A DNA stretch of 64,000 nucleotides from Candidatus Methanomethylophilaceae archaeon (GCA_944321505.1 CALULN010000021.1:1-64000); one strand, 5' to 3'; counted from the stretch's first letter, positions 1 to 64,000 are shown. Notes: generated by a model from the sequence alone, not told the origin. Made by a program: numbers and translations.

Positions 1-1
1 G

Positions 2-439
2 ATCACCCACGTGCCCCCCTCCAAGATGGAGGCGGTGGTGAGGGAGGCCCGCAGGCTCGGCGTAAGGAGCGTAGTTGTCCACGGCGAGACCCCGGTGGAG
101 CCGGTGGAGAAGGGCACCAACAGGGCCGCGTGCATACCTGACGTGGACATACTCGCCCACCCCGGCATGATCACCGTCGACGACGCCCAGGCGGCCAAGG
201 ACGCCGGCGTGGCGCTGGAGATCAGCGGCAGGGCCGGGCACAGCCTGACCAACGGGCACGTGGCCGCGGTGGCCAGGGCCGTCGGAGCCGAGATGGTGGT
301 GGACTCCGATACCCATGCCCCGGAGAACCTGATGGACGAGGCGGCCGCCATGGCGGTGGCTCTCGGAGCCGGGCTCACCGTCAGGGAGGCTGAGCGGGCG
401 GTGCGGGTGTCCCCGTACGGCATAATCGGGCGCCGGTGA
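2..439 (+). CDS. PHP-domain phosphohydrolase, histidinol-phosphatase-like (C-terminal part)
   Basis: The reading frame is open from the window edge, so the N-terminus is missing; about 145 residues remain and end at TGA. Metal-ligand style motifs of the PHP fold are visible: HGE near residue 27, ILAHPGM, and DSDTHAP near residue 102. They match archaeal PHP proteins annotated as histidinol phosphatase-like, about 215-220 residues long. The substrate cannot be told from sequence. The next gene starts 46 bases downstream on the same strand, so cotranscription is possible. The family call is fairly safe; histidine biosynthesis is only a guess. Confidence 0.75.
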   Translation: MTHVPPSKMEAVVREARRLGVRSVVVHGETPVEPVEKGTNRAACIPDVDILAHPGMITVDDAQAAKDAGVALEISGRAGHSLTNGHVAAVARAVGAEMVVDSDTHAPENLMDEAAAMAVALGAGLTVREAERAVRVSPYGIIGRR

Positions 440-485
440 GATCGCCCGTGTCATGTTTTTCTAGTGCCACGGACATACCGCCGGC

Positions 486-1274
486 ATGCCCAGAATCGGA
501 ATCATAGGCGGGTCCGGCGTCTACAACCCGGACAGGTTCGAACAGACCGGGACGGCGTTCCCGGACACCCCCTACGGCAAACCCTCCGACGAGATACTGC
601 TGGGGAGGATCAGCGGCGTGGATGTCGCGTTCCTCCCTAGGCACGGGAAGGACCACCGCTACCCTCCCTCCGAGGTGCCCTACAAAGCGAACATATGGGC
701 GCTGAAGCAGCTGGGCGTGGACATGATCGTCTCACCCTGCGCCGTAGGCTCCCTGAAGGAGGAGATCGCCCCCGGGGACATGGTGATCGTGGACCAGTTC
801 ATCGACTTCACCAAGAAGAGGGACTACAGCTTCTTCCACGACAGGACCGTGCACATCAGCATCGCCGACCCATGCTGCCCGGCCATGGCCGACGTCTTCG
901 ACGCCGCGGCGAAGGAGCTTGGGATAAAGCACCACAAGGGCGGCACCTACGTGTGCATCGAGGGACCCAGATTCTCCACCAGGGCGGAGAGCGCCATGTT
1001 CAGGCAGTTCGCCGACATCATCGGCATGACCATGGTTCCGGAGTGCCAGCTGGCACGGGAGATGGGAATGTGCTACTGCTCCCTGGCCACCATCACGGAC
1101 TACGACGCCTGGAAGGAGGAGACCGTGGACATCCAGATGGTGATGGACACCATGGCGGCCTGCCTGAAGAACATCACCGCCATCCTCGAGAGGGCGCTGC
1201 CGGATCTGGCGGCGCTGCCGTCCCGCTGCCGCTGCGCAGATGCGGCCGAGGAGTGCGGAGCCACCGGGGAGTGA
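486..1274 (+). CDS. mtnP: S-methyl-5'-thioadenosine phosphorylase
   Basis: This 262-residue protein belongs to the trimeric purine nucleoside phosphorylase/MTAP family, which splits methylthioadenosine with phosphate in methionine salvage. It opens with the phosphate-binding IGIIGGSGVY and has the family core GGTYVCIEGPRFSTRAES around residues 157-174. TDYD near residues 204-207 has Asp where hypoxanthine/guanine enzymes have Asn, which favours a 6-aminopurine substrate. The Cys-rich tail (residues 245-260) extends beyond the usual family end. The start ATG has no competing upstream in-frame start with family similarity. Confidence 0.9.
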   Translation: MPRIGIIGGSGVYNPDRFEQTGTAFPDTPYGKPSDEILLGRISGVDVAFLPRHGKDHRYPPSEVPYKANIWALKQLGVDMIVSPCAVGSLKEEIAPGDMVIVDQFIDFTKKRDYSFFHDRTVHISIADPCCPAMADVFDAAAKELGIKHHKGGTYVCIEGPRFSTRAESAMFRQFADIIGMTMVPECQLAREMGMCYCSLATITDYDAWKEETVDIQMVMDTMAACLKNITAILERALPDLAALPSRCRCADAAEECGATGE

Positions 1275-1314
1275 GCTCCCCTCCTTTTTATCCTAGGAGC
1301 GTCTGCGGGAGTCG

Positions 1315-2838
1315 ATGAAGACCGGCAGCCTTACCGTGCTGGCAGTTTGCCTCGTCGCACTGACAGCCTGCTTCGCCTCCGTAGACTCCTCTGCGGCAGG
1401 CGAGCAGAGCGTCGACATCGGCGGCGTCAACGTGTACTGCGTCGATTCCGACGTGGTGCTCGATGCCAGATCCACCCATACGATCTACCTAGTCCTTACC
1501 AACCACTCCAACAGCCAGGTCATAGTGACCATGGACTGCTCAGCCACCGCAGACGGGGTGACCCTGTCCTCCGGCTCCGGGACCGGCGTCCCCATCGATG
1601 CCAACAGCATGGTCCAGATCCCTGTGACCATACGCGTGGACAAGTTCGCCCCCACCGAGACGGTCAGCATACCAATCGGCTTCAGGGTGATCTCCGGGAC
1701 CGTGGAGACCGGGACCCTGTCCATCGGCATCGAGGTCACCTCCGCATACGAGTCCGAGGGCAGGTTCAACATGATCCTCGGCGTGTTCGCCAACCCCCTC
1801 GGTGACTCCCTGAACACCCCTGCCGTCAACACCGCCATCTCCGCGATCATCTGGCTGCTGATCGCCGTTGCCGCTGCGCTGGTCTCCGACCGCCTCATGC
1901 AGGGGAAGACCAAAGCAGACCGCTCATCCCAGGAGATGAAGGACATCCGCTGGGCCGGACGCATGATCGCCGTGCTGATCATCCTCTTCGGGATATCCAA
2001 CTGCCTCAGCGTCTACGGCGCGGACGAGTACTACATCGGCACCTTCTCCGACATAGGCAAGATCGTCGCCTACTTCGTCGGCGCGGTGCTGGCATGGAAG
2101 GCGTACAAGGTCGTGGTCTACAACATCGTCGTCAGGATGGACACCAAGGACAGGATCGACGACTCGCTGCTGCCGCTCCTGAATATGATAGGCAAGATCA
2201 TCATCGCCATCGTCGCCGTATCCGTCATACTGGCGGTGATGGGGCTCAGCCTCGCCGCAATACTGACCAGCGCCGGCCTGGTCACACTGGGTATCTCCCT
2301 CGGAGCGCAGAGCACCCTCAACCAGTTCTTCAGCGGGCTGGTCCTCATGACCAGCCGCCCCTTCCGCATCGGCGACAAGATCCGTCTCGGAACCGACGGG
2401 GAGGTCCTCATCGTCAGGAAGATCAGCGTCATGGAGACGGAGTTCAAGAACTGGCTCAACGAGGAGGTCACCCGCGTGCCCAACAGCACCGTGATGGCGT
2501 CCACCATCGTCAACATGACCATGGACGACAAGTCCTACAAGGTCTACGACTACTTCGACATCGCCTACGGCGCAGACGTGGACAAGGCCAGGGAGATCAT
2601 CATGAGCACGGTCATGGCCCATCCCCAGGTCATCAAGGACGGCTCCAAGTCCATGCCGCTCTTCAGGTTCCAGTCCCTGGACAGCTCCTCGGTGAAGCTC
2701 AGGGTAACCTATGTCGTCCCCGACCACGAGAACTACCTGACCATCTCCGGGCAGATCAAGGAGGCTGTCTACAGGAGATTCAGGGCCGAGGGCATCGAGA
2801 TCCCGTTCAACGTCGTGGACGTGCACGTGAGGGGATGA
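1315..2838 (+). CDS. MscS-family mechanosensitive channel with N-terminal ectodomain (first of a tandem pair)
   Basis: The 507-residue protein starts with a signal peptide (about residues 1-28). An Ig-like extracytoplasmic domain of about 140 residues follows, rich in Thr/Ser/Val, then roughly five membrane segments between residues 175 and 330. The last helix, LGISLGAQSTLNQFFSGLVL, matches the MscS pore helix and runs into the MscS beta domain (PFRIGDKIRLG) and C-terminal alpha/beta domain. MscS channels release solutes on hypo-osmotic shock. The next gene is a paralogue starting 2 bases after this stop, so the two are probably coexpressed and could form heteromers. T-rich CTTTTTATCC 25-35 bp upstream may be the TATA box. 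Confidence 0.88.
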   Translation: MKTGSLTVLAVCLVALTACFASVDSSAAGEQSVDIGGVNVYCVDSDVVLDARSTHTIYLVLTNHSNSQVIVTMDCSATADGVTLSSGSGTGVPIDANSMVQIPVTIRVDKFAPTETVSIPIGFRVISGTVETGTLSIGIEVTSAYESEGRFNMILGVFANPLGDSLNTPAVNTAISAIIWLLIAVAAALVSDRLMQGKTKADRSSQEMKDIRWAGRMIAVLIILFGISNCLSVYGADEYYIGTFSDIGKIVAYFVGAVLAWKAYKVVVYNIVVRMDTKDRIDDSLLPLLNMIGKIIIAIVAVSVILAVMGLSLAAILTSAGLVTLGISLGAQSTLNQFFSGLVLMTSRPFRIGDKIRLGTDGEVLIVRKISVMETEFKNWLNEEVTRVPNSTVMASTIVNMTMDDKSYKVYDYFDIAYGADVDKAREIIMSTVMAHPQVIKDGSKSMPLFRFQSLDSSSVKLRVTYVVPDHENYLTISGQIKEAVYRRFRAEGIEIPFNVVDVHVRG

Positions 2839-2839
2839 C

Positions 2840-4444
2840 ATGAGCCGCAGAACATGCGCCGTGCTGATTGCGGTCATCCTCGCGATGCTGCTTGTCCCGG
2901 TGCAGACCGCGGATGCGGCGAGCCCGTCCACGGACCTGACGGTCCACACGGACCCCGACAGCCTGGACATCGAGACCCTGGAGGCCGCCACCTACACCGC
3001 CGTGGTCCACAACTCGTCGAACCTGACGTACACCATCACGCCGGTGTTCGCCACCGACTGTGCCCATCTGGGCGTGACGATGAGCGTCAACGGCACCGCC
3101 GTGGCCTCCGGCGCCATGACGCCGTTCACCCTGAAGCCCGGGGACAACCTGGCCATAAGGATCGAGCTCACCGGCGACAAGTTCCTGGAGAACGGAAGCT
3201 TCTCCGGCACCCTGACCCTCATACCCTATGTGGCGGCGGAAGGGCAGACCGGTCTGGAGCCGATCGTCAAAACGTTCTCCATCAACGCCGCATCCACCAT
3301 ATCCGTCGAAGGGGACTACAACAAGATACTGGGGATCTTCGGCAACCCCCTGCCCTCTCCCCTCAACACCGCCCCGGTGTCCGCTGTGCTGACGCTGATC
3401 CTCTGGGCGATCGGAGCGGGCATCGTGGCCTTCATCGCCACCAGGATCGCCGGCAGGATAATCATCAGGCCGTCCAAGACCAGGAACGCGGCCGAGGAGG
3501 AGAACTACAGGAACCTCAGGGTCATGTGGAGATCGGTGTTCATCATCGCGATGATGGTGGGCGTCATGAAGTGCCTCAACGTCCTCGGACTGGAGGAGAG
3601 CGTCGTCGTCACCATAGACGACTTCCTGTTCCTCATCATCGCCGTCTGCGGCGCCAAGCTGGTCTGGGACCTCTACCGCGCCTTCGTGGTGGAGATGGGC
3701 ATCAGGAACGACAACGACGACTACCAGTCCCTCACCCCGCTGCTGCTCATGCTGGGGAAGATCGTCATCCTCTTCGGCGCGGCCACGGTGGTCCTGGCAA
3801 TATTCGGCATAGACCTGGTCTCGCTCATCGCAGGACTCGGTCTGGCCGCCACAGCGATATCCATCGGTGCGTCCAGCATCATCAGCCAGTTCCTCAGCGG
3901 ACTGGTCATACTCATCGACCGCCCCTTCACCACCGGCGACAAGGTCATGGTCGGCACCGACAGGACCGAGCTCATCGTGAAGAAGGTCAGGATCATGAGC
4001 ACCGAGCTGAAGAACTGGAACAACGAGGAGAACTACATCATCCCCAACAGCACCCTCACAGGGAACAGCGTGGTGAACATCACCAAGGACAATGTGAACT
4101 ACAAGGTGTACGACTACTTCAGCATCGCACACGACTCAGACATCGGGAAGGCCAAGAGCATCATGCTTGAATGCGCTCTCGACCACCCCGAGGTGGTCAC
4201 CGACGGCACCTTCGGCGTCCCGGATGTGAAGTTCATGGGCGTGGACCGCAGCGGCATCAGCCTGAGGCTGGCGTACATAGTCAGCGACCACGAGAACTAC
4301 GGCACCTACGCATCGCAGGTGAGGAGGGCGGTGTACGACCGCTTCAACGAGGAGGGCATCGAGATCCCCTACTCGCAGTACACCGTGAACATCGACAGGA
4401 CAGAGATCACCGAAGCGGGATCGAAGGACCCGGACGGGATGTGA
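2840..4444 (+). CDS. MscS-family mechanosensitive channel with N-terminal ectodomain (second of a tandem pair)
   Basis: The 534-residue paralogue has the same plan: signal peptide (1-27), Ig-like ectodomain (about 30-165), membrane segments near 175-195, 230-250, 255-275, 300-320 and 325-345, then the MscS pore helix SIGASSIISQFLSGLVIL and the beta domain (PFTTGDKVMVG). Matching motifs such as NYKVYDYFSIA and VSDHENYGTYASQVRRAVYDRF align with the upstream copy, so this is an old duplication. Its stop overlaps the hypF start as TGATG, suggesting translational coupling, although the functions seem unrelated. Confidence 0.88.
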   Translation: MSRRTCAVLIAVILAMLLVPVQTADAASPSTDLTVHTDPDSLDIETLEAATYTAVVHNSSNLTYTITPVFATDCAHLGVTMSVNGTAVASGAMTPFTLKPGDNLAIRIELTGDKFLENGSFSGTLTLIPYVAAEGQTGLEPIVKTFSINAASTISVEGDYNKILGIFGNPLPSPLNTAPVSAVLTLILWAIGAGIVAFIATRIAGRIIIRPSKTRNAAEEENYRNLRVMWRSVFIIAMMVGVMKCLNVLGLEESVVVTIDDFLFLIIAVCGAKLVWDLYRAFVVEMGIRNDNDDYQSLTPLLLMLGKIVILFGAATVVLAIFGIDLVSLIAGLGLAATAISIGASSIISQFLSGLVILIDRPFTTGDKVMVGTDRTELIVKKVRIMSTELKNWNNEENYIIPNSTLTGNSVVNITKDNVNYKVYDYFSIAHDSDIGKAKSIMLECALDHPEVVTDGTFGVPDVKFMGVDRSGISLRLAYIVSDHENYGTYASQVRRAVYDRFNEEGIEIPYSQYTVNIDRTEITEAGSKDPDGM

Positions 4445-6612
4445 TGGGGGTCAGAGCGGTCATCACCGGCACCGTGCAGGGAGTGGGCTTCCGCCCCTCC
4501 GTGTACCGCCTCGCGGAAGCCATGGGGCGCAGCGGCAGCGTGCGCAACGACGGCGCCTCGGTGGTGATCGAGCTCGACAGGGACGACGGGTTCATCGACG
4601 CCCTCCTGCACAGCCTCCCGCCGCTGGCGGAGGTGGAGTCTGTGACCCTGTGCGAAGCGGAGGTTCCTCCCGGAACCGGGTTCTCCATATCGGAGTCCTC
4701 CGACGGCACCGGAGGCGTGGGCATACCGGCGGACACCGCGGTATGCCCGAAGTGCCTGGCGGAGATGCGCTCCGACGGGAGGAGGAAAGGGTATCCCTTC
4801 ACCACCTGCACGGAATGCGGGGCCAGATTCACCCTCATGCGCTCCATGCCCTATGACCGTGCACGCACGTCCATGTCCGGATTCCCGGTCTGTCCGGAGT
4901 GCGGCAGGGAGTACGATGACCCGACGGACCGGAGGTTCCATCACCAGACGGTCTGCTGCCCGGTGTGCGGACCGTCCTACCGCCTCCTGGACAGGGACGG
5001 CAACGGGATCCCCGGAGACCCTATAACTGCGTTCGCCCAAGGTCTGGACGACGGGAGGATAGGCATCGCCAAGAGCTGGGGCGGGATGCACATATGCGCC
5101 TCCATCAGCCGCGTGGCGGAGCTGAGGGAATGGTACCGCAGGCAGTACAAGCCGTTCGCGGTCATGGTCAGGGACGAGAATGCGGTCCGCAGATACGGCG
5201 ACCCCACGCCCTGGGAGCTGGAGGAGATGACGTCCCCCCGCAGGCCCATCGTCCTGGTCAGGAAGAGGGACTGCGTCCCGGAGGAGGTGTCCCCCGGGTT
5301 GGACACCGTCGGGATGTTCCTCCCCTACACGGGGATGCACCACCTGCTGTTCGACCGCCTGGAGACGGACGCGCTGATCATGACATCCGCCAACCTCCCC
5401 GGTGAGCCCATGGTTCTGGACGACAGGGACGTGATGTCCATGGGCGCGGACATGTACCTGCTCCACAACCAGGAGATAGTGAACCGCGCCGACGACTCCG
5501 TCATCAAGATGCTGGACGACCGCACCTACTTCCTCCGCAAGTCCAGAGGGCACATCCCGTCGTACATCGACATCCCGCTGCAGGGGTCCGCGATAGCCGT
5601 GGGTCCGCAGGAGAACATCACCGCCACGGTGGCAGCCGGCGGGAGGATGCACACCACGCAGCACATCGGCAACGCCGAGTCCATCGGCGTGACCGAGTAC
5701 CTGGACGAGGCGGTGAGATCGCTGATGTCCATGACGGGATGCGAGCCGCAGGCGGTGGCTGTGGACCTCCATCCCGGATACGCCAGCAGACGGGTGGGGA
5801 TGAGGATCGCCGAGGAGTGCGGTGCGGAGACCGTCGAGGTGCAGCACCACTGGGCCCACTGCGCCTCCCTAATAGCAGACAACGGCCTGGAGTCCATCGC
5901 CGCATTGGCGGTGGACGGCACCGGCCACGGCACCGACGGGCAGGCCTGGGGAGGAGAGGTGATGACCGCCGACCTGTCATCCTTCACCAGGACCGCGCAT
6001 CTGGAGTACATCCCGCTGATCGGAGGCGATGCCGCCCTCAGAGACATACGCAGGCTGATGTTCGCCATAGACTCCGTCAACGGGACGGAGGCCGCATACG
6101 TCACGGATCAGGAGGCATCCGTGTTCTCCAAGATGGCGGCCGGGAGCGTGAGGACGTCCTCCCTGGGCCGCGTCATGGATGCTTTGGCATACAGGCTGGG
6201 CGTCTGCGCCATGAGGACCTACGACGGTGAGCCGGCCATGAGGCTGGAGCCCCTCCTGGAACGGGGCAGCCGCCTGGACGGTTTCGAGACGACCGTCAGG
6301 AACGGTGTGATCGGCACCTCCCGCCTGTTCGCCGACATCCCCGCGGATGCGAAGGCATGCGACGTTGCCGTCAGCATCGTCGGAAGCATCGTGGATGCCA
6401 TGACGGACTGCGCCTGCGATGCGGCGGCGGATCTCGGCATGAGAGAGATAGGATTAACGGGAGGCGTCTCATACAGCCTGCCCGTGAGCAGGATGTTCAT
6501 GGAGAGGGTCCGCAGGAACGGAATGACTCCGGTGCTTCACCGCCGTGTCCCCAACGGGGACGGAGGAATCTCCGTCGGCCAGGCCGCCATCGCCCTGAGG
6601 AGGGTGTCATGA
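4444..6612 (+). CDS. hypF: Carbamoyltransferase HypF ([NiFe] hydrogenase maturation)
   Basis: HypF makes the cyanide ligand precursor of [NiFe] hydrogenases from carbamoyl phosphate, ATP and HypE. All domains are present in 722 residues: acylphosphatase (TVQGVGFRP near 9-17), two zinc fingers (CPKC at 101, CTEC at 122, CPEC at 150, CPVC near 172), a YrdC-like domain (about 200-370), and a Kae1-like domain with QHHWAHCASL near 467 and VDGTGHGTDG. The ATG overlapping the previous stop puts the acylphosphatase motif at the correct distance. An upstream in-frame extension to 4171 would be antifamily sequence and is rejected. No hydrogenase or other hyp gene lies in the window. Confidence 0.95.
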   Translation: MGVRAVITGTVQGVGFRPSVYRLAEAMGRSGSVRNDGASVVIELDRDDGFIDALLHSLPPLAEVESVTLCEAEVPPGTGFSISESSDGTGGVGIPADTAVCPKCLAEMRSDGRRKGYPFTTCTECGARFTLMRSMPYDRARTSMSGFPVCPECGREYDDPTDRRFHHQTVCCPVCGPSYRLLDRDGNGIPGDPITAFAQGLDDGRIGIAKSWGGMHICASISRVAELREWYRRQYKPFAVMVRDENAVRRYGDPTPWELEEMTSPRRPIVLVRKRDCVPEEVSPGLDTVGMFLPYTGMHHLLFDRLETDALIMTSANLPGEPMVLDDRDVMSMGADMYLLHNQEIVNRADDSVIKMLDDRTYFLRKSRGHIPSYIDIPLQGSAIAVGPQENITATVAAGGRMHTTQHIGNAESIGVTEYLDEAVRSLMSMTGCEPQAVAVDLHPGYASRRVGMRIAEECGAETVEVQHHWAHCASLIADNGLESIAALAVDGTGHGTDGQAWGGEVMTADLSSFTRTAHLEYIPLIGGDAALRDIRRLMFAIDSVNGTEAAYVTDQEASVFSKMAAGSVRTSSLGRVMDALAYRLGVCAMRTYDGEPAMRLEPLLERGSRLDGFETTVRNGVIGTSRLFADIPADAKACDVAVSIVGSIVDAMTDCACDAAADLGMREIGLTGGVSYSLPVSRMFMERVRRNGMTPVLHRRVPNGDGGISVGQAAIALRRVS

Positions 6613-7604
6613 ACACGCTGCTGGTCCTTCTGGACGGTGCCAAGGACCACCCCATACCGGAGTTCGGAGGCCTCGAGCCGCTGGAGAAGGCGGAGATGCC
6701 GTTCATCAGGTCCGCCGACGGCACGGCGGGCGAGACCACCGGCAGAGGGTACACCCACCTCTTCCTCAACGAGTTCTTCACAGGGAAGCCTCCCGTGCTT
6801 GAGCGGGCGGTGCTGGAGGCCCTGGGCCTCGGCATGGACATGGGAGGAGGCAGGACCGCCTTCAGGCTGAGCCCCGCCTATCTCGGCGATGAGACCGTCA
6901 GATGGGCCTACGACACATCCTCCTTCTACGAGGAGCTGCAGCACACCGTCTCCGACTGCCTGCACATAGTGGAGGAGTACGATCCGCGCATAGAGTTCTT
7001 CATCAGCGGCAGGGCGATACTGACCATGGACTGCGACCCCGTCCCCGGCCTCCCGGCACCGCCGGTGGATGCGCCGAGAGCGGACATACCCGGACCGCTG
7101 GGGGGGCTGGTGGAGGAAGTCTGCAGGAGGATGGGCGGGATCACCGACTATCCCTGGGGATGCGGACGGTTCACAGAACAGTATACTCCCTTCTCCTGCT
7201 TGGACAACCTGACAGCCTTCTCCGACAGCCCGACGTCCCTGGGGATCTGCGCCTCCTTGGGCTACGACATACGCATGATCAGAGACTTCGATGACAGGTT
7301 CGCTCCTGCCAGGGAAGCCCTGGAGAAGGGGAACGTGTTCCTGCATCTCGACGAGATAGACGAGTACAGCCACATGCGGGACCCGGAGAAGAAGGTGGCC
7401 ATCCTTGAACGCGCGGACCGCCTCATGGAGAAGCATTTCTCGGATGCGGAGCGCATCGTGTACTTCATAGACCACGGCACATCGTCCATAACCGGCGAGC
7501 ACCTGCCGATAAACACCCCGTTCAGAGCGACCTATCGCACTGACATACGCAGAGGCGAGCTGGTCAGCGTCGGGGACCTGCTGCCGCGTCTGATGTCGCC
7601 ATGA
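6609..7604 (+). CDS. Divergent apgM-like protein (alkaline phosphatase superfamily)
   Basis: The 331-residue protein resembles archaeal cofactor-independent phosphoglycerate mutase at both ends: LLVLLDGAKDHPIPEFGG at the N-terminus, DEIDEYSHMRDPEKKVAI near residue 240, and a DHG metal site near 282. It is about 70 residues shorter than apgM. The segment that carries the catalytic Ser and Asp in apgM (GSDTSHL type) reads GRGYTHL here, so the nucleophile appears lost. It is probably not a mutase; a hydrolase or other phospho-transfer role is possible. ATGA overlap couples it to hypF, and its 3' end overlaps the convergent CobQ-like gene by 41 bp. True function unknown. Confidence 0.6.
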   Translation: MNTLLVLLDGAKDHPIPEFGGLEPLEKAEMPFIRSADGTAGETTGRGYTHLFLNEFFTGKPPVLERAVLEALGLGMDMGGGRTAFRLSPAYLGDETVRWAYDTSSFYEELQHTVSDCLHIVEEYDPRIEFFISGRAILTMDCDPVPGLPAPPVDAPRADIPGPLGGLVEEVCRRMGGITDYPWGCGRFTEQYTPFSCLDNLTAFSDSPTSLGICASLGYDIRMIRDFDDRFAPAREALEKGNVFLHLDEIDEYSHMRDPEKKVAILERADRLMEKHFSDAERIVYFIDHGTSSITGEHLPINTPFRATYRTDIRRGELVSVGDLLPRLMSP

Positions 7605-8400
7605 GCATCAGGGCATCCATGTCCAGGCACCTCTCGGCGGTGTCCGCCAAACGGTCCAGCGATTCCATGTAGGCCTTCCGCGCATCCGAGAACCTGCCTC
7701 CCTTCTTCGCAGAGATCGAGTCCTCCTCTGGCAGCATGACCTCTTCGTAGGGCATGATCCCCAGGCAGGACATGCCCGTGAGCCCCTCTATCCTGGAGAT
7801 CCCGGATTCCAGTATGCCGGGGTCCCCTCTGAAGCGGTTGATGACGAATCCCTTCACCAGCCCGCGCATCCCCTCCGGGATCAGCAGCCATGTGCCGTAC
7901 AGCGCCGCGAAGACCCCGCCGCGCTCTATGTCGCCAACCAAGATGATGTCCATCCCGCGTTCCGCCGCCATGCGCAGGTTGGCGATGTCCCTCCCCATGA
8001 GGTTTATCTCCACCGGGGAACCGGACCCTTCGCACACCATCGCATAACTCTCCGCGAGCCTGTCGTATGCGGCGCAGGCCTGCTCCAGCAGGTACTCCGG
8101 TTCCGGGCGTCCGCCCGGATGCACCTTCCCGTTGACCACGTACTGGATGACTCCTCTGCCAGAGGGCTTCAGCAGCACGGGGTTCATGTCCGCAGCGGGT
8201 TCCAGGCCGCAGGCCCATGCCTGCATGGCCTGCCCCATGCCGATCTCGGCGCCCTCATCCGTGACATAAGAGTTCAATGACAGATTGGATGCCTTGAACG
8301 GTGCGACAGCGATGCCTCTGCGGGCCATGCACCTGCAGATGGCCGCCGCCAATGTGGTCTTGCCCGCATTGGACGACGTACCGAGGACCATCAATGCCAT
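7564..8400 (-). CDS. CobQ/CbiP-like ATP-dependent synthase lacking the glutamine amidotransferase domain
   Basis: This 278-residue protein covers only the N-terminal, dethiobiotin-synthetase-like half of cobyric acid synthase. The P-loop GTSSNAGKTT is at residues 7-16. The corrinoid-synthase signatures PFKASNLSLNSYVT (about 34) and MNPVLLKPSG follow. CEGSGSPVEIN and the VGDIERGG switch region are also intact. It stops where CbiP continues into its class I glutaminase domain. The start overlaps the cbiP stop as TGATG, so the two are translationally coupled paralogues. It could borrow ammonia or a glutaminase from CbiP, act on another substrate, or be decaying; the clean frame argues against decay. 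Confidence 0.8.
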   Translation of the reverse strand: MALMVLGTSSNAGKTTLAAAICRCMARRGIAVAPFKASNLSLNSYVTDEGAEIGMGQAMQAWACGLEPAADMNPVLLKPSGRGVIQYVVNGKVHPGGRPEPEYLLEQACAAYDRLAESYAMVCEGSGSPVEINLMGRDIANLRMAAERGMDIILVGDIERGGVFAALYGTWLLIPEGMRGLVKGFVINRFRGDPGILESGISRIEGLTGMSCLGIMPYEEVMLPEEDSISAKKGGRFSDARKAYMESLDRLADTAERCLDMDALMLMATSDAAAGPRR

Positions 8401-9887
8401 CAGAACCCCTCCATGAACACCCTGCGGAACAGACCCGTATCCATCGCCTTCCTGAATCCGTCGGCCACGCCGTCGATGGCGGCCTCCAGGTCCTCGGCGT
8501 AGACGTCCCCCTCCCTGGCGGGGACTTCGCCCATCAGGGACAGGAGATGCCTCCTGAACGCCGGGCGCTCCAGCACCCCGTGGAGGTAGGTGCCGAAGAG
8601 CATCTCGCCGTGCCTCACGGACCCCTCCGGCTTCCCGCCCACTGTGAACAGCGGATCCTCACGGGTCTCCGTCCTGCCCATGTGTATCTCGTACCCGGTC
8701 ACAGGCTCTCCGGTGAGGTTGAACACACCCTCGTCGCGTACGGCGACCTTGTCATCGGAGGGCCAGGATGTGACGGCATCGAACAGCCCCAGCCCCGGGG
8801 TGTCACCTGCATCGGGGTCCTCCGCGCCCCTGGGGTCGGACAGCATGCGCCCCATCATCTGATACCCTCCGCAGATCCCCAGTATCGGGACCATGCCGCG
8901 AAGGTCCGTGATCGCGTCGGCCATGCCGGATGACCTCATCCACCTCATGTCCGAGACGGAGTTCTTGGTGCCCGGGATGATGACCGCTCCGCAGCCCTCC
9001 AGCTCTGAAGGCGACCTGACGAAGCGGACGGTGACGTCCTCCCCGTAGAGCGGGTCCAGGTCGGTGAAGTTGGAGATCCTCGGCAGCCTGACCACTCCGA
9101 TCACCGCATCCCCGTCACCGACGGAGTCGGTGTGGCGGAAGAACTCCGAATCCTCCTGGGGGAGGCGGCAGTCCAGATGAGGCACCGCTCCCAGGACCGG
9201 CACTCCCGTCAACCTGCTCAGCTCCGCTGCGCCCTCAAGTATCCCAGAGGTGTCGCCCCGGACGTTGTTGTACAGCACCGCCTTGATCCTCCTGCGGTCG
9301 TCCTCGGGCATCAGCATCAGCGTCCCCAGGACGTAGGCGAAGGACCCTCCCCATTCGGTGTTCACAACGAGTATGCAGTCGGCATCGGCGGCTTCCGCGG
9401 CGCGCATGTTGGCGATGTCCGCATCGTAGATGTTTATCTCGGCAGGGGACCCGGCGCCCTCCATCACCACGAAGTCGTACTCGTCGCGGAGGGCGTCGAG
9501 GTTCTCCCTCAGTATGCCGAAGCCCTTCTGCGGGATGAACTCCCCGTAGTACGACGGCACATCGTACACCCCCACGGGGCGGCCCTCCACGATCACCTGG
9601 GAGCGCATGTCCGAGGTGGGCTTGAGCAGTATGGGGTTCACACGGAACGTGGGCTCCACTCTCGCCGCCTGGCACTGGAGGTCCTGTATCATGGAGATCT
9701 CATGCCCGTCGGCAGTCACCTTGGCGTTGAGGCTCATGTTCTGCGACTTGAACGGGCACACGCTGTAGCCCATGTCGGAGAGGATGCGGCACAGCGCGAC
9801 CGCCGTCACGGATTTGCCGGCGTCCGAGGTGGCACCGAGGACCATGATGGCGCGTCCCTTCCTGCCGCTTGGAGTCTGGGTCTCCAT
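8400..9887 (-). CDS. cbiP: Cobyric acid synthase
   Basis: CbiP/CobQ amidates the b, d, e and g side chains of adenosylcobyrinic acid a,c-diamide using glutamine and ATP. The 495-residue protein has the P-loop GATSDAGKSV, PFKSQNMSLNAKVT, NPILLKPTSD, EGAGSPAEINIYDADIAN, and a class I glutaminase domain. The latter includes VPILGICGGYQMMG with the nucleophile Cys near residue 335 and a His-containing YLHGVLERPAFRRHLL near 445. It is first in a two-gene minus-strand unit. A T-rich box at 9911-9918 lies about 27 bp upstream of the ATG, so the mRNA may be leaderless. Confidence 0.93.
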   Translation of the reverse strand: METQTPSGRKGRAIMVLGATSDAGKSVTAVALCRILSDMGYSVCPFKSQNMSLNAKVTADGHEISMIQDLQCQAARVEPTFRVNPILLKPTSDMRSQVIVEGRPVGVYDVPSYYGEFIPQKGFGILRENLDALRDEYDFVVMEGAGSPAEINIYDADIANMRAAEAADADCILVVNTEWGGSFAYVLGTLMLMPEDDRRRIKAVLYNNVRGDTSGILEGAAELSRLTGVPVLGAVPHLDCRLPQEDSEFFRHTDSVGDGDAVIGVVRLPRISNFTDLDPLYGEDVTVRFVRSPSELEGCGAVIIPGTKNSVSDMRWMRSSGMADAITDLRGMVPILGICGGYQMMGRMLSDPRGAEDPDAGDTPGLGLFDAVTSWPSDDKVAVRDEGVFNLTGEPVTGYEIHMGRTETREDPLFTVGGKPEGSVRHGEMLFGTYLHGVLERPAFRRHLLSLMGEVPAREGDVYAEDLEAAIDGVADGFRKAMDTGLFRRVFMEGF

Positions 9888-9888
9888 G

Positions 9889-9905
9889 TTGGAGGATATG
9901 TCCTA
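9889..9905. promoter_or_regulatory. Degenerate copy of the corrinoid-operon palindrome
   Basis: TTGGAG-GATAT-GTCCTA lies in the 36-bp gap between the divergent cbiP and cobT-like genes. It matches the TTGGAT-N5-ATCCAA element of the other two corrinoid promoters at 9 of 12 arm positions. It sits between the presumed cbiP TATA box and the cbiP start codon. The match is weak and could be chance. Confidence 0.25.
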
Positions 9906-9923
9906 CTCCGATAAAAACATTCG

Positions 9924-11090
9924 ATGGCGGGTATGCAACCCATTATCTACTGCCGAGGCATCCCCTCGGCGATGTCAGACGGATTCACCCTTCCGCCCTC
10001 CCTGAGCATAGCCGGGGACAGGGCCGCGGCCGAGAGGATACTCTCAGGGATCTGGGGACGCAGAGGCGTCTTCACCTGCACGGTCGCCAACACCATGACC
10101 TCCACGATTCCCGGAGTCTCCGATGCCGGCGACACCCCCGAGCTCACCCTGTTCACCCCCGCGGCGGACGCGGAGCTGCTGGTTCTGGGGAGGACGGTCT
10201 GCATGAAGGGCATACCCATCAACCCGGGAGGGATCCCCACCCCGGCCACACTGACCCAGGCAGCGCTGAACCTCTCCAGCATGCCGTACCACATCATAGA
10301 CGCCGGATGCAAGGTCGTCCCCAACATACCCTGCTACGCCGTCGGCGGGACCTACGGGGAGGCGATCACATGCGGGCACGCTGTGCCCGATGCCCGCAGA
10401 CTCTACGAAATGGGCGTGGAGCTGGGACGCCTGTTCGCCAGGGGGACCGACTACCTGATAATCAGCGAGAGCTGCGCCGGCGGGACCACCACCGCCATGG
10501 CCGTGATGATGGCCATGGGCGTCATGACCGAGAACCTGGTCAGCAGCAGCTCCCCCAAGAACCCGAAGGAGCTGAAGAGCAGACTCGTGGCGGAAGCACT
10601 GGAGGCCGCCGGAACCCGCATCGGCGGCCTGGCGGACGACCCGCTGAAGGCGGTGGAATGCGTGGGTGACCCGATGATCGCCGTCAACGCAGGGATGATC
10701 GTCGGCGCCTGCGAGACCGTGCCGGTCATCGTCGGCGGCGGGACCCAGATGGCGGCCGTGATGGCTGTCGCCGCACGCATGGACCCCTCCTGCGTTGGGA
10801 AGTTCATCCAGGGGACCACCAGGTGGCTGGTCAACGACCCCAACTCCGACATAGTCAGGATCATACACGACATCGACCCCGGGATCCCCATGGTCTACGT
10901 GAACATGGACTACTCCGAGAGCCCCTACGAGGGCCTGCAGGCCTACGAATGGGGATACATCAAAGAGGGCGTCGGATGCGGAGGCTCCTCGGTGGGAGCC
11001 ATCGTCTCCAGCGCTGGAAGGATCGGATGCAGGGAGCTGCTGGACGAGGTCCACCGCCTCTACAGGGGCATCCTGGGCATCACCGACTGA
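9924..11090 (+). CDS. CobT-like nicotinate-nucleotide--dimethylbenzimidazole phosphoribosyltransferase homologue (archaeal)
   Basis: The 388-residue protein belongs to the archaeal CobT-like group annotated as the TIGR00303 family. CobT activates the lower-ligand base of cobamides as alpha-ribotide. Recognisable parts are the Gly-rich LIISESCAGGTTTAMAVMMAMG near residues 172-194 and the VIVGGGTQMAAVMAV segment near 265. Its position among cob genes supports the role. It is divergent from cbiP with 36 bp between starts. A second ATG three codons in (9933) is equally possible. The 3' end overlaps convergent cobY by 11 bp. Confidence 0.8.
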   Translation: MAGMQPIIYCRGIPSAMSDGFTLPPSLSIAGDRAAAERILSGIWGRRGVFTCTVANTMTSTIPGVSDAGDTPELTLFTPAADAELLVLGRTVCMKGIPINPGGIPTPATLTQAALNLSSMPYHIIDAGCKVVPNIPCYAVGGTYGEAITCGHAVPDARRLYEMGVELGRLFARGTDYLIISESCAGGTTTAMAVMMAMGVMTENLVSSSSPKNPKELKSRLVAEALEAAGTRIGGLADDPLKAVECVGDPMIAVNAGMIVGACETVPVIVGGGTQMAAVMAVAARMDPSCVGKFIQGTTRWLVNDPNSDIVRIIHDIDPGIPMVYVNMDYSESPYEGLQAYEWGYIKEGVGCGGSSVGAIVSSAGRIGCRELLDEVHRLYRGILGITD

Positions 11091-11697
11091 GGCAGGGCTC
11101 CCCGAAGAACGCCCTGGAAATGCGGAGCTCGTACGGGGTGTTGACGTTCACCGCCAGGTCCGGCCAGTCCGTCTTCATGTAGCATTCCTTCAGGTACACC
11201 CCGTCCAGGGTCTTGCGGCGGTCGGATATGCACAGCCCCGACAGCACCCATCTGGAGCCATCTATGTCTATGGAGAATGACGGCGTGATGCCGGTGTTCA
11301 CCACGGTGTCGTAATCCACCACGGCGATGGCGGACTCCATCTCCGGCGAGAAGAAGCGGATGAAGCTGTCCACGGTGAATGATTTCAGCATCGGCATGTC
11401 CGACGGGCAGGTGAGGACGAAATCGCTGTCCAGCACCTCGAAGGCGGAGTGCATGTCCTCCATGAAGTCCACTCCCGAAGTGCGGATGGTCTCCACGCCG
11501 ATGCTGCGCAGGAACTCCTCCGTCCTGGGGGTGTTGTCGCTAACGGAGACCAGCACCCTGGAGACCTTCTCCGCTCCGGAGACGGCCTCCACGACCCTGT
11601 GGATGATGTGCCTTCCGCCCACTTCCAGCATCGGCTTCTCCACCATTCCGGGACCCATCCTCGAGCCCCTGCCGCCTGCCATTATGAGCGCATCCAT
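11080..11697 (-). CDS. cobY: GTP:adenosylcobinamide-phosphate guanylyltransferase
   Basis: CobY is the archaeal non-orthologous replacement of CobU and makes adenosyl-GDP-cobinamide. The 205-residue protein starts with the nucleotidyltransferase signature MDALIMAGGRGSRMG and continues with EKPMLEVGG, typical of CobY/MobA-like enzymes. LTCPSDMPML supplies the metal-binding Asp pair near residues 97-104. The ATG at 11697 overlaps the cobS stop (TGATG). In-frame sequence further upstream is antisense-like and excluded. It is the last gene of the cobD-cbiB-cbiZ-cobS-cobY operon. Confidence 0.93.
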   Translation of the reverse strand: MDALIMAGGRGSRMGPGMVEKPMLEVGGRHIIHRVVEAVSGAEKVSRVLVSVSDNTPRTEEFLRSIGVETIRTSGVDFMEDMHSAFEVLDSDFVLTCPSDMPMLKSFTVDSFIRFFSPEMESAIAVVDYDTVVNTGITPSFSIDIDGSRWVLSGLCISDRRKTLDGVYLKECYMKTDWPDLAVNVNTPYELRISRAFFGEPCLSR

Positions 11698-12584
11698 CAG
11701 ACGGCGAGCCTCCACGCGATGATCATCATGAGCATGCACAGCACCCTGGCGCTCTCGTTGGATGCTCCCAGGACGTCGCCGTTGACCATGCCGAAGTTCC
11801 TCTCGGCCACGGATGCAAGATACTTCCCCCACAGCACGGATACGATGAGTGCCAGCAGGCATCCTCCGAAGGGCCAGGTGCCTGAGGACCGGGAGCCCAT
11901 GAGGGCGGTCACCGCCACCCAGGACAGAGCCATGAGCGCCGCGGAGAGGATGGTGGAACAGACCAGCGACCTGGTGTCGGTGGACCTTACGGAGTTCCCC
12001 GCCATGCCGTTGCCGGGAGTGCCGAAGGCCGCGGCCGACACCTGGGCGTTCCTGGCGCAGATCTCGGAGCACAGGACCGCCACGACCATGGCCGCGCCCG
12101 TGCCCAGAGCGGTCCACTCGCAGAACAGCATCAGCGTCACCAGCATCCCGGTGGCCATGCCCCCGGCCCCGATGACGGTGTCCTTCAACGCCCTCAGATG
12201 GTCCTCCCTCTTCCCGGCGACGGTGAGGCCGTCCCCCACGTCGATGAGACCGTCCAGGTGCAGGAGGCGGTTGAAGACATGCATAGCGAATATTGCCACG
12301 GCGGCAGACGCCAGGGACGATCCGGTGAGCCAGCCCATGGATTCGAAGACCAATGCGCCCACTATTCCGAACAGCAGCCCGATGGCCGGAGCCGCCCAGA
12401 AATGACGGTCCATGGCCTTCATCTCCCTGTAGCCGATGTTCACCGGCAGGATGGTGTAGAATGACACCATGCCCTTCAGCCCCGCCAGCACGCCAGCCTC
12501 CGGCGCACTCTCGTACGTCTCAGACGCCGAACCGCTCTCTGATGCTCCGTTTGACTCCATCCTCGGTACCCTCCGGGAAATCAT
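11697..12584 (-). CDS. cobS: Adenosylcobinamide-GDP ribazoletransferase (cobalamin synthase)
   Basis: CobS joins AdoCbi-GDP with alpha-ribazole (phosphate) at the membrane in the last step of nucleotide loop assembly. The 295-residue protein has about six hydrophobic helices. The two catalytic motifs are intact: HLDGLIDVGDGL near residues 108-119 and FGMVNGDVLGASNE near 263-276. The first 30 residues are Ser/Glu-rich and not typical, so the true start may be the ATG at 12560 or a later codon. With the first ATG the gene overlaps cbiZ by 65 bp. Confidence 0.92.
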   Translation of the reverse strand: MISRRVPRMESNGASESGSASETYESAPEAGVLAGLKGMVSFYTILPVNIGYREMKAMDRHFWAAPAIGLLFGIVGALVFESMGWLTGSSLASAAVAIFAMHVFNRLLHLDGLIDVGDGLTVAGKREDHLRALKDTVIGAGGMATGMLVTLMLFCEWTALGTGAAMVVAVLCSEICARNAQVSAAAFGTPGNGMAGNSVRSTDTRSLVCSTILSAALMALSWVAVTALMGSRSSGTWPFGGCLLALIVSVLWGKYLASVAERNFGMVNGDVLGASNESARVLCMLMMIIAWRLAV

Positions 12585-13275
12585 CCCTCCTGATCAGCGC
12601 CCTGGCCACCCCGTCCCTGACGGAGCGGGCCATGGCAATGCCCACATCGGATGCCGTGCCCGCATAGGAGCAGCGGCCGCCGGGCGGGCAGAGAACCGCC
12701 ACGGCATCGGATGTGGTGCCGGTCTCCCTGTACCCCAGGGCGTTCATGGCGGCGGTCTTGGCCTCCGTGACGCATATGACCGCGTTCACCAGCCCCGCAT
12801 CGTCCAACGCCACCGACGAGACGGCGACAGTGTTGATGGTGCCGGCATGCCTCATCCTGGCGGACCGCTCCAACGACAGGGCGTGCCTGGACTCCCAGTC
12901 CTCCAGTACCTCGCCGGCGACCACCTGGTTGCTGAGGCCGGCGGTGACGGCCGCATAGCCTTCTTCTCCGCCGTAGGAGTGACCGGCGACGTTGAACACG
13001 AACTCCACCTCCGCCGCCGTCATAAGGCAGACCGTGTCCTCCGGCAGGCCGAGACCGTCGCGCATGCGCTCGGCATCCGCCACCGGATCGGTGCCCGGAT
13101 AATCCTTGGGCACCTCCATTATCATGACCGTGGAGGTCTGCGACCTGCCTCCGCCGACGATGGCGGAGGACAGCGCCTCCATGCGGTTATCGAACCTGAT
13201 CACCTGCACCGGCGTGCCGCAGTGATGCATAAGCTCGGCGGAGAATGCGTAGGACCTGCCTTCGGCATACCTCAT
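12520..13275 (-). CDS. cbiZ: Adenosylcobinamide amidohydrolase CbiZ (corrinoid salvage)
   Basis: CbiZ cleaves the aminopropanol arm from adenosylcobinamide or pseudo-cobamides, giving cobyric acid that CbiB can rebuild. It is a salvage and remodelling enzyme of archaea and some bacteria. The 251-residue protein shows ALSSAIVGGG (about 35), ATAEVEF-like MTAAEVEFVFN, the Gly-rich SYGGEEGYAAVTAGLSN, and EAKTAAMNALGY-like C-terminal segments of the family. The ATG at 13275 overlaps the cbiB stop (ATGA). Sequence upstream in the same frame is a shadow of cbiB. Presence between cbiB and cobS means imported corrinoids can be remodelled to a new lower ligand. Confidence 0.88.
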   Translation of the reverse strand: MRYAEGRSYAFSAELMHHCGTPVQVIRFDNRMEALSSAIVGGGRSQTSTVMIMEVPKDYPGTDPVADAERMRDGLGLPEDTVCLMTAAEVEFVFNVAGHSYGGEEGYAAVTAGLSNQVVAGEVLEDWESRHALSLERSARMRHAGTINTVAVSSVALDDAGLVNAVICVTEAKTAAMNALGYRETGTTSDAVAVLCPPGGRCSYAGTASDVGIAMARSVRDGVARALIRRDDFPEGTEDGVKRSIRERFGV

Positions 13276-14243
13276 ATAAGCCCTCCCGCAGCGAGGATCA
13301 GGTCCTCGAAGAACATCTGGACTTGCACCCCGACCAGAGCGTACAGCGGGATGCATACGGCTATGAAGAACAGCAGGGAGGACAGCTCCACCAGCCTGCA
13401 GCAGCGGGAGATGTCCTTCACGGTGGGCATATCCCCTTCGCCCATGACGTACACCCCGGACTTCTCCATCCTGATACCGAGGGCGGCTGCGCATGCCACC
13501 ATGGACCATGCGCTGTTGGGTGACGGCGTCAGGCCCTTGCCCTCCACCGCCTTGGGGATGACGGACCTCCAGTCCATGCGGAGGATGAACGCCGCGATCG
13601 CGACGAAGACGATGGATGCCCTCGACGTGACGAATCCGAGGACGTCGTCCAGCTTGGCTACGAAGAACCCCAGGTTCCCGTACCTCTCGTTGAGGTAGCC
13701 CCACATGGCGTCCATCAGATTCGCGCACCTGAACATCACCGCTCCGGGCAGGCCCAGAACGCCGAACCAGAACGAGGGGGACACCGCGCTGTCCACCAGG
13801 TTCTCGGAGACCGTCTCCGCGCACGAGGATGCGATGTGATCCGCGTCCATGCCGGCGGTCCTCCTGCTGACTATCATCTGGGTCTTGGCCGCGGCCGCAT
13901 CCAGGTCCCCGGCCTCCAGGTCCCTCTGTATGGGCCTGCAGTGGCGGCGGAAGGATGTCACCGCGAAGGTCACCTTGAACAGCAGGGCGGTGACAACAAT
14001 CCATCCGATCTCGCCGAGACAATGGCGGGATAGTGCGGACAGCGCGACGGCCACGGTGCCGAAGATGAGGAGCACCAGGATGTAGGACAGCATCCCCTTG
14101 ATGCGTGTGCCCGCCTTAGATCCTCTGGAGATGTGACGGTCCAGGAAAGCCACCAGGTTCCCCATCCACCTCAGGGGGTGCACCGCATTGGGGACCTCCC
14201 CCACGACGGCGTCGATGGCGAATGCCAGGACGACTATGCACAC
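13272..14243 (-). CDS. cbiB: Adenosylcobinamide-phosphate synthase
   Basis: CbiB attaches aminopropanol phosphate to adenosylcobyric acid. The 323-residue membrane protein has the family N-terminus (AIDAVVGEVPNAVHPLRWMG), which includes the conserved HPLRWMG, and the core SCAETVSENLVDSAVSPSFWF near residues 142-162. GDMPTVKDISR lies near 265. The start codon is GTG. The gene lies 25 bp after cobD and overlaps cbiZ by 4 bp, so it belongs to the same operon. Confidence 0.93.
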   Translation of the reverse strand: MCIVVLAFAIDAVVGEVPNAVHPLRWMGNLVAFLDRHISRGSKAGTRIKGMLSYILVLLIFGTVAVALSALSRHCLGEIGWIVVTALLFKVTFAVTSFRRHCRPIQRDLEAGDLDAAAAKTQMIVSRRTAGMDADHIASSCAETVSENLVDSAVSPSFWFGVLGLPGAVMFRCANLMDAMWGYLNERYGNLGFFVAKLDDVLGFVTSRASIVFVAIAAFILRMDWRSVIPKAVEGKGLTPSPNSAWSMVACAAALGIRMEKSGVYVMGEGDMPTVKDISRCCRLVELSSLLFFIAVCIPLYALVGVQVQMFFEDLILAAGGLI

Positions 14244-14268
14244 CGCGGAGACCCAGAGATCCAGGATA

Positions 14269-15366
14269 TCACCCCAGCGATGCCCTGAGGGCCTCCAGGA
14301 ACCTGTCGTCGCGCTCCCGGTCCTTGACGCAGAAGCGGACGCAGCCGGAGTACTCGGGGCCGAACGACGAGCAGTCCCTCACCATGAACCCCCGGTCACG
14401 CATCCGGCTCACAAGCTCCGGAGCGTCCAGTCCGATGGGTGTCACATCACAGAAATAGAAGAAGGAGTCGGAAGGCGCATACACGGGCATCCCCATGTCC
14501 CTCAGAACGGGGAACATCCTGCGGTTCTCCTCCGCCAGGGCTTCGGCGGCATCGCGGACGTAGCCCATATGACCGCGTATCAGCTCCTCGCCCACGGCCT
14601 GCTCAGCCGCCCCGATGTTCCAGGTCATGCGGACCTTGTTCATCTCGTCCGCCAGGTCGGGATGCATGATGCCGAACCCGATCCTTATCCCCGGGATCGC
14701 GAAGGACTTGGTCAGGGAGCCGGCCACCACCAGGTTGTCGTATTCGCCGACGTACCGGGCGCAGCTGATGCTCTCGGAGCCGTCCACCAGCTCCAGCAGG
14801 GTCTCGTCCAGGAACACCAGGATGCCCCGGTCCCTGCACTCGTCCACGATGGAGAGCACATCGTCCCGGCCGGTGACCCTGCCGGTGGGATTGTTCGGAT
14901 TGCAGATGTACAGCGCCTTCGCGCCATCCAATGCCTCGGACAGGCGGCCGCGGTTTATGCGGAAATCGTCCTTCGCCGGCAGGGGGACCCTGACCGGCAC
15001 CGCCCCGGCGATCATCAGCTGCTGGGAGTACTCCGCGAAGGAAGGAGAGAACACCACCGCCCTGTCCCCCGCTTCCAGGAAAGTGTTGGGGAACATGCGT
15101 ATTATGTCGGAGGAGCCTGCGCCGGCCACCACGTTCTCTGGGGACACGCCGAACTCTCCGGCCACCGCCGACCTGAAGCCTATGGATGAGTCGTCGGGGT
15201 AGTGCCAGACGTGATCCGCGGCAGCGGCCATCAGCTGGCGGATGCAGGGCGGAGGGCCGAAGGGATTCAGATTGTGGCTGTAATCCTCCACGCCGTCCAG
15301 CCTCCAGGCCTGTCCTCCGTGGACGGTCTTGGGCATATGGGACAGCGCTCTCCGGGAGACGGCCAT
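14269..15366 (-). CDS. cobD: Threonine-phosphate decarboxylase, CobD-like PLP enzyme
   Basis: CobD decarboxylates L-threonine phosphate to aminopropanol phosphate for CbiB. The fold is that of histidinol-phosphate aminotransferase, so HisC is the alternative. The 365-residue protein shows the CobD-type N-terminus HGGQAWRLDGVEDYSHNLNPFGPP, CNPNNPTG near 180, and the PLP lysine in SLTKSFAIPGIRIGF near residue 229. Context (next to cbiB, cbiZ, cobS and cobY) makes CobD much more likely. It is the first gene of the operon. The ATG at 15366 is 43 bp below the TATA box; a GTG two codons earlier also exists. Confidence 0.9.
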   Translation of the reverse strand: MAVSRRALSHMPKTVHGGQAWRLDGVEDYSHNLNPFGPPPCIRQLMAAAADHVWHYPDDSSIGFRSAVAGEFGVSPENVVAGAGSSDIIRMFPNTFLEAGDRAVVFSPSFAEYSQQLMIAGAVPVRVPLPAKDDFRINRGRLSEALDGAKALYICNPNNPTGRVTGRDDVLSIVDECRDRGILVFLDETLLELVDGSESISCARYVGEYDNLVVAGSLTKSFAIPGIRIGFGIMHPDLADEMNKVRMTWNIGAAEQAVGEELIRGHMGYVRDAAEALAEENRRMFPVLRDMGMPVYAPSDSFFYFCDVTPIGLDAPELVSRMRDRGFMVRDCSSFGPEYSGCVRFCVKDRERDDRFLEALRASLG

Positions 15367-15405
15367 GGTCACAGCTCCGCTACACCGCGTGCATGGCGTG
15401 ACCCG

Positions 15406-15413
15406 TATTTATT
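15406..15413 (-). promoter_or_regulatory. TATA-like box of the cobD-cbiB-cbiZ-cobS-cobY operon
   Basis: On the minus strand the sequence reads AATAAATA, about 43 bp upstream of the cobD ATG. It lies in an 82-bp gap behind the ATPase gene of the uptake operon. It is directly followed on its upstream side by the palindrome at 15416-15432. Confidence 0.55.
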
Positions 15414-15415
15414 CT

Positions 15416-15432
15416 TTGGATACACCATCCAA
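15416..15432. promoter_or_regulatory. Candidate operator O1, TTGGAT-N5-ATCCAA
   Basis: TTGGAT-ACACC-ATCCAA is a perfect 6-bp inverted repeat placed directly upstream of the TATA box of the cobD operon. The stretch 15418-15433 matches 21244-21259, in front of the corrinoid uptake operon, at 14 of 16 positions. It is probably the binding site of a dimeric regulator; the regulator is not identified. Confidence 0.6.
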
Positions 15433-15454
15433 CAACCATCCATTATGTGTTGGC

Positions 15455-16267
15455 TCAGAATCCGCCGCTGCCGTGGGGCTCGCGGTAACGCTTCGGGATG
15501 ACGTACAGCTCTCCGCTCTCGTCGAAGCCCACCGAGGCGGAAACCTCGTAGACATCCTCGATCAGCTCCGGGGTGATGACCTTCTTCGGGTCGCCCATGG
15601 CGACTATCTGCCCCTTCTTCATGATGATGCACAGGTCGCAGTACCTGGCCATGAGGGAGATGTCGTGCTCCGCCACCAGGACGGTCATGTCCTTCTTCAC
15701 CATGGCGTTGAGGTACTCCATCACGTCCAGCTTGTACTTCATGTCGAGATGGGACGTGGGCTCGTCCACCAGCATCAGCCTGGGCTCCTGCACGTAGGCC
15801 TTGGCGATCAGCACCCTCTGGCGCTCGCCAGAGGACAGCATGTTCAGCGGACGGTCCCTGAGATGGTATACGCCGAACTTGCGAAGGGTGTCGGACACGA
15901 ACTCCTCGTCCTCCATCGGCTCCCACCACAGGTTGCGCATGTGGGGATAGCGTCCGAGCATCACGGTCTCGTACACCGTCAGGCCGAAGCTGGTCCTCAG
16001 CTCCGCAGGGACGTTGGCCACCTTCCGGGCGATCTCCCCGGGGGTCTTCGACAGCACCGATTCCCCGTCTATGAGGACATCCCCGGATGTGCAGTCGTGG
16101 AGACGGTTGATGCAGCGCATCATGGTGGTCTTCCCGCAGCCGTTGGGGCCTATGAGGCCAACCAACAGCCCGGGGCCCAGGGAGTACGAGACGTCCCTCA
16201 CCGCGTGGTACCCGTCCTCGTAGACCTTGTTCAGATTGCGGAGCTCAAGAAGCGGCGTCTCACCCAT
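15455..16267 (-). CDS. Corrinoid (metal-chelate) ABC transporter ATP-binding protein, BtuD-like
   Basis: The 270-residue ATPase has Walker A GPNGCGKTT (about 38-46), the Q-loop, the ABC signature LSSGERQRVLIAKAYVQ near 142, Walker B MLVDEPTSHLD and the switch His in VAEHDISLMA. This is the FecE/BtuD type that drives metal-chelate importers. Its start overlaps the end of the permease fusion gene by 8 bp, so they are one operon with the binding protein. The corrinoid substrate is inferred from the neighbouring cob genes. Confidence 0.9.
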   Translation of the reverse strand: MGETPLLELRNLNKVYEDGYHAVRDVSYSLGPGLLVGLIGPNGCGKTTMMRCINRLHDCTSGDVLIDGESVLSKTPGEIARKVANVPAELRTSFGLTVYETVMLGRYPHMRNLWWEPMEDEEFVSDTLRKFGVYHLRDRPLNMLSSGERQRVLIAKAYVQEPRLMLVDEPTSHLDMKYKLDVMEYLNAMVKKDMTVLVAEHDISLMARYCDLCIIMKKGQIVAMGDPKKVITPELIEDVYEVSASVGFDESGELYVIPKRYREPHGSGGF

Positions 16268-19199
16268 CGTACATCCTCCCTTTCCTTATGAGCAGCCAGG
16301 CGAACACCGGCACTCCGATCAGCGTGGTGATTGCCCCCACAGGCAGCTCGATGCCGGCCAGTAGCATCCTGGAGGCCAGGTCGGCGGCCATCATCAGGAA
16401 CCCGCCGAATGCGATGGACGAAGGCAGCACCAGCCTGTGGTCGCCCCCCAGCACCATCCTGCAGAGGTGGGGCACCACAAGGCCCACGAACCCGATGATG
16501 CCGACGAAGGCCACGCACAGCGATGCAAGCACCGACGCCAGCACCAGCACCCCGCGGTTGAACCTCCTGACGTTGAGGCCCATCTGCCTGGCCTGGTCCT
16601 CCCCCAGGAGGATGAGGTTGAACTCCTTCGCCCAGATCAGCGGGACCAGGGACATCGCCAGCGCGGGGAACAGCACGATGGCCACCTCGTTCCAGTCGAC
16701 GCTGGAGAAGGATCCGAACAGCCATGTCAGGGATCCGGAGACATTCTCCGAACCCATAGTGAGGATCAGCGACTGGATGGCGGAGAACACCAGTCCCACC
16801 ACCACTCCCGCCAGGACGTAGTTGATCGAGGTGCCGCCGGCCTTCTCGGCTATGAGCATCGTCACCCCGAAGGCGAACAGCCCGCCGACCATGGCGGCGA
16901 TGGCGGTGGTATACACAGAGCCGGTCAGCAGTCCGAAGAATGTGAAGTTGAAGCTGAGCACGGCCACCGCAGCCGTCCCCGCTCCGGCGGACACGCCCAT
17001 TATATATGGGTCCACCAGCGGGTTGCGGATGACCGCCTGGTACATGACGCCGGCCACCGAGAGCCCTATGCCGACCACCAGAGCCATCACCGTTCTGGGA
17101 AGACGGGAGCTGTAGACGTCGATCTCCTCCACGGTCAGGTTCTGGCCGCCTTTCGATACGGCGGAGAACAATGCGGACAGCGCCTCTCCGGGAGAGTACG
17201 TCCCGCTGGGGCCGATGCACAGGCAGGCTATCGCCATGATCAGCGACAGTAGCGCACCGACGGAGACCATTATCAGCAGTCTGTGGCGGCTGCGAGTGTT
17301 GTGTGACAGGGAGTCGCCGGAAGCGTAGGAGGCGACGCGGGAGCATGTGCGTGTGAGGATGCCTTCGCCCCTCCTCTTCTCCAAGATCGCCATCGCTATG
17401 AGCAGCACTATTATCGCGGCGATGACCGCCAGGACCACCCACATCAGGTCTATTCCCGCAGGCTCTGCCGGAGCCGAGTACGCCTCGAACTCGCCGTAGT
17501 ACGCTGCGACACCCGAATCGTTTGCCCATATGACCCAATCGCCGATGACCAGGGGCTGCGACATGCAGTAGTTGTAAAGAGTGGTTGTCCCGCGGATGGT
17601 CGACAGTATCTTGCCGTCCGCATCCATGCGGTACATTGGATTACCCGGAGCGTAGGACGCCACATACACATACTCCCCGTTGACTGTCACCGGCGGGGCC
17701 TTGGTGAGCGCCAGACCGCCGTTGAGGAGCTCGGCGGTTCCGTCGGTGTTCAGCCAATACAGGCCGTTGGTGCTCAGGAAGTAGGCGCCGGGCGAGCCGT
17801 TGCGCTGGGAAGCGGCGAAGAAGTTGCCCGTAAGCCCCACACCGTCGGTGACGGTGGCCACCTCGGACAGGGAAGAGCCGTCGAAGGAGTAGACCGCATA
17901 CCCTCCGGTGGTGGTGTTCATGCCCCTGCCTTCAGAGACGGAGAACATGAGGACGGCCCTGCCGCCATCCTCCACAACCGACACGGAAGCGACTGAGCCG
18001 TACTTCTTCCCGTTGCGGTCGTTCTGGTAGACGAGAGCCGAATCGATCTCGGAGCCGTCCGTCCTGTCCAATGCATAGAGGCGGCCATCCAATGCGCCTA
18101 CGAACACCGTGTCCTTGTAGACGGTGGGGGTGGTGAAGTAGATGGATCCCCCGGTCTGATAGGACCAGATGAGATTCAGGGACGTGTCCAGACAGTAGAC
18201 CATGCCGTTGGTGTTGCTGAAGAACAGCGCTCCCCGGTCATAGACGATGGAGGTGTTCCCCGCGTTGTACGTGGTACCTTCCAGGGTCGCAGTCGAGTTT
18301 GGGATCGCGCCGACTCTTTGGTCCACGTCCCCGTCGGAATAGGCTCTGGGGGAGCCGGTCGCATTGGTCATCATCACCTCCCCCGAGTACGTCCCGGCGG
18401 AGGCATCCAATGTGCCGGGTCCGTCCCTCCAGTCGAAGGAGAACACATAGCCGAGAGCGGATGGGATGTAGATCATGTCCCCGACGATTACCGGGGTCCC
18501 GGTCTCGTAGTTTGATATGCCAGGGTAGGTGAACTCCCAGACCTTGTCACCGGTCTCGAGCTTGTAGCAAACCACTGATGCTCTCAGGTCCGTTCCGCAT
18601 CCGTACTTCACGAACACATATCCTCCGGCATGCAGCATGGCGGCGTAGGCGGAGCCGCGGTCCGTCCACTTCACCGATGATGGTTCGGTGGAGGAGAACA
18701 CAGCATCGGCCGCCCCCGTCTGCGAAGAATCGCCGCGTATCATCGTCCACGATGTGCGGTGGTCCGGCGTCTCCGTCGGAACGAACCCATCGGGATACAG
18801 CCCGATGGCCACCGGGCCGGTGCATGCTGACGACGGAGAGGTCTCCTCCCAGGCGCTCCCGTTCCATGAGTATACCTTCCAGGATGCTGTGGTCGAATTC
18901 CCGGTCGCACCCGGTTCCGTATAGCTCCCTCCGGAATCCGCACCTCCGGTGGTGACCGAGCCGGTGCCGTCGACCGTGATCCCTTCGGTCCAGCTGAAAA
19001 CGGTCCCGGGGAAAGCCGCCTCTATGACGTCCGACACGGTGCCGGACACCGGAGCCTCGCCCCATTCCGTGCTGCCGTCCCCATTGTCCATGAGCACGGG
19101 CACCGTGCTCTCCTCTTCGGGCACCGCGGCGGCGAACGGCAGTGCCAACAGCATGCACGCGAATACCGCCGCCAAAACGCCCAGCACCTTCCCTTTCAT
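16260..19199 (-). CDS. Fusion of transcobalamin-like domain, PQQ-type beta-propeller and BtuC/FecCD permease
   Basis: One unbroken 979-codon frame encodes several parts. A signal peptide (1-25) is followed by a DUF4430/transcobalamin-C-like region (about 30-135). A beta-propeller with PQQ-type repeats (about 140-575; for example GTPVIVGDMIYIPSALGYV and DGRLYALDRTDGS) comes next. Then come a membrane helix (about 590-612), a short basic cytoplasmic linker, and a complete FecCD/BtuC permease (about 648-979) with PRTVMALVVGIGLSVAG, NPLVDPYIMGVSAGA and FVGLVVPHLCR. Standard BtuC is only the last 330 residues. The propeller would sit outside the membrane and could capture corrinoid or dock the binding protein. 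The gene lies between btuF-like and ATPase genes with tight spacing. Confidence 0.9.
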   Translation of the reverse strand: MKGKVLGVLAAVFACMLLALPFAAAVPEEESTVPVLMDNGDGSTEWGEAPVSGTVSDVIEAAFPGTVFSWTEGITVDGTGSVTTGGADSGGSYTEPGATGNSTTASWKVYSWNGSAWEETSPSSACTGPVAIGLYPDGFVPTETPDHRTSWTMIRGDSSQTGAADAVFSSTEPSSVKWTDRGSAYAAMLHAGGYVFVKYGCGTDLRASVVCYKLETGDKVWEFTYPGISNYETGTPVIVGDMIYIPSALGYVFSFDWRDGPGTLDASAGTYSGEVMMTNATGSPRAYSDGDVDQRVGAIPNSTATLEGTTYNAGNTSIVYDRGALFFSNTNGMVYCLDTSLNLIWSYQTGGSIYFTTPTVYKDTVFVGALDGRLYALDRTDGSEIDSALVYQNDRNGKKYGSVASVSVVEDGGRAVLMFSVSEGRGMNTTTGGYAVYSFDGSSLSEVATVTDGVGLTGNFFAASQRNGSPGAYFLSTNGLYWLNTDGTAELLNGGLALTKAPPVTVNGEYVYVASYAPGNPMYRMDADGKILSTIRGTTTLYNYCMSQPLVIGDWVIWANDSGVAAYYGEFEAYSAPAEPAGIDLMWVVLAVIAAIIVLLIAMAILEKRRGEGILTRTCSRVASYASGDSLSHNTRSRHRLLIMVSVGALLSLIMAIACLCIGPSGTYSPGEALSALFSAVSKGGQNLTVEEIDVYSSRLPRTVMALVVGIGLSVAGVMYQAVIRNPLVDPYIMGVSAGAGTAAVAVLSFNFTFFGLLTGSVYTTAIAAMVGGLFAFGVTMLIAEKAGGTSINYVLAGVVVGLVFSAIQSLILTMGSENVSGSLTWLFGSFSSVDWNEVAIVLFPALAMSLVPLIWAKEFNLILLGEDQARQMGLNVRRFNRGVLVLASVLASLCVAFVGIIGFVGLVVPHLCRMVLGGDHRLVLPSSIAFGGFLMMAADLASRMLLAGIELPVGAITTLIGVPVFAWLLIRKGRMYDG

Positions 19200-19208
19200 A
19201 GTCCGTCC

Positions 19209-20564
19209 TCAGTTGTTGAAATCCATGTTCTTAGAGTACACGAGGTAATCGCGGTAGTCGTCACCGATGACCTTCGGCATATCTATGTCGGTGAAGACGT
19301 CGGGCTGTATGATCCTGGCCACCAGCTCCGCCAGCTGCGCCACCCTCGGCGATGGGCGCTGCGCCATGTCGGCCGCATCGTCCGTCAGCAGGTACACCCT
19401 GCCGTTCTTGTATGCGTCGGTGCTCTTCCACTCCGCAGACATGTTCTCCAGCATGGAACCGTAGTCCAAAGTGCCCTCGACCGATGAATGGAGCACGATT
19501 ATCACCTGCGGGTTCCCCTTGGAGATGACCTCGGAGTTCACATGCACCCACCCGTCCATCTCCGACAGTATGTTGCTTCCGCCTGCCACAACCACGGCAT
19601 CGTGGGCGTAGGTGCCGGAGCCGGATGCCCAAGGGGATTTGTCGGCTGACAAGGTGATCAGCGTGCTGAATGACTGGGAGAGCGGGTCCGAGTCCACAGA
19701 GTTCATGATCAGGGACATCACTGACTGTATATCGGAGATGACGCTCCTGGCAGCCATCCCGTATCCCATGACCGTGCCGACGATGAAGATGTTCTTCAGC
19801 ACCGTGTCTATGTCCTGCCCATCGTACAGGGACACGGCGCTGTAACCGTTGTCGATGAGTTTCTTCTGCACCTCATTGTGCAGGTACTGCGACGAATCGC
19901 AGAAGACGATGTCCGGGTCCGTGGCGATTATCGACTCGAAGCTGGGGTTGGTGTACCCGCCGGTCACGGCGATGCGTCCCGATGCCTTGCCCTCGGCCAC
20001 CGAATCCGGATAGTTGCTGTACTGGTCGGCGCCCACCAGAGTGGAGGTGGCATTCAACGCGCCGATGATCTCGGTTATGGCAGGTGCCAGCGAGACCGTC
20101 CTCATCGCCTGCGGGTAACCGTATATGGAGTTCCCGGAGGCGTCGAAGGGGGTCGCCGGCGTATCCCCGTCGGCGCAGTACGCCCAGGCACACATGCGGT
20201 AGTCGGACGGCACCGCATCCGAAGGGGCTTTCATCCAACTGTCGGATCCGTTCTCTATGACCCAGAATCCCCAGGAATGCGTATCGTCGGCGGCCTTCCC
20301 CCCTACGGAGATGACTGTGCCGTCACCGTCTCTGACGACCTCCAGGCCGTTGGCGCCCGCGGCGTAGTCCAAGAGCGAGTCCCCGTCGGTGTACAACGAG
20401 AGATCGGCTCCCGTCCAGAGGGTGTCGTACCCTCCGTAATCGATTATCAGGCCCTCCGACTGGCGGAGCTGCGGCTGACCGCCGTTGGCGAAAGCCACTC
20501 CCAAGATGGCTCCAGAGAGCAGCAGGATCGCCGTCACGATGACCTTCAGCCTGCCTGCGTTCAT
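19209..20564 (-). CDS. BtuF-like corrinoid-binding protein with N-terminal transcobalamin-like (DUF4430) domain
   Basis: The 451-residue protein has a signal peptide (1-26) and a region of about 110 residues with the DUF4430 pattern (SLLDYAAGANGL, then HSWGFWVIENGS and YRMCAWAYC). This family is related to the C-terminal domain of transcobalamin and intrinsic factor. From about residue 155 a periplasmic-binding-protein-2 domain follows: RTVSLAPAITEIIGALNAT, VGADQYSNYP, and ATDPDIVFCDSSQ. No C-terminal membrane anchor or lipobox is obvious, so it may be held by the N-terminal helix. It is 10 bp from the permease fusion gene. Corrinoid specificity follows from domain and context and is untested. 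Confidence 0.88.
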   Translation of the reverse strand: MNAGRLKVIVTAILLLSGAILGVAFANGGQPQLRQSEGLIIDYGGYDTLWTGADLSLYTDGDSLLDYAAGANGLEVVRDGDGTVISVGGKAADDTHSWGFWVIENGSDSWMKAPSDAVPSDYRMCAWAYCADGDTPATPFDASGNSIYGYPQAMRTVSLAPAITEIIGALNATSTLVGADQYSNYPDSVAEGKASGRIAVTGGYTNPSFESIIATDPDIVFCDSSQYLHNEVQKKLIDNGYSAVSLYDGQDIDTVLKNIFIVGTVMGYGMAARSVISDIQSVMSLIMNSVDSDPLSQSFSTLITLSADKSPWASGSGTYAHDAVVVAGGSNILSEMDGWVHVNSEVISKGNPQVIIVLHSSVEGTLDYGSMLENMSAEWKSTDAYKNGRVYLLTDDAADMAQRPSPRVAQLAELVARIIQPDVFTDIDMPKVIGDDYRDYLVYSKNMDFNN

Positions 20565-20578
20565 GATTGAAAAGGAAT

Positions 20579-20593
20579 GGGGGCAATGCCCCC
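20579..20593 (-). other. Stem-loop between the small anchored protein gene and the binding-protein gene
   Basis: A perfect 6-bp GC stem (GGGGGC/GCCCCC) with a 3-base loop sits in the 42-bp gap inside the uptake operon. On the minus strand it is followed by a short T-run. It could be a partial terminator or an mRNA-processing or stabilising hairpin that favours the first gene over the transporter genes. Confidence 0.4.
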
Positions 20594-20606
20594 GGTTTCA
20601 TCCGTT

Positions 20607-21227
20607 TCAGGCGGTAGCGGCACCTGCGAAGGGACCGCTGTTCATCCAGCCGGTGTCAGTGACGGGATTAGGGCATCCCCAGACGTTAGGGGACAACTCT
20701 ACATACATGGACATGTAGAACACGTTGGAAACAGAGCCGTCAAGCATGTTCTTGAATGCACCATATCCATTGAAGGTAGCCCAACCGTTGCTACTAATGA
20801 AGTTGGTTGTGTCCACCATCACCTTCTCTCCAGGATTGTCAGGATCATCAACAAGCTGCTGGTAGTAATTCGGATACTGAACGCTCGTAGACTGCGCGGC
20901 GGTGTTGTACTCGTCATAGAGGTAGTTGAAAGAAGACCATGAGGCACTCACACCTCCAATTTCGGCAAGATATCCGTACTCATTGAGTGTGTACTCCATG
21001 CCCGCACTGACCATTGCAGCATCGAAGCCTTCAGAGACGCTCTTCCCCTCACCACTATACCATGCAGTTCTCTCATCTCCGTCTCCAAAGTTGATGTAGA
21101 ACCAGTAGGTCTCGTCCTCATTTCCGGAATCGCCGTTGTTCCCCCAGAGGAAGAACCCCGCGGCCGCACCGATGACAAGGCCGACCACCAAGGCCACCGC
21201 CAGGAAGGCTGTGCTCTTCGAATCCAT
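20607..21227 (-). CDS. Small membrane-anchored surface protein of the corrinoid uptake operon (DUF4430-like)
   Basis: The 206-residue protein has an N-terminal signal-anchor helix (residues 8-30) and a Tyr/Asn/Ser-rich acidic ectodomain. The pattern YWFYINFGDGDERTAWYSG, then SVSEGFDAAMVSAGMEY, resembles the start of DUF4430/transcobalamin-like domains of the two downstream proteins. Its base composition is clearly more A/T-rich than its neighbours. It is the first gene after the operator-bearing promoter, so it should be the most strongly made product. A cell-surface corrinoid-binding role is inferred; no enzymatic motif is seen. Confidence 0.7.
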   Translation of the reverse strand: MDSKSTAFLAVALVVGLVIGAAAGFFLWGNNGDSGNEDETYWFYINFGDGDERTAWYSGEGKSVSEGFDAAMVSAGMEYTLNEYGYLAEIGGVSASWSSFNYLYDEYNTAAQSTSVQYPNYYQQLVDDPDNPGEKVMVDTTNFISSNGWATFNGYGAFKNMLDGSVSNVFYMSMYVELSPNVWGCPNPVTDTGWMNSGPFAGAATA

Positions 21228-21241
21228 AGTATCACCTTAAG

Positions 21242-21258
21242 TAGGATGCAACATCCAA
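21242..21258. promoter_or_regulatory. Candidate operator O2, TAGGAT-N5-ATCCAA
   Basis: TAGGAT-GCAAC-ATCCAA (one arm mismatch, with inner palindrome GGATG-CAA-CATCC) lies where transcription of the uptake operon would begin, about 25 bp below the TATA box at 21283-21290. It is near-identical to O1 upstream of cobD. A bound protein here would block initiation or early elongation. Confidence 0.55.
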
Positions 21259-21277
21259 CTGGTTAAGTCAATATCTA

Positions 21278-21294
21278 TTGGACTATATATCCAA
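21278..21294. promoter_or_regulatory. Candidate operator O3 overlapping the TATA box, TTGGAC-N5-ATCCAA
   Basis: TTGGAC-TATAT-ATCCAA encloses the TATA box (forward CTATATAT, 21283-21290) of the uptake operon. The extended perfect repeat ATTGGA-N7-TCCAAT spans 21277-21295. O2 and O3 are 36 bp apart centre to centre. Two sites over one promoter suggest cooperative repression when corrinoid is plentiful. Confidence 0.55.
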
Positions 21295-21345
21295 TTCGTA
21301 TCCATCATCAATCCCTATTTTACCCTCGAGCGGGATACCCGCTCC

Positions 21346-21837
21346 ATGGGCATATTCTCCGACAAGGACATCGTCGAGAGCATGATGACCGGGTACCTCG
21401 GCATCAGCGACTACAGCGAGAGGGGGCTGACACCCAACGGATACGACCTGCGCATAGCCGAGGTCAGCGTACTCGGGCAGGAGGGGAAGCAGTCCGAGGG
21501 CGTCGCCAGGATCCCGCCCAAGACCATGTTCTACGTCTCCACCGTGGAGAGGGTCCGCATGCCCTCCGACGCCTGCGCCCAGCTGTGGCTGAGGACCACC
21601 TGGATAAGGAGGGGCGTCATGGCCAGCTTCGGGAAGATCGACGCCGGGTTCGAAGGTACCCTGACCCTGGGAGCGTACAACGCATCCGACAAGGAGCTGG
21701 AGCTGCCCATCGGCGAGAGGTTCTGCCAGATGGTCATCGAGAGCCTGAACTCCGCCACCCTGAAGGACTACGCCCAGAGGAGCGGGAACTACCAGGGGCA
21801 GACCGGGATCACCCTGGACCCGGTCAGGAAAGCCTGA
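21346..21837 (+). CDS. dCTP deaminase/dUTPase-family protein
   Basis: The 163-residue protein shows the DCD/DUT fold: SMMTGYLGI, LTPNGYDLRI near 28-37, LRTTWIRRGV, GKIDAGFEGTLTLGAYN near 96-112, and the C-terminal RSGNYQGQTGIT lid. In dCTP deaminase and bifunctional DCD-DUT the catalytic Glu follows the ID-GF-G-TLE strand. Here that position is Gly109 (LTLGAYN). The IDAGF Asp used by dUTPases is present. It may therefore be a dUTPase rather than a deaminase. The 3' end overlaps convergent trm5 by 14 bp. Confidence 0.85.
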   Translation: MGIFSDKDIVESMMTGYLGISDYSERGLTPNGYDLRIAEVSVLGQEGKQSEGVARIPPKTMFYVSTVERVRMPSDACAQLWLRTTWIRRGVMASFGKIDAGFEGTLTLGAYNASDKELELPIGERFCQMVIESLNSATLKDYAQRSGNYQGQTGITLDPVRKA

Positions 21838-22819
21838 CGATGTCCAGGACGTACACGCTGGCGGTGGGGGAGTAGGTCTTCAGCTCCCTCATCCCCTCCA
21901 GCCTGCAGCGCAGGCCGCGGGCGCTCATATCGTCGATCAGCGCCTGCGCCTCCCTCTCCGCATCGGCGCGTTCGCGTATTGTGTGCATGTGGACGATCCC
22001 GCCCCCCTTGGTATGGGACAATGCGTCCGGAAGGAACCTGTAGGCTATCTGCGGCAGATTCATGATCACCCTGTCCGCCATGGGCAGCTTCTCGATCTCC
22101 TCCACCGCATCCCCCAGTATCGGGACGATGCATCCGGTCCTGTTCAGGCGGATGTTCTCGCTCATGTATGCATAGGCGTCGGGGTTCAGGTCTATCGAGT
22201 ATATCACCGAAGGGTGAGCATGCTTCGCGATCACCAGCGGGAAGGGCGCGACGCCGGCGAACATGTCTATGATGGTCTCCCCGTCCCTCACCAGCGACGC
22301 CACCCTCATCCTCTCGGTGGCCAGCCTCGGGTTGAAGTAGACCTTTGCGGGATCGGTAATCATGGTCACCCCGGACTCCCTGTGGCGGGTCTCCGAAGGG
22401 CCGGTGCCTGCCAGCGGACGCAGGTCCCTCACCCTCAGCTCGCCCTTGACGCCCCCGTCCTCCAGCACCAGCCTGGCGTTGGAGTTCACCTGCAGCAGCG
22501 CTCTGCCGATATCCTCCGCGTGTTCCGAGATCTCCTCGGGGATCTTCACCACGATGACGTCGCCGATGCAGTCGTAGGATGTGGGCAGATGGCTGCGTAT
22601 CCCCTCGGGGAGGAGCATGCGGTAGTCGGTCTCCCTGTGCTCGTTCTCGGCCAGGTCCGCCTCCAGGCACTCGTACCCTTCGGGCGCTGATAGGACGGGT
22701 ATGAGCAGGCTATCGCCGTCGGCGGCTATCCTGTGGCCGACATCCAGCAGCCCCCTCTCCTTCAGGGAGAGCCTGACGTGGTTCCCTTCCGACTTGGGGA
22801 CTCTGACGCACAGGACCAT
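21824..22819 (-). CDS. trm5: tRNA (guanine(37)-N1)-methyltransferase Trm5
   Basis: Trm5 makes m1G37 in tRNAs and, with Taw enzymes, leads to wyosine derivatives; it protects the reading frame. The 331-residue class I methyltransferase shows the AdoMet motif DMFAGVAPFPLVIAKHA near 188-204, IDLNPDAYAYMSENIRLN, and the NLPQIAYRFLPDA motif near 258. An N-terminal D1-type domain precedes the KVYFNPRLATERMR segment. The family usually has FAGVGPF; Ala for Gly here is conservative. A TTTAT box near 22841-22850 would serve either this gene or divergent dph5. Confidence 0.93.
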   Translation of the reverse strand: MVLCVRVPKSEGNHVRLSLKERGLLDVGHRIAADGDSLLIPVLSAPEGYECLEADLAENEHRETDYRMLLPEGIRSHLPTSYDCIGDVIVVKIPEEISEHAEDIGRALLQVNSNARLVLEDGGVKGELRVRDLRPLAGTGPSETRHRESGVTMITDPAKVYFNPRLATERMRVASLVRDGETIIDMFAGVAPFPLVIAKHAHPSVIYSIDLNPDAYAYMSENIRLNRTGCIVPILGDAVEEIEKLPMADRVIMNLPQIAYRFLPDALSHTKGGGIVHMHTIRERADAEREAQALIDDMSARGLRCRLEGMRELKTYSPTASVYVLDIVRLS

Positions 22820-22898
22820 GGGTCCTCGTAAGCGCGGTCGGTATTTATCACCGGCACCCGCGCGTGATGTTTATCATGGGGTCCGATGTTCGGGTCTC

Positions 22899-23696
22899 AT
22901 GGTTTCCGAACTCGTCTTCGTCGGCCTCGGCCTCTGCGGCGCCGACGGCATGACCGTCAAGGCGCTGAACGCGCTGAAGGAATGCGACAGGATCTACGCG
23001 GAGTTCTACACCTCGCACCTGATCGGCACCGACGTCTCCGAGGTGGAGAAGGCCGTGGGGAAGAGGATCAAGGTGCTCCACCGCATGCAGGTGGAGGAGG
23101 GGGAGGACATAATCTCGGATGCCCGTGAGATGAGGGTCGGCTTCGTCACCGCCGGGGACACCATGTCCGCCACCACCCACGTGGACCTGATGCTCCAGGC
23201 GAAGGAGGAGGGGATCCCCGTCAGGCTGTTCAACGGGGTGTCCATATTCTCCGCATGCCCCACCGCATTCGGCCTGCAGAACTACAAGTTCGGGAGGACG
23301 GTGACGCTGCCCTTCATCGAGGAGGGCTACCAGCCCAGGTCCCCCTACGACCACATCCTCGAGAACAAGGAGAGGGGGCTGCACACCATGGTGCTGCTGG
23401 ACATCCGCGCCGACGAGCTCAGGTACATGACCGCCAAGGACGCCATAGAATGGCTGCTGACCGCCGAGGAGAAATGGCACGGCGGGCTGATGAAGGAGGA
23501 CACCCTGATCTGCGTGGCCTCCAGGATCGGCGCCCCCGACCAGAAGCTCAGGGCGGGATACGCCAGGGACCTCCTGGAGGAGGACCTGGGCCAGCCCCTG
23601 TTCACCCTGGTGATCCCGGGGGACCTCCACTTCATGGAGGCCTACGGGCTGGTGTACTTCGCCGGCGCCCCGAAGGAGATAATCGCCGAAGAGTGA
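22899..23696 (+). CDS. dph5: Diphthine synthase
   Basis: Dph5 methylates the modified histidine of elongation factor 2 in diphthamide synthesis. The 265-residue tetrapyrrole-methylase-fold protein starts with ELVFVGLGLCGADGMTVKAL and carries YAEFYTSHLIG, FVTAGDTMSATTHVDL near 85-100, and FNGVSIFSACPTAFGLQNYKFGR-type segments (near 117) typical of the archaeal enzyme. The chosen ATG leaves the GLGLCG motif at its normal N-terminal place. TTTAT boxes lie 30-50 bp upstream in the divergent gap with trm5. Confidence 0.94.
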   Translation: MVSELVFVGLGLCGADGMTVKALNALKECDRIYAEFYTSHLIGTDVSEVEKAVGKRIKVLHRMQVEEGEDIISDAREMRVGFVTAGDTMSATTHVDLMLQAKEEGIPVRLFNGVSIFSACPTAFGLQNYKFGRTVTLPFIEEGYQPRSPYDHILENKERGLHTMVLLDIRADELRYMTAKDAIEWLLTAEEKWHGGLMKEDTLICVASRIGAPDQKLRAGYARDLLEEDLGQPLFTLVIPGDLHFMEAYGLVYFAGAPKEIIAEE

Positions 23697-23772
23697 CCTC
23701 TACAGTTAGCCTCGGCCGAAGATAACAGCGGACGGCGAAGCGTCCCCCGGCAGAGATGCCAGGAGATGAGAT

Positions 23773-24453
23773 ATGTCGGAATCCGCAGAGATTCTATCGG
23801 AGGCCTTCCGCGATGTCGGGAGGAGGCACGGCTATGAGAAAGTCGAGGCTGAGTTCGCCCAGTTCCGCGAGTTCAAGGTCCAGTGGCAGCGCTCCTACAA
23901 GTGGGCCGCCTTCAGGGTCAGCGACTACCTGATGGACGCGGACGCGGCCGTCTTCGAAGGGCTGGCAGAGACCCTGTTCTCCCGCATAACCGGGAGGGAG
24001 GAGACCCCCTACGACGAGGCCATGCGCACGTTCGTCACCGCCCCCTGCTTCGCGGAGGAGAAGAGGCCGGTCTACCTGCGCAGGAGCAGGAACCTGACCC
24101 GCACATCCGCGGGCATCGGGAGGGACCTGGCGGACTCGGTGCAGAGGCTCAGGGGCCTGGGGCTCTGGAAGGGCAACGACGACATCCAGTGCGTCTGGTC
24201 CACCGGTGTCAGGCTCAGAAGGGCGGCATCATGCTCGGTGCTGATGAAGCTCATCAGCGTCAACGACCTGCTGGACGACCCGGACATCCCCGACATGGCG
24301 GTGGACTTCGCCGTGTACTCCCAGTACCTGAGGATCGTCAAGGGGCAGGAGGTCTTCGGCAGGGGCGAGATCTTCACCCGCGAGGAGGAGAGGCTGTTCC
24401 CCGCATACAGGGACGCGGAGAGGCTGCTGGACAAGCTGTGCCTGTTCGTCTGA
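23773..24453 (+). CDS. SprT/YgjP-like metallopeptidase homologue with a degenerate active site
   Basis: The 226-residue protein has the end pattern of small SprT/WLM-type metallopeptidases of archaea: VDFAVYSQYLRIVKG, FGRGEIFTREEERLFPAYRDAERLLDKL. In active members the first part reads D-V-V-Y-H-E-L-L-H and the second H-G-R-x-F-x-x-x-E-x-x-F-P. Here H-E-x-x-H is replaced by Ser183, Gln184 and Arg187, so zinc binding and catalysis should be lost. The N-terminal part (about 1-110) is charged and helical with no known motif. The distant family match is by pattern only. Confidence 0.55.
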   Translation: MSESAEILSEAFRDVGRRHGYEKVEAEFAQFREFKVQWQRSYKWAAFRVSDYLMDADAAVFEGLAETLFSRITGREETPYDEAMRTFVTAPCFAEEKRPVYLRRSRNLTRTSAGIGRDLADSVQRLRGLGLWKGNDDIQCVWSTGVRLRRAASCSVLMKLISVNDLLDDPDIPDMAVDFAVYSQYLRIVKGQEVFGRGEIFTREEERLFPAYRDAERLLDKLCLFV

Positions 24454-24460
24454 GAGAAAC

Positions 24461-24482
24461 GCGGAGGCCGGTCGGCCTCCGC
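24461..24482 (+). terminator. Stem-loop downstream of the SprT-like gene
   Basis: GCGGAGGCC and GGCCTCCGC form a perfect 9-bp stem with a 4-base loop, 7 bp after the stop codon. No strong T-run follows, so it may be an mRNA 3' end or stabilising hairpin rather than an intrinsic terminator. Confidence 0.45.
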
Positions 24483-24800
24483 ATCAAACCACAACATCGA
24501 TTCTGATGCCGATCTTGATACGTCTCCGACAGCCGATCCCGGATGAGCAAGGGAGGAGTGTCCCCGGACGATAACACACCGCTTCATCGTCCGCCGGTGA
24601 CGGCGGCCTCCGGGCACTGACCCCGTCCGGGGTATGTGTCGGACCCTGCGTTGTCCGGAAGGTCATGGCAGACGACGACGCGTCGCAGGCTCCCCCCGGT
24701 TCCCATAAAGGTTCAGGGCCGCTGTATGCCGCACCGTACACATGCCGTTCACGGATCGCGGCCGTACGTCGGCGCGGCGGTTCCCACTCGTCGCGGCAGT
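24483..24800. other. Intergenic stretch with no supported gene
   Basis: About 320 bp of mixed sequence separates the SprT-like gene from the next promoter. Short frames here lack family features or plausible composition, and I see no tRNA, C/D-box or CRISPR structure. GC-rich local repeats such as the CCGTCCGGGG/TTGTCCGG region near 24625-24660 may fold but have no clear identity. Confidence 0.4.
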
Positions 24801-24808
24801 ATATAAAA
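24801..24808 (+). promoter_or_regulatory. TATA box of the AhpD/CMD-like gene
   Basis: ATATAAAA lies 46 bp upstream of the ATG at 24851, predicting transcription start near 24828 and a leader of about 20 nt. Confidence 0.6.
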
Positions 24809-24850
24809 CGATGCACAAAGCATATCCGCGCATCCGACGCTCCGTCAGCC

Positions 24851-25228
24851 ATGACACCCGAAGAGGAGAGGGCGGTGGCCGACAAGATACTGAAGCGGAT
24901 CGAGGAGCTCTACGGGTTCGTCCCGCTGGTGAACCAGGTCCTTTCCGAACGCCCCGACCTGTTCATACCCAGCTCCAACATGTCCAAGGCCGCCTTCGAA
25001 GGCGAGGGCAAGAAGCTGGACGCCAAGACCACGTACCTCATCGCCACGGCATCGGCGGTGGCGCTGGGCGCCGAGCACTGCGCCAGGGTCCAGGGCATAC
25101 ACGCCAAGGAAGCCGGAGCCACCAGGGAGGAGATCCTCGAGGCCATGCACATAGCGTCGCTGATGGCCATGAACCGCTCGCAGGCGTACGGGTTCCGCGC
25201 CTTCCAGGAGATTTTCAAAGAGGAGTAG
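24851..25228 (+). CDS. Carboxymuconolactone decarboxylase/AhpD-like protein
   Basis: The 125-residue helical protein matches the CMD/AhpD-like family: FIPSSNMSKAAF, the core YLIATASAVALGAEHCARVQGIHAKEAGA split around residues 59-88, and EEILEAMHIASLMAMN. The redox motif keeps one Cys (EHCARVQGIH) but lacks the first Cys of CxxC, so a peroxiredoxin-reductase role is unlikely. Start chosen at the ATG 46 bp below the TATA box; an upstream in-frame ATG at 24665 lies before the promoter. The next gene follows after 41 bp with its own TATA box. Confidence 0.85.
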   Translation: MTPEEERAVADKILKRIEELYGFVPLVNQVLSERPDLFIPSSNMSKAAFEGEGKKLDAKTTYLIATASAVALGAEHCARVQGIHAKEAGATREEILEAMHIASLMAMNRSQAYGFRAFQEIFKEE

Positions 25229-25269
25229 CCGTATCACCCTTATATACGGCCGCCAGCATACCAGGCCCC

Positions 25270-25593
25270 ATGGTCACGATAACGGATGACGCTGTCAAAT
25301 TCCTGAAGGACCTCCTGGAGAAGCAGGGGAAGACCGGATACGGAATCAGGATCTACTTCGCGGGCATGGCCTGCAGCGGCCCCCAGTTCGGGATGAACTT
25401 CCAGGAGGGCAAGGGCGAGGAGGAGAACGAGCTCCCCATGGACGGTTTCTCCTTCTACTTCGACAACGAGACCAAAGAGGCCCTGGAGCCCTGCGTGGTC
25501 GAGTACGTCGAGGACCCCAACTTCGGCAACGGCCTCATCATAAGGGACCCCAACGCCCAGGGATGCGCTTCCTGCGGCGGCGGATGCCACTAA
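25270..25593 (+). CDS. IscA/HesB-like iron-sulfur biogenesis protein
   Basis: The 107-residue protein has the A-type carrier layout: AVKFLKDLLEKQG, then Cys near residue 35 in GMACSGPQFGM, and a C-terminal Cys cluster GCASCGGGC. A-type proteins carry Fe-S clusters or iron for apo-targets. The spacing GCASCGGGC differs from the bacterial CGCG ending but is common in archaeal HesB-like proteins. TTATATAC at 25243-25250 is a good TATA box about 24 bp upstream, implying a leaderless mRNA. Confidence 0.85.
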   Translation: MVTITDDAVKFLKDLLEKQGKTGYGIRIYFAGMACSGPQFGMNFQEGKGEEENELPMDGFSFYFDNETKEALEPCVVEYVEDPNFGNGLIIRDPNAQGCASCGGGCH

Positions 25594-25649
25594 ACCGATT
25601 CGGGGACCTCCCCCCATAATTATTTTAATCTGTTCTGTGAGAAGCGGTC

Positions 25650-27203
25650 ATGAAGTACCTCTCCCGCCCCAGGATCAGGCCGGACACCGTCGAGGAGCGG
25701 AGGTACCAGGTGGCCATGGCCGCCGGATGCCTGGAGAGGGACACTCTGATCATACTCCCCACCGGCCTGGGGAAGACTGTGGTGGCGCTAATGGTCGCCG
25801 CCGACGTGATCTCCAAGGGGAGGAAGGTGCTGCTCCTGGCCCCCACCAAGCCGCTGGTAGACCAGCACCGCATCACGTTCTCCGGATGGCTGACGCCGGA
25901 CGTCCGCATATCGTCGGTCAACGGCAACACCCCGCCGGAGCGCAGGGCCGCGGAGGCGAGGGGATGCGACATGTTCATCGCCACGCCCCAGGCCGTGGCC
26001 AACGACCTGGACGGAGGACTGTACGACCTCGATGGTTTCGGCCTGGTGATCTACGACGAGGCGCACCGCGGAGTCGGCGGATACGCATACGTGGAGGTGG
26101 CGAAGCACAACTCCAAGGCCATCTCCATGGGCATGACCGCATCCCCGGGGAGCAGCCACGACAGGATTATGGAGGTCTGCCGCAACCTGTGCTTCACCCG
26201 CATCGACATGCGCACCGACGACGACCCCGACGTGTCGCCGTATGTGTTCGACACCAAGGTGGACAGGGTGGAGGTCACCCTGCCCCCGGATCTGAGGTCC
26301 ATATCCGATTCGCTCACCGCCCTGCAGGCGGAGTACGCCAAGGAGCTGGTCTCCATGGGCCTGATGGACCCCTACCGCCCGCCAACGATGAGCCACCTGC
26401 TCCAGGTGGGGGCCGCCCTGCAGACGAAGATCAGAGGGGACGAGAAGTCATCCTACGTTTACCGCGGCCTGGTGGCGCAGTCCATCGCCGTCAAGCTGGG
26501 ACACGCCATCGGACTGGTGCAGACCCAGGGGATGACGGCCTTCAGGACCTACGCGGACCGCCTCTCTGAGGAGGCGGCGGGAGAGGCGGGCAGCCGCAGC
26601 TCCAGGGAATTGGTGGAGCGCCCGGAGTTCAGGGCGGCCCGCCGCATCGCGGCAGGCTCCCGCACCGAGCACCCCAAGCTCTCCAGGGCCATGAGCCTGG
26701 TGAGCATGGCCCTGGCCGACGACCCGGGATCGAAGGTCATGGTCTTCGCCCAGTACCGGGACACCTGCGACCTGATCGCAGCCAAGCTCTCCGGCATACC
26801 GGGCGCCAAGGTGGAGAAGCTGGTGGGCCAGTCCAAAGGCGGGCTCAGGCAGAAGGAGCAGGTGGAGATGCTCTCGCGCTTCAGATCCGGGGAGACCAAC
26901 GTACTCGTGTGCACGTCGGTGGGCGAGGAGGGCCTGGACGTCTCCAGCACCGACCTCGTGGTCTTCTACGAGCCCGTGCCCTCCGAGATCCGCACCATCC
27001 AGCGCAGGGGGCGCACCGGCAGGAGGAGCGACGGGAGGGTGGTGGTCCTGGTGGCCAGGGACACCATTGACGAGGCCTTCGAGAGCACCAGCGCCAAGAA
27101 GGAGGAGCGGATGCTGGCCCGCCTGCCGAAGCTGAACAGCGAGCTGGAGCGCACCGTCAGCAGACCCGCCCCCAGAGGGCAGAGGCGCCTGGGCGACTAC
27201 TGA
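25650..27203 (+). CDS. Hef-type DEAH helicase without nuclease domain
   Basis: The 517-residue SF2 helicase matches the helicase half of Hef/FANCM: YQVAMAAGCLERDTLIILPTGLGKT with Walker A (about 36-42), DEAH at residues 136-139, TASPG (about 164), the Hef insert, and the C-terminal motifs VCTSVGEEGLDV, VFYEPVPSEIRTIQRRGRTGR. Euryarchaeal Hef usually continues into an XPF nuclease domain; here the protein ends after the helicase core with a basic tail. It likely remodels stalled replication forks. An A/T-rich box ATTATTTTAATC lies just upstream. Confidence 0.9.
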   Translation: MKYLSRPRIRPDTVEERRYQVAMAAGCLERDTLIILPTGLGKTVVALMVAADVISKGRKVLLLAPTKPLVDQHRITFSGWLTPDVRISSVNGNTPPERRAAEARGCDMFIATPQAVANDLDGGLYDLDGFGLVIYDEAHRGVGGYAYVEVAKHNSKAISMGMTASPGSSHDRIMEVCRNLCFTRIDMRTDDDPDVSPYVFDTKVDRVEVTLPPDLRSISDSLTALQAEYAKELVSMGLMDPYRPPTMSHLLQVGAALQTKIRGDEKSSYVYRGLVAQSIAVKLGHAIGLVQTQGMTAFRTYADRLSEEAAGEAGSRSSRELVERPEFRAARRIAAGSRTEHPKLSRAMSLVSMALADDPGSKVMVFAQYRDTCDLIAAKLSGIPGAKVEKLVGQSKGGLRQKEQVEMLSRFRSGETNVLVCTSVGEEGLDVSSTDLVVFYEPVPSEIRTIQRRGRTGRRSDGRVVVLVARDTIDEAFESTSAKKEERMLARLPKLNSELERTVSRPAPRGQRRLGDY

Positions 27204-27218
27204 GCCAGCAGTGGAAAG

Positions 27219-27226
27219 CTTATAAC
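27219..27226 (+). promoter_or_regulatory. TATA box of the DNA ligase gene
   Basis: CTTATAAC lies 25 bp (centre) upstream of the lig ATG, so the transcript should be leaderless. Confidence 0.6.
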
Positions 27227-27247
27227 CGTCACCGCGGTTCACGGAGC

Positions 27248-29002
27248 ATGCTCTACTCGGAGATTGCAGACGTCTTCGGAAGACTGGAGGCCACCGGAAG
27301 CAGGCTGGAGATGACGTCCATACTCGCTGAGTTCTTCGGGAGGCTGGAGCCTTCCGAGCTGAGGAACGTTATATACCTCTCCCAGGGGAGGCTGCACCCG
27401 GACTTCTACCCCATCGAGCTGGGCATGGCGGACAGGTTGGTGCTCAAGGCCGTCGCCAAGGCCGCCGGGTACCCGGAGGAGGAGGCCGAGAGGATCTGGC
27501 AGAAGGAGGGGGACCCGGGCATAGTCGCCGAGGACCTGATCTCCAGGAAGAGGCAGCGCACCCTGTTCTCCGAGACCCTGACCCTGGAGGCCGTGGTGGA
27601 GGGGCTGACCGAGATAGAGCGCTCCGACGGGAAGGACTCGCAGAGCCAGAAGATGAAGATCCTGTCCCGTCTGCTCAGCAACTCCGAGCCGGAGGGGGCG
27701 AAGTACCTGTGCAGGATAGTCACCGGCAGGATGAGGACCGGGGCATCCGCCATGACGGTGCTGGACGCTCTGGCGGAATGCTTCGCCGACAAGAGCGCCA
27801 GGCCGGAGATCGAGAGGGCATTCAACGTGACCTGCGACATGGGCCTGGTGGGCGAGACCCTCGCCCGCGGAGGCATGGCCGCCGTGTCGGAGATGAAGGT
27901 CTCCGTCGGGAGCCCGATAAAGGTGATGCTGGCAGAGAGGCTGCCCTCCCTGCCGGAGGTGATGGCCAGGATGGACGGCAGATGCGCCATGGAGTTCAAG
28001 TACGACGGCATGAGGATCCAGGCTCACATATCGGAGGGCGGAGCCGTCCTCTACTCCAGGAGGCTGGAGAACCTCACCGGCAACTTCCCCGACATCGCCG
28101 AGCACCTGTCCTCCGCCCTGAAGGGGAAGGAGGCCATCATCGAGGGGGAGTGCGTGGCGGTGGACCCGGAGACCGGGACCCTCCTGCCGTTCCAGACCGT
28201 CACCCACCGCAGGAGGAAGCACGGCATGGACTCCGCCGTCAGGGACATCCCCGTCAGACTGTTCATGTTCGACATGCTCTTCCTCGACGGGGAGGACATG
28301 ACCCAGACCCCTTACGCCGAGAGGAGGCGGGTCCTTTCGGAGTCCTTCTCAGAGGACCCTCTGCTCACACTCACCACCATGGAGGTCGTGGAGAGCGAGG
28401 CGGAGGCGGAGGAGTTCTTCGACAGGGCCATCGCATCCCGCTGCGAGGGCGTCATGGCCAAATCCCTGTCCGACGCGTCGGTGTACCGCGCAGGCTCCAG
28501 GGGGTTCCTATGGATCAAGTACAAGAAGGACTACCATCAGGCCCTCACGGACACCTTCGACCTGGTCGCCGTGGGAGCCTTCTACGGCATGGGCAAACGC
28601 GCGGGGAAGTACGGCGCGCTGCTGATGGCATCTCCGGACACCGAGACCGGCAGGTTCTGCACCGTGTGCAAGCTGGGCACCGGGTTCGACGACGCCTTCC
28701 TGGACGCCCTGCCGGAGATGCTGGAGCCTTACAGGACGGAGTCGTGCCCGAAGTCGGTGGAGGCGAGGATGGTCCCCGACGTGTGGTTCGAGCCGGGTCT
28801 GGTGCTGGAGGTGGCCGGGGCGGAGATAAGCGTCAGCCCCATACACACCGCCGCATGGGGCTGGGTCAAGGACGATGCCGGGATCGGCATCAGGTTCCCC
28901 CGCTACACCGGGAGGCTCAGGGACGACAAGGGCCCCGACGCCGCCACCAGCGTACAGGAGATCTTCGGCATGTACGAGATGCAGGGCTCCGATCGCGCGT
29001 GA
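27248..29002 (+). CDS. lig: ATP-dependent DNA ligase
   Basis: Archaeal replicative ligase seals nicks at Okazaki fragments and in repair. The 584-residue protein has an N-terminal DNA-binding domain (1-215), the nucleotidyltransferase motif EFKYDGMRIQ with the adenylated Lys251, motif III RLFMFDMLFLDGEDM-type sequence (about 335), motif IV SRCEGVMAK near 398, motif V LWIKYKKDY near 418, and an OB-fold. Length is normal for the family. It forms a run with rpoL and truD on the same strand. Confidence 0.95.
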   Translation: MLYSEIADVFGRLEATGSRLEMTSILAEFFGRLEPSELRNVIYLSQGRLHPDFYPIELGMADRLVLKAVAKAAGYPEEEAERIWQKEGDPGIVAEDLISRKRQRTLFSETLTLEAVVEGLTEIERSDGKDSQSQKMKILSRLLSNSEPEGAKYLCRIVTGRMRTGASAMTVLDALAECFADKSARPEIERAFNVTCDMGLVGETLARGGMAAVSEMKVSVGSPIKVMLAERLPSLPEVMARMDGRCAMEFKYDGMRIQAHISEGGAVLYSRRLENLTGNFPDIAEHLSSALKGKEAIIEGECVAVDPETGTLLPFQTVTHRRRKHGMDSAVRDIPVRLFMFDMLFLDGEDMTQTPYAERRRVLSESFSEDPLLTLTTMEVVESEAEAEEFFDRAIASRCEGVMAKSLSDASVYRAGSRGFLWIKYKKDYHQALTDTFDLVAVGAFYGMGKRAGKYGALLMASPDTETGRFCTVCKLGTGFDDAFLDALPEMLEPYRTESCPKSVEARMVPDVWFEPGLVLEVAGAEISVSPIHTAAWGWVKDDAGIGIRFPRYTGRLRDDKGPDAATSVQEIFGMYEMQGSDRA

Positions 29003-29015
29003 CGGGCGCGATACC

Positions 29016-29023
29016 TTTATATG
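29016..29023 (+). promoter_or_regulatory. TATA box of rpoL
   Basis: TTTATATG is centred 26 bp upstream of the rpoL ATG, predicting a leaderless or near-leaderless transcript for rpoL-truD. Confidence 0.6.
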
Positions 29024-29045
29024 AAGGGGTCCGAATGGGGGCCGC

Positions 29046-29300
29046 ATGGAATTCTACCTTGCCGAAAAGACCGACAGGTCGGTCACGCTGAAGTTCAAGG
29101 GCATCGACACCACTCTCATCAGCCCGATAATGGATGTGCTCGACAAGGACGACGATGTCAGGATCGTGAGGTACATCAACACCCACCCGGAGCTGGACGA
29201 CCCCGCCCTGGTGGTGGAGACCCGCGAGGGCGACCCCGTCGAGGCGGTCAGGAAGGCGGCCATGGCGGTCTCCGAGTACTTCGGCACCGTCAACCAGTGA
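29046..29300 (+). CDS. rpoL: DNA-directed RNA polymerase subunit L
   Basis: The 84-residue protein matches Rpo11/RpoL, which pairs with RpoD in the polymerase assembly platform. Typical parts are the LKFKGIDTTLISPIMDVL segment (about 15-32), DVRIVRYINTHPELDDPALVVET with the conserved HPELDDP (about 47-53), and the C-terminal helix AVRKAAMAVSEYF. Length is that of small archaeal RpoL. truD follows 2 bp after the stop. Confidence 0.93.
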   Translation: MEFYLAEKTDRSVTLKFKGIDTTLISPIMDVLDKDDDVRIVRYINTHPELDDPALVVETREGDPVEAVRKAAMAVSEYFGTVNQ

Positions 29301-29302
29301 AC

Positions 29303-30598
29303 ATGTACCGCGCATGCAGGACCGCCGAAGCCGGCGTCGGCATGCTCTACTATCTGACGGACACCGACGGCACCGGCGGGAGGCTGAAGGCGGATGCGGA
29401 GGATTTCGTGGTCCGCGAGGTATCCGAAGGCCCGGCCCCCTCCGACAGCGGGAAGTACACCATCGCCACCGTCACCTCCAGGAACTGGGAGACCAACCGC
29501 CTCATCAGGATGATGGCGAAGGCGATGCACATCTCCAGGGAGCGCATCGGCTACGCCGGGACCAAGGACAAGCGGGCGGTCACCTCCCAGAGGATGTCTT
29601 TCGAGTGCCCCCCTTCCGCCCTTTCGGGAATTGACCTGAAGGACGTCTCCGTTTCGGACATCTACAGGTCCGACCGGCAGATCCGCATGGGCGACCTGTC
29701 CGGCAACAGATTCTCCATCACAGTCAGGGAGATCGAGGCGGATGATGCGGAGGCGCTCGTGACGGAGTCCGTGGGCATCATCGGCGAAGCGGGCGGGTTC
29801 CCCAACTACTACGGCGTCCAGCGCTTCGGACCCGCCAGGCCGGTCACACATCTGGTGGGCGAGCGGATCGTCAGGGGGGACCTGAGAGGGGCCGTGGAGA
29901 CGTACCTCGCATTCCCGTCGGAGTTCGAGGGAGAGGACGTCTCCGAAGCCAGGAGGATGCTGTCCCGCTGCGGAGGCGACTATTCGGATGTGGACGGCCT
30001 GCCGAAGATGATGGGGTACGAGAGCATCCTGGTGTTCCACCTCAAGAAGAATCCGGGTGACTGGGCCGGTGCTATATCGGAGCTGCCCTCCGGCCTGCAG
30101 ATGATGTTCACCCATGCGTACCAGTCCTACCTGTTCAACCTCATGCTCAGCGGCAGGATGGCCGCCGGAATGCCCCTCGACCGTCCCGTGGAGGGGGACA
30201 CGGTGATACCCGTGGACGCCGCCGGGGTGCCGATCCACGAGGAGCCGTCGAAGGTCACCTCCAGGAACATCAGGCTGGCGGAGAGGCAGGTCGCCAGGGG
30301 CAGGGCGTACGTCGCCGCATCGGTCTTCGGCAGCGACGGCATGCTCTCCGACGGCGACATGGGGAAGATCGAGAGGTCCGTCCTGGAGAAGGAGAAACTG
30401 TCCCCGGAGGACTTCGTGGTCCCCGGCCTCCCGCACTGCTCCGCATCCGGGAGCTGGAGGGAGGTCCTGTGCAGGGCGGAGGACCTCAGCGTGTCCTTCG
30501 ACGAAGACAGCTACTCCGCATCGTTCTACCTCACCAAGGGCAACTACGCCACCTGCCTGATGCGGGAGCTGATGAAGACCGAGATGAACCGCTACTGA
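29303..30598 (+). CDS. truD: tRNA pseudouridine(13) synthase TruD
   Basis: The 431-residue protein carries the TruD catalytic segment GYAGTKDKRAVTSQRMSF (about residues 84-101, with the catalytic Asp in TKDK), NYYGVQRFG near 169, and a TRUD insertion domain. The archaeal enzyme modifies tRNA position 13. The ATG two bases after the rpoL stop is preferred; the frame extends further upstream only through rpoL. Its last 7 bp overlap the end of the convergent TPR gene. Confidence 0.93.
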   Translation: MYRACRTAEAGVGMLYYLTDTDGTGGRLKADAEDFVVREVSEGPAPSDSGKYTIATVTSRNWETNRLIRMMAKAMHISRERIGYAGTKDKRAVTSQRMSFECPPSALSGIDLKDVSVSDIYRSDRQIRMGDLSGNRFSITVREIEADDAEALVTESVGIIGEAGGFPNYYGVQRFGPARPVTHLVGERIVRGDLRGAVETYLAFPSEFEGEDVSEARRMLSRCGGDYSDVDGLPKMMGYESILVFHLKKNPGDWAGAISELPSGLQMMFTHAYQSYLFNLMLSGRMAAGMPLDRPVEGDTVIPVDAAGVPIHEEPSKVTSRNIRLAERQVARGRAYVAASVFGSDGMLSDGDMGKIERSVLEKEKLSPEDFVVPGLPHCSASGSWREVLCRAEDLSVSFDEDSYSASFYLTKGNYATCLMRELMKTEMNRY

Positions 30599-33500
30599 GA
30601 GAGCATCTTCGCGGTGCGTGCCGTGTAGACACCCACGCTGTACCTGTCCATCACGGTGAATATCCCCGCATCCGTGCCGCGTATGGCGTCGGCCACGGCC
30701 TCCACCTCCTTGGAGAACGCTATGGGATCCTCGTCCGCCGTGAGGGCGAAGTTGATGTATGCCTGGAGGCGGCGGACCTCCGCGAAGCCCAGGTCGGGCA
30801 TGACCGCGGAGATCGCCTCCACGGGGACCGCCGGCGATGCCTCTATGCCCGTGAGGCCGGAGCCCACTATCACCTTGAAGGAGCCGTCCTCCATCTCCTT
30901 GAAGAAGTCGTCCCCGGGATTGATGAAGGGATACCTCTCGGGCACGCAGAGGTACGCGTACGCCCTCTCGGCGGTCTCGGCGGGGATGCCTGCCGGACGG
31001 TAGACCGACGGGTCATCAACCCTCCTGCCGGGAGGGGCGGCCCCGAACAGCCTCTCCGCCGCGGCCTCCACCTCCTCGCGGGTGGGGACCACCCGGACCT
31101 CGTCCGGAGCATCCACTGCCTCCCATTCCTCCTCCGCAGGAGGCTCCGGGACCTCGTCCGGAGGAGGCTCCTCTGCCTGCACCGCCTCTGCAGGCCCGTC
31201 GGGGGCCGGCTCGGTGCTCCCGACCGTCCCGATGCCGAACAGCGAATCCGCCCGCGCGCCCTCGCCGACATCCCTCAGAGCCGATGCGTAGGACATCAGG
31301 TCGTCCGGGTCCCCCACCGAGTCCCGTATCATGTCGTACAGGGACAGCAGCCCTTCCGCATCCCTGTGCCAGCTGTAGATCTCCGCCCTCATCATAAGGG
31401 CCTCCTCGTCATCCGGGTGCCTGGATATTATGCCGTCCAGCAGCGGCCCGGCACGGTCGCGGTCCCCCAGCCTCATGTGCACGCGGCACAGGCCCATGGC
31501 GGCATCTCTCGAGTCCGGGTCGGACCTCATGGCCGCGAGATAGCTGTCTGCGGACGGGCGGTAGAGCCCCAGCTCGAACTCCAGATCCCCTTTCTCGATC
31601 ATCAGGGGCGCATCGGCGGCGCCTGCTGCCACCGCCCCGTTGAACGATCCGAGAGCGGAGATGCCGTCACCGCATGCCAGCTGCGCCCGGGCGAGGACGC
31701 GGAGCATCCCCGGATCGGACGGCGCCACATACCTCCCCCGCTCCGCCGCGTACAGCGCCTCCTGCAGGTTCCCGGCGTCCAGCATCAGGCCCGACAGCAT
31801 GATGTAGGCCTCCGGATCCTCCGTGCCGGAATTCACCGCCGCCCTCAGCAGCGTGACCGCGCGGGCGTCGTCGCCGGAGGACAGGGCGTCGCGGACCTCG
31901 TCCATGGACGGAGCATCCGGGACATCGTGCACGATGGCCGGCTCCGGCTCGCGGAACCTGGACATCAGGGTTTCGGCGCGGTCGCCCTCGCCCGATGAGA
32001 TGTATAGAGCGGACAGCTCCTCCGCCGATTCCCTGTCATCAGGGAATGCCCCGGTCAGCACCTCGTACGCGCCTATCGCCTCGTCCAGCGTCGCATAGCG
32101 CGAGTAGAACAGCGCCCTGCCGCGGAGGGCTTCCCTCGAATCCGGGGCGTGTCTGCACAGATCGTCGATGAGCCTCCTGCCGTCGTCGGCCTTGCCTGTC
32201 TCGGCATTCACGAAGGCCAGGTCCACGGCGGCGTCGGGGCGCCATCTGTCCGCGGCCAGTATCCTCGTGCAGAGGTCGGCGGCATGCTCGCTGTCGCCCG
32301 TGTGGCGGCAGATGTCCTTCTGCATGGTGAGCATGTCCAGGTCGCCGGGGCGCATCCGCAGGGCCTTGTCCAGGAACGCCAGGGCCTCGCCGTACATGCC
32401 CGCCCTTACCAGTAGCCTGGCCTTCATGACCAGAGGCTCCGGGTCGTCCGGAGCCATGGATATGACCCTGTTCACGGACTTGACGGCCCCCTTGACGTCG
32501 TCCAGCTCCTCCTGCACCAATGCCTTGGAGGTCCAGTACTCGGGATTCTCCAGGTCCAGTATGATCGCGCGGTCGAAGGAGCTCTGGGCCGCCAGCAGGC
32601 TGCCGGACCTCATCTCCGACAGGCCCTTCGAGTACCATACCGCTGGGTCGTTGGGAGCCAACGCGGCGACTCTGGCATATGACCCGGCGGCATCGTCGTA
32701 CCTGCCGTCGGCGTACTCCGCGTTGCCGCGGATCATCCAGACCTCCGGCAGCATGCCGTAGATGTCGTCGTAGTCGTCCACGAAGCGGCAGAGTGAATCG
32801 ATGTCCCTGTCCGCCAGCAGACTGGTGATGATGGTGATGAATAAGCGGGAGTCCTCCTTGGCGTTGAGGGCCTCGCGGTACCCCTCCAGGGCCTCGTCCC
32901 TCCTCCCCATGGATGCCAGCAGCTCCGCCCTCCCTCTACGCAGGCCGGAGCTGCCGGGATGCTCGGAGACCATGGCGTCGTAGAGCTCCAGGGCGCGTTC
33001 GGATTCGCCCTCCGCCACCAGTATGTCCCTGCGGACCGCCAGCGGACGGATGTCCGACGGGTCGGCGGCGGATGCCCGGTCTGCGGCCTCTGCGGCCTTC
33101 CTGACCTTGCCGAGAGTCAGCAGCGCCCTGGCCTTCTCGCACAGGGCGTCCACGTCCCCGGGCATCACCTTGAGGGCCTTCGTCGCATGAGCCAACGCCG
33201 AACGGGCGTCGCCGTCGGCGTTGGCTCTGACGGCCAGCTGCAGCTCCCCGTAGCCCTGGTCTGCGCAGCGGAGGGCCATGCGCTTCACCAATGCCGTGGC
33301 GTCGGCAGGGAACCCTGCGGAGTCCAGCCTCCCTGCGGCGTACGCGTAGTCGCGGGCGTCCTCCGGCCTCACGGACACCAGAGCGGATACGGCCAGGTCC
33401 GCCTCGTGCTTCCTTCCTGCATCGAGTGCGGATGCGATCATGGCCTCCAGTACGGTGCGGTTGCCCGGATCGGACTCCAACGCCGTGCGGCAGATGTCCA

Positions 33501-34329
33501 TGGCCGATGCGCGGTCCCCCGATTTGCGGAGGACCGTGGCCTCCTCGGCGACGGCGAACAGCCACCCGGGCTCCGCCTCCAGCGCCTCGCGGTAGGCCTC
33601 GGCGGCCTTCGGATACAGCCCGCGGTTGGCGCACATGCGGGCGTACACGACTTTGCAGAACGCATCCTCGCGGCACAGGTCGCTTCCGGAGACCGCCCCC
33701 AGGGCCTCCTCCCTGAGGCCGTCGGCCCACATGACGCAGCAGTCGTACAGCTCGGAGTACCTCCCTCCGGCGGGGCAGACGTCGGGCAGGCGCTCGCCTC
33801 TGTGGAGGGCCTGCATGCACTCGATCTGCTCCCACCCCGCATCCGGGTCGAGCTGCGACAGCCCCGGGTATATCCTGGGCTCGTCGGGATCCAGCTCCCA
33901 TGCCCGGACCAGGAGGTCGAATGCGTCGGATGAGCCTGCCAGATATGCGCAGACGCCCCTGGCGGCGGTCACCTCGGCCAGACGGCCCCCGTCCCCCATT
34001 GCATCCAGAATCTCCGACGCCCTGCGGTGGTCCCCGCGCTCCAGAAGCACCCATGCAACGGATACAAGGTCCCCGGCGCCTCCCTGCATGCGGTGGACCG
34101 CGGACATGACGAGTTCGTCGAACCTATCCGGCGCACGGGCCAGCACTACCTCCGACGCTCTGGCGGTCAGAGGGCCGTCGGGCGGATCCATGGAGAGCGC
34201 CTCCTCGGCCGCCTTCATGGCCTGCGCATCGGAGGACCTGCGCCTCTTGGACGCCGGGATCGCGGAGTCGAGGGCGTCCCACAGCCTGCGATGCCTCGGA
34301 TCCGACAGCATCGGCACCGGATGTTCCAT
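30592..34329 (-). CDS. Giant tetratricopeptide-repeat protein
   Basis: The 1245-residue protein has no signal peptide. From about residue 30 to 1080 it is built of degenerate TPR units (for example AVWYSKGLSEMRSGSLLAAQ, EAYIMLSGLMLDAGNLQEAL), roughly 30 copies of 34 residues. A Pro/Glu-rich linker (about 1060-1110) leads to a C-terminal globular domain of about 130 residues (ERYPFINPGDDFFKEMEDGS and following) that I do not recognise. It is probably a cytoplasmic scaffold. Start supported by a TATA box 25 bp upstream. Confidence 0.85.
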   Translation of the reverse strand: MEHPVPMLSDPRHRRLWDALDSAIPASKRRRSSDAQAMKAAEEALSMDPPDGPLTARASEVVLARAPDRFDELVMSAVHRMQGGAGDLVSVAWVLLERGDHRRASEILDAMGDGGRLAEVTAARGVCAYLAGSSDAFDLLVRAWELDPDEPRIYPGLSQLDPDAGWEQIECMQALHRGERLPDVCPAGGRYSELYDCCVMWADGLREEALGAVSGSDLCREDAFCKVVYARMCANRGLYPKAAEAYREALEAEPGWLFAVAEEATVLRKSGDRASAMDICRTALESDPGNRTVLEAMIASALDAGRKHEADLAVSALVSVRPEDARDYAYAAGRLDSAGFPADATALVKRMALRCADQGYGELQLAVRANADGDARSALAHATKALKVMPGDVDALCEKARALLTLGKVRKAAEAADRASAADPSDIRPLAVRRDILVAEGESERALELYDAMVSEHPGSSGLRRGRAELLASMGRRDEALEGYREALNAKEDSRLFITIITSLLADRDIDSLCRFVDDYDDIYGMLPEVWMIRGNAEYADGRYDDAAGSYARVAALAPNDPAVWYSKGLSEMRSGSLLAAQSSFDRAIILDLENPEYWTSKALVQEELDDVKGAVKSVNRVISMAPDDPEPLVMKARLLVRAGMYGEALAFLDKALRMRPGDLDMLTMQKDICRHTGDSEHAADLCTRILAADRWRPDAAVDLAFVNAETGKADDGRRLIDDLCRHAPDSREALRGRALFYSRYATLDEAIGAYEVLTGAFPDDRESAEELSALYISSGEGDRAETLMSRFREPEPAIVHDVPDAPSMDEVRDALSSGDDARAVTLLRAAVNSGTEDPEAYIMLSGLMLDAGNLQEALYAAERGRYVAPSDPGMLRVLARAQLACGDGISALGSFNGAVAAGAADAPLMIEKGDLEFELGLYRPSADSYLAAMRSDPDSRDAAMGLCRVHMRLGDRDRAGPLLDGIISRHPDDEEALMMRAEIYSWHRDAEGLLSLYDMIRDSVGDPDDLMSYASALRDVGEGARADSLFGIGTVGSTEPAPDGPAEAVQAEEPPPDEVPEPPAEEEWEAVDAPDEVRVVPTREEVEAAAERLFGAAPPGRRVDDPSVYRPAGIPAETAERAYAYLCVPERYPFINPGDDFFKEMEDGSFKVIVGSGLTGIEASPAVPVEAISAVMPDLGFAEVRRLQAYINFALTADEDPIAFSKEVEAVADAIRGTDAGIFTVMDRYSVGVYTARTAKMLSQ

Positions 34330-34349
34330 GCCGGAGCATCATACTGTCC

Positions 34350-34357
34350 CTATATAA
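34350..34357 (-). promoter_or_regulatory. TATA box of the TPR gene
   Basis: On the minus strand TTATATAG is centred about 25 bp upstream of the ATG at 34329, which fixes that start and implies a leaderless mRNA. Confidence 0.6.
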
Positions 34358-34378
34358 GAAGGGACGGAAGCGCATTGA

Positions 34379-34386
34379 TTAAATAC
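34379..34386 (+). promoter_or_regulatory. TATA box of tRNA-Gly
   Basis: TTAAATAC lies 24-31 bp upstream of the tRNA 5' end, at the expected archaeal distance. Confidence 0.55.
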
Positions 34387-34409
34387 GACTTCGAGAATCA
34401 GGACGTTGC

Positions 34410-34481
34410 GCATCTGTGATCTAGGGGTTAGGATTCAAGCCTTCCAAGCTTGTTGCCCGGGTTCGATTCCCGGCGGATGCA
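34410..34481 (+). tRNA. tRNA-Gly (anticodon TCC)
   Basis: A complete cloverleaf is readable: acceptor GCATCTG/CGGATGC (one T-G pair), anticodon stem CAAGC/GCTTG with loop CTTCCAA (anticodon TCC at 34443-34445), T-stem CCGGG/CCCGG with loop TTCGATT, and discriminator A. CCA is not encoded and no intron is present. Confidence 0.96.
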
Positions 34482-34770
34482 CTTCTCTCTCACCATCTGG
34501 CTCATGTTTCCGCTCCCGGCCGTTACCGCGTTCGGGAACCGGCCGTTCCATGACTGCGGCATTCCGGCCTCCATCGGCCGGATTGACAAAAGGAGAGCTG
34601 AATGCGACGGAGGGACCAAGGTCGCACTCCGCGGCTTACAACAGCACAGACACCCACGCATCGCCGCCGTAAAGACCTTCCGCATCCCCACACGGGACCG
34701 CGCACGGAAGCGCATGGACGGTGATATGCGAATATGATGTCGGCGTGCTTCGCAACATCATAATCGAATG
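34482..34770. other. Intergenic stretch between tRNA-Gly and the regulator gene
   Basis: About 290 bp without a supported gene. Short frames have no family features. Its only clear structure is the inverted repeat at 34731-34764 next to the downstream promoter. Confidence 0.4.
34731..34764. promoter_or_regulatory. Inverted repeat upstream of the duplicated winged-helix regulator
   Basis: AATATGATGT (34731-34740) and ACATCATAAT (34755-34764) form a 10-bp inverted repeat with one mismatch and a 14-bp spacer. It lies just upstream of the TATA box at 34771-34780 (ATTTATATCC). The location suits autoregulation by the downstream HTH protein, which has two DNA-binding domains per chain. Confidence 0.5.
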
Positions 34771-34780
34771 ATTTATATCC
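34771..34780 (+). promoter_or_regulatory. TATA box of the winged-helix regulator gene
   Basis: ATTTATATCC is centred 27 bp before the ATG at 34803, implying a leaderless transcript and supporting that start. Confidence 0.6.
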
Positions 34781-34802
34781 GGCCCGATTCTCAGGCTGGA
34801 CG

Positions 34803-36323
34803 ATGGCCGGAAGAGACGGATTCAGGATTGTCATGACGCTCGTCGGCGTCAGAGCGGTCACCGACCCGGACACGCTGTCGGTCATGGACATGCTAGCCGA
34901 GAGGGACATGTCCCTCGCCGAGCTCTCCCGCGAGATCGACGTCGCCCCGTCATCGCTCTTCTTCCAGATGGAGAAGCTCATGGAGAACGGCCTGGTCACC
35001 AAATCCAGGACCGGACAGAGCAAGAAGACCACGAGATACGCCCTGTCATGCAGGACGATCATCGAGTCGGCCCCCAGGATCGACATCAGCAGGGACGTGA
35101 CCCCGGAGATCATGAAATGCATTCTCGCCTCGGACAGCGGCGTGGTCCGCTCCACCGCCCCCTGGGTGCTGGGAGCGTATATGGCCTCTATCGGCGTGGA
35201 CGTGCAGACCGTCATGTACGACTACGGGAGGTTCGCCGCGGAGGTCTTCGGGGAGCGTCTCGCGGGACCGCGTCCCGAAGATGTCCTCCGCAACACCGCC
35301 GCATTCCTGAGAGAGGCGGACGGCACCGTGATCGACGTGTGCTCGGCGGAGCCTCCGACCGTGGCCATACACCCGCCCCATCACGTCTATTCCGCGAGAG
35401 GGGTCGCCGTATACGCCGGCGTCATCGCCGGAGCGCTTTCCGCCACAGGGAGCCAATGGAAGCCGGTCATCGGGGATGCGGTCTACGGCCCGTCAGGCAG
35501 TGTGAGGGTCGTCTTCGGACCTGTTGACGGCGCCTTCGACATGTCCGCCGCCCTCCGCGGCGCCAAGGAGGACGGCGAGCGCATAGGCATGTGCGTCTGC
35601 GAGGGCGGCAGCCGGACATTCGTGGTGGAATCCGATGCCCAGGTGCTGCTGCTTTCGGTGCTGGAGGAGCGCCCGATGTGCATCACGGAGATCCTGGCGA
35701 AGCTGGACATGCCCCGTTCTACCGCAGCCTCCAACCTGCAGAAGCTGCAGGACATGGGAGCCGTCGACCAGCTAGTGTCCGGCTGCGGGACCGCCTACTA
35801 CTGCCTGACCTGCAACCCGGTGCTCAAGAGGCAGAAGCCCTCGGCCGAGCACGTAGACGTCAGGAACGGGATCGCAGAGCGCCTGTCGTCGGGACCCGGG
35901 GCGTTCAGCGAATGCCTGCTGATGTACTCCATGTACGCCCTCGGGCGCCTGGGGTTCGACTCCGGAGGCCTTATGCGCTGCTTCGGCAGCAGGATAGGGG
36001 ACTACCTGCTGCTGAGCAGAGGGGAGACCCACTCCGACGAGGCCGCTCTGGCGGACTGGGTCGGGAAGATGGTCGGCGTGTCCATATCCGTGGTCAACGC
36101 GGTCCCCCCGGTGATCAGGGTGTCCAAGGAGACCGGGATCGGAGCATACACCCGCGCCGCCCTGATGTTCTACAGCGCAGCCCTGTCCAAGATCCTCACG
36201 GGCATCGAGTTCCATCAGTACGGGCGGACCGTGCGGATGAAGGCCACCGACGACAGGATCGTCCTCTACGAGACCATCAACCTCGTGTATCCTCCGCTAC
36301 ACCGTCCCGGACGGCAGGGTTAA
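34803..36323 (+). CDS. Transcriptional regulator with two winged-helix/sensor units in one chain
   Basis: The 506-residue protein is a tandem duplication. Each half has an ArsR/MarR-like winged helix (first about 20-90 with LAELSREIDVAPSSLFFQMEKLMENGLV; second about 285-345 with ITEILAKLDMPRSTAASNLQKLQDMGAV) followed by a sensor-like domain of about 150 residues. The second half has CGTAYYCLTCNP, a possible metal or redox Cys pair. One chain could bind DNA like a dimer, fitting the inverted repeat in front of the gene. The effector is unknown. Confidence 0.75.
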   Translation: MAGRDGFRIVMTLVGVRAVTDPDTLSVMDMLAERDMSLAELSREIDVAPSSLFFQMEKLMENGLVTKSRTGQSKKTTRYALSCRTIIESAPRIDISRDVTPEIMKCILASDSGVVRSTAPWVLGAYMASIGVDVQTVMYDYGRFAAEVFGERLAGPRPEDVLRNTAAFLREADGTVIDVCSAEPPTVAIHPPHHVYSARGVAVYAGVIAGALSATGSQWKPVIGDAVYGPSGSVRVVFGPVDGAFDMSAALRGAKEDGERIGMCVCEGGSRTFVVESDAQVLLLSVLEERPMCITEILAKLDMPRSTAASNLQKLQDMGAVDQLVSGCGTAYYCLTCNPVLKRQKPSAEHVDVRNGIAERLSSGPGAFSECLLMYSMYALGRLGFDSGGLMRCFGSRIGDYLLLSRGETHSDEAALADWVGKMVGVSISVVNAVPPVIRVSKETGIGAYTRAALMFYSAALSKILTGIEFHQYGRTVRMKATDDRIVLYETINLVYPPLHRPGRQG

Positions 36324-36460
36324 ATCACCACAACTGCGTCTTTGGTTCAGGGAGCCGCAGGACCGAATGCCGCCGCAGACCCTCTGTGTAGCGGCGAGAA
36401 GAGGCGGGAGCCGACGGAACGGTGCTCCGCGGAGGCGTGCGGCCCCGGGAGAGGACTGAG

Positions 36461-36703
36461 ATGGCAGACGAAGCAGAGCAGGAGATCCAGGAATCTCAGG
36501 ATGCCAAGAAGAAGACCAGGAAGCAGTACGTGTCCACCCACCCCGACGGCGGATGGCAGGTCAAGCTCGAGGGGTCCTCCAAGGCCACCAAGAGGTTCAA
36601 GACGAAGGCCGAGGCCGAGGAGTACGCCAAGGAGCTGGCGAAGAAGCAGGGCACGCAGGTGGTCCGCAAGAAGATGGACGGCTCGTTCCAGAAGAAGAGG
36701 TGA
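36461..36703 (+). CDS. DUF2188-like small protein
   Basis: The 80-residue basic protein has an acidic Glu/Gln-rich head (1-18) and a DUF2188-like core: QYVSTHPDGGWQVKLEG, then a Lys-rich helix KTKAEAEEYAKELAKKQG and VVRKKMDGSF. Members are small and widespread with unknown function. The ATG at 36461 fits the family; the frame's earlier part (36422) is unrelated. The 137-bp gap before it has TTAAATC at 36320-36326 as a possible distant TATA element. Confidence 0.75.
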   Translation: MADEAEQEIQESQDAKKKTRKQYVSTHPDGGWQVKLEGSSKATKRFKTKAEAEEYAKELAKKQGTQVVRKKMDGSFQKKR

Positions 36704-36894
36704 GGCCGCGCCGCCTCGCCCCTCATACGTCGTATGTGGGAAACGGAGGGACAGGGCGAAAGGATTAGGGATGTAGCATGGAAACCCCTGTCCCCCTCAG
36801 GCGCATTCTTTCTCAGCGCCTCTGATCACTTCATCACCCCTGCCGCATATAAGCGTCACAGGGGGAGGTGGCCGAATACCGCCGAATACCGAAC

Positions 36895-38589
36895 TCACTT
36901 CAGCTTGTGACGGATCTTCACGGCGATGCCGCGCCTCAGCTGCTGCATCTCCATACCGGACATCATCGCCACCCCCACGGCTACGGGCTTCCCGTCCCGG
37001 AGGACCACCACCTCCTCACCGATGCGGATGGAGGGGTCGGCGGACAGCACGCCCACCGCGAACAGATTGCCCTTGAGCTCGAAGTCCGTCATGTCCACAG
37101 TGTGGGTTCCGGCTTCCGCCAGGATGGAGGCGCCGTCCATGGTCAGGGAGAACCCTCCCCTCTCCTCGGACATCATGCACAGCTGCCTCTTCCCGCGGTT
37201 CACCTTCCAGTAGGGGAACTTGCCGACGGCGAATGTGTCTCCGTCCATGATGGCGTCCGCCACTCCGCGTCCGAACTGGAAGGTCATGGCGGCGCGGACC
37301 GTCTCCTTGCGGTCGGTCATGTAGTCGCCCGCCTCCATGCCCTCCGCCGCGCGGCGGATGGCGTCCTCCAGGTTCCGGAGGGATGCCGGGGATGTAGGGT
37401 CACCGACTACGGTCTCCTCCATGTCGCATATCCCGCGTATCAGGTCGGTGTCCTCTCCGAGATGGGAGATCACGCGGTCGTAGCCCTGGGAGACGATGTG
37501 GGAGACCAGCTCCCTGATGAACTCCCTCTCCTGGCACTTCCATTCCCCGGTGACCGGGATGTCGTAGGACCTTGCCGGATAGAATATGTCCAGCTCCCTT
37601 GGGACGGCCCCCAGGGGGGATGTGACTATCACTTCGTGCACCACGGTCTCGATGTCGGAGAAGTGGATCGCCGACGCGAACCTGCGGTGGGTCTTGGATG
37701 TGTGGTAGGGCTTCTTGGCGGAGCAGGGCAGCAGCACCAGGATGCGCTTGTGGGCGGGCTTGCGGTACTCCGTCAGGATCCTCTCCCGATACCTCAGGAC
37801 GTCGGGCCTCCTCAATGACTGGGTGGTGTTGCAGCAGAACCTGCCTCCGCAGGTGTCGGCCGCCTCCTCCTGGTATGCGTATCCGACCCTGTCGAAGACC
37901 CTGAGCGCCGCAACAGACGACGGCGACGAGGCGGAGCGCTGGTCCACCAGCTCCCTCAGCCTCCCGCCGCGGATGAATCTGATAACCTTGCCGCACTCGC
38001 CGCGGAGGTCGGCGATGTTCTCCCCGGTGACGTCGGCGTCCTCCACCGCGATGCCCTCGGGCATGGACCTCAGCCCTGCCTGCCCGGTTACGCGGCACAG
38101 GGAGTCGTCGAAGATGTCCGCACCCATGTAGGCGAGGAGTGCCAGCGTCGACGGCTCGGCGAGTCCGGGGAGCATGAGCGCCCGGTTGGCGCCGATGGCG
38201 GACCTGAGGGCGATGACTGTGTCCACCAGCAGCCTCGGGTTCCCCCTGAGCTCGAAGGCGTCGGCCAGCACCACGCACTCTACCCCCTCGGGGAGGTCGA
38301 TAACGGGAGGAAGCGGCAGACGCACCACGGCCACCGGACCGTGGACGGAGGGCGCGCATGCGGCGCCGGATGTCTGCGTCGTCTTCAGGCGGGAATCCAG
38401 AGGGGTCTCGCCGCCGAAATACGACAGAACGCGTCCGGAATCCGTCAACCTGATGTACACTGGCTCATCGCATTCGCCGTCCGTGCACGGCACCACGGCA
38501 GGGGTCGTCAGAGACGAGTCCCCGCAGGTCAGCCCGCACACCCTCCCCCGGAAGGACCGGGCGGTCACATCCAACATGCCTGACCCCAT
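36895..38589 (-). CDS. arcS: Archaeosine synthase (ArcS/TgtA2-type)
   Basis: ArcS acts on preQ0 at position 15 of archaeal tRNAs, leading to archaeosine. The 564-residue protein has a degenerate TGT-like N-terminal domain (1-270) with a Cys pair near 248, and then the diagnostic LVLLPCSAKKPYHTSKTHRR motif near residue 285. A PUA RNA-binding domain occupies the last 75 residues (FAVGVLSADPSIRIGEEVVV). A second ATG four codons in (38577) is equally plausible. A TTTTAATAG box near 38600 serves it. Confidence 0.9.
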   Translation of the reverse strand: MGSGMLDVTARSFRGRVCGLTCGDSSLTTPAVVPCTDGECDEPVYIRLTDSGRVLSYFGGETPLDSRLKTTQTSGAACAPSVHGPVAVVRLPLPPVIDLPEGVECVVLADAFELRGNPRLLVDTVIALRSAIGANRALMLPGLAEPSTLALLAYMGADIFDDSLCRVTGQAGLRSMPEGIAVEDADVTGENIADLRGECGKVIRFIRGGRLRELVDQRSASSPSSVAALRVFDRVGYAYQEEAADTCGGRFCCNTTQSLRRPDVLRYRERILTEYRKPAHKRILVLLPCSAKKPYHTSKTHRRFASAIHFSDIETVVHEVIVTSPLGAVPRELDIFYPARSYDIPVTGEWKCQEREFIRELVSHIVSQGYDRVISHLGEDTDLIRGICDMEETVVGDPTSPASLRNLEDAIRRAAEGMEAGDYMTDRKETVRAAMTFQFGRGVADAIMDGDTFAVGKFPYWKVNRGKRQLCMMSEERGGFSLTMDGASILAEAGTHTVDMTDFELKGNLFAVGVLSADPSIRIGEEVVVLRDGKPVAVGVAMMSGMEMQQLRRGIAVKIRHKLK

Positions 38590-38662
38590 CGCGTGACACT
38601 ATTAAAACCCGGAACACGCGCGCGACGCGAACCTTAAAGCGGTGTAAAGGGATAGGCGATGC

Positions 38663-39601
38663 ATGGACCACAGGGAGTTCTACGACAAGGACATCGTCTC
38701 CATCAGGGACCTCACCAGGGAGCAGATCGAGCTCATCCTGGACCTCTCCGAGGAGATGATACCCTACGCGAGAGGGGAGAAGAAGACGCACACATTGGAC
38801 GGCAGGATACTCGGCAACCTGTTCTTCGAGCCGTCCACCCGCACCAGGCTCTCCTTCGAGAGCGCCGCCCACAGGCTCGGTGCGGATGTGATAGACGTCT
38901 CCCAGATGTCCATGACCTCCATCGCCAAAGGCGAGACCCTGGCGGACACCATCAGGATGGTGGACACCTACTGCGACGTCATCGTCCTCAGGCACCCCCA
39001 CGAGGGCGCCGCCCGCCTGGCCGCCAAATTCTCGGAGAACCCGGTGATCAACGCCGGAGACGGCGCCGGCTCCCATCCGACCCAGACCCTGCTGGACCTC
39101 TTCACCATGAGGAGGGAGAAGGGCTCCCTCGACGGACTGAACATCGTGCTTGTCGGCGATCTGAAGTACGGAAGGACCGTGCACTCCCTGGCCGACGCCC
39201 TCACCATGTTCGGCGCCAAGCTCACCTTCGTGGCCCCGGAGTCCCTGCAGATGCCGGCGGACATCATGGAGCACCTCAAGGCCAAGGGATGCAACCCCGT
39301 GCAGACCGACGACCTGGAGAGCACCATCGCCGACGCCGACGTCCTCTACGTCACCCGCATCCAGCGGGAGAGGTTCCCGGATCCTGCCGAGTACAGCAAG
39401 GTCGCCGGGACGTACCGCATCGACAACGCCATGCTCAGGGAGGCCAGGAACGACGCCATCGTCATGCACCCCCTCCCCAGGATCGACGAGATCGCTCCCG
39501 AGGTGGACGGCACCGAGCATGCCAAGTACTTCGAGCAGGCCTTCAACGGCATCCCCGTGAGGATGGCTCTGCTCTGCTCCATACTCGGAGGTGAGATCTG
39601 A
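38663..39601 (+). CDS. pyrB: Aspartate carbamoyltransferase, catalytic subunit
   Basis: The 312-residue protein has the carbamoyl-phosphate signature FFEPSTRTRLSFE (about residues 53-65), SMTSIAKGETLADTIRM, GDGAGSHPTQTLLDLFT near 133, and HPLPRIDEI near 270. It catalyses the first committed step of pyrimidine synthesis. The stop overlaps the pyrI ATG (TGATG). A CTTAAAG box lies 25-35 bp upstream. Confidence 0.97.
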   Translation: MDHREFYDKDIVSIRDLTREQIELILDLSEEMIPYARGEKKTHTLDGRILGNLFFEPSTRTRLSFESAAHRLGADVIDVSQMSMTSIAKGETLADTIRMVDTYCDVIVLRHPHEGAARLAAKFSENPVINAGDGAGSHPTQTLLDLFTMRREKGSLDGLNIVLVGDLKYGRTVHSLADALTMFGAKLTFVAPESLQMPADIMEHLKAKGCNPVQTDDLESTIADADVLYVTRIQRERFPDPAEYSKVAGTYRIDNAMLREARNDAIVMHPLPRIDEIAPEVDGTEHAKYFEQAFNGIPVRMALLCSILGGEI

Positions 39602-40062
39602 TGGAGGATTTCAAGATAACACCGATCAGGAACGGCACAGTCATCGACCACATCACCGCCGGCCAGGCGCTGAACGTCCTGAAGATACTCAACGTGAACG
39701 AGAACACCATCAACTCCACCATCAGCGTGGCCATGCACGTGAGGTCCCAGAAGGGCTACATGTGGAAGGACATCATCAAGATCGAGGACCGCGAGCTGGA
39801 CCCCAAGACCCTGGACCAGATCGCGCTGCTGGCGCCCAACGCCACCATCGCCATCATCCGCGACTTCTACGTCGCCGAGAAGTACAAGGTGAAGCTGTAC
39901 GACAGAGTGTTCGGACTGGCCAGGTGCAGCAACCCCGACTGCATCACCAACAAGGGGGAGCCGGTGGAGACCGAGTTCATCGTCACCTCCAGGGACCCGC
40001 CCGCCCTCAGGTGCGCCTACTGCGACAGGATGCTGACGAACATCTCCGACAACCTGATATGA
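39601..40062 (+). CDS. pyrI: Aspartate carbamoyltransferase, regulatory subunit
   Basis: The 153-residue protein has an N-terminal nucleotide-binding domain (KITPIRNGTVIDHITAGQALNVLKIL) and a C-terminal zinc domain with four Cys: CSNPDC near 114 and CAYC near 140. It binds PyrB trimers and transmits CTP/ATP control. Stop overlaps the next gene's ATG. Confidence 0.97.
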   Translation: MEDFKITPIRNGTVIDHITAGQALNVLKILNVNENTINSTISVAMHVRSQKGYMWKDIIKIEDRELDPKTLDQIALLAPNATIAIIRDFYVAEKYKVKLYDRVFGLARCSNPDCITNKGEPVETEFIVTSRDPPALRCAYCDRMLTNISDNLI

Positions 40063-40589
40063 GGCTGATCGTCGTCACCGGCATGCCGGGCTCCGGCAAG
40101 GAGGAGTTCCTGACGGTCGCATCGTCCATGAGCATCCCCTTCGTCAGGATGGGGGATGTGGTCAGGGAGGCCTACGCCGTCCGCGGAGATGAGGACAGAG
40201 GCCTCTCCGTCGGCCAGTTCGCCGCCAGGGAGAGAGAGCGCTTCGGCGCCAACATCTGGGCCCGGAGGGTGCTGGACATCGTGGACGACCGCCTCTGGCT
40301 CATCGACGGCTGCCGCAGCATGGACGAGGTGAAAGCGTTCCGCGAGCTGGCGGACGACGTGGAGATCGTGGCCATACACGCCCCTCCCTCCCAAAGGTAT
40401 GCCAGGCTGGTGGCCCGCCACAGGGATGACGCTCCGAAGGACATACGCGAGTTCGAGGAGCGGGACCTGAGGGAGATGGGCTGGGGGATCGCCGGGGTGA
40501 TCTCCCTGTCGGAGCATATGCTGGTGAACGACGGCTCCCTCCCGGATTTCAAGATGGATGCGGGCGACCTGCTGGAGAGCCTCAGATGA
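40059..40589 (+). CDS. UPF0200 P-loop kinase-like protein
   Basis: The 176-residue protein has the P-loop VTGMPGSGKEEF (residues 6-17) and the UPF0200 pattern FVRMGDVVREA, IDGCRSMDEVKAFRE, and ARHRDDAPKDIREFEERDLREMGWGI. It resembles adenylate or dephospho-CoA kinases; the substrate is not established. It overlaps pyrI by 4 bp and the next gene by 4 bp, so all four are one operon. Confidence 0.88.
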   Translation: MRLIVVTGMPGSGKEEFLTVASSMSIPFVRMGDVVREAYAVRGDEDRGLSVGQFAARERERFGANIWARRVLDIVDDRLWLIDGCRSMDEVKAFRELADDVEIVAIHAPPSQRYARLVARHRDDAPKDIREFEERDLREMGWGIAGVISLSEHMLVNDGSLPDFKMDAGDLLESLR

Positions 40590-40849
40590 GGTTCGTCATC
40601 ACCACCCTCTGCGGCGGCAAGGCGCAGATGGCCGCCTCCAGGGAGTACATGGACCTGGACATGGCCAGAGCGGAGGAGTGCCTGGCGTCGATAGGACGGG
40701 TCAAGACTGCCGACGACATGATGATCGTCGCGGAGTGGAACGGGATGGAAGTCACACTGTACCCTCAGGGGAAGGTGATGTTCCACCCCCTGACTGACAA
40801 ATCCAAGGCAGCCGAGTACGCTTCCGAGATTCTTTCGAAGGTGGTCTGA
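40586..40849 (+). CDS. Small conserved-type hypothetical protein
   Basis: The 87-residue acidic protein shows alternating strand/helix character (RFVITTLCGG, GMEVTLYPQGKVMFHPL, KAAEYASEILSKVV). It has no motif that I recognise. The ATGA overlap with the UPF0200 gene and an 11-bp gap to the DUF92 gene put it inside the pyrBI-led operon, which supports it being real. Confidence 0.65.
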   Translation: MRFVITTLCGGKAQMAASREYMDLDMARAEECLASIGRVKTADDMMIVAEWNGMEVTLYPQGKVMFHPLTDKSKAAEYASEILSKVV

Positions 40850-40860
40850 CGGATCCCCTT

Positions 40861-41574
40861 GTGCAGGCGGCGGCCTCCGCCGCTCTGGCGATGGTGCTCT
40901 CGGTGATGTGCTACGGGCTGAGGCTCCTCACCAAGGGGGGATGCGTTTCGGCCGCCATCGTCGGATTCGCCATCGGCGGGTTCGGAGGCCTGGACTGGCT
41001 CCTCCTCCTGATACTGTTCGCGCTGCTGGGCTTCGCGGCCACGAGGCTGGGGTTCACCAGGAAGCGGGACATGGGGGTCCAGGAGGGGAAACGCGGGGAG
41101 CGCGGATACAGGAACATCCTGGGCGTGGGGATCCCGCCGGTGATAGCGGCTGTCCTGTGCTTCCTGTTCCCGGAGCACAGTCGGGTGTTCGCCATGATGT
41201 ACATAGCCACCGTCTCGGTGGCAGCGGCGGACACCGCGGGGAGCGAGCTGGGAGTGAGGGACCCGAAGGTCTGGCTCATCACCACCCTGAAGCCCACGAA
41301 ACCCGGCACCAACGGCGGAGTGTCCGTCAAGGGCACGATCATCTCGCTGGCCGCGGCGGCGGTTGTGTCGGCAATCGGCTATGCGGCCCTGTTCCGCACG
41401 ATGGACGCGTGGGTGCTGATCCCCATTGTCTGCGGATTCATTGGATGCCTGCTTGACAGCCTGGTGGGCGCAACCCTGGAGGACGGGGGGTACGTATCCA
41501 AGTACGGCAACAACTGCATCACCGGGATCGCCGGAGGGCTGATGGCCACAGCCATGATGCTGTTGCTCTCATGA
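40861..41574 (+). CDS. DUF92 family integral membrane protein
   Basis: The 237-residue protein has about six hydrophobic helices and DUF92 hallmarks: LTKGGCVSAAIVGFAIGGFGG near 22-42, KRGERGYRNILGVGIPPVIAA near 75-95, and the Gly-rich GTNGGVSVKGTIISL and DSLVGATLEDGGYVSKYGNNCIT. Some members act on polyprenyl or phytyl phosphate; the role here is unknown. The start is GTG at 40861 or ATG at 40891. Confidence 0.85.
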   Translation: MQAAASAALAMVLSVMCYGLRLLTKGGCVSAAIVGFAIGGFGGLDWLLLLILFALLGFAATRLGFTRKRDMGVQEGKRGERGYRNILGVGIPPVIAAVLCFLFPEHSRVFAMMYIATVSVAAADTAGSELGVRDPKVWLITTLKPTKPGTNGGVSVKGTIISLAAAAVVSAIGYAALFRTMDAWVLIPIVCGFIGCLLDSLVGATLEDGGYVSKYGNNCITGIAGGLMATAMMLLLS

Positions 41575-41578
41575 CCGT

Positions 41579-41698
41579 ATGCGCAAGAACGCCACTATCG
41601 CCACCGGACTCCTCCGGCCCTTCAGGAACCACTGCCCACACTGTATGAATGGCGCCGGGAACGGGAAGTCACACTTCTGTATGTACGCAGAATCGTGA
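41579..41698 (+). CDS. Possible 39-residue Cys-rich peptide
   Basis: An ATG 4 bases after the DUF92 stop opens a 39-codon frame. It encodes a basic N-terminus and then CPHCMNGAGNGKSHFC, a CxxC plus H-x-C arrangement able to bind zinc. It is too short for statistical support and may be chance or the remnant of a longer zinc-ribbon protein. The remaining bases to 41890 show no gene. Confidence 0.3.
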   Translation: MRKNATIATGLLRPFRNHCPHCMNGAGNGKSHFCMYAES

Positions 41699-41890
41699 AC
41701 CGTCCGGCGGATTCATAGTCGTTCATGAGTCGAAAGCCGATAACCTGCCGCCCAGCATCAGCCGGTAACAGCTTCACGCACGTCATCCAAGGGCATTAAG
41801 ACACGTCACGGACCATAAGCCATCAACCATAGAGTCTGAGTCCAATTTGAACTGAACTGCTTATGCTGAGTCCAGCTCACTCAGAATCTT

Positions 41891-42868
41891 TCACCGCCTG
41901 TACTTTTCCGCCCCGAGTGTCTTCTCTATCTCCGCCAGCCTCTCCACCCTGTCTTCTACGGACGGGTGCGTGTCAAGGAGGGAGCACAGAAGCCTGCGCC
42001 TCCTCCTTCCGAAGGGATTAACGATCCAGAGGTTCGCGGCAGAGGCATCCCCGTAATCGTTGGCTTCTCTGCCGCACCACTCATCCAGCTTCACCAGGGC
42101 GCGCGCCAGTGCCATGGGCTTCCCGGTCATATACGCCGCCGATTCATCCGCACCGTACTCCCTGTTCCTGGACACGCCGAACCTCATCAACGCAGCCGCA
42201 GACGGAAGAGCGACTGCCATCACAAGACAGACCAGCATCACCGGTATCGCGATAGCCAGCACGATCAGGAAGAGTATGCCGTTACCGCCGGATCTCGTAT
42301 TGGATCCCATGCCGAGCGATGCCAATAGCATCACTCCTACACCACCCATGGCGATTGCGGAGACCGTGAGCAGTTTGGCGCTGATGCGGGCGGTGCCGTT
42401 GACCGCCGTGTCCCGATTGACGATATGGGAGATCTCATGGGCCATCACCCCCTCCAGCTCCTCGTCGGACAGCAGCCTCATAAGAGGAGCGGTAGCAGCC
42501 ACCATCGCATCGTCCGGACCCCTGCCGAGGGCGAATGCGTTAGGATAATCGACGTCCAGGACGAACACCTCCGGCATCGGGACCCTTTCCTTTTCGGCCA
42601 GCCTCTGCACTATGCTGTAAAGACGGGGCTCGGTGTCGGCTGTGACCCCCTTGCCCCTGAGCTTCTCCACCAGCGGCTTTCCGCTCTGCACGACAGCGTA
42701 GACGGAGCATGCGATGGCAACCATCAGAAACAGTGCCATGCCGTACTTCCATCCGGAGCCTCCGGTGAAGAAATAGGTGACGGCAAACCCCAGAAGTGCG
42801 CCGACGATGGTGTAGGTGACCACGGTGATGCCGAGGATCAGAACGGTGCTCTTCGTGCACTGATCCAT
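41891..42868 (-). other. HtpX-like protease unit with its own ATG inside the long frame
   Basis: Translated alone from ATG 42868 this gives 325 residues, the normal size of HtpX. HtpX is a membrane zinc protease of protein quality control. Two membrane helices (about 10-30 and 40-58), HEISH near residue 146, and two more helices (about 170-190, 205-230) follow the family. If the -1 frame is the native end of the GrpE-like protein, its stop at 42870-42872 lies directly before this start, giving a coupled gene pair. Confidence 0.7.
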
Positions 42869-44911
42869 ATCACTCGTCCTCAGACCCATCCTCAGTGACA
42901 GAATCGTCTCCACCCGCAGACGGTTTCCCGTTCTCCTGCCTCTCTTGCGGGAGGGGTTCTTGCGGTACGTTAGCAAACGATTCCGGGCCCCGGATCTCGC
43001 CTGGTTGGTCGTCAGCCATCGTTTCCTCCTGTATCGCCGATTCGAAACAGCGGATTCCGGCTCATCCAGATGGGCCTCGTGCTCCCCCTCTTGAGCTGGC
43101 ACCTCACACTCGTCTCTTTCGGGCATGGAAGCTTCCGGTATCGAGGGCGATTTCGGCACATCATTATCAATGATCGGTTCGGATTCGGGGATCCCATCCG
43201 ATTGACCGTCTGCAACGGGGTCCTTTTGTTCCACCGACTCAAGAGCTGCTGCTTCAGACCCATCCTGAGGAGCTGCACCGACTTCCTCTGCGGGCGATGC
43301 ATCGCGTTCCTGATCCTCCGAAACTAGAGGTGCGGGAATCACCGGCGGCTCTGAAACATCGATATCAACGGCAGGTTCCGGATTACGGATTCCACCGGAT
43401 TGGTCATCGGCCGCCGCCTCTTCGGATTCCAGAGAGCTGACATCCGCAGTATGCGATTCATCCTGTGGAGCAGTATCATCCCCCACCTCGGGCAGCGGTC
43501 CATCATCCTGCTTTGCGGATGCGGGCTCGTTGAGCTCACTGTCTGAAGCCGATTCCGGGTCGGATACGTCATCGATTACGATCTCGCCCTCCTCAGGCCC
43601 CGCTTCTACATACCGAACCTCTGTAGATTGCTGTACATTCTGCGATTCTGCTTCCTCAGCGCCTCTGACGATTTGATCTGGACCCGGGAGCTCGATGACG
43701 TCAGGCAGAGGCGCATCGTTCTCCTGAACAGGACCGGCTTCCTCGGAACCGTCCTGCTCATCGGATTCCCGACTGCCCGTATCGCGTGAACCGTCAGCCT
43801 CCTGTACATCTGTGTCTACGGTTTCTCCGGCACCCGTTGCGCCCAAGGATGAATCCGCCCCCGGATCATAACGGTGAATCGAGAGCCGCTCCGGTACGTC
43901 ATCATATGCTCCATCCTTGAAACGGCATCCGATGCCCTCCACACGTTTCACGCACATATCCAGCGACTGCTGATTGGTGGAAACGAAAATCGGTTCATAC
44001 AGCTGCTCATCAACCAACTGATGACCGCGCTTGTGCCAGAGCAGCTCCACCCCGTGAGCGGATAAGTGCTTTCTCAGATCATCCGTGATGGCATCATAGA
44101 ATCCTCTGTCGAATGATTGGTTGTCTTCGAGCATGTTGTTGACGTACCCGATGTACTTCAGGAAGTCTCTGACGACAGCTCTGACCTGCACCGAATCCTT
44201 GGCCTTCAGCTCAGCGGACCTCCTTCTCAGAGTCTCGTCGAGATCCCTCTCCCTGCTATTGAGGCGACTGCTGAGTGTGCTGTTTCTGCTCTGCAGCTCG
44301 GCATTCCTCTTCTGCAGCCCATCAATCCTGCTCTGCAACTCAGCCATCCTGCTCTGCAGTTCGGTTCTATCTCCCTGAAGCTTCTGCAACGTGTTCTGAA
44401 GGCTTTCGGAGTGTGCCTGACTCTTCTGTAGATTCTCGGAGAGCTCGCAGTTGTTCTTCCTCAGATCTTCTATCGCCGATTTAAGCTCAGATATCTCGGA
44501 ATCCCTGTCTTCGACCTTCTTCCTGAGTGCGTCCCTATCCTCCTCCAGACTATACCTCTCACCTTCAACGGTTTTGAGTGAACGCAGCTCTTCCATCGGA
44601 TCCGAATCGCTGCATCTGGGGATGACCTTGTACTTCTTCCTGGAACCGAACAAATTCACGGAACCCTGAATCATGCTTGATGCAAGACAACCCACGAGGT
44701 CATCCGGCGTTTCATAGAGATCGGTGATGAGCGATTGTGTAATTATCCTCGAACAGTTCTTGCAGCTGTATCCGTCTTTGCTAGACCTCAGATTGATATC
44801 CTTGCATCCGCAGCTGAGTTCGATCATCGCAAAATACTCGATACGAGGGGCGCTGTCGCTCTCCTTTTCGCTTTTCTTCGATTTCTTGCCCATGTATTCC
44901 ACGAGTCCCAT
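41891..44911 (-). CDS. GrpE-like coiled-coil protein reading in frame into an HtpX-type M48 metalloprotease
   Basis: One open frame of 1006 codons holds two units. The first has a CxC...CxxC zinc-ribbon-like head (about 30-58), a long coiled coil (110-245, LQSRMAELQSRIDGLQ type), a GrpE-like domain (about 250-345), and acidic repeats of about 65 residues. The second, from Met at 42868, is an HtpX-like protease with two N-terminal helices, zinc motif HEISH in EGVMAHEISHIVN, and AlaAspGluSer ligand region YGADESAAYM. Between 43043 and 42870 the frame turns basic; the -1 frame there encodes the expected third acidic repeat and stops 2 bp before the protease ATG. So this is either a true fusion, a recent indel, or a sequencing error. 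Start chosen at 44911, just after the Hsp70 stop. Confidence 0.75.
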   Translation of the reverse strand: MGLVEYMGKKSKKSEKESDSAPRIEYFAMIELSCGCKDINLRSSKDGYSCKNCSRIITQSLITDLYETPDDLVGCLASSMIQGSVNLFGSRKKYKVIPRCSDSDPMEELRSLKTVEGERYSLEEDRDALRKKVEDRDSEISELKSAIEDLRKNNCELSENLQKSQAHSESLQNTLQKLQGDRTELQSRMAELQSRIDGLQKRNAELQSRNSTLSSRLNSRERDLDETLRRRSAELKAKDSVQVRAVVRDFLKYIGYVNNMLEDNQSFDRGFYDAITDDLRKHLSAHGVELLWHKRGHQLVDEQLYEPIFVSTNQQSLDMCVKRVEGIGCRFKDGAYDDVPERLSIHRYDPGADSSLGATGAGETVDTDVQEADGSRDTGSRESDEQDGSEEAGPVQENDAPLPDVIELPGPDQIVRGAEEAESQNVQQSTEVRYVEAGPEEGEIVIDDVSDPESASDSELNEPASAKQDDGPLPEVGDDTAPQDESHTADVSSLESEEAAADDQSGGIRNPEPAVDIDVSEPPVIPAPLVSEDQERDASPAEEVGAAPQDGSEAAALESVEQKDPVADGQSDGIPESEPIIDNDVPKSPSIPEASMPERDECEVPAQEGEHEAHLDEPESAVSNRRYRRKRWLTTNQARSGARNRLLTYRKNPSRKRGRRTGNRLRVETILSLRMGLRTSDMDQCTKSTVLILGITVVTYTIVGALLGFAVTYFFTGGSGWKYGMALFLMVAIACSVYAVVQSGKPLVEKLRGKGVTADTEPRLYSIVQRLAEKERVPMPEVFVLDVDYPNAFALGRGPDDAMVAATAPLMRLLSDEELEGVMAHEISHIVNRDTAVNGTARISAKLLTVSAIAMGGVGVMLLASLGMGSNTRSGGNGILFLIVLAIAIPVMLVCLVMAVALPSAAALMRFGVSRNREYGADESAAYMTGKPMALARALVKLDEWCGREANDYGDASAANLWIVNPFGRRRRRLLCSLLDTHPSVEDRVERLAEIEKTLGAEKYRR
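42870..43043 (-). other. Frame conflict: -1 frame continues the acidic repeats
   Basis: In the -1 frame from 43043 the codons read ESAIQEETMADDQPGEIRG and on to DGSEDE-stop. They line up with AADDQSGGIRNPEPA and VADGQSDGIPESEPI of the two preceding repeats. The main frame here is Arg-rich and matches nothing. AGGAGG five bases before an ATG in this -1 frame (near 43020) also looks like a Shine-Dalgarno site for a 50-codon peptide. Confidence 0.6.
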
Positions 44912-44927
44912 CTGCGAACGCACCCGC

Positions 44928-46523
44928 CTACTGCTCGTCTCCTCTCTGAGAATCGCTGCTGACCGACCGCTTGCCAAACGCCAGCTTCTTTCCCGACGGG
45001 TCCGTGACCGTCAGCTCCAGGATGCCGTTGACGTCCAGAGACATGGTTGCATACATGCGGAACCCTCTGGCCTTCCCGAGGAACTCCGGCGGGACCTGAA
45101 CGGTGACCACAAGGCCGTTCTGCGTCTCCCCGGAGTTGAGATCGTACCAGTTCTCATCGAAACCGGTTCCCCGGAGATTCTCCGACTCGTAGACTATGAA
45201 CGACACCCTGTTCTGATTGTCCCTCAGCGGTATGAAGCTCGAATCAGAGTCCACGACGATCATGCCGTTGTCTCCGAACCGGTCACCTTTGTAGATCATG
45301 TTGTAGATCGCATCCCTTTCTGAATGGTAGCGGGAATCGAACCCGTATGTGAGAGTGACCATATCCATGACCCTCGGCCCCATAGCGGATCCATCGGTCT
45401 GGAAGTTCATCTTGGAGAACACTGCTGCCCCCTTCGCTATGGCCTTCGAAGGTTCGTACACCATCACATCTTCGGGTCTGAAACCGGTTCTGCTGATGAT
45501 CCCATCTCTTATCTGAGGCATGTTGCTGCTGCCGCCGACAAGAACGATCTTGTCAACGGAGGATCCCTCATCGAAATCTCTGGCTTTATCCACGACATCC
45601 ATCGCCCTCTCCAAGAGATGAGCTGTGCAGTCCTCGAACTCCCTGCGGTTGATGCGGACGAAACGGTCCTGCCCGGCCATGCTGAACAGAACTATGGCTT
45701 CATCCATCTCGGTGAGTTCCATCTTGGCCTTGGTGACGGAGTTGTTGAACCTGGCCTCCTCCTCCTCGGTACCCGTCCATTTGCCTACGGTCTTCTCCAG
45801 GATTCTCTCCCTCAGAACCGCATCCCAGTCGTTGCCTCCCAGATTCAAATCCCCTTCCTTCGCAAGAATCCTGTACTCCATGGTGACAGGGTCGTGCTCG
45901 ACGATGCTGACGTCGAGGGTCCCTCCGCCGAGGTCGAAGACCAGAATCTTCTGCGTCCCGTCGTAATGTGTGCGGACGTCTTCGCTGTACAGATATGATA
46001 TCGCAGCCGCCACAGGCTCCTGGAGGATCCTGACGTTCTCCTTCGGGAGCCCGGTGATCCTCATGACGGCGTCCTGCAGGAGCTGGTTGTACTCGGAGGC
46101 CATCATCTGCCCGGCGGCGATTCCCACAGGAGCGGTGATCGTGATCATCTCGATGTCCGTGTTGCTGTACTCTCCGGACTTTATGGCTGCGGACTTGATC
46201 TCACTGATGAGGAACGTCAGGTACTTCTCGATGACCTCGCTGAGGGTGTACTCCTTCCCGCCGCTGGACACAGTCTTCCCCAGATTCGCCGGGTCCTCCC
46301 TGACGGTGCGCTTCATGTAGCGGATGATGTCTGCGGAATGGCGGAGCGCTTCCGCGGTTGTGCAGTCCCTCCCGTACAGCTCCTTCCCCTTCTCGGCGGA
46401 GTACATGAAAAGCGAGGGCACCCCCATGCCTTCGTGGTCCTTGATGAAGTTGGTGACGGGGATGAGTCCGCTCATGATCGCAGCGCTCGAATAACAGGTG
46501 CCGAAGTCTATGCCGACTATCAT
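44928..46523 (-). CDS. Hsp70/DnaK-family protein, short form
   Basis: The 531-residue protein has a full Hsp70 ATPase domain: GIDFGTCYSSAA (4-15), ITAPVGIAAGQ for the usual TVPA-F, EPVAAAISY, DLGGGTLDVSIVEHD near 194, and VLVGGSSNMPQIRDGI near 330. The substrate-binding part is shortened to about 150 residues (380-525) with a beta-sandwich-like segment ending LELTVTDPSGKKLAFG. The helical lid and EEVD-like tail are missing. It leads the operon with the GrpE-like/HtpX frame and is divergent from a CARF-like regulator. A specialised chaperone rather than the housekeeping DnaK is likely; no dnaJ is nearby. Confidence 0.9.
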   Translation of the reverse strand: MIVGIDFGTCYSSAAIMSGLIPVTNFIKDHEGMGVPSLFMYSAEKGKELYGRDCTTAEALRHSADIIRYMKRTVREDPANLGKTVSSGGKEYTLSEVIEKYLTFLISEIKSAAIKSGEYSNTDIEMITITAPVGIAAGQMMASEYNQLLQDAVMRITGLPKENVRILQEPVAAAISYLYSEDVRTHYDGTQKILVFDLGGGTLDVSIVEHDPVTMEYRILAKEGDLNLGGNDWDAVLRERILEKTVGKWTGTEEEEARFNNSVTKAKMELTEMDEAIVLFSMAGQDRFVRINRREFEDCTAHLLERAMDVVDKARDFDEGSSVDKIVLVGGSSNMPQIRDGIISRTGFRPEDVMVYEPSKAIAKGAAVFSKMNFQTDGSAMGPRVMDMVTLTYGFDSRYHSERDAIYNMIYKGDRFGDNGMIVVDSDSSFIPLRDNQNRVSFIVYESENLRGTGFDENWYDLNSGETQNGLVVTVQVPPEFLGKARGFRMYATMSLDVNGILELTVTDPSGKKLAFGKRSVSSDSQRGDEQ

Positions 46524-46555
46524 CTTGAATCCTCATACGGTCCTATGTGTGCATA

Positions 46556-46563
46556 GATATATG
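46556..46563. promoter_or_regulatory. Shared, near-palindromic TATA box of the Hsp70 gene and the first CARF-like gene
   Basis: GATATATG reads as CATATATC on the other strand and lies in the 76-bp gap between divergent starts. It is about 36 bp from the Hsp70 ATG and 40 bp from the CARF-like ATG, so both could use it. The same octamer CATATATC serves the second CARF-like gene at 48038-48045. Confidence 0.5.
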
Positions 46564-46579
46564 GAAAAAGTCTAATACC

Positions 46580-46599
46580 GTCACAAAATCCTTCTTACC
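46580..46599. promoter_or_regulatory. Island operator copy 3, GTCACAAAATCCTTCTTACC
   Basis: It lies 20 bp upstream of the TATA centre for the Hsp70 operon and directly abuts the ATG of the first CARF-like gene, covering its likely transcription start. It is identical to the two other copies (48060, 51035) at 13 of 20 positions, with GTCA and TTACC fully conserved. A protein here could affect both divergent genes. Confidence 0.55.
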
Positions 46600-47274
46600 A
46601 TGCACGTGCACATAGCCACGGCGGGCCAGGCGGTGGAACCGGTGGTCAAGGCGTTCAACGCCATCCCGGGGATCGATAAAGTGTACCTGCTGTGCAGCAA
46701 CCCCTTCAGAGAATCGGCGATGCATCTGGAGAGCTTCTTCCAGGCGGCGATGGTGCCCGTAGAGACCAGGTATGTGGACGGGTTCGACTTCCAGGGGATG
46801 GTGGATGCCATCTACGCCATCTTCGAGAGGGAAGGCGGGAAAGGAACCGATTTCTCCATCAACATTACAGGCGGAACCAATCTGATGGCCGCATCCGCCT
46901 GCTCCACGGCGTTCTTCGTAGGCGCCAGGATCTGCTATGTGCTCCGCAGCCCGGAGAAGACCGCATCCGAGCAGCTCATCTGGATACCGACGCCGAGCAT
47001 CCCGGACCTGCACCGCGTCAAGGGCAAGACCCGCGAGATCCTGTCCTACATCATGGAGAGGACCAGGGACGGCGGGGCGGTGACTTCCACGCAGATCGAC
47101 TCCGACTTCGGATACGGGAAGCAGGCGGTGTCGTATCACGTCAGGGTGCTGGTCGAGGAGGGCCTGGTGGAGAAGGTCCGCGGCATGACCGGGGACGGCA
47201 GGGTGGACAACAGGATGAACGCCCTGAGGATCACCGGACAGGGACGGCTGGTGGCAAGCTGGCTCTCCGAATGA
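46600..47274 (+). CDS. CARF-like (DUF6293-type) winged-helix transcriptional regulator, first copy
   Basis: The 224-residue protein has an N-terminal Rossmann-like CARF domain: MHVHIATAGQAVEPVVKAF, VYLLCSN, and the ligand-loop motif NITGGTNLMAASACSTAF near 88-105. A C-terminal winged helix (about 145-222; TSTQIDSDFGYGKQAVSYHVRVLVEEGLV) follows. CARF domains sense cyclic oligonucleotides or related ligands and are common in CRISPR regulators. No cas gene is in the window. Its stop touches the stop of the convergent second copy with no base between. Confidence 0.85.
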   Translation: MHVHIATAGQAVEPVVKAFNAIPGIDKVYLLCSNPFRESAMHLESFFQAAMVPVETRYVDGFDFQGMVDAIYAIFEREGGKGTDFSINITGGTNLMAASACSTAFFVGARICYVLRSPEKTASEQLIWIPTPSIPDLHRVKGKTREILSYIMERTRDGGAVTSTQIDSDFGYGKQAVSYHVRVLVEEGLVEKVRGMTGDGRVDNRMNALRITGQGRLVASWLSE

Positions 47275-47946
47275 TCAGAGGGTGTTGGCGATCATCACAC
47301 CCTGGGACGTCAGCACCAATGCGCACCTGCGGCCGTCCACCTTCCCGTCTGAACCGATATACTCAGACTTCTTCAGGAGACCGTCGTTCACCAGGATCCT
47401 GATGTGGTATCCGGCCTTCTGTTTGTTTATGCCGAACTGCTGTGCCACATCGGACCCGGTGGCCACCGCCCCGTCGTCCCTACAGCGGAGGATGTAGCGC
47501 AGTATCTCCTTGGTCAAATCACGATAGCCGCTCACATCTACGGTCTTCGGCGCGGTGATCTCGATGACCTGCCGGTCGATGGGGCCGTCACCGTTCAGGG
47601 AGTAGTAGATCTTGGCGCGGATGTAGTAGGCGCTGTAGCAGGTTGCCGCCGCCATAAGGTTGGTGCCGGCGGTGATGTTCACCGAGTACTCCACATCACG
47701 GCCCTTGGTGCCCTCGAAGATGGAGTAGATGGTGGTGACGATCCCCATGAAATCCGAGAAGGGGATGATGCGCAGCGATATGGACGGTATCATGCAGGAG
47801 AGGGTGTCCCTGATGCCCTCGGCCGTCCTCTGGGACTCCTCATGGGTTGTGTGCAGAAGGTAGAGTGAGTCTATCCCGGACAGCTTGCTGACCACCTTCA
47901 TGATGGGTTCCTTGGTGAACCCTACCGGGGTAATGTGAATGTGCAT
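47275..47946 (-). CDS. CARF-like (DUF6293-type) winged-helix transcriptional regulator, second copy
   Basis: The 223-residue paralogue has the same layout: MHIHITPVGFTKEPIMKVV, LYLLHTTHEESQ, NITAGTNLMAAATCYSAYY near 90-108, and a winged helix (about 148-220; GSDVAQQFGINKQKAGYHIRILVNDGLL). The key motif has Ala for the first Gly of the other copy, so ligand affinity may differ. The ATG at 47946 is chosen because the paralogue starts at the same place; a GTG six codons upstream is possible. Its leader carries a palindrome that may mediate autorepression. Confidence 0.85.
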   Translation of the reverse strand: MHIHITPVGFTKEPIMKVVSKLSGIDSLYLLHTTHEESQRTAEGIRDTLSCMIPSISLRIIPFSDFMGIVTTIYSIFEGTKGRDVEYSVNITAGTNLMAAATCYSAYYIRAKIYYSLNGDGPIDRQVIEITAPKTVDVSGYRDLTKEILRYILRCRDDGAVATGSDVAQQFGINKQKAGYHIRILVNDGLLKKSEYIGSDGKVDGRRCALVLTSQGVMIANTL

Positions 47947-48007
47947 ACCCCTTTCCCCCCTCACACCGCGATGGCATCCTCGGGGGAGATTCCCCAGCCC
48001 GTCTTCC

Positions 48008-48023
48008 TAACCATTGATGGTAA
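48008..48023. promoter_or_regulatory. Palindrome over the predicted start of the second CARF-like gene
   Basis: TAACCATTGATGGTAA pairs 6 of 7 bases per arm and contains TTACCAT-type half-sites like the right end of the 20-bp island operators. It lies about 25 bp below the TATA box at 48038-48045, where transcription should begin. Confidence 0.45.
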
Positions 48024-48037
48024 GACGTTCAAGTAGA

Positions 48038-48045
48038 CATATATC
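48038..48045 (-). promoter_or_regulatory. TATA box of the second CARF-like gene
   Basis: The minus strand reads GATATATG, 95 bp before the ATG, giving a leader of about 70 nt. The 20-bp operator copy 2 begins 18-19 bp upstream of its centre. Confidence 0.5.
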
Positions 48046-48059
48046 TGAATTGAATGACG

Positions 48060-48079
48060 GTCAAAATATTTACATTACC
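48060..48079. promoter_or_regulatory. Island operator copy 2, GTCAAAATATTTACATTACC
   Basis: It matches copy 1 (51035-51054) at 15 of 20 positions and has the same orientation and spacing to the minus-strand TATA box. It lies between the second CARF-like gene and the 3' end of the helicase gene. Confidence 0.55.
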
Positions 48080-48088
48080 ATATCCGTC

Positions 48089-50968
48089 TCAACCGCACAT
48101 GCGGACGATGTCCCCGATGAGCTCCCCCTCCTGAGCCCTCCAGAACTCCGTATCGCATACCAGCACCAACCTTCTCTTCGCTCTGGACAGGGCTGTGTTG
48201 ATCACCTTGAGGCCGATATTCCCCTCGTCCGTCCTGCGGGAGCTGGAGAAGCGCAGATCCTTCTCGGCTTTCTTATTGGCTCTCCCGTCGCAGACCGAGA
48301 CTATCACCGTGTCCCACTCCCTGCCCTGGGACTTGTGTATGGTGAGCACATGGTCGCCTATCGTGCGACCGATCCTCTTGATCTCGGATACCTGATCCCT
48401 GTAAGCGGCCAGCACCACATAGTCATCGTCGTTGGCCAGCCTGTTGGCTCTGATGTAGTCGCACACCGCCTGAGCCTCCGGCTTGTTGATTCTGAGGCTA
48501 TTGCCTTTGGAATCCTTCGGGAACTCCTCCGTACGGGCATCGATGATCACGATGTCCAGCGATTCCGAGGCGCTGTCCATCCCAGTGCCGTACACGTGAC
48601 CGGCCAGCACCTCCGCCATGTTGGATCCGAACCTGTACGTCCTCTTCAGCATGGTGTGCGCGGTGAACGGGAAATCCGGCTCTTCGAAATGCCGGTACAT
48701 GCGGGCAAGAGCGTCCATGGAACCGTCGAAGTAATGGTCCATGTAGAGCGCGGACATGTCCCACAGGAAATTGCAGCGCTTGTCGCCGCCGTCATCGATC
48801 CACTCCAGAAGGTCCTCCCTCTTCAGCTCGCAGACCGGCGGCAGCTGCATATGGTCCCCCAGCATGGCTATGGGCACACCGAGCGTGAACAGCGACGCGG
48901 CCTGGATGCTGTTGCAGTAACCCGCCTCATCGACGAACACCCTGTCTACATCCAGCTTCTTGCGGCCATTGGACTCCCGCGGTCCAAATGAGATGATGAA
49001 CCGGGAGAGCGTCATAGCCACCACTTTGAATGTGCTGAGGTCCCCGGTCCTGTCCCGCGGGCGGATCCTATCGATTTCCACATCCAGCTCGGCGATCTCC
49101 TTCCTGATGCTGTCACCGCCCACCTCCTTCAGTTCATCCAGATAGTCGGTGCGGTCGTGGTCATACAGCAGTTTGCGGATGAACGACGCATACTCCGCCA
49201 CATTGCTTCTGGTGACCCTCATGGCGTTCACGGAGTACCGGTCGTCCCGGCGCATGGCATCCAGAACAGGAGCCAGCTTCTTCCAGATCCTGTCCCTGCC
49301 GGCATCATCGGCGGCCGAGATGCGCTCCGCATCCCCGACGGCGTCATCGCAGACCCCCCTGAGGGACTCGTACTCCCCCTCGAGGAGCACACGGGAGAGA
49401 TGGCGGTGCCTGCCGACCTTCTCGGCATGCTGCTTCTTCAAGCCCTTGTCCTCACATACATACGGGAACTCCCTGGCGAAATCGGATGTGGGAGTCCCAA
49501 CCCTCAGCACATCCTTCTGCGGGTCTATGATCCCTTTGATCTCCGGTTTGGACGAGAAAGCCTTGAGCAGCCCTCTGAGCACCTGTTCCAAAGCGACGTT
49601 CGTAGGCGCTATGACGGCGATGCGCTCGCCGTGGGAGATGGACTCGCATATGGACGTTGCCAGCACCGACTGGGTCTTGCCGGAACCCGGGACACCCCAC
49701 ACATACGAGAGGGGATTGGACAGCACAGATCTGACGGATGCCTCCTGCTCCTCCGAGATGCCGAAAGCGGCGATGATCCCGCTGTCGCGGTACACATTGG
49801 GGGCAGGAGGGAAGCGCATGTAGTCTCCATAATCGACGAAGAACGATTCCGTGCGCTCTGCCAGCCATTTCGTGTCAGTGAACAGTAGTATGTCACCGGG
49901 TTCGGACTCCAGAGCCTCCCGCAATTCGTTACTCGGATACAACTTTATCGTCCTGGCAGTGCGGTTGTAGCTGTCGAAACTCACCTGCGAGCCGGAGAAC
50001 TCCTTCCCGTCCACGATGATGCCGAGGGAATCGTCCACCTGCATCTGATATTTCATTTTGAGGATGAATCCGAAGGACGACGGCTCCGCTTTGATCACTT
50101 CGTTGGTGAAACGGGCCGTCTTCGGTTTGACTTCCTGCTCCTCCTGCAGCGCCGACCTGAATCCGCTGCTCGCCAGGATGCAGATGTCACCAACAATGCC
50201 CTCGCCGGACGAAGCGGTCAGTGTGCATGGCCTCCGGCTCTCAGGCCGCTGTGCCGGATCCACCGCCGGACCTGCTCCGGCTTTCGGGGATGACGCATTG
50301 GTAGCCCCGTTCGCCGGGACCCCTGCCCCCTGAGGCTTCGATGCGGTCGGTTCGGACGGTGCTGTGGCGGCATCGGATCCGTCCATGGATGAGATGAGAA
50401 CACCAAGCAGCTTCTCCAATTCGTCGGTGACGCCCAGTGACAGCATCTCAGACGCATTGATCATAGACAATATGGGCTCCATCGCCCGATGCAGGTTATA
50501 ATCAACATGCCCGCTATGGGAGACGGCATTCCTGATATTCCGGATGCGCTGTAACGGGGGGACGGCTTGCTTGGGAAGATCTGCTGGGATGAGCTTCATC
50601 TCTTCGATGATCTTCAGACAGGAAATGACGTCCATGTATGTGCGCACCGTATCGTTGCCTACATCCGTGGATACCGGGATGTCGCGAGAAAGATGGCATT
50701 CAAACCTCTTCGGCACGATCTCGTCGGCCCACCACGAGGTTCCATAACGGAAGCTCATCTCCGAGATGATGTAATCCTGCAGACCGATCTGGAAGGTATC
50801 CAGAGCACGGCGGACGAGTTCCTTGTTGTTCAGCTCGGGTCTAGAGGGCATCGGATCAGCCGGCCCTGGATTCCCATTCGAAGTCATTAACCTGGCGCAA
50901 CGTCCGTCACGCCGAATGCTGTTGCGGCCATCATGTTCCGCACCCGAGCCCTTAGCCGGCATACCCAT
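48089..50968 (-). CDS. HEPN (Swt1-type)-UPF1-like SF1 helicase
   Basis: The 959-residue protein begins with a Swt1-like HEPN domain (about 40-185): LDTFQIGLQDYIISEM, a WWADEIVPKRF segment, and the RNase-type motif RNAVSH with Arg146, Asn147 and His151. A linker and an OB/1B-like region (about 270-400) follow. The SF1 helicase core has Walker A GVPGSGKTQ near 424, Walker B VFVDEAG near 676, GDHMQLPP, RTYRFGSN, TIHKSQGREWDTV and NTALSRAKRRL. UPF1-type helicases move on RNA or DNA; HEPN domains with RNxxxH cut RNA. The ATG at 50968 suits the TATA box; a GTG at 50974 precedes it. Confidence 0.88.
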   Translation of the reverse strand: MGMPAKGSGAEHDGRNSIRRDGRCARLMTSNGNPGPADPMPSRPELNNKELVRRALDTFQIGLQDYIISEMSFRYGTSWWADEIVPKRFECHLSRDIPVSTDVGNDTVRTYMDVISCLKIIEEMKLIPADLPKQAVPPLQRIRNIRNAVSHSGHVDYNLHRAMEPILSMINASEMLSLGVTDELEKLLGVLISSMDGSDAATAPSEPTASKPQGAGVPANGATNASSPKAGAGPAVDPAQRPESRRPCTLTASSGEGIVGDICILASSGFRSALQEEQEVKPKTARFTNEVIKAEPSSFGFILKMKYQMQVDDSLGIIVDGKEFSGSQVSFDSYNRTARTIKLYPSNELREALESEPGDILLFTDTKWLAERTESFFVDYGDYMRFPPAPNVYRDSGIIAAFGISEEQEASVRSVLSNPLSYVWGVPGSGKTQSVLATSICESISHGERIAVIAPTNVALEQVLRGLLKAFSSKPEIKGIIDPQKDVLRVGTPTSDFAREFPYVCEDKGLKKQHAEKVGRHRHLSRVLLEGEYESLRGVCDDAVGDAERISAADDAGRDRIWKKLAPVLDAMRRDDRYSVNAMRVTRSNVAEYASFIRKLLYDHDRTDYLDELKEVGGDSIRKEIAELDVEIDRIRPRDRTGDLSTFKVVAMTLSRFIISFGPRESNGRKKLDVDRVFVDEAGYCNSIQAASLFTLGVPIAMLGDHMQLPPVCELKREDLLEWIDDGGDKRCNFLWDMSALYMDHYFDGSMDALARMYRHFEEPDFPFTAHTMLKRTYRFGSNMAEVLAGHVYGTGMDSASESLDIVIIDARTEEFPKDSKGNSLRINKPEAQAVCDYIRANRLANDDDYVVLAAYRDQVSEIKRIGRTIGDHVLTIHKSQGREWDTVIVSVCDGRANKKAEKDLRFSSSRRTDEGNIGLKVINTALSRAKRRLVLVCDTEFWRAQEGELIGDIVRMCG

Positions 50969-51010
50969 CTGCACCCTCTCCGAGAACAGTCTCTGACCGA
51001 CCGCTGCGTA

Positions 51011-51020
51011 GATATTTATT
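51011..51020 (-). promoter_or_regulatory. TATA box of the HEPN-helicase gene
   Basis: On the minus strand AATAAATATC is centred about 47 bp upstream of the chosen ATG; the predicted leader is about 20 nt. Confidence 0.5.
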
Positions 51021-51034
51021 CAGTCTTCTGGACA

Positions 51035-51054
51035 GTCAAAACATCAATGTTACC
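51035..51054. promoter_or_regulatory. Island operator copy 1, GTCAAAACATCAATGTTACC
   Basis: It starts 19-20 bp upstream of the TATA centre of the HEPN-helicase gene, the same geometry as copies 2 and 3. A second TTACC follows immediately. It may also touch expression of the divergent remnant gene at 51106. Confidence 0.55.
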
Positions 51055-51105
51055 TTACCCGCCCTGGACTCCGACAGAACGGACCGTCTGCCACACCTGC
51101 AGGCA

Positions 51106-51768
51106 ATGATGATATCACCACAAAGCATCCAAGACCTGATGAGAGCGATTCCCATCGGTGTGGATGACTTCCGGGAGATAATGGAGGCTGACGGATACTA
51201 CGTCGACAAGACGGCGCTCATCGACCACCTGCTGAAGGATAAGCTCACCAAGGTCCACCAGTTCGTACGCCCCCGCAGATTCGGGAAGAGCACCAACCTG
51301 AGCATGCTGGACTACTACTTCAACATGAGATACGCAGGCAACGATTGGTTCGATGGACTTGAGATATCGGATCTGCGCCCCGACGATCCTGAGAAGAACG
51401 CACACCCCGTCATATCGCTCAGTCTGAAGGATGCTTACACCTCGACATACGAGGAGTTCGAGATCAGTATGGGGATAAGGATGTCCGACATCTACCTGAA
51501 GTTCCCTGAGATTGCCGAATGCGGTTCCGTCCCGGCATCGCTCAGGAAAAGATACGAGGATGTCATCGAGAGGAGAGCGGCCGCACCGCTTCTGAAGAAC
51601 GCCCTTGGAGACCTGTCGGATGACGACCTGAGGGCCGTAGCTGCCGATGCCCTGGAGCAAATCAGGAAGATGGACTACACCCACGGCCTCCGGGGAAAGA
51701 CCCTGATGTACGGCATCGCATTCTCCGGCAAAAGGCCGGCAATAGCCTCGGACATCGTCGAGATGTGA
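51106..51768 (+). pseudogene. Truncated AAA-ATPase-like/PD-(D/E)XK (DUF1703) protein with internal deletion
   Basis: The 220-codon frame joins two ends of a family normally 500-570 residues long. Residues 1-150 match the AAA-ATPase-like start (AIPIGVDDFREIMEADGYYVDKTALIDHLL, motif VRPRRFGKSTNLSML). Residues 175-215 match the extreme C-terminus of the nuclease domain (QIRKMDYTHGLRGKTLMYGIAFSGKRP, split). The middle, including the rest of the ATPase and the PD-(D/E)XK core, is gone without a frame break. It may still be translated but should be inactive. It marks the edge of the accessory island. Confidence 0.75.
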
Positions 51769-51800
51769 CGCTCCGATTGCGGATGGACGATCATATAGCA

Positions 51801-51810
51801 AACATTATAT
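51801..51810 (+). promoter_or_regulatory. TATA box of the 5S rRNA gene
   Basis: AACATTATAT(A) lies about 27 bp upstream of the 5S 5' end, as expected for a separately transcribed archaeal rRNA. Confidence 0.55.
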
Positions 51811-51832
51811 ACCACCCAGCTATCCCATCCTC

Positions 51833-51958
51833 TGGCATGACGGCCATAGCGGCGGGGTCACACCCGGTCCCATTCCGAACCCGGCAGTAAAGTCCGTCCG
51901 CGTACCCGTCTGTACTGTATTGCGCAAGCGTACGGGAACACGGGCACGCTGTCAGCCA
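51833..51958 (+). rRNA. rrf: 5S ribosomal RNA
   Basis: Conserved 5S elements are readable: GGCCATAGCGGCGGGG, GGTCCCATTCCGAACCCGG (51879-51897) and AGTAAAGTCCG. Helix I closes between 51833-51841 (TGGC and TGAC with one bulged A) and 51951-51958 (GTCAGCCA). Ends are accurate to a few bases. No 16S or 23S gene adjoins it. The gene stands between the accessory island and ppsA. Confidence 0.93.
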
Positions 51959-52053
51959 CTTCTCCCATCACTTCTTCGGGGCATTCTATGCGCTCCGCAC
52001 CAAGGGATCCCTCGGAACCCATCAAACTCATGGCGCATCCCCCTTCCGTCTCC

Positions 52054-52064
52054 GTTTTTGTTTT
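52054..52064 (+). terminator. T-rich tract downstream of 5S rRNA
   Basis: GTTTTTGTTTTAG, about 95 bp after the 5S end, is the only T-rich tract before ppsA and is a plausible archaeal terminator. No stem-loop accompanies it. Confidence 0.35.
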
Positions 52065-52191
52065 AGTTGAAAATCAAATAATACAGCGTTTCGGACCCTT
52101 CCGACGGGAAAGGATATTAAACGCGACGCCAATCGACAGCCAACGCGCCGAAGGGGCGCCCGAAACCATTCGCAACGAGTGAGTGACCATC

Positions 52192-54504
52192 ATGAAGAAG
52201 ATCGTAGATGTCAACGAACTGCGTGTGACCGACATACCCATCGTGGGAGGCAAGGGCGCCAACCTCGGAGAGCTCACCATGGCAGGCTTCCCGGTGCCCA
52301 ACGCCTTCGTCCTCACCACGGGGGCGTATGACTACTTCATCGAGAAGAGCAGCGTCATGGACCTGATCAACAAGGAGCTGGCAGGGATCGACAGGACCTC
52401 CGACCAGTCCCTGGCCGACGCGTCCAAGCGCATCAGGGACGCCTTCGAGTCCTTCGAGATCCCCAAGGACCTGATGGACGACATACGCAAGAGCTACGCC
52501 AAGCTGTTCGCCAAGGGCAAGGAGGGATTCGTGGCCGTCAGGTCCTCCGCCACCGCCGAGGACCTCCCCGACGCCAGCTTCGCCGGGCAGCAGGAGACCT
52601 ACCTGAACGTCCACGGGGAGGAGGACCTCTTCGACAAGATCCGCAAGTGCTGGTCCTCCCTCTTCACCGCCAGGGCCATCGCCTACAGGGAGAAGCAGGG
52701 CTTCGCCCACGAGGACGTGAAGCTGGCGGTGGTGGTGCAGAAGATGGTGAACTCGGAGGTCTCCGGGATCATGTTCACCGTGGACCCCAACAGCGGGGCC
52801 AAGGAGATCGTCATCGAGGGCGGATACGGCCTGGGAGAGGCGATCGTGGGCGGAGAGGTCACCCCCGACACCTACAAGATCGACAAGGACAACATGAGCA
52901 TCAAGGCCCGCAGGATCTCCACCCAGAAGTGGAAGTACACCAAGGGCCCGGACGGCAGCACCGTGAAGGAGGACATCCCCGAGGAGAAGCAGGCCGTCCA
53001 GAAGATCGAGGACCGCAGGGTCGTCGAGATCGCCGAAATCGGCCGCCAGATCGAGATACACTACGAGAAGCCCATGGACATGGAGTGGTGCATCGAGGAC
53101 GGGAAGGTCTACATCGTGCAGGCCAGGCCCATCACCGCCGTGGGCAACTCCGCGGTCAACGAGACCGTCCAGACCGAGGCCGCCAGCGAGGACATCCTCA
53201 CCACCGGCCTGGGAGCCAGCCCCGGACTGGCATCCGGGAGGGTCATCATCTACGACGAGAGCATGAGCCTGGATGTCGTGAAGGACGGCGACGTGCTGGT
53301 CACCGGCATGACCATGCCCGACATGGTCCCCGCCATGAGCAGGGCCGCCGCCATCGTCACCGACGAGGGAGGCATGACCTGCCACGCGGCCATCATCTCC
53401 AGGGAGCTGGGGACCCCCTGCGTCGTGGGCACCGGCAACGCCACCTCCATCCTCAGCGACGGCATGATGATCACCGTGGACGGCACCACCGGAACCGTCT
53501 ACAAGGGCGAGATCACCGCCAAGGCCTCCGGAGCGGAGGCCGTCGCGGCCACCGTCATCGCAGCGGACCCCGTGCCGGTCACCGGCACCGGGGTCATGGT
53601 CAACATGAGCATGCCCAACAAGGCGGAGGAGATCGCCACCCTCCCGGTGGACGGCGTCGGGCTCATGAGGTCCGAGTTCCTGTTCACCAACTACATCGGC
53701 GAGCACCCCCTGGCGGTCATCGCCGAGGGCAGGGCCGACGAGCTGGTGGACAAGCTGGCGGAGGGCATCGCCAAGGTCTGCCGCGTCTTCTACCCCAGGA
53801 AGATCGTCCTCAGGACCTCCGACTTCAAGACCAACGAGTACCGCGACATGAAGGGCGGCCTGGACTACGAGCCCCTGGAGTCCAACCCCATGATCGGATG
53901 GAGGGGCTGCTCCAGGTACGTCTCCCCCGACTACAGGGAGGCGTTCCTCTGCGAGCTCAGGGCCATCAAGAAGGTCCGCCAGGAGATGGGCATGAAGAAC
54001 CTGAACGTCATGCTGCCCTTCGTCAGGACCGTCGACGAGGCCAGGGAGATCGTGGGCATGATGGAGGACATGGGCCTGAAGAGGAACAGGGACTTCCACC
54101 TGTACTTCATGGCCGAGATCCCCGCCAACATCATCATGGCGGACGAGTTCTCCAAGTACTGCGACGGGTTCTCCATAGGCTCCAACGACCTGACCCAGCT
54201 CACCATGGGCGCGGACAGGGACTCCGATATCCTGGGGCGCATGGGATACTTCGACGAGCGCAACGACGCGGTCAAGAGGAGCATCAGCCACCTGATCAAG
54301 GTGGCCCACGCCAACGGCAAGACCGTGGGCATCTGCGGCCAGGGACCCAGCGTCTACCCCGAGTTCACCGAGTTCCTGGTGAGAGAGGGCATAGACTATG
54401 TATCCCTCAACCCCGACACCGTGGTGAAGACCAAGAAGATGATCGCATCCGTGGAGCAGAAGATCATCCTCGAGGGTCTCAGGGAGCTCAGGAGCCGCCA
54501 GTGA
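52192..54504 (+). CDS. ppsA: Phosphoenolpyruvate synthase
   Basis: PpsA converts pyruvate and ATP to PEP, AMP and phosphate for gluconeogenesis. The 770-residue protein has the ATP-grasp N-domain (GGKGANLGELTMAGFPVPNAF split, SFAGQQETYLNV), the phospho-His swivelling domain with GGMTCHAAIISRELGTP (His398), and the TIM barrel with VDGVGLMRSEFL, LPFVRTVDEA and the conserved NDLTQLTMG. Length is standard. ATG 52192 is preferred to an upstream GTG at 52183. GATATTAA at 52113-52120 is the likely TATA box. Confidence 0.96.
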   Translation: MKKIVDVNELRVTDIPIVGGKGANLGELTMAGFPVPNAFVLTTGAYDYFIEKSSVMDLINKELAGIDRTSDQSLADASKRIRDAFESFEIPKDLMDDIRKSYAKLFAKGKEGFVAVRSSATAEDLPDASFAGQQETYLNVHGEEDLFDKIRKCWSSLFTARAIAYREKQGFAHEDVKLAVVVQKMVNSEVSGIMFTVDPNSGAKEIVIEGGYGLGEAIVGGEVTPDTYKIDKDNMSIKARRISTQKWKYTKGPDGSTVKEDIPEEKQAVQKIEDRRVVEIAEIGRQIEIHYEKPMDMEWCIEDGKVYIVQARPITAVGNSAVNETVQTEAASEDILTTGLGASPGLASGRVIIYDESMSLDVVKDGDVLVTGMTMPDMVPAMSRAAAIVTDEGGMTCHAAIISRELGTPCVVGTGNATSILSDGMMITVDGTTGTVYKGEITAKASGAEAVAATVIAADPVPVTGTGVMVNMSMPNKAEEIATLPVDGVGLMRSEFLFTNYIGEHPLAVIAEGRADELVDKLAEGIAKVCRVFYPRKIVLRTSDFKTNEYRDMKGGLDYEPLESNPMIGWRGCSRYVSPDYREAFLCELRAIKKVRQEMGMKNLNVMLPFVRTVDEAREIVGMMEDMGLKRNRDFHLYFMAEIPANIIMADEFSKYCDGFSIGSNDLTQLTMGADRDSDILGRMGYFDERNDAVKRSISHLIKVAHANGKTVGICGQGPSVYPEFTEFLVREGIDYVSLNPDTVVKTKKMIASVEQKIILEGLRELRSRQ

Positions 54505-54562
54505 GTCCAAGCGGGGCCTCAGGCCCCGCCCTTACACATCCTCCCACAGATTTCTCACCGAC

Positions 54563-55930
54563 TCATCTGTACCAGCAGATATCCTTCAGGGACACCAGCG
54601 TCGCGTCCCTCTCGTCGGCGCATGCCTCCAGCTCGGGCGTGAACCCCCCTTTGGAGAACAGGGCGTACCTCCTCTTCCCGGGAGCCCTGACCCTCATGGA
54701 CTTCTCCTCCAGCTCGTCCAGCACGCTCAGGCCGACGGCGGAGTCGCGGTAGCGGCAGTCGCAGAACAGGGTCTGGGACCTGTCGTCGGATTCGGCGACG
54801 ATGTCTATGCGGTCCATGCTCCTGCGGCCGTCGGAACCCCACCACATACCGATCTCCCCCGGGGCCATGTCGAAGAAGGCGTGGTTCCCCTCGATGAACT
54901 GGACGCATATCTCACGGAACGCAGAGCGGACCAGCGCGTCCATGCCCGCAGATGCTAACGGACCGTACAGATCATCCTCGGCACGGTAGTCTATGATGGA
55001 CTGGTTCCCCTCCACGAAGGAGTACCACAGCCTGGCCGCCGGGTCCCGTATGCGGTACATGCTCCGCCTTGAATCGGGTTCCCCGTACGGCGAGAGCCTC
55101 TCAGCGACACCTTCTCTCACAAGGGACGACAGATAAGTGGAGCAGGCGGCTGCGCTGCCGATGCCGGATCTCTCCACGATGTCGCCCATGCGGAGCATCC
55201 CGCTCCCGATGGATGACAGGATGGCCACATAGGCGTCGGAGCCCCGAAGGGATGTGCGCGAAAGCGGGTCACGATACCATGCGCCGTCCGGGGACAGCAG
55301 CAGACGGTCGATCCCCCACTGGACCCCGCTGCGGACGTCCATGGACGAGATAATCGACGGCTCCCCGCCGGTGACCGCATAGACTCCGACGGCATCCTCC
55401 GGGGACAGGAACGGGAATGCCTGAACGACCTCCGAGAACCTCAGCGGACCCAGGCCGATGGTGTTCAGGGCGGTTCCGTAGCGCCTTCCCGCGGTGCATC
55501 CGGTAGATCCGACCAGCACCAGCATCACATCCGAACCGCGGAACGCCCCCGAGCGCACGGCCTCTGCGACGGGGTCGTCGTCCTCCGGGAACCTGTCGTA
55601 CCCGTCCACCACCAGGACGATCCTCCCCTTCTCCGACAGCTTGGACACGAATCCGGCGGCATCCTGGAATGATGAGAACCTCACCAGGCTGCGGAGCCCT
55701 TTGTACATGGACTTGGAGACTGCCGTCGATAAAGCGGCCAGGTTGCGGTCCCTCCCCCCGGCAACGGCGGTGAACGGCACCACCCTCCTGCCGCGGCAGA
55801 ACTCCCTCATCAGAGAGGTCTTGCCGCATCCGCGGGGCCCCTCCACCGATGCGATGACGAACCCCGGCGTCGAATAGAGAGCCTCCAGACGTCCGATCTC
55901 CCTGTCCCTTCCGAAGAATGCGCGACTCAA
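54563..55930 (-). CDS. Archaeal-type AAA ATPase with C-terminal DUF234
   Basis: The 455-residue protein has FFGRDREIGRLEALY, Walker A GPRGCGKTSL (about 30-39), Walker B IVLVVDGYDRF near 105, a winged-helix linker (about 235-300), and a DUF234-like PD-(D/E)XK-type domain (about 300-440) with IDIVAESDDRSQTLFCDCRYRD. Such ATPases are numerous in archaea and of unknown function, often in mobile or defence settings. The start codon is TTG (55930), about 37 bp below the CATAAATAAG box at 55962-55971; no better ATG exists upstream. Confidence 0.85.
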   Translation of the reverse strand: MSRAFFGRDREIGRLEALYSTPGFVIASVEGPRGCGKTSLMREFCRGRRVVPFTAVAGGRDRNLAALSTAVSKSMYKGLRSLVRFSSFQDAAGFVSKLSEKGRIVLVVDGYDRFPEDDDPVAEAVRSGAFRGSDVMLVLVGSTGCTAGRRYGTALNTIGLGPLRFSEVVQAFPFLSPEDAVGVYAVTGGEPSIISSMDVRSGVQWGIDRLLLSPDGAWYRDPLSRTSLRGSDAYVAILSSIGSGMLRMGDIVERSGIGSAAACSTYLSSLVREGVAERLSPYGEPDSRRSMYRIRDPAARLWYSFVEGNQSIIDYRAEDDLYGPLASAGMDALVRSAFREICVQFIEGNHAFFDMAPGEIGMWWGSDGRRSMDRIDIVAESDDRSQTLFCDCRYRDSAVGLSVLDELEEKSMRVRAPGKRRYALFSKGGFTPELEACADERDATLVSLKDICWYR

Positions 55931-55997
55931 CTAAATCTCCATTTACTAAAACACGATTTGCTTATTTATGGATTCGGGAGCGTGGGACGCCCCACAA

Positions 55998-56011
55998 TTG
56001 ATAAAAAAAGA
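55998..56011 (-). terminator. Poly-T terminator of the CBS-ParB gene
   Basis: On the minus strand, CTTCTTTTTTTATC begins about 17 bp after the stop codon. A GTGGG/CCCAC hairpin lies just beyond (55982-55995). Confidence 0.55.
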
Positions 56012-56027
56012 AGTAGCGAGCGTATGC

Positions 56028-56864
56028 TCACTGGATGGCTTCCTTCAGCCTCTTGTTGATGGCCTCGGTCTCCTCGTCGGGGAGGAGGACGGTGGTCATC
56101 TCGATGAACGGGTGCTTGGACCCCTCGATGATCTTCACGTCGTCCAAGGAATGCAATCCCCACCTGTCCGCGGTCCTCTCCAGGCCGAGGGGCACGCTGA
56201 GGATGTTGGGCTCCAGGACGATGGCGCGGAAGGTCTTGGCGCCCATCTCCTTGGCGGCCATGGCGCGGTGGTGACCGTCCACCAGGAGGTAGCCGTACTC
56301 CCTCTTCACCACGATGAGGGGTTCGTTGAGGCCGCGCTTCAGTTCGTACTGCCTGCCGATGAGCTCGTCCCTGTACACCTCTTTCTGGGTGGGGCGGGCA
56401 AGCTCCACCGGGACATCCATGGTTATGACCTTCATCCTGATGCCGTTCTGCTGCTCCAGGAAGGTCTTGACGCTCATGACCTTGGAGGGACGGGACTTCT
56501 CGATCTGCGACCTGACGATGTCGATGTTGGAGATGATCCCCACCAGCTTCTTGTTCTCGTCCACCACCGGCAGGTTGCGGAGGCCATACCTGAAGAGCAC
56601 GCGGATGGCGTCGTCGATGGTCATGCTGGGGCGGCAGCATATGGTGCCCCGCTTCATGACCTCGCGCATCCTGACGTCCTGCTTGTCATGGTAGCGGAGG
56701 AGCTCCTTGGCGGTGACGAAGCCCAGGAGGTATCCGCGCTCGGCGATGGGGAACCCGTGGAAGTTGGAATCGATCATCTTCTCGGAGACCTCCCTGACCG
56801 TCATCTCCGGGGTGACGGAGACCACGTCCTTGACCATGTACTCTTCAACTGTGGGCGACGACAT
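56028..56864 (-). CDS. CBS-pair protein with ParB/SerK-like domain
   Basis: The 278-residue protein has two CBS domains (about 8-125; MVKDVVSVTPEMTVREVSEKM and VMKRGTICCRPSMTIDDAIRVLF) and a C-terminal ParB/Srx-fold domain with GYLLVDGHHRAMAAKEMG near residue 213. Archaeal free-serine kinase SerK has this fold and motif, and CBS-SerK fusions occur. Regulation by adenosine nucleotides through CBS would fit. DNA binding is an alternative, but no HTH follows. Serine kinase assignment is inference. Confidence 0.8.
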   Translation of the reverse strand: MSSPTVEEYMVKDVVSVTPEMTVREVSEKMIDSNFHGFPIAERGYLLGFVTAKELLRYHDKQDVRMREVMKRGTICCRPSMTIDDAIRVLFRYGLRNLPVVDENKKLVGIISNIDIVRSQIEKSRPSKVMSVKTFLEQQNGIRMKVITMDVPVELARPTQKEVYRDELIGRQYELKRGLNEPLIVVKREYGYLLVDGHHRAMAAKEMGAKTFRAIVLEPNILSVPLGLERTADRWGLHSLDDVKIIEGSKHPFIEMTTVLLPDEETEAINKRLKEAIQ

Positions 56865-57018
56865 GTTGCAACCTTGAGCCCTGGATGGTTTTAAGGTTAT
56901 AATACAAAGCGCGGACCACCGGAGTTGTCGGCACTGATGGATTGCATAAAACTTCCTGCTGGATGCTTCCTCATTCTAATAATCATTAAATAGTACATGT
57001 CCATACATGGCTTCACAC

Positions 57019-57091
57019 GCCCTGGTAGTGTAGCGGCCTATCATGAAGCCCTGTCGAGGCTTCGACTCGGATTCGAATTCCGACCAGGGCG
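57019..57091 (+). tRNA. tRNA-Asp (anticodon GTC)
   Basis: Cloverleaf: acceptor GCCCTGG/CCAGGGC, anticodon stem AAGCC/GGCTT with loop CTGTCGA (GTC at 57053-57055), T-stem TCGGA/TCCGA with loop TTCGAAT, discriminator G. No encoded CCA and no intron. An A/T-rich TTAAATAG about 30 bp upstream (56986-56993) is the likely TATA box. Confidence 0.96.
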
Positions 57092-57156
57092 CTCATCTTT
57101 CTCACTCTCGTGTTTCTCGAAAGCGATTCTGCGTATCGAACAACGCAGCAGAGAAC

Positions 57157-57957
57157 TCACTGACCGCCGATTCCGCAGGAACCGTACAGCCTGACGGTGG
57201 GGTTTCCGGTACGGGGATCGTCCTCCAACTCGGCATCGATGTTGAAGACGACACGCATATTCTCCGGCGTGAGGACGTCCCTAGGCTTGCCCATGGCGTA
57301 GATACGCTTGTCATGCATCAGAACCACCCTGTCGCAGTAGCGTACCACCATCGGCAGGTCATGGGAGACGATCACCACGGTGATGCTCTTCTCCTTAGCG
57401 AGACGATGGACCAGATCCAGAACCTCGAACTGCATGCTGATGTCCAAATGCAGAGTGGGCTCGTCCATCAGCAGAATCTGGGGGGTCTGCGCGATGGCGC
57501 GTGCGATGATGACCCTCTGGCGCTCGCCTCCGGACATCGTGTTGATGTGCCTGTCCGCGAACTTCATCACGTCGGTACGGACCATGGCGTCATCGATGAT
57601 CCTCAGGTCGTCAGAGGATTCTCCTCTGAATGATTCCTGGAAAGGAAGACGCCCCATGGCGACGATCTCCCTTGCGGTGAAAGCGAACCTGATCTCATTG
57701 GTCTGAGGGACCACCGCAACCTTCTGGGCGATCTCCTTCTTGGTCATGTCGGCGATGTCATCGGACTCCACCATGACGCATCCGCCGTGAGGCTTCAAGT
57801 TCCTGTTCAGGTTCTTCAGCAAGGTTGTCTTCCCACAACCGTTCGGTCCAAGGATGCCGATGACCTCGCCCCTGCCGACGCTCAGAGAGATGTCCTCGAA
57901 GACGTCGTGTCCGGCGTAGCTGAACTTGAGGGAATCGATGTCGAGGACACTCACCAT
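57157..57957 (-). CDS. Second metal-chelate ABC transporter ATP-binding protein
   Basis: The 266-residue ATPase has Walker A GPNGCGKTTLL (about 35-45), signature MSGGERQRVIIARAIAQ near 140, Walker B ILLMDEPTLHLD, and switch HD in VIVSHDLPMV. It is FecE/BtuD-like. ATG 57957 overlaps the permease stop by 7 bp; the longer frame upstream lies inside the permease gene. It is the last gene of a binding protein-permease-ATPase operon. Confidence 0.92.
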   Translation of the reverse strand: MVSVLDIDSLKFSYAGHDVFEDISLSVGRGEVIGILGPNGCGKTTLLKNLNRNLKPHGGCVMVESDDIADMTKKEIAQKVAVVPQTNEIRFAFTAREIVAMGRLPFQESFRGESSDDLRIIDDAMVRTDVMKFADRHINTMSGGERQRVIIARAIAQTPQILLMDEPTLHLDISMQFEVLDLVHRLAKEKSITVVIVSHDLPMVVRYCDRVVLMHDKRIYAMGKPRDVLTPENMRVVFNIDAELEDDPRTGNPTVRLYGSCGIGGQ

Positions 57958-59009
57958 CCCACCTCCGACCTCTTGCGGCACAGCAGGTAGATGAAGAACG
58001 GGGCTCCGATGATTGACGTCACAACGCCGATGGGGAGCACCCCCGCGTAGGACGCGAACAGACGCGAAATGAAGTCGCACAACAGAATGAACACCCCTCC
58101 ACCAAAGGCGCTGATGGGCATGATGTACCTGTTGTCAGGACCCAGGAGGAGCCTGAATATGTGCGGGATGACGAGTCCCACGAATCCGATCGCCCCTACG
58201 AACGCAACGGCAGCTGCGATGACCAATGAGGACACTACGAGCAGGAACAGCCTCACTCTCCTCACGTCGACCCCAAGATCCATCGCGTGCGCGTCGCCCA
58301 GCATCATGGCGTTGAGATTCTTCATCTGGGTCATCATCAGGGCAATGCCGATCACTATGACGGGGACCACGAAGATCATCTCGTTCCATTCTATCTTGGA
58401 CAGGCTTCCCATGGTCCAGAATACAATGTCGCCCATCTTCTCGCTGGGAGCGATGTACGTCAGGAAAGACACAATGGCGGAGATCAGCGAAGAAATCGCC
58501 ACGCCCGCCAGGATCAGCGTCTCAGTGCGGACATCACCGCCTATCTTCGAGATCGTGTAGACGATGAACATCGTCAGCAAGCAGAATATGAACGCCAACA
58601 CCGGCTGGGCAAGGCCCAGGGGGATGAACGGCACCGAGAACAGGATAGCGATTGCGGCTCCCAAAGACGCCCCCGATGACAGACCAAGCAGGTACGGGGA
58701 AGCCAGGGGGTTCCTGAATATCGCCTGCATCACGGCGCCAGATACCGCCAGGGCGGCTCCGACGAACAGACCGATCACGACCCTGCGCAAGCTGCGGTTG
58801 ACGATGTATGAGACGCCGCCGGTATCGCCTCCGAAGAGCGCATTCCAGACTTCGGAAGGAGAGAGCATGCTGTGCCCATACACTGACAAGTCCAGATACA
58901 CTGATACCACCAGCAGAAGTGCCAGCACGATAACGGACAGGAGTACCTTGGACTTCCGGGACAGCAATGCGCATCCTCCGATGAATAAGGAGGGCCATAC
59001 GGCCCTCAT
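57951..59009 (-). CDS. FecCD-family ABC transporter permease
   Basis: The 352-residue protein has about ten membrane helices and FecCD signatures: RSLRRVVIGLFVGAALAVSGA split near 75-95, NPLASPYLLGLSSGASLGA near 105-122, and AFVGAIGFVGLVIPHIFRLL near 270. It is a stand-alone permease without the propeller found at 16260-19199. Gap to the binding-protein gene is 11 bp. The substrate is not evident; iron chelates or corrinoids are both possible. Confidence 0.92.
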   Translation of the reverse strand: MRAVWPSLFIGGCALLSRKSKVLLSVIVLALLLVVSVYLDLSVYGHSMLSPSEVWNALFGGDTGGVSYIVNRSLRRVVIGLFVGAALAVSGAVMQAIFRNPLASPYLLGLSSGASLGAAIAILFSVPFIPLGLAQPVLAFIFCLLTMFIVYTISKIGGDVRTETLILAGVAISSLISAIVSFLTYIAPSEKMGDIVFWTMGSLSKIEWNEMIFVVPVIVIGIALMMTQMKNLNAMMLGDAHAMDLGVDVRRVRLFLLVVSSLVIAAAVAFVGAIGFVGLVIPHIFRLLLGPDNRYIMPISAFGGGVFILLCDFISRLFASYAGVLPIGVVTSIIGAPFFIYLLCRKRSEVGW

Positions 59010-59020
59010 TCAAAAAAGTT

Positions 59021-60130
59021 TCAGCTCCTGCGCATCAGGAGGATATACGCAACAGCGATGATTGCGATGGCAGCCACAGCGGCACCCACGTATAGGAGGG
59101 TGTTGTTGTCTCCCGGGCTTCCACCCTCATCGACGACATACTCTCCGAAGATGTCGGGATACATGCTCTGGGTGACGACCATCAGGCCGTCCATGGCATC
59201 GGGACCATAGTTGTTCCATTCAGACTTGAGCTGGACGACCTTGCGCTGGGTGTCTCCTCCCAGATACTCGGTGCGGAAGTCGTACACTGTATGATCTGCA
59301 TTCGCCCAGGTCACATCCAGGAACACGACTGCGTCGGGGTTCTCCTCAAGAAGCTGAATCATCATGCTGGTGTCTCCCCAGCGCCTCTGATCGGTGCTCT
59401 CATTACGTCCGATGTTCTCTCCGCCGGCGGACTCGATGAGGGATACGGCGATGGATCCTGTGTTGCCGATGGTGAACTCCCCGGAATCGGTGGTGTAGCG
59501 GACATAGACCGCTTTCTTCTTCTCGGTCACACCCTTGAGACCATCGTCGATGATCTTCTGCACAGTGCGCATCTCCTCCACCAGCTCGGTGTCCAGGCTG
59601 CCGGTGGCCACCTGGGAGATTGCCTCCACGAACCGGACGATGGTCTCGTAATCTACAATCTCGGTCCAAACGAGCACGTGCGTGAATCCCATGTCCTCCA
59701 GGAGCTCCCTCAGCACCAGGGTGTTGGGGTACGCGGTCAGGATGACGGCGTCGTCGTAGGACAGGGTGTTCGCCTTGACCAGCTTGTCCAGCTCAGCGAG
59801 CACGTTGTCGTTGTTGTCTGCGTAGTAGATACTTCCTACATCCACCGCATTCAGTCCGGACAGACGTTCGTCATTGGCCTTAGCCGGCATGGACCAGGTG
59901 TCCACGGCAACGACCTTGTCAAGACAGCCTAGCTCGGCTATGGTGAGGTTCGTTCCCTTGCCCAATGCGACGATCTTTTCAGACGGACCGTCGAAGGTGA
60001 ACTCCCTTCCAGTTCCGTCTGTGATAGTGAAGCTCTTGCTGTCCGCACCGTCTGCACCGTCGGTCACGGCCAACGGGACGATAAACAGAGCAGCAATGAT
60101 CACTGCGAGAATCTTCCAGCTGTGATTCAT
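59021..60130 (-). CDS. ABC transporter substrate-binding protein anchored by a C-terminal helix
   Basis: The 369-residue protein has a signal peptide (1-30), a periplasmic-binding-protein-2 domain (about 35-330; FTITDGTGREFTFDGPSEKIVALG, then LTIAELGCLDKVVAVD), and a C-terminal anchor helix (about 343-365, LLYVGAAVAAIAIIAVAYILL) with a short positive tail. C-terminal anchoring is typical of archaeal binding proteins. ATG 60130 is preferred; the frame extends further but that part lies across the promoter. The Gly-rich linker before the helix is short (GGSPGDNN). Confidence 0.9.
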   Translation of the reverse strand: MNHSWKILAVIIAALFIVPLAVTDGADGADSKSFTITDGTGREFTFDGPSEKIVALGKGTNLTIAELGCLDKVVAVDTWSMPAKANDERLSGLNAVDVGSIYYADNNDNVLAELDKLVKANTLSYDDAVILTAYPNTLVLRELLEDMGFTHVLVWTEIVDYETIVRFVEAISQVATGSLDTELVEEMRTVQKIIDDGLKGVTEKKKAVYVRYTTDSGEFTIGNTGSIAVSLIESAGGENIGRNESTDQRRWGDTSMMIQLLEENPDAVVFLDVTWANADHTVYDFRTEYLGGDTQRKVVQLKSEWNNYGPDAMDGLMVVTQSMYPDIFGEYVVDEGGSPGDNNTLLYVGAAVAAIAIIAVAYILLMRRS

Positions 60131-60160
60131 ATTGATACCGAACCGAGGAACCGTCCCATA

Positions 60161-60170
60161 TCTATTTAAT
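60161..60170 (-). promoter_or_regulatory. TATA box of the second ABC importer operon
   Basis: The minus strand reads ATTAAATAGA, centred about 35 bp upstream of the ATG at 60130, so the leader is about 10 nt. Confidence 0.55.
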
Positions 60171-60198
60171 GTTACTGAATACATAATTCGTGTTACTG
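60170..60198. promoter_or_regulatory. Two direct repeats TGTTACTG upstream of the second ABC importer
   Basis: TGTTACTG occurs at 60170-60177 and 60191-60198, exactly 21 bp (two helical turns) apart, directly upstream of the minus-strand TATA box. This is the arrangement expected of an activator or repressor binding on one face of the DNA. Confidence 0.5.
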
Positions 60199-60214
60199 CG
60201 TCGCTGAGCGCATA

Positions 60215-60222
60215 CATATTTA
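60215..60222 (+). promoter_or_regulatory. TATA box of panD
   Basis: ATATTTAA(G) lies about 28 bp upstream of ATG 60247. The other in-frame ATG (60235) would fall before the predicted transcription start, so 60247 is chosen. Confidence 0.5.
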
Positions 60223-60246
60223 AGCAGACCCTCCATGGGCGTATCC

Positions 60247-60591
60247 ATGCGCTCGCTCCTCCGCAGCAAGATCCACAGGGCCACGGTCACAGAGGCCAGG
60301 CTCGACTACGAGGGGAGCATATCCATCGACATGGATCTCCTGGACAGGAGCGGCATGTGGATCGGGGAGAAGGTGCTGGTGGCCGACGTCGACAACGGCA
60401 ACCGCTTCGAGACCTACGTCCTCCCCGCCGACCGCGGCAGCGGCACCATCGCCATCAACGGCGCCGCGGCACATCTGGCGAAGCCCGGGGAGAAGGTCAT
60501 CATCATGGCATTCGAGCTCTCCGATTCCCCCGTGCAAGCGAAGGTCATCCTGGTGGACGGGGACAACAGGGTCAAGAGGGAGATAGGCTGA
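60247..60591 (+). CDS. panD: Aspartate 1-decarboxylase, pyruvoyl type (bacterial-type PanD)
   Basis: PanD makes beta-alanine for pantothenate and coenzyme A. The 114-residue protein matches the bacterial family closely: [20 protein letters not shown] with the self-cleavage Gly-Ser near residues 23-24, [27 protein letters not shown], and GEKVIIMAF. Most archaea use the PLP enzyme MfnA instead, so acquisition from bacteria is likely. The stop TGA overlaps the presumed CTG start of the RNase H gene. Confidence 0.92.
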
Positions 60592-61001
60592 GGCTGCGCA
60601 TCTACTCCGACGGCGGCTCCAGGGGCAATCCCGGACCGTCCGCTTATGCATTCATCGTCACCGAGGACGGCTCCGTCATCCACGAAGGCACGGAGTTCCT
60701 GGGCATCGGCACCAACAACAACGCGGAGTACCGCGGGCTCATCGCCGGGATCGCCAAAGCGCTTGAGTTGGAAGCGGACGAAGCGGAATTCGTCATGGAC
60801 TCCGAGCTGGTGATAAAGCAGATGAGAGGGGAGTACAAGGTGAAGTCGGAGGCCCTGAGGGGCCTCCATGACGATGCCACTGCCATGTCCTCTCTGATCC
60901 CGAAGGTCACCTTCACACACGTCCGCAGGAGCGACCCCATGGTCGCCAGGGCGGACGCCATGCTGAACAGGACGATGGATGCCGCGGCCGGCGTCAGATG
61001 A
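60588..61001 (+). CDS. Ribonuclease HI-like protein, apparently with a CTG start
   Basis: The 138-codon frame encodes a complete RNase HI fold with all four acidic residues: [14 protein letters not shown] (Asp near 7), NNNAEYRGL (Glu), FVMDSELV (Asp) and ARADAMLN (Asp). It cleaves RNA in RNA-DNA hybrids. No in-frame ATG, GTG or TTG occurs near the N-terminus; CTG codons lie at 60588 (overlapping the panD stop as CTGA) and 60594. An ordinary start would require about 75 extra codons through panD. Its end overlaps convergent hisS by 8 bp. Confidence 0.85.
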
Positions 61002-62238
61002 ACGCCGACACCACGTCTGAGACAGGCACTTCGCGCTGCTCCCCGGTGGACATGTCCCTGAGGACGACGCAGCCCTTCTCCAATTCCTTGGCGCCGACGA
61101 TGACGGCGGTCCTGGCGCCGGCTCCGGAGGCGTACTTCAGGGCCTTCTGCATCTTCCTGCCCATGATGTCCATGTCGGTGGAGACGCCCGCCGCTCTCAG
61201 CGATGCGGCTATGCCGGAGGCCTGCGGCCTCACGTCGTCGGTCACCGGGATCACGTAGGCGTCGATGCCTTCGTTCCCGTAACCGATTCCCTCCTTCTCC
61301 ATGGCCAGGAGGATCCTGTCGAATCCGATGGCGAAGCCGGTGGAGAACACCTTCTCCCCTCCGAAGAGCTCGGAGAGGGTGTAGGACCCTCCGCCGCAGA
61401 TCTGCTTCTCGGCGCCCAGCGCCGGGGCCTCTGCCTCGAAGACCATGCCGGTGTAGTAGTCCAGTCCGCGGACCACACCCAGGTCCACCTCCACGTCCCT
61501 GACGCCCATGACGTCCAGGAGGGAGATGAGCTCCCTGAGGTAGTCCCCCGCGGAGCCGGGCACGCGCTCCAATACGGAAACATCTCCCACGGTCTCGGTG
61601 AGCGCGAATACGTCGTCGATGTCCACCTGCGCCACGCCCATGCCCTCCATCAGGGGGCGGGCCTCGTCGTAGAGCTTCTTGTCCAGCTTCTGCAGCACCT
61701 CGGCGGTGCGGTCGGCGGGGACGCCGGCGTCCGCCAGCCTCTGCCTCAGCACGCCGATGTGGCCGATGCGTATGCGGTAGTCCTTCAGACCCAGCGCCTT
61801 GATCATGGATGCGGCGAGAGCGATTGCCTCCGCGTCGGTGGCGGCTCCGGCGTTGCCGATGATCTCCGCCCCGAACTGGAAGAACTCCCTGTACCTCCCG
61901 CTCTGGGGCCTCTCGTACCTGAAGCACTGGCCGAAGTAGAACACCTTGATGGGCTTGGGGTCGTTGCTCATGCCGTTGACGAACATGCGCACCACCGGAG
62001 CGGTCATCTCCGGCCTCAGCGCGATCTCCCTGTCGCCCTTGTCCCTGAAGTTGTAGAGCTCCTTCAGCACGTTGGGACCGGACCTGAGGACGAACAGCTC
62101 AGACTCCTCGAACATGGGGGTGGCCACCTCTCTGAACCCGAAGGTCCTGGCTGTGCTCCTGAGAATGCCTTCGAAGTGCCTCCTCCTCTCCATCTCGTCC
62201 GGGAGGAAGTCCCTGGTGCCGCGGGGGCGTTGGATCAT
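60994..62238 (-). CDS. hisS: Histidine--tRNA ligase
   Basis: The 414-residue class II synthetase has motif 1 (RGTRDFLPDEMERRRHFE), motif 2 (FRYERPQSGRYREFFQFGAE near residues 105-124), the HisA motif LDYYTGMVFE near 257, motif 3 (FAIGFDRILLAME near 299) and the anticodon-binding domain. All active parts are intact. Confidence 0.96.
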   Translation of the reverse strand: MIQRPRGTRDFLPDEMERRRHFEGILRSTARTFGFREVATPMFEESELFVLRSGPNVLKELYNFRDKGDREIALRPEMTAPVVRMFVNGMSNDPKPIKVFYFGQCFRYERPQSGRYREFFQFGAEIIGNAGAATDAEAIALAASMIKALGLKDYRIRIGHIGVLRQRLADAGVPADRTAEVLQKLDKKLYDEARPLMEGMGVAQVDIDDVFALTETVGDVSVLERVPGSAGDYLRELISLLDVMGVRDVEVDLGVVRGLDYYTGMVFEAEAPALGAEKQICGGGSYTLSELFGGEKVFSTGFAIGFDRILLAMEKEGIGYGNEGIDAYVIPVTDDVRPQASGIAASLRAAGVSTDMDIMGRKMQKALKYASGAGARTAVIVGAKELEKGCVVLRDMSTGEQREVPVSDVVSAFI

Positions 62239-62278
62239 GCCTGCCCGTACCGCTGGTTGGTATAAAAACAGTGTGAGG

Positions 62279-63382
62279 TCAGCGCCTGACTATGATCGAC
62301 ACTATGTCCTCGTCCTGGACCACGTGGTCCATGCCCACGGTCTGCCCGGGGAACTTGGCGCTCTTCCCCCAGACCATGGCGTACCTGAAGTTGGTGCGGA
62401 AGGAGCGGTGGATCAGCTCGCAGACGTCGCCGATGGTGTTGCCCCTCTTGACGATCAGCGGGACGTCCAGGTCCGCCTCCTGGCCCTGCGGCTTCAGGTA
62501 TATGCGGATCATGTCGATGGTGTCGTACAGTCCCTGCTTCAGCTCCTCCATCCCCATGCCGGTGGCGGCGGACACCGGGAAGCAGCGGTACTCGGAGTTC
62601 CTCTCCAGGGCGGCCTCCAGCTGGCCCTCGTTGGCGATGTCCACCTTGTTGACGGCCATGATGGCCTTGATGTACACCCTGTTGCCGGCGAGCACATCCA
62701 GCATCTGCTCCACGTCGATGTCCTCGCGGACCACCACCGTGGCGTTCACGTGGCCGTAGGCGGCGGTCATGTCCTTGATGATCTCCGGCGTGATCTTCGT
62801 CAGCTTCAGGGTGGGCTTGACTATGATCCCTCCGGAATCGGCGCCGGTGATGGTGACGTCGGGGCGCTTCTGGTTGAGGCGGATGGCGGCGTTCCACAGC
62901 TCCTTGAACAGGACGGAGATGTCGGGATTGAAGACATCGACAACCAGCAGGATCACGTCCGCCGACCTGGCGGCGGCGATGACCTCCCTTCCGCGGCCCT
63001 TGCCGCGGGAGGCGTCCTTGATCAGACCTGGCATATCCAGGATCTGGATCTTGGCGTGGTTGTACTCCATGACTCCGGGGACGACGTCCAGTGTTGTGAA
63101 GTGGTACGCCCCCACCTCGGACTTGGCGCCGGTGAGGCGGTTGAGAAGGGTGGACTTCCCCACGCTGGGGAACCCGACGAGGGCGACGGTGGCGTTCCCC
63201 GCCTTCTTGACGTAGAAGCCCTTGGTGTTGCCGCCCTTGGAGGCCTTGCGCTTCTCCTCCTCCTGGGTCAGCTTCGCGATCTTCGCCTTGAGCTTGCCGA
63301 TGTGGCCTTCGGTGGCCTTGTTGTACTTGGTCTTGGAGATCTGCTCCTCCAGTTCCTTTATCTGCTCCTCGATGGTCGCCAT
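62279..63382 (-). CDS. DRG/Obg-type GTP-binding protein with TGS domain
   Basis: The 367-residue GTPase has an N-terminal helical region (1-60), G1 GFPSVGKSTLLN (about 68-79), G3 DMPG, a DRG-specific insert, G4 NKVD near 240, and a TGS domain (about 290-366) with VKRGNTIGDVCELIHRSF. DRG proteins associate with ribosomes or translation factors in archaea and eukaryotes. The gene lies 40 bp from hisS on the same strand. Confidence 0.94.
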   Translation of the reverse strand: MATIEEQIKELEEQISKTKYNKATEGHIGKLKAKIAKLTQEEEKRKASKGGNTKGFYVKKAGNATVALVGFPSVGKSTLLNRLTGAKSEVGAYHFTTLDVVPGVMEYNHAKIQILDMPGLIKDASRGKGRGREVIAAARSADVILLVVDVFNPDISVLFKELWNAAIRLNQKRPDVTITGADSGGIIVKPTLKLTKITPEIIKDMTAAYGHVNATVVVREDIDVEQMLDVLAGNRVYIKAIMAVNKVDIANEGQLEAALERNSEYRCFPVSAATGMGMEELKQGLYDTIDMIRIYLKPQGQEADLDVPLIVKRGNTIGDVCELIHRSFRTNFRYAMVWGKSAKFPGQTVGMDHVVQDEDIVSIIVRR

Positions 63383-63478
63383 CGGCCCGCTCCTTCCCCG
63401 TAGGAAGACGGCGACCTATATTAAGCTTAGAGAGTCCGCGCGCAAGGGTTAATAGATGGCGGGGCTCTGGGGTGGCTC

Positions 63479-64000
63479 ATGGAAGACACGGCCCGCAAGC
63501 CATACGACGGGTTCATGGGGACCCCGTACGCCAAGGTTCTGGGAATCGTCTTGGCGTTCGCGGTCTGCCTGCTGATCCTGTGCCTCACCCCGGTGGGGAG
63601 CATCCTCTACCTTCTGGTAGGCATCATACTCTACGTCATACCGCGCCTGTTCCACGTCCGCGGATTCAAGCCCATGGCGGCGCTGGGAATCGTGTTCCTC
63701 GTGGCCGCCACCCTGATCGGCGCGTTCCTATTCAGCATACCCACCATGGAGCAGCACACCGTGGACGGCATGGACAGCGGCCCGTTCTCCGGGGCGGCGT
63801 ACACCGACAACGGCGACGGCACGTACACGTTCTACGTGGAGTACTCCGGCAGCGAGGCCCCGGAGGTGACCTACGGAGCGGCCAACTGCGGCTTTAACAC
63901 CGTCTACGGCGGCGTCCAGAGGGCGGACATGATCCCCTCCGGAGCCGGATACACCGCCACCCTGGAGTTCGGCAGCGGGACCGCGTACGTCCTCCAGTTC
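63479..64000 (+). CDS. Membrane protein with N-terminal helices and an extracytoplasmic domain (3' end outside the window)
   Basis: The frame from ATG 63479 stays open to the window edge (174 codons). Residues 19-40, 42-60 and 68-90 are hydrophobic helices (VLGIVLAFAVCLLILCL, ILYLLVGIILYVI, AALGIVFLVAATLIGAFLF). An ectodomain rich in Gly, Thr and Tyr follows (AYTDNGDGTYTFYVEYSG). I do not recognise the family. TATATTAA at 63417-63424 is a possible TATA box. Confidence 0.7.
   Translation, partial: MEDTARKPYDGFMGTPYAKVLGIVLAFAVCLLILCLTPVGSILYLLVGIILYVIPRLFHVRGFKPMAALGIVFLVAATLIGAFLFSIPTMEQHTVDGMDSGPFSGAAYTDNGDGTYTFYVEYSGSEAPEVTYGAANCGFNTVYGGVQRADMIPSGAGYTATLEFGSGTAYVLQF

Follow-up and report, generated by a model that had tools for sequence, protein, structure and literature searches.

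A rare, mobile archaeal gene block in which paired CARF-type regulators appear to govern a HEPN-helicase and an Hsp70-GrpE-like operon

Introduction

What do two CARF-domain regulators control, and which signal do they read, when they lie between a chaperone operon and a helicase carrying a putative RNase domain? CARF proteins have been studied mostly as nucleases or as regulators of cas genes fed by type III cyclases, and the CARF domain of RtcR has been reported to sense RNA ends. Regulators that join a CARF domain to a winged helix-turn-helix (wHTH) are treated in several studies (PMC4012209, PMC7465815, PMC8844856). Among them, Csa3 and MM_0565 of Methanosarcina mazei are tied to CRISPR loci (PMC8844856, PMC7465815), and Csa3 binds cA4 and palindromic sites (PMC8844856, PMC8699464).

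The present locus lies in a 64-kb window (the whole stretch of DNA that was analyzed), part of a 1.39-Mb Methanomethylophilaceae archaeon genome (31 contigs, 95% complete; labeled G000); the host is a gut-type methanogen. An earlier interpretation of the window, made without database searches (the sequence-only reading), had proposed that the CARF genes and their neighbors form a signal-controlled stress or antiviral module. We find that the CARF pair, with an operator of its own, apparently controls both a predicted RNase-helicase and a chaperone machine, and does so in genomes in which no Csm1 or SMODS cyclase was found. The defined 35-bp DNA target makes it testable what orphan archaeal CARF regulators sense, and the gene content raises a second question, namely why an RNase-based defense would need an Hsp70 of its own.

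Results

The block lies on an inserted island of low GC content

The genes reside on a genomic island of ~10.2 kb (41575–51810, ends approximate), bounded on the left by a DUF92-type gene (ending at 41574) and on the right by a 5S rRNA gene (51836–51957, plus strand; Rfam RF00001, 83.5 bits). GC content is 0.54–0.59 between 41.6 and 51.8 kb compared to ~0.64 in the surroundings. The low-GC block of the sequence-only reading is thereby borne out, as are all the genes it named and its placement of two CARF-like wHTH regulators between a chaperone-protease operon and a HEPN-helicase. On the minus strand, a gene for a HEPN-UPF1-like helicase is followed by CARF-B; CARF-A lies on the plus strand and meets CARF-B tail-to-tail. 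Divergent from CARF-A, genes for an Hsp70, a zinc-ribbon/coiled-coil/GrpE-like protein and HtpX lie on the minus strand. The island also contains a gene for a truncated AAA-ATPase_like protein (51106–51768, plus strand; PF09820, 124 of 201 profile positions, 220-aa ORF), which is absent from the related blocks described below and hence not conserved with the block.

A second genome of the same genus, G003, shows the identical flanking gene order on its contig C9 with an empty site, the two flanks being only 325 bp apart. There, the DUF92-type gene directly adjoins the 5S rRNA/ppsA side, and the window and G003 align again from ~30 nt ahead of the 5S rRNA gene. Because the flanks adjoin directly in this empty site, we regard the block as an insertion. 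Neither an integrase nor direct repeats nor a clear target-site duplication were found at the insertion ends in the window.

CARF-A and CARF-B are paralogous CARF-wHTH proteins

CARF-A (46600–47274, plus strand) matches the PADLOC CARF3 model (E 7.5e-66) and HTH_20 (33.1 bits) and bears a GGTNLM CARF motif; its paralog CARF-B (47275–47946, minus strand) matches CARF3 with an E value of 7.2e-48. Both proteins score above the cut-off of 30 bits for HFX_2341_N (PF19810; 34.5 bits for CARF-A and 40.6 bits for CARF-B), and each has a C-terminal wHTH, with HTH_20 reaching 24.1 bits in CARF-B, under its cut-off. With Csa3, HFX_2341-like proteins and MM_0565 they thus share the CARF plus C-terminal wHTH architecture of a dimer-type regulator and an association with CRISPR or defense loci. 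However, they fall far under the cut-off of the Csa3 model (TIGR01884, 19.2 and 22.3 versus 60.2 bits).

The block recurs in the same order in two genera

Two other genomes, G003 and G008 (UBA71), which span two genera, carry the block with its gene order preserved. In both, helicase, CARF-B, CARF-A, Hsp70 and GrpE-like genes follow one another as in the window; HtpX accompanies them in G008 only, where extra genes stand between block members. Recurrent association, on which the sequence-only reading had staked its proposal, is thus seen in two further genomes as well as in a remnant in the window's own genome. Distribution is patchy (3 of 400 class genomes), and the three intact copies plus this one deleted remnant are the only ones found. 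Hsp70 orthologs (73–74% identical) were detected only in G003 and G008 among 101 relatives and the 400-genome class sample, and a CARF-profile scan of 85,000 species genomes gave 17 loci, of which again only those of G003 and G008 have Hsp70/GrpE. Viral contigs searched for CARF or Hsp70 yielded no relatives, and plasmids searched for the helicase or CARF-A yielded none of relevance. In agreement with the earlier view that this is not a named system, no known defense system in PADLOC matches the whole gene set. The literature searched contained no paper joining CARF with Hsp70/GrpE as one system; the main CARF classification (Makarova 2020), which may mention it, lay outside that search.

Block proteins of the window are 64–74% identical to those of G003 or G008 (68–74% versus G003, the helicase apart), whereas flanking housekeeping proteins of the window and G003 are 94–97% identical. 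The window copy is therefore not a vertical ortholog of the G003 copy, and, judged by these identities, the island has a history separate from that of its flanks. In phylogenetic trees, CARF-A and CARF-B each form a supported three-member clade (window, G003, G008). As each is monophyletic, the A/B pair predates the divergence of the three copies.

A private promoter element links the transcripts

A 35-bp element, composed of a (G/T)AC-N-GT(C/A) dyad and an ATRTCTA box, precedes Hsp70 (46552–46586), CARF-B (48032–48066) and the helicase (51007–51041) in the window, in each case on the minus strand and identified by PWM and pattern matches. The first site lies within the 76-bp divergent Hsp70/CARF-A promoter (46524–46599), which is conserved in G003 and G008; in all three genomes it also contains an ACNGT half-site in inverted orientation that faces CARF-A. 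We defined the element once the promoters had been viewed. In an ungapped alignment of 35–36 nt, 16 of 36 columns are identical in all three window promoters, while 150 random triples of window promoters and 200 shuffles gave at most 14; pairwise promoter comparison alone was modest and not decisive. In the 18–20-kb loci of both G003 and G008, a PWM built from the three window sites gave its two highest scores to the promoters of Hsp70 and CARF-B (28–33 bits; next 17–18 bits), and leave-one-out PWMs recovered each window site at 25–32 bits (next ≤14 bits). The full element is missing from the G003 helicase promoter, where the dyad is present.

Genome-wide, the consensus TNTKAYNGTM-N15-ATRTCTAY occurs three, two and two times in G000, G003 and G008, respectively, always in the block; none of these genomes has a match with one mismatch, and two-mismatch matches are near control level. 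As the pattern was written from the seven block sites, the information resides in the absence of other sites. The element points away from CARF-A and toward CARF-B, which argues against a simple duplication of a CARF gene together with its promoter. Independent regulation of the genes, which the sequence-only reading had named as evidence against itself, is thus not what the promoter sequences suggest, since the block promoters share one element; they point instead to the block being a private regulon of the CARF proteins.

Defense islands do amass unrelated genes, and the extra genes in G008 and the missing HtpX in G003 would be in keeping with accessory genes that are unrelated and came together in such an island by chance. 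We consider this origin highly improbable, given the same order in two genera, the monophyletic CARF-A/B pairs and one private element on several transcripts.

The best evidence as to the factor reading the element comes from two further genomes, L088 and L087, whose CARF-A homologs are 45% identical. When the window-only PWM was applied to these held-out loci, its top match fell immediately upstream of the gene for CARF (27.9 versus 11.9 bits in L088; 20.6 versus 14.2 bits in L087), at the same position relative to that gene as in the block. The cargo differs: L087 encodes a MazF/PemK-like toxin and an LA2681-type HEPN protein with RNSIIH, an active-site motif, and L088 has a short ORF that by eye resembles the start of the L087 HEPN protein. 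The presence of the element by the CARF gene alongside other cargo strongly suggests that CARF is the regulator reading the element and that the cargo is exchangeable. By this element, the candidate targets of the block CARF proteins are the HEPN-helicase and the Hsp70-GrpE-like operon and not, as for Csa3, cas genes.

At both loci the element stands beside the block-CARF homolog without an Hsp70, and tyrosine-integrase genes lie nearby. A by-eye assignment of small genes in loci L063 and L067 as PemK was unsupported by Pfam.

Two of the four known copies reside at CRISPR loci

In G003, the block is a neighbor of valS. It has the type I-C operon Cas3-Cas5-Cas8-Cas7 on one side and, on the other, a 20-repeat CRISPR array of type II-A with Csn2-Cas2-Cas1-Cas9. 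At the same valS site of the window's genome (end of contig C1), we found the deleted remnant, which is 93–95% identical to the G003 block. Through an internal deletion, the helicase's HEPN portion has become fused to the C-terminus of the GrpE-like protein. A type I-E array then follows, whose repeat is matched on contig C13 by the array that lies behind the type I-E operon at that contig's end. The remnant therefore indicates that the lineage once had the block at a CRISPR hotspot and lost most of it there by deletion; together with the intact window copy it further indicates that a second, diverged intact copy was kept at the 5S site. The earlier statement that no CRISPR or cas genes are present is thus correct as far as the window goes, but fails at the homologous loci, in G003 and at the remnant.

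These two placements, taken with the CRISPR ties of Csa3 and MM_0565, would be accounted for if the CARF proteins acted as Csa3-like switches of the CRISPR-Cas systems near them, with the block serving CRISPR immunity as an accessory. We deem this unlikely: in neither G000 nor G003 did any cas operon or array turn out to have the element, the intact window copy lies away from CRISPR, and the block is present in G008, yet no Cas1 was found there. In addition, genomes vary in the CRISPR types that flank the block, a pattern that fits a shared hotspot.

The helicase is a fast-evolving, predicted HEPN RNase

The helicase gene (48089–50974, minus strand; start codon uncertain) encodes a Swt1-like HEPN domain fused to a UPF1-like SF1 helicase (AAA_11/AAA_12). 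The N-terminal HEPN_Swt1 match reaches 27.8 bits in G003 (cut-off 27.5), 26.5 bits in the window and 21.8 bits in G008, and the RNxxxH motif is kept in all three orthologs (RNAVSH/RNFQSH/RNNLSH) and in the remnant. By profile and motif, the HEPN part belongs to the Swt1-like HEPN RNase family and is predicted to be an RNase. The protein is the fastest-evolving one of the block (41–48% identity among copies; 41% between the window and G003), as expected for an effector.

Fusions of HEPN and SF-I helicase domains have been described (PMC3710099; Anantharaman et al. 2013) and resemble the block protein, whose HEPN domain is of Swt1/Abi2 type with RNxxxH, in domain composition and in their inferred defense role. 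The block helicase, however, lacks the endonuclease, transglutaminase or wHTH fusions of those proteins and is linked to CARF regulators and a chaperone. Its best PADLOC match is Mokosh MkoA (E 1.8e-32, residues 406–957). This match spans only the helicase core, and the block has HEPN instead of the kinase or PLD partner or domain that accompanies the helicase in Mokosh.

No Csm1 or SMODS cyclase accompanies the block

Of the Cas10-type models, the search covered Csm1 (TIGR02578), which found its target in seven controls but none in G000 or G003 and one weak, short, sub-cut-off fragment in G008. SMODS cyclases were likewise not found in G000, G003 or G008. By these models, the block belongs neither with type III cOA signaling nor with CBASS-type systems, and the genome harboring it differs from the setting of Csa3 in that no Csm1/Cas10 was found. 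We must therefore assume that the signal comes from an unknown cyclase or from the invader, or that RNA ends act as ligands.

The chaperone-protease genes encode a divergent Hsp70, a GrpE-like protein and an optional HtpX

The Hsp70 (44928–46523, minus strand) comprises an ATPase domain, a linker and a short C-terminal part. It exceeds the PF00012 cut-off by far (131.5 versus 20.6 bits), and its best PDB matches are Hsp70/DnaK, but it scores far under the DnaK equivalog cut-off. ATPase motifs and linker are kept; as the protein ends ~140 residues past the linker, the lid is most likely missing. An AF2 model computed from three sequences had a pLDDT of 44.

The following gene (42869–44893, conserved part 43850–44893, minus strand) encodes a zinc ribbon, a coiled coil and a GrpE-like putative nucleotide exchange factor with an acidic low-complexity tail. 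When this part is cut out of the ORF, GrpE (PF01025) scores 28.1 bits in the window and 27.2 bits in G008 (cut-off 25.8), with no match in G003; a CxC...CxxC pattern is kept in the three copies. AF2 predicted a long helix, two helices and strands at low confidence (pLDDT 64), for which Foldseek listed GrpE chains among the top matches, but at E ~0.6, and a profile search of the PDB returned coiled coils only. The GrpE assignment is thus the weaker one, based on profile scores that are modest and reached in two of the three copies, on the position after hsp70 and on a low-confidence model.

HtpX (41891–42868, minus strand) is an M48 zinc metalloprotease by PF01435 (97.4 versus 20.3 bits), NCBIfam HtpX models and an HExxH motif (HEISH). 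It is a separate gene in G008 (56% identical) and absent from the G003 block, and hence optional. Positions 41891–44977 read as a single 1028-aa ORF joining the GrpE-like protein and HtpX, but a true fusion is ruled out by the separate HtpX of G008 and by frame analysis, in which the acidic repeats run on in the neighboring frame to a TGA overlapping the HtpX ATG. By frame analysis, the acidic tail of the GrpE-like gene bears a frameshift, or else a sequencing error, near 43040–43060.

Three of the six block proteins are thus of protein-quality-control types, the Hsp70 is the best conserved of all (73–77% identity), and no Csm1 or SMODS cyclase was found. These features would suit a protein-damage regulon, not antiviral as such, in which Hsp70-GrpE-HtpX is the main output, CARF senses a stress alarmone or RNA ends and the HEPN-helicase handles damaged RNA. 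We regard such a regulon as rather unlikely, because a patchy, mobile distribution, location at a CRISPR hotspot and a fast-evolving HEPN effector all fit defense better, and because homologs of the block CARF proteins elsewhere pair with MazF-like/HEPN, SF1-helicase or restriction-modification genes.

Discussion

By sequence criteria, the block is a real, recurrent, co-regulated, mobile and rare module, the function of which we infer. On balance, we consider it fairly likely to be a mobile, co-regulated, CARF-controlled accessory module for an inducible defense or damage response. The signal-controlled module of the sequence-only reading is strengthened in this respect by recurrence, the shared promoter element and its tie to CARF; HtpX, which it had listed in the operon, is an optional member. 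The closest kind is a CARF-regulated accessory defense module; what is new compared to that kind is the chaperone arm, together with the private operator.

In the mechanism we suggest, CARF-A, and probably CARF-B, would bind the (G/T)AC-N-GT(C/A) dyad, which lies ~20 bp upstream of the ATRTCTA box and precedes the transcripts of the helicase, of CARF-B and of Hsp70-GrpE(-HtpX); the related half-site faces CARF-A. The element sits where archaeal activators sit, which is the basis for the presumed direction of control. During invasion or RNA damage a ligand would be made, either a nucleotide or derived from RNA, and its binding by the CARF domains would switch all transcripts together. The HEPN-UPF1-like protein would then cut RNA as a dormancy or abortive-type effector, the lidless Hsp70 and its GrpE-like exchange factor might hold or remodel proteins that are made or damaged under these conditions, or clear them, and the membrane protease HtpX would join protein handling in some copies. 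More tentatively, the block may represent a new CARF-signaled defense pairing Hsp70-GrpE with a HEPN-helicase RNase, one of a set of cargo-swapping CARF/operator/RNase cassettes in Methanomassiliicoccales that respond to a ligand from neither Cas10 nor CBASS.

Dedicated chaperones have been seen in defense-type loci before: some of the GTPase-centered conflict systems described by Kaur et al. (2020; PMC7159879) include Hsp70 and GrpE, recruiting a dedicated Hsp70 together with its GrpE much as the block holds an Hsp70 and a GrpE-like protein. No GTPase domain was found among the block proteins, setting them apart from the DO-GTPase systems, and in an Hsp70 tree the block protein occupies its own long branch, apart from both DnaK and the DO-GTPase-cluster Hsp70. 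Descent of the block Hsp70 from the latter, as it occurs in this family, is accordingly unsupported. The same archaeal family does contain a DO-GTPase2-GrpE-Hsp70-Hsp70 cluster (locus L070).

CARF-wHTH genes with other cargo and neighbours

A CARF homologue preceded by the same 35-bp promoter element as in the island, yet with different cargo, was found in two loci, L087 (7880–10759; a MazF-like gene and an LA2681 HEPN gene) and L088 (5169–12399; a short HEPN-like stub, adjoining CobN). Tyrosine integrases lie close by in both, and these loci look like cargo-swapping CARF cassettes. In four loci from other archaea, large UPF1-like SF1 helicases adjoin CARF-wHTH genes (L063, 2038–8015; L091, 3230–6761; L099, 6373–10636; L101, 9986–13303), the helicase identity being backed by Pfam in L063 and L099. 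Haloarchaeal loci (L090, L092 and L094–L097, around 7000–10660) carry a three-gene operon encoding a ~680-aa protein, a ~280-aa unknown protein and an HFX_2341-type CARF-wHTH protein. In L092, the ~680-aa protein is an Eco57I/HSDR_N-type methylase. R-M-like genes sometimes adjoin the operon.

ATPase and Hsp70 genes

The island also contains a truncated AAA-ATPase_like ORF (51106–51768). Outside it, a DUF234/AAA ATPase gene (54563–55930), with weak similarity to PADLOC PDC-S27, is kept at the empty site of the same-genus genome G003.

A DO-GTPase2 cluster in genome G038 (L070, 3151–11814) comprises genes for Hsp70, a 1033-aa zinc-ribbon protein, DO-GTPase2, GrpE and a second Hsp70, and similar clusters occur in other genomes of the same family. 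Many members of this family pair a long with a short Hsp70 gene at a spacing of ~7 kb, which suggests that the cluster is widespread there. In the housekeeping DnaK gene of the window genome (contig C23, 92776–93900), one in-frame TGA was reported, which may reflect a sequencing error or mark a pseudogene.

CRISPR-Cas systems

Two contig ends of the window's own genome hold a split type I-E CRISPR system (L084, 6700–8174; L079, 767–10247) with identical repeats at both ends; its array is adjoined by the island deletion remnant. Cas9 is rare in archaea. Contig C3 of G003, a Methanomassiliicoccales contig, bears a complete type II-A system (L060, 12887–19901; L085, 137–6009) with Cas9 (1333 aa), Cas1, Cas2, Csn2 and an array of 20 repeats, and also carries valS and the I-C operon.
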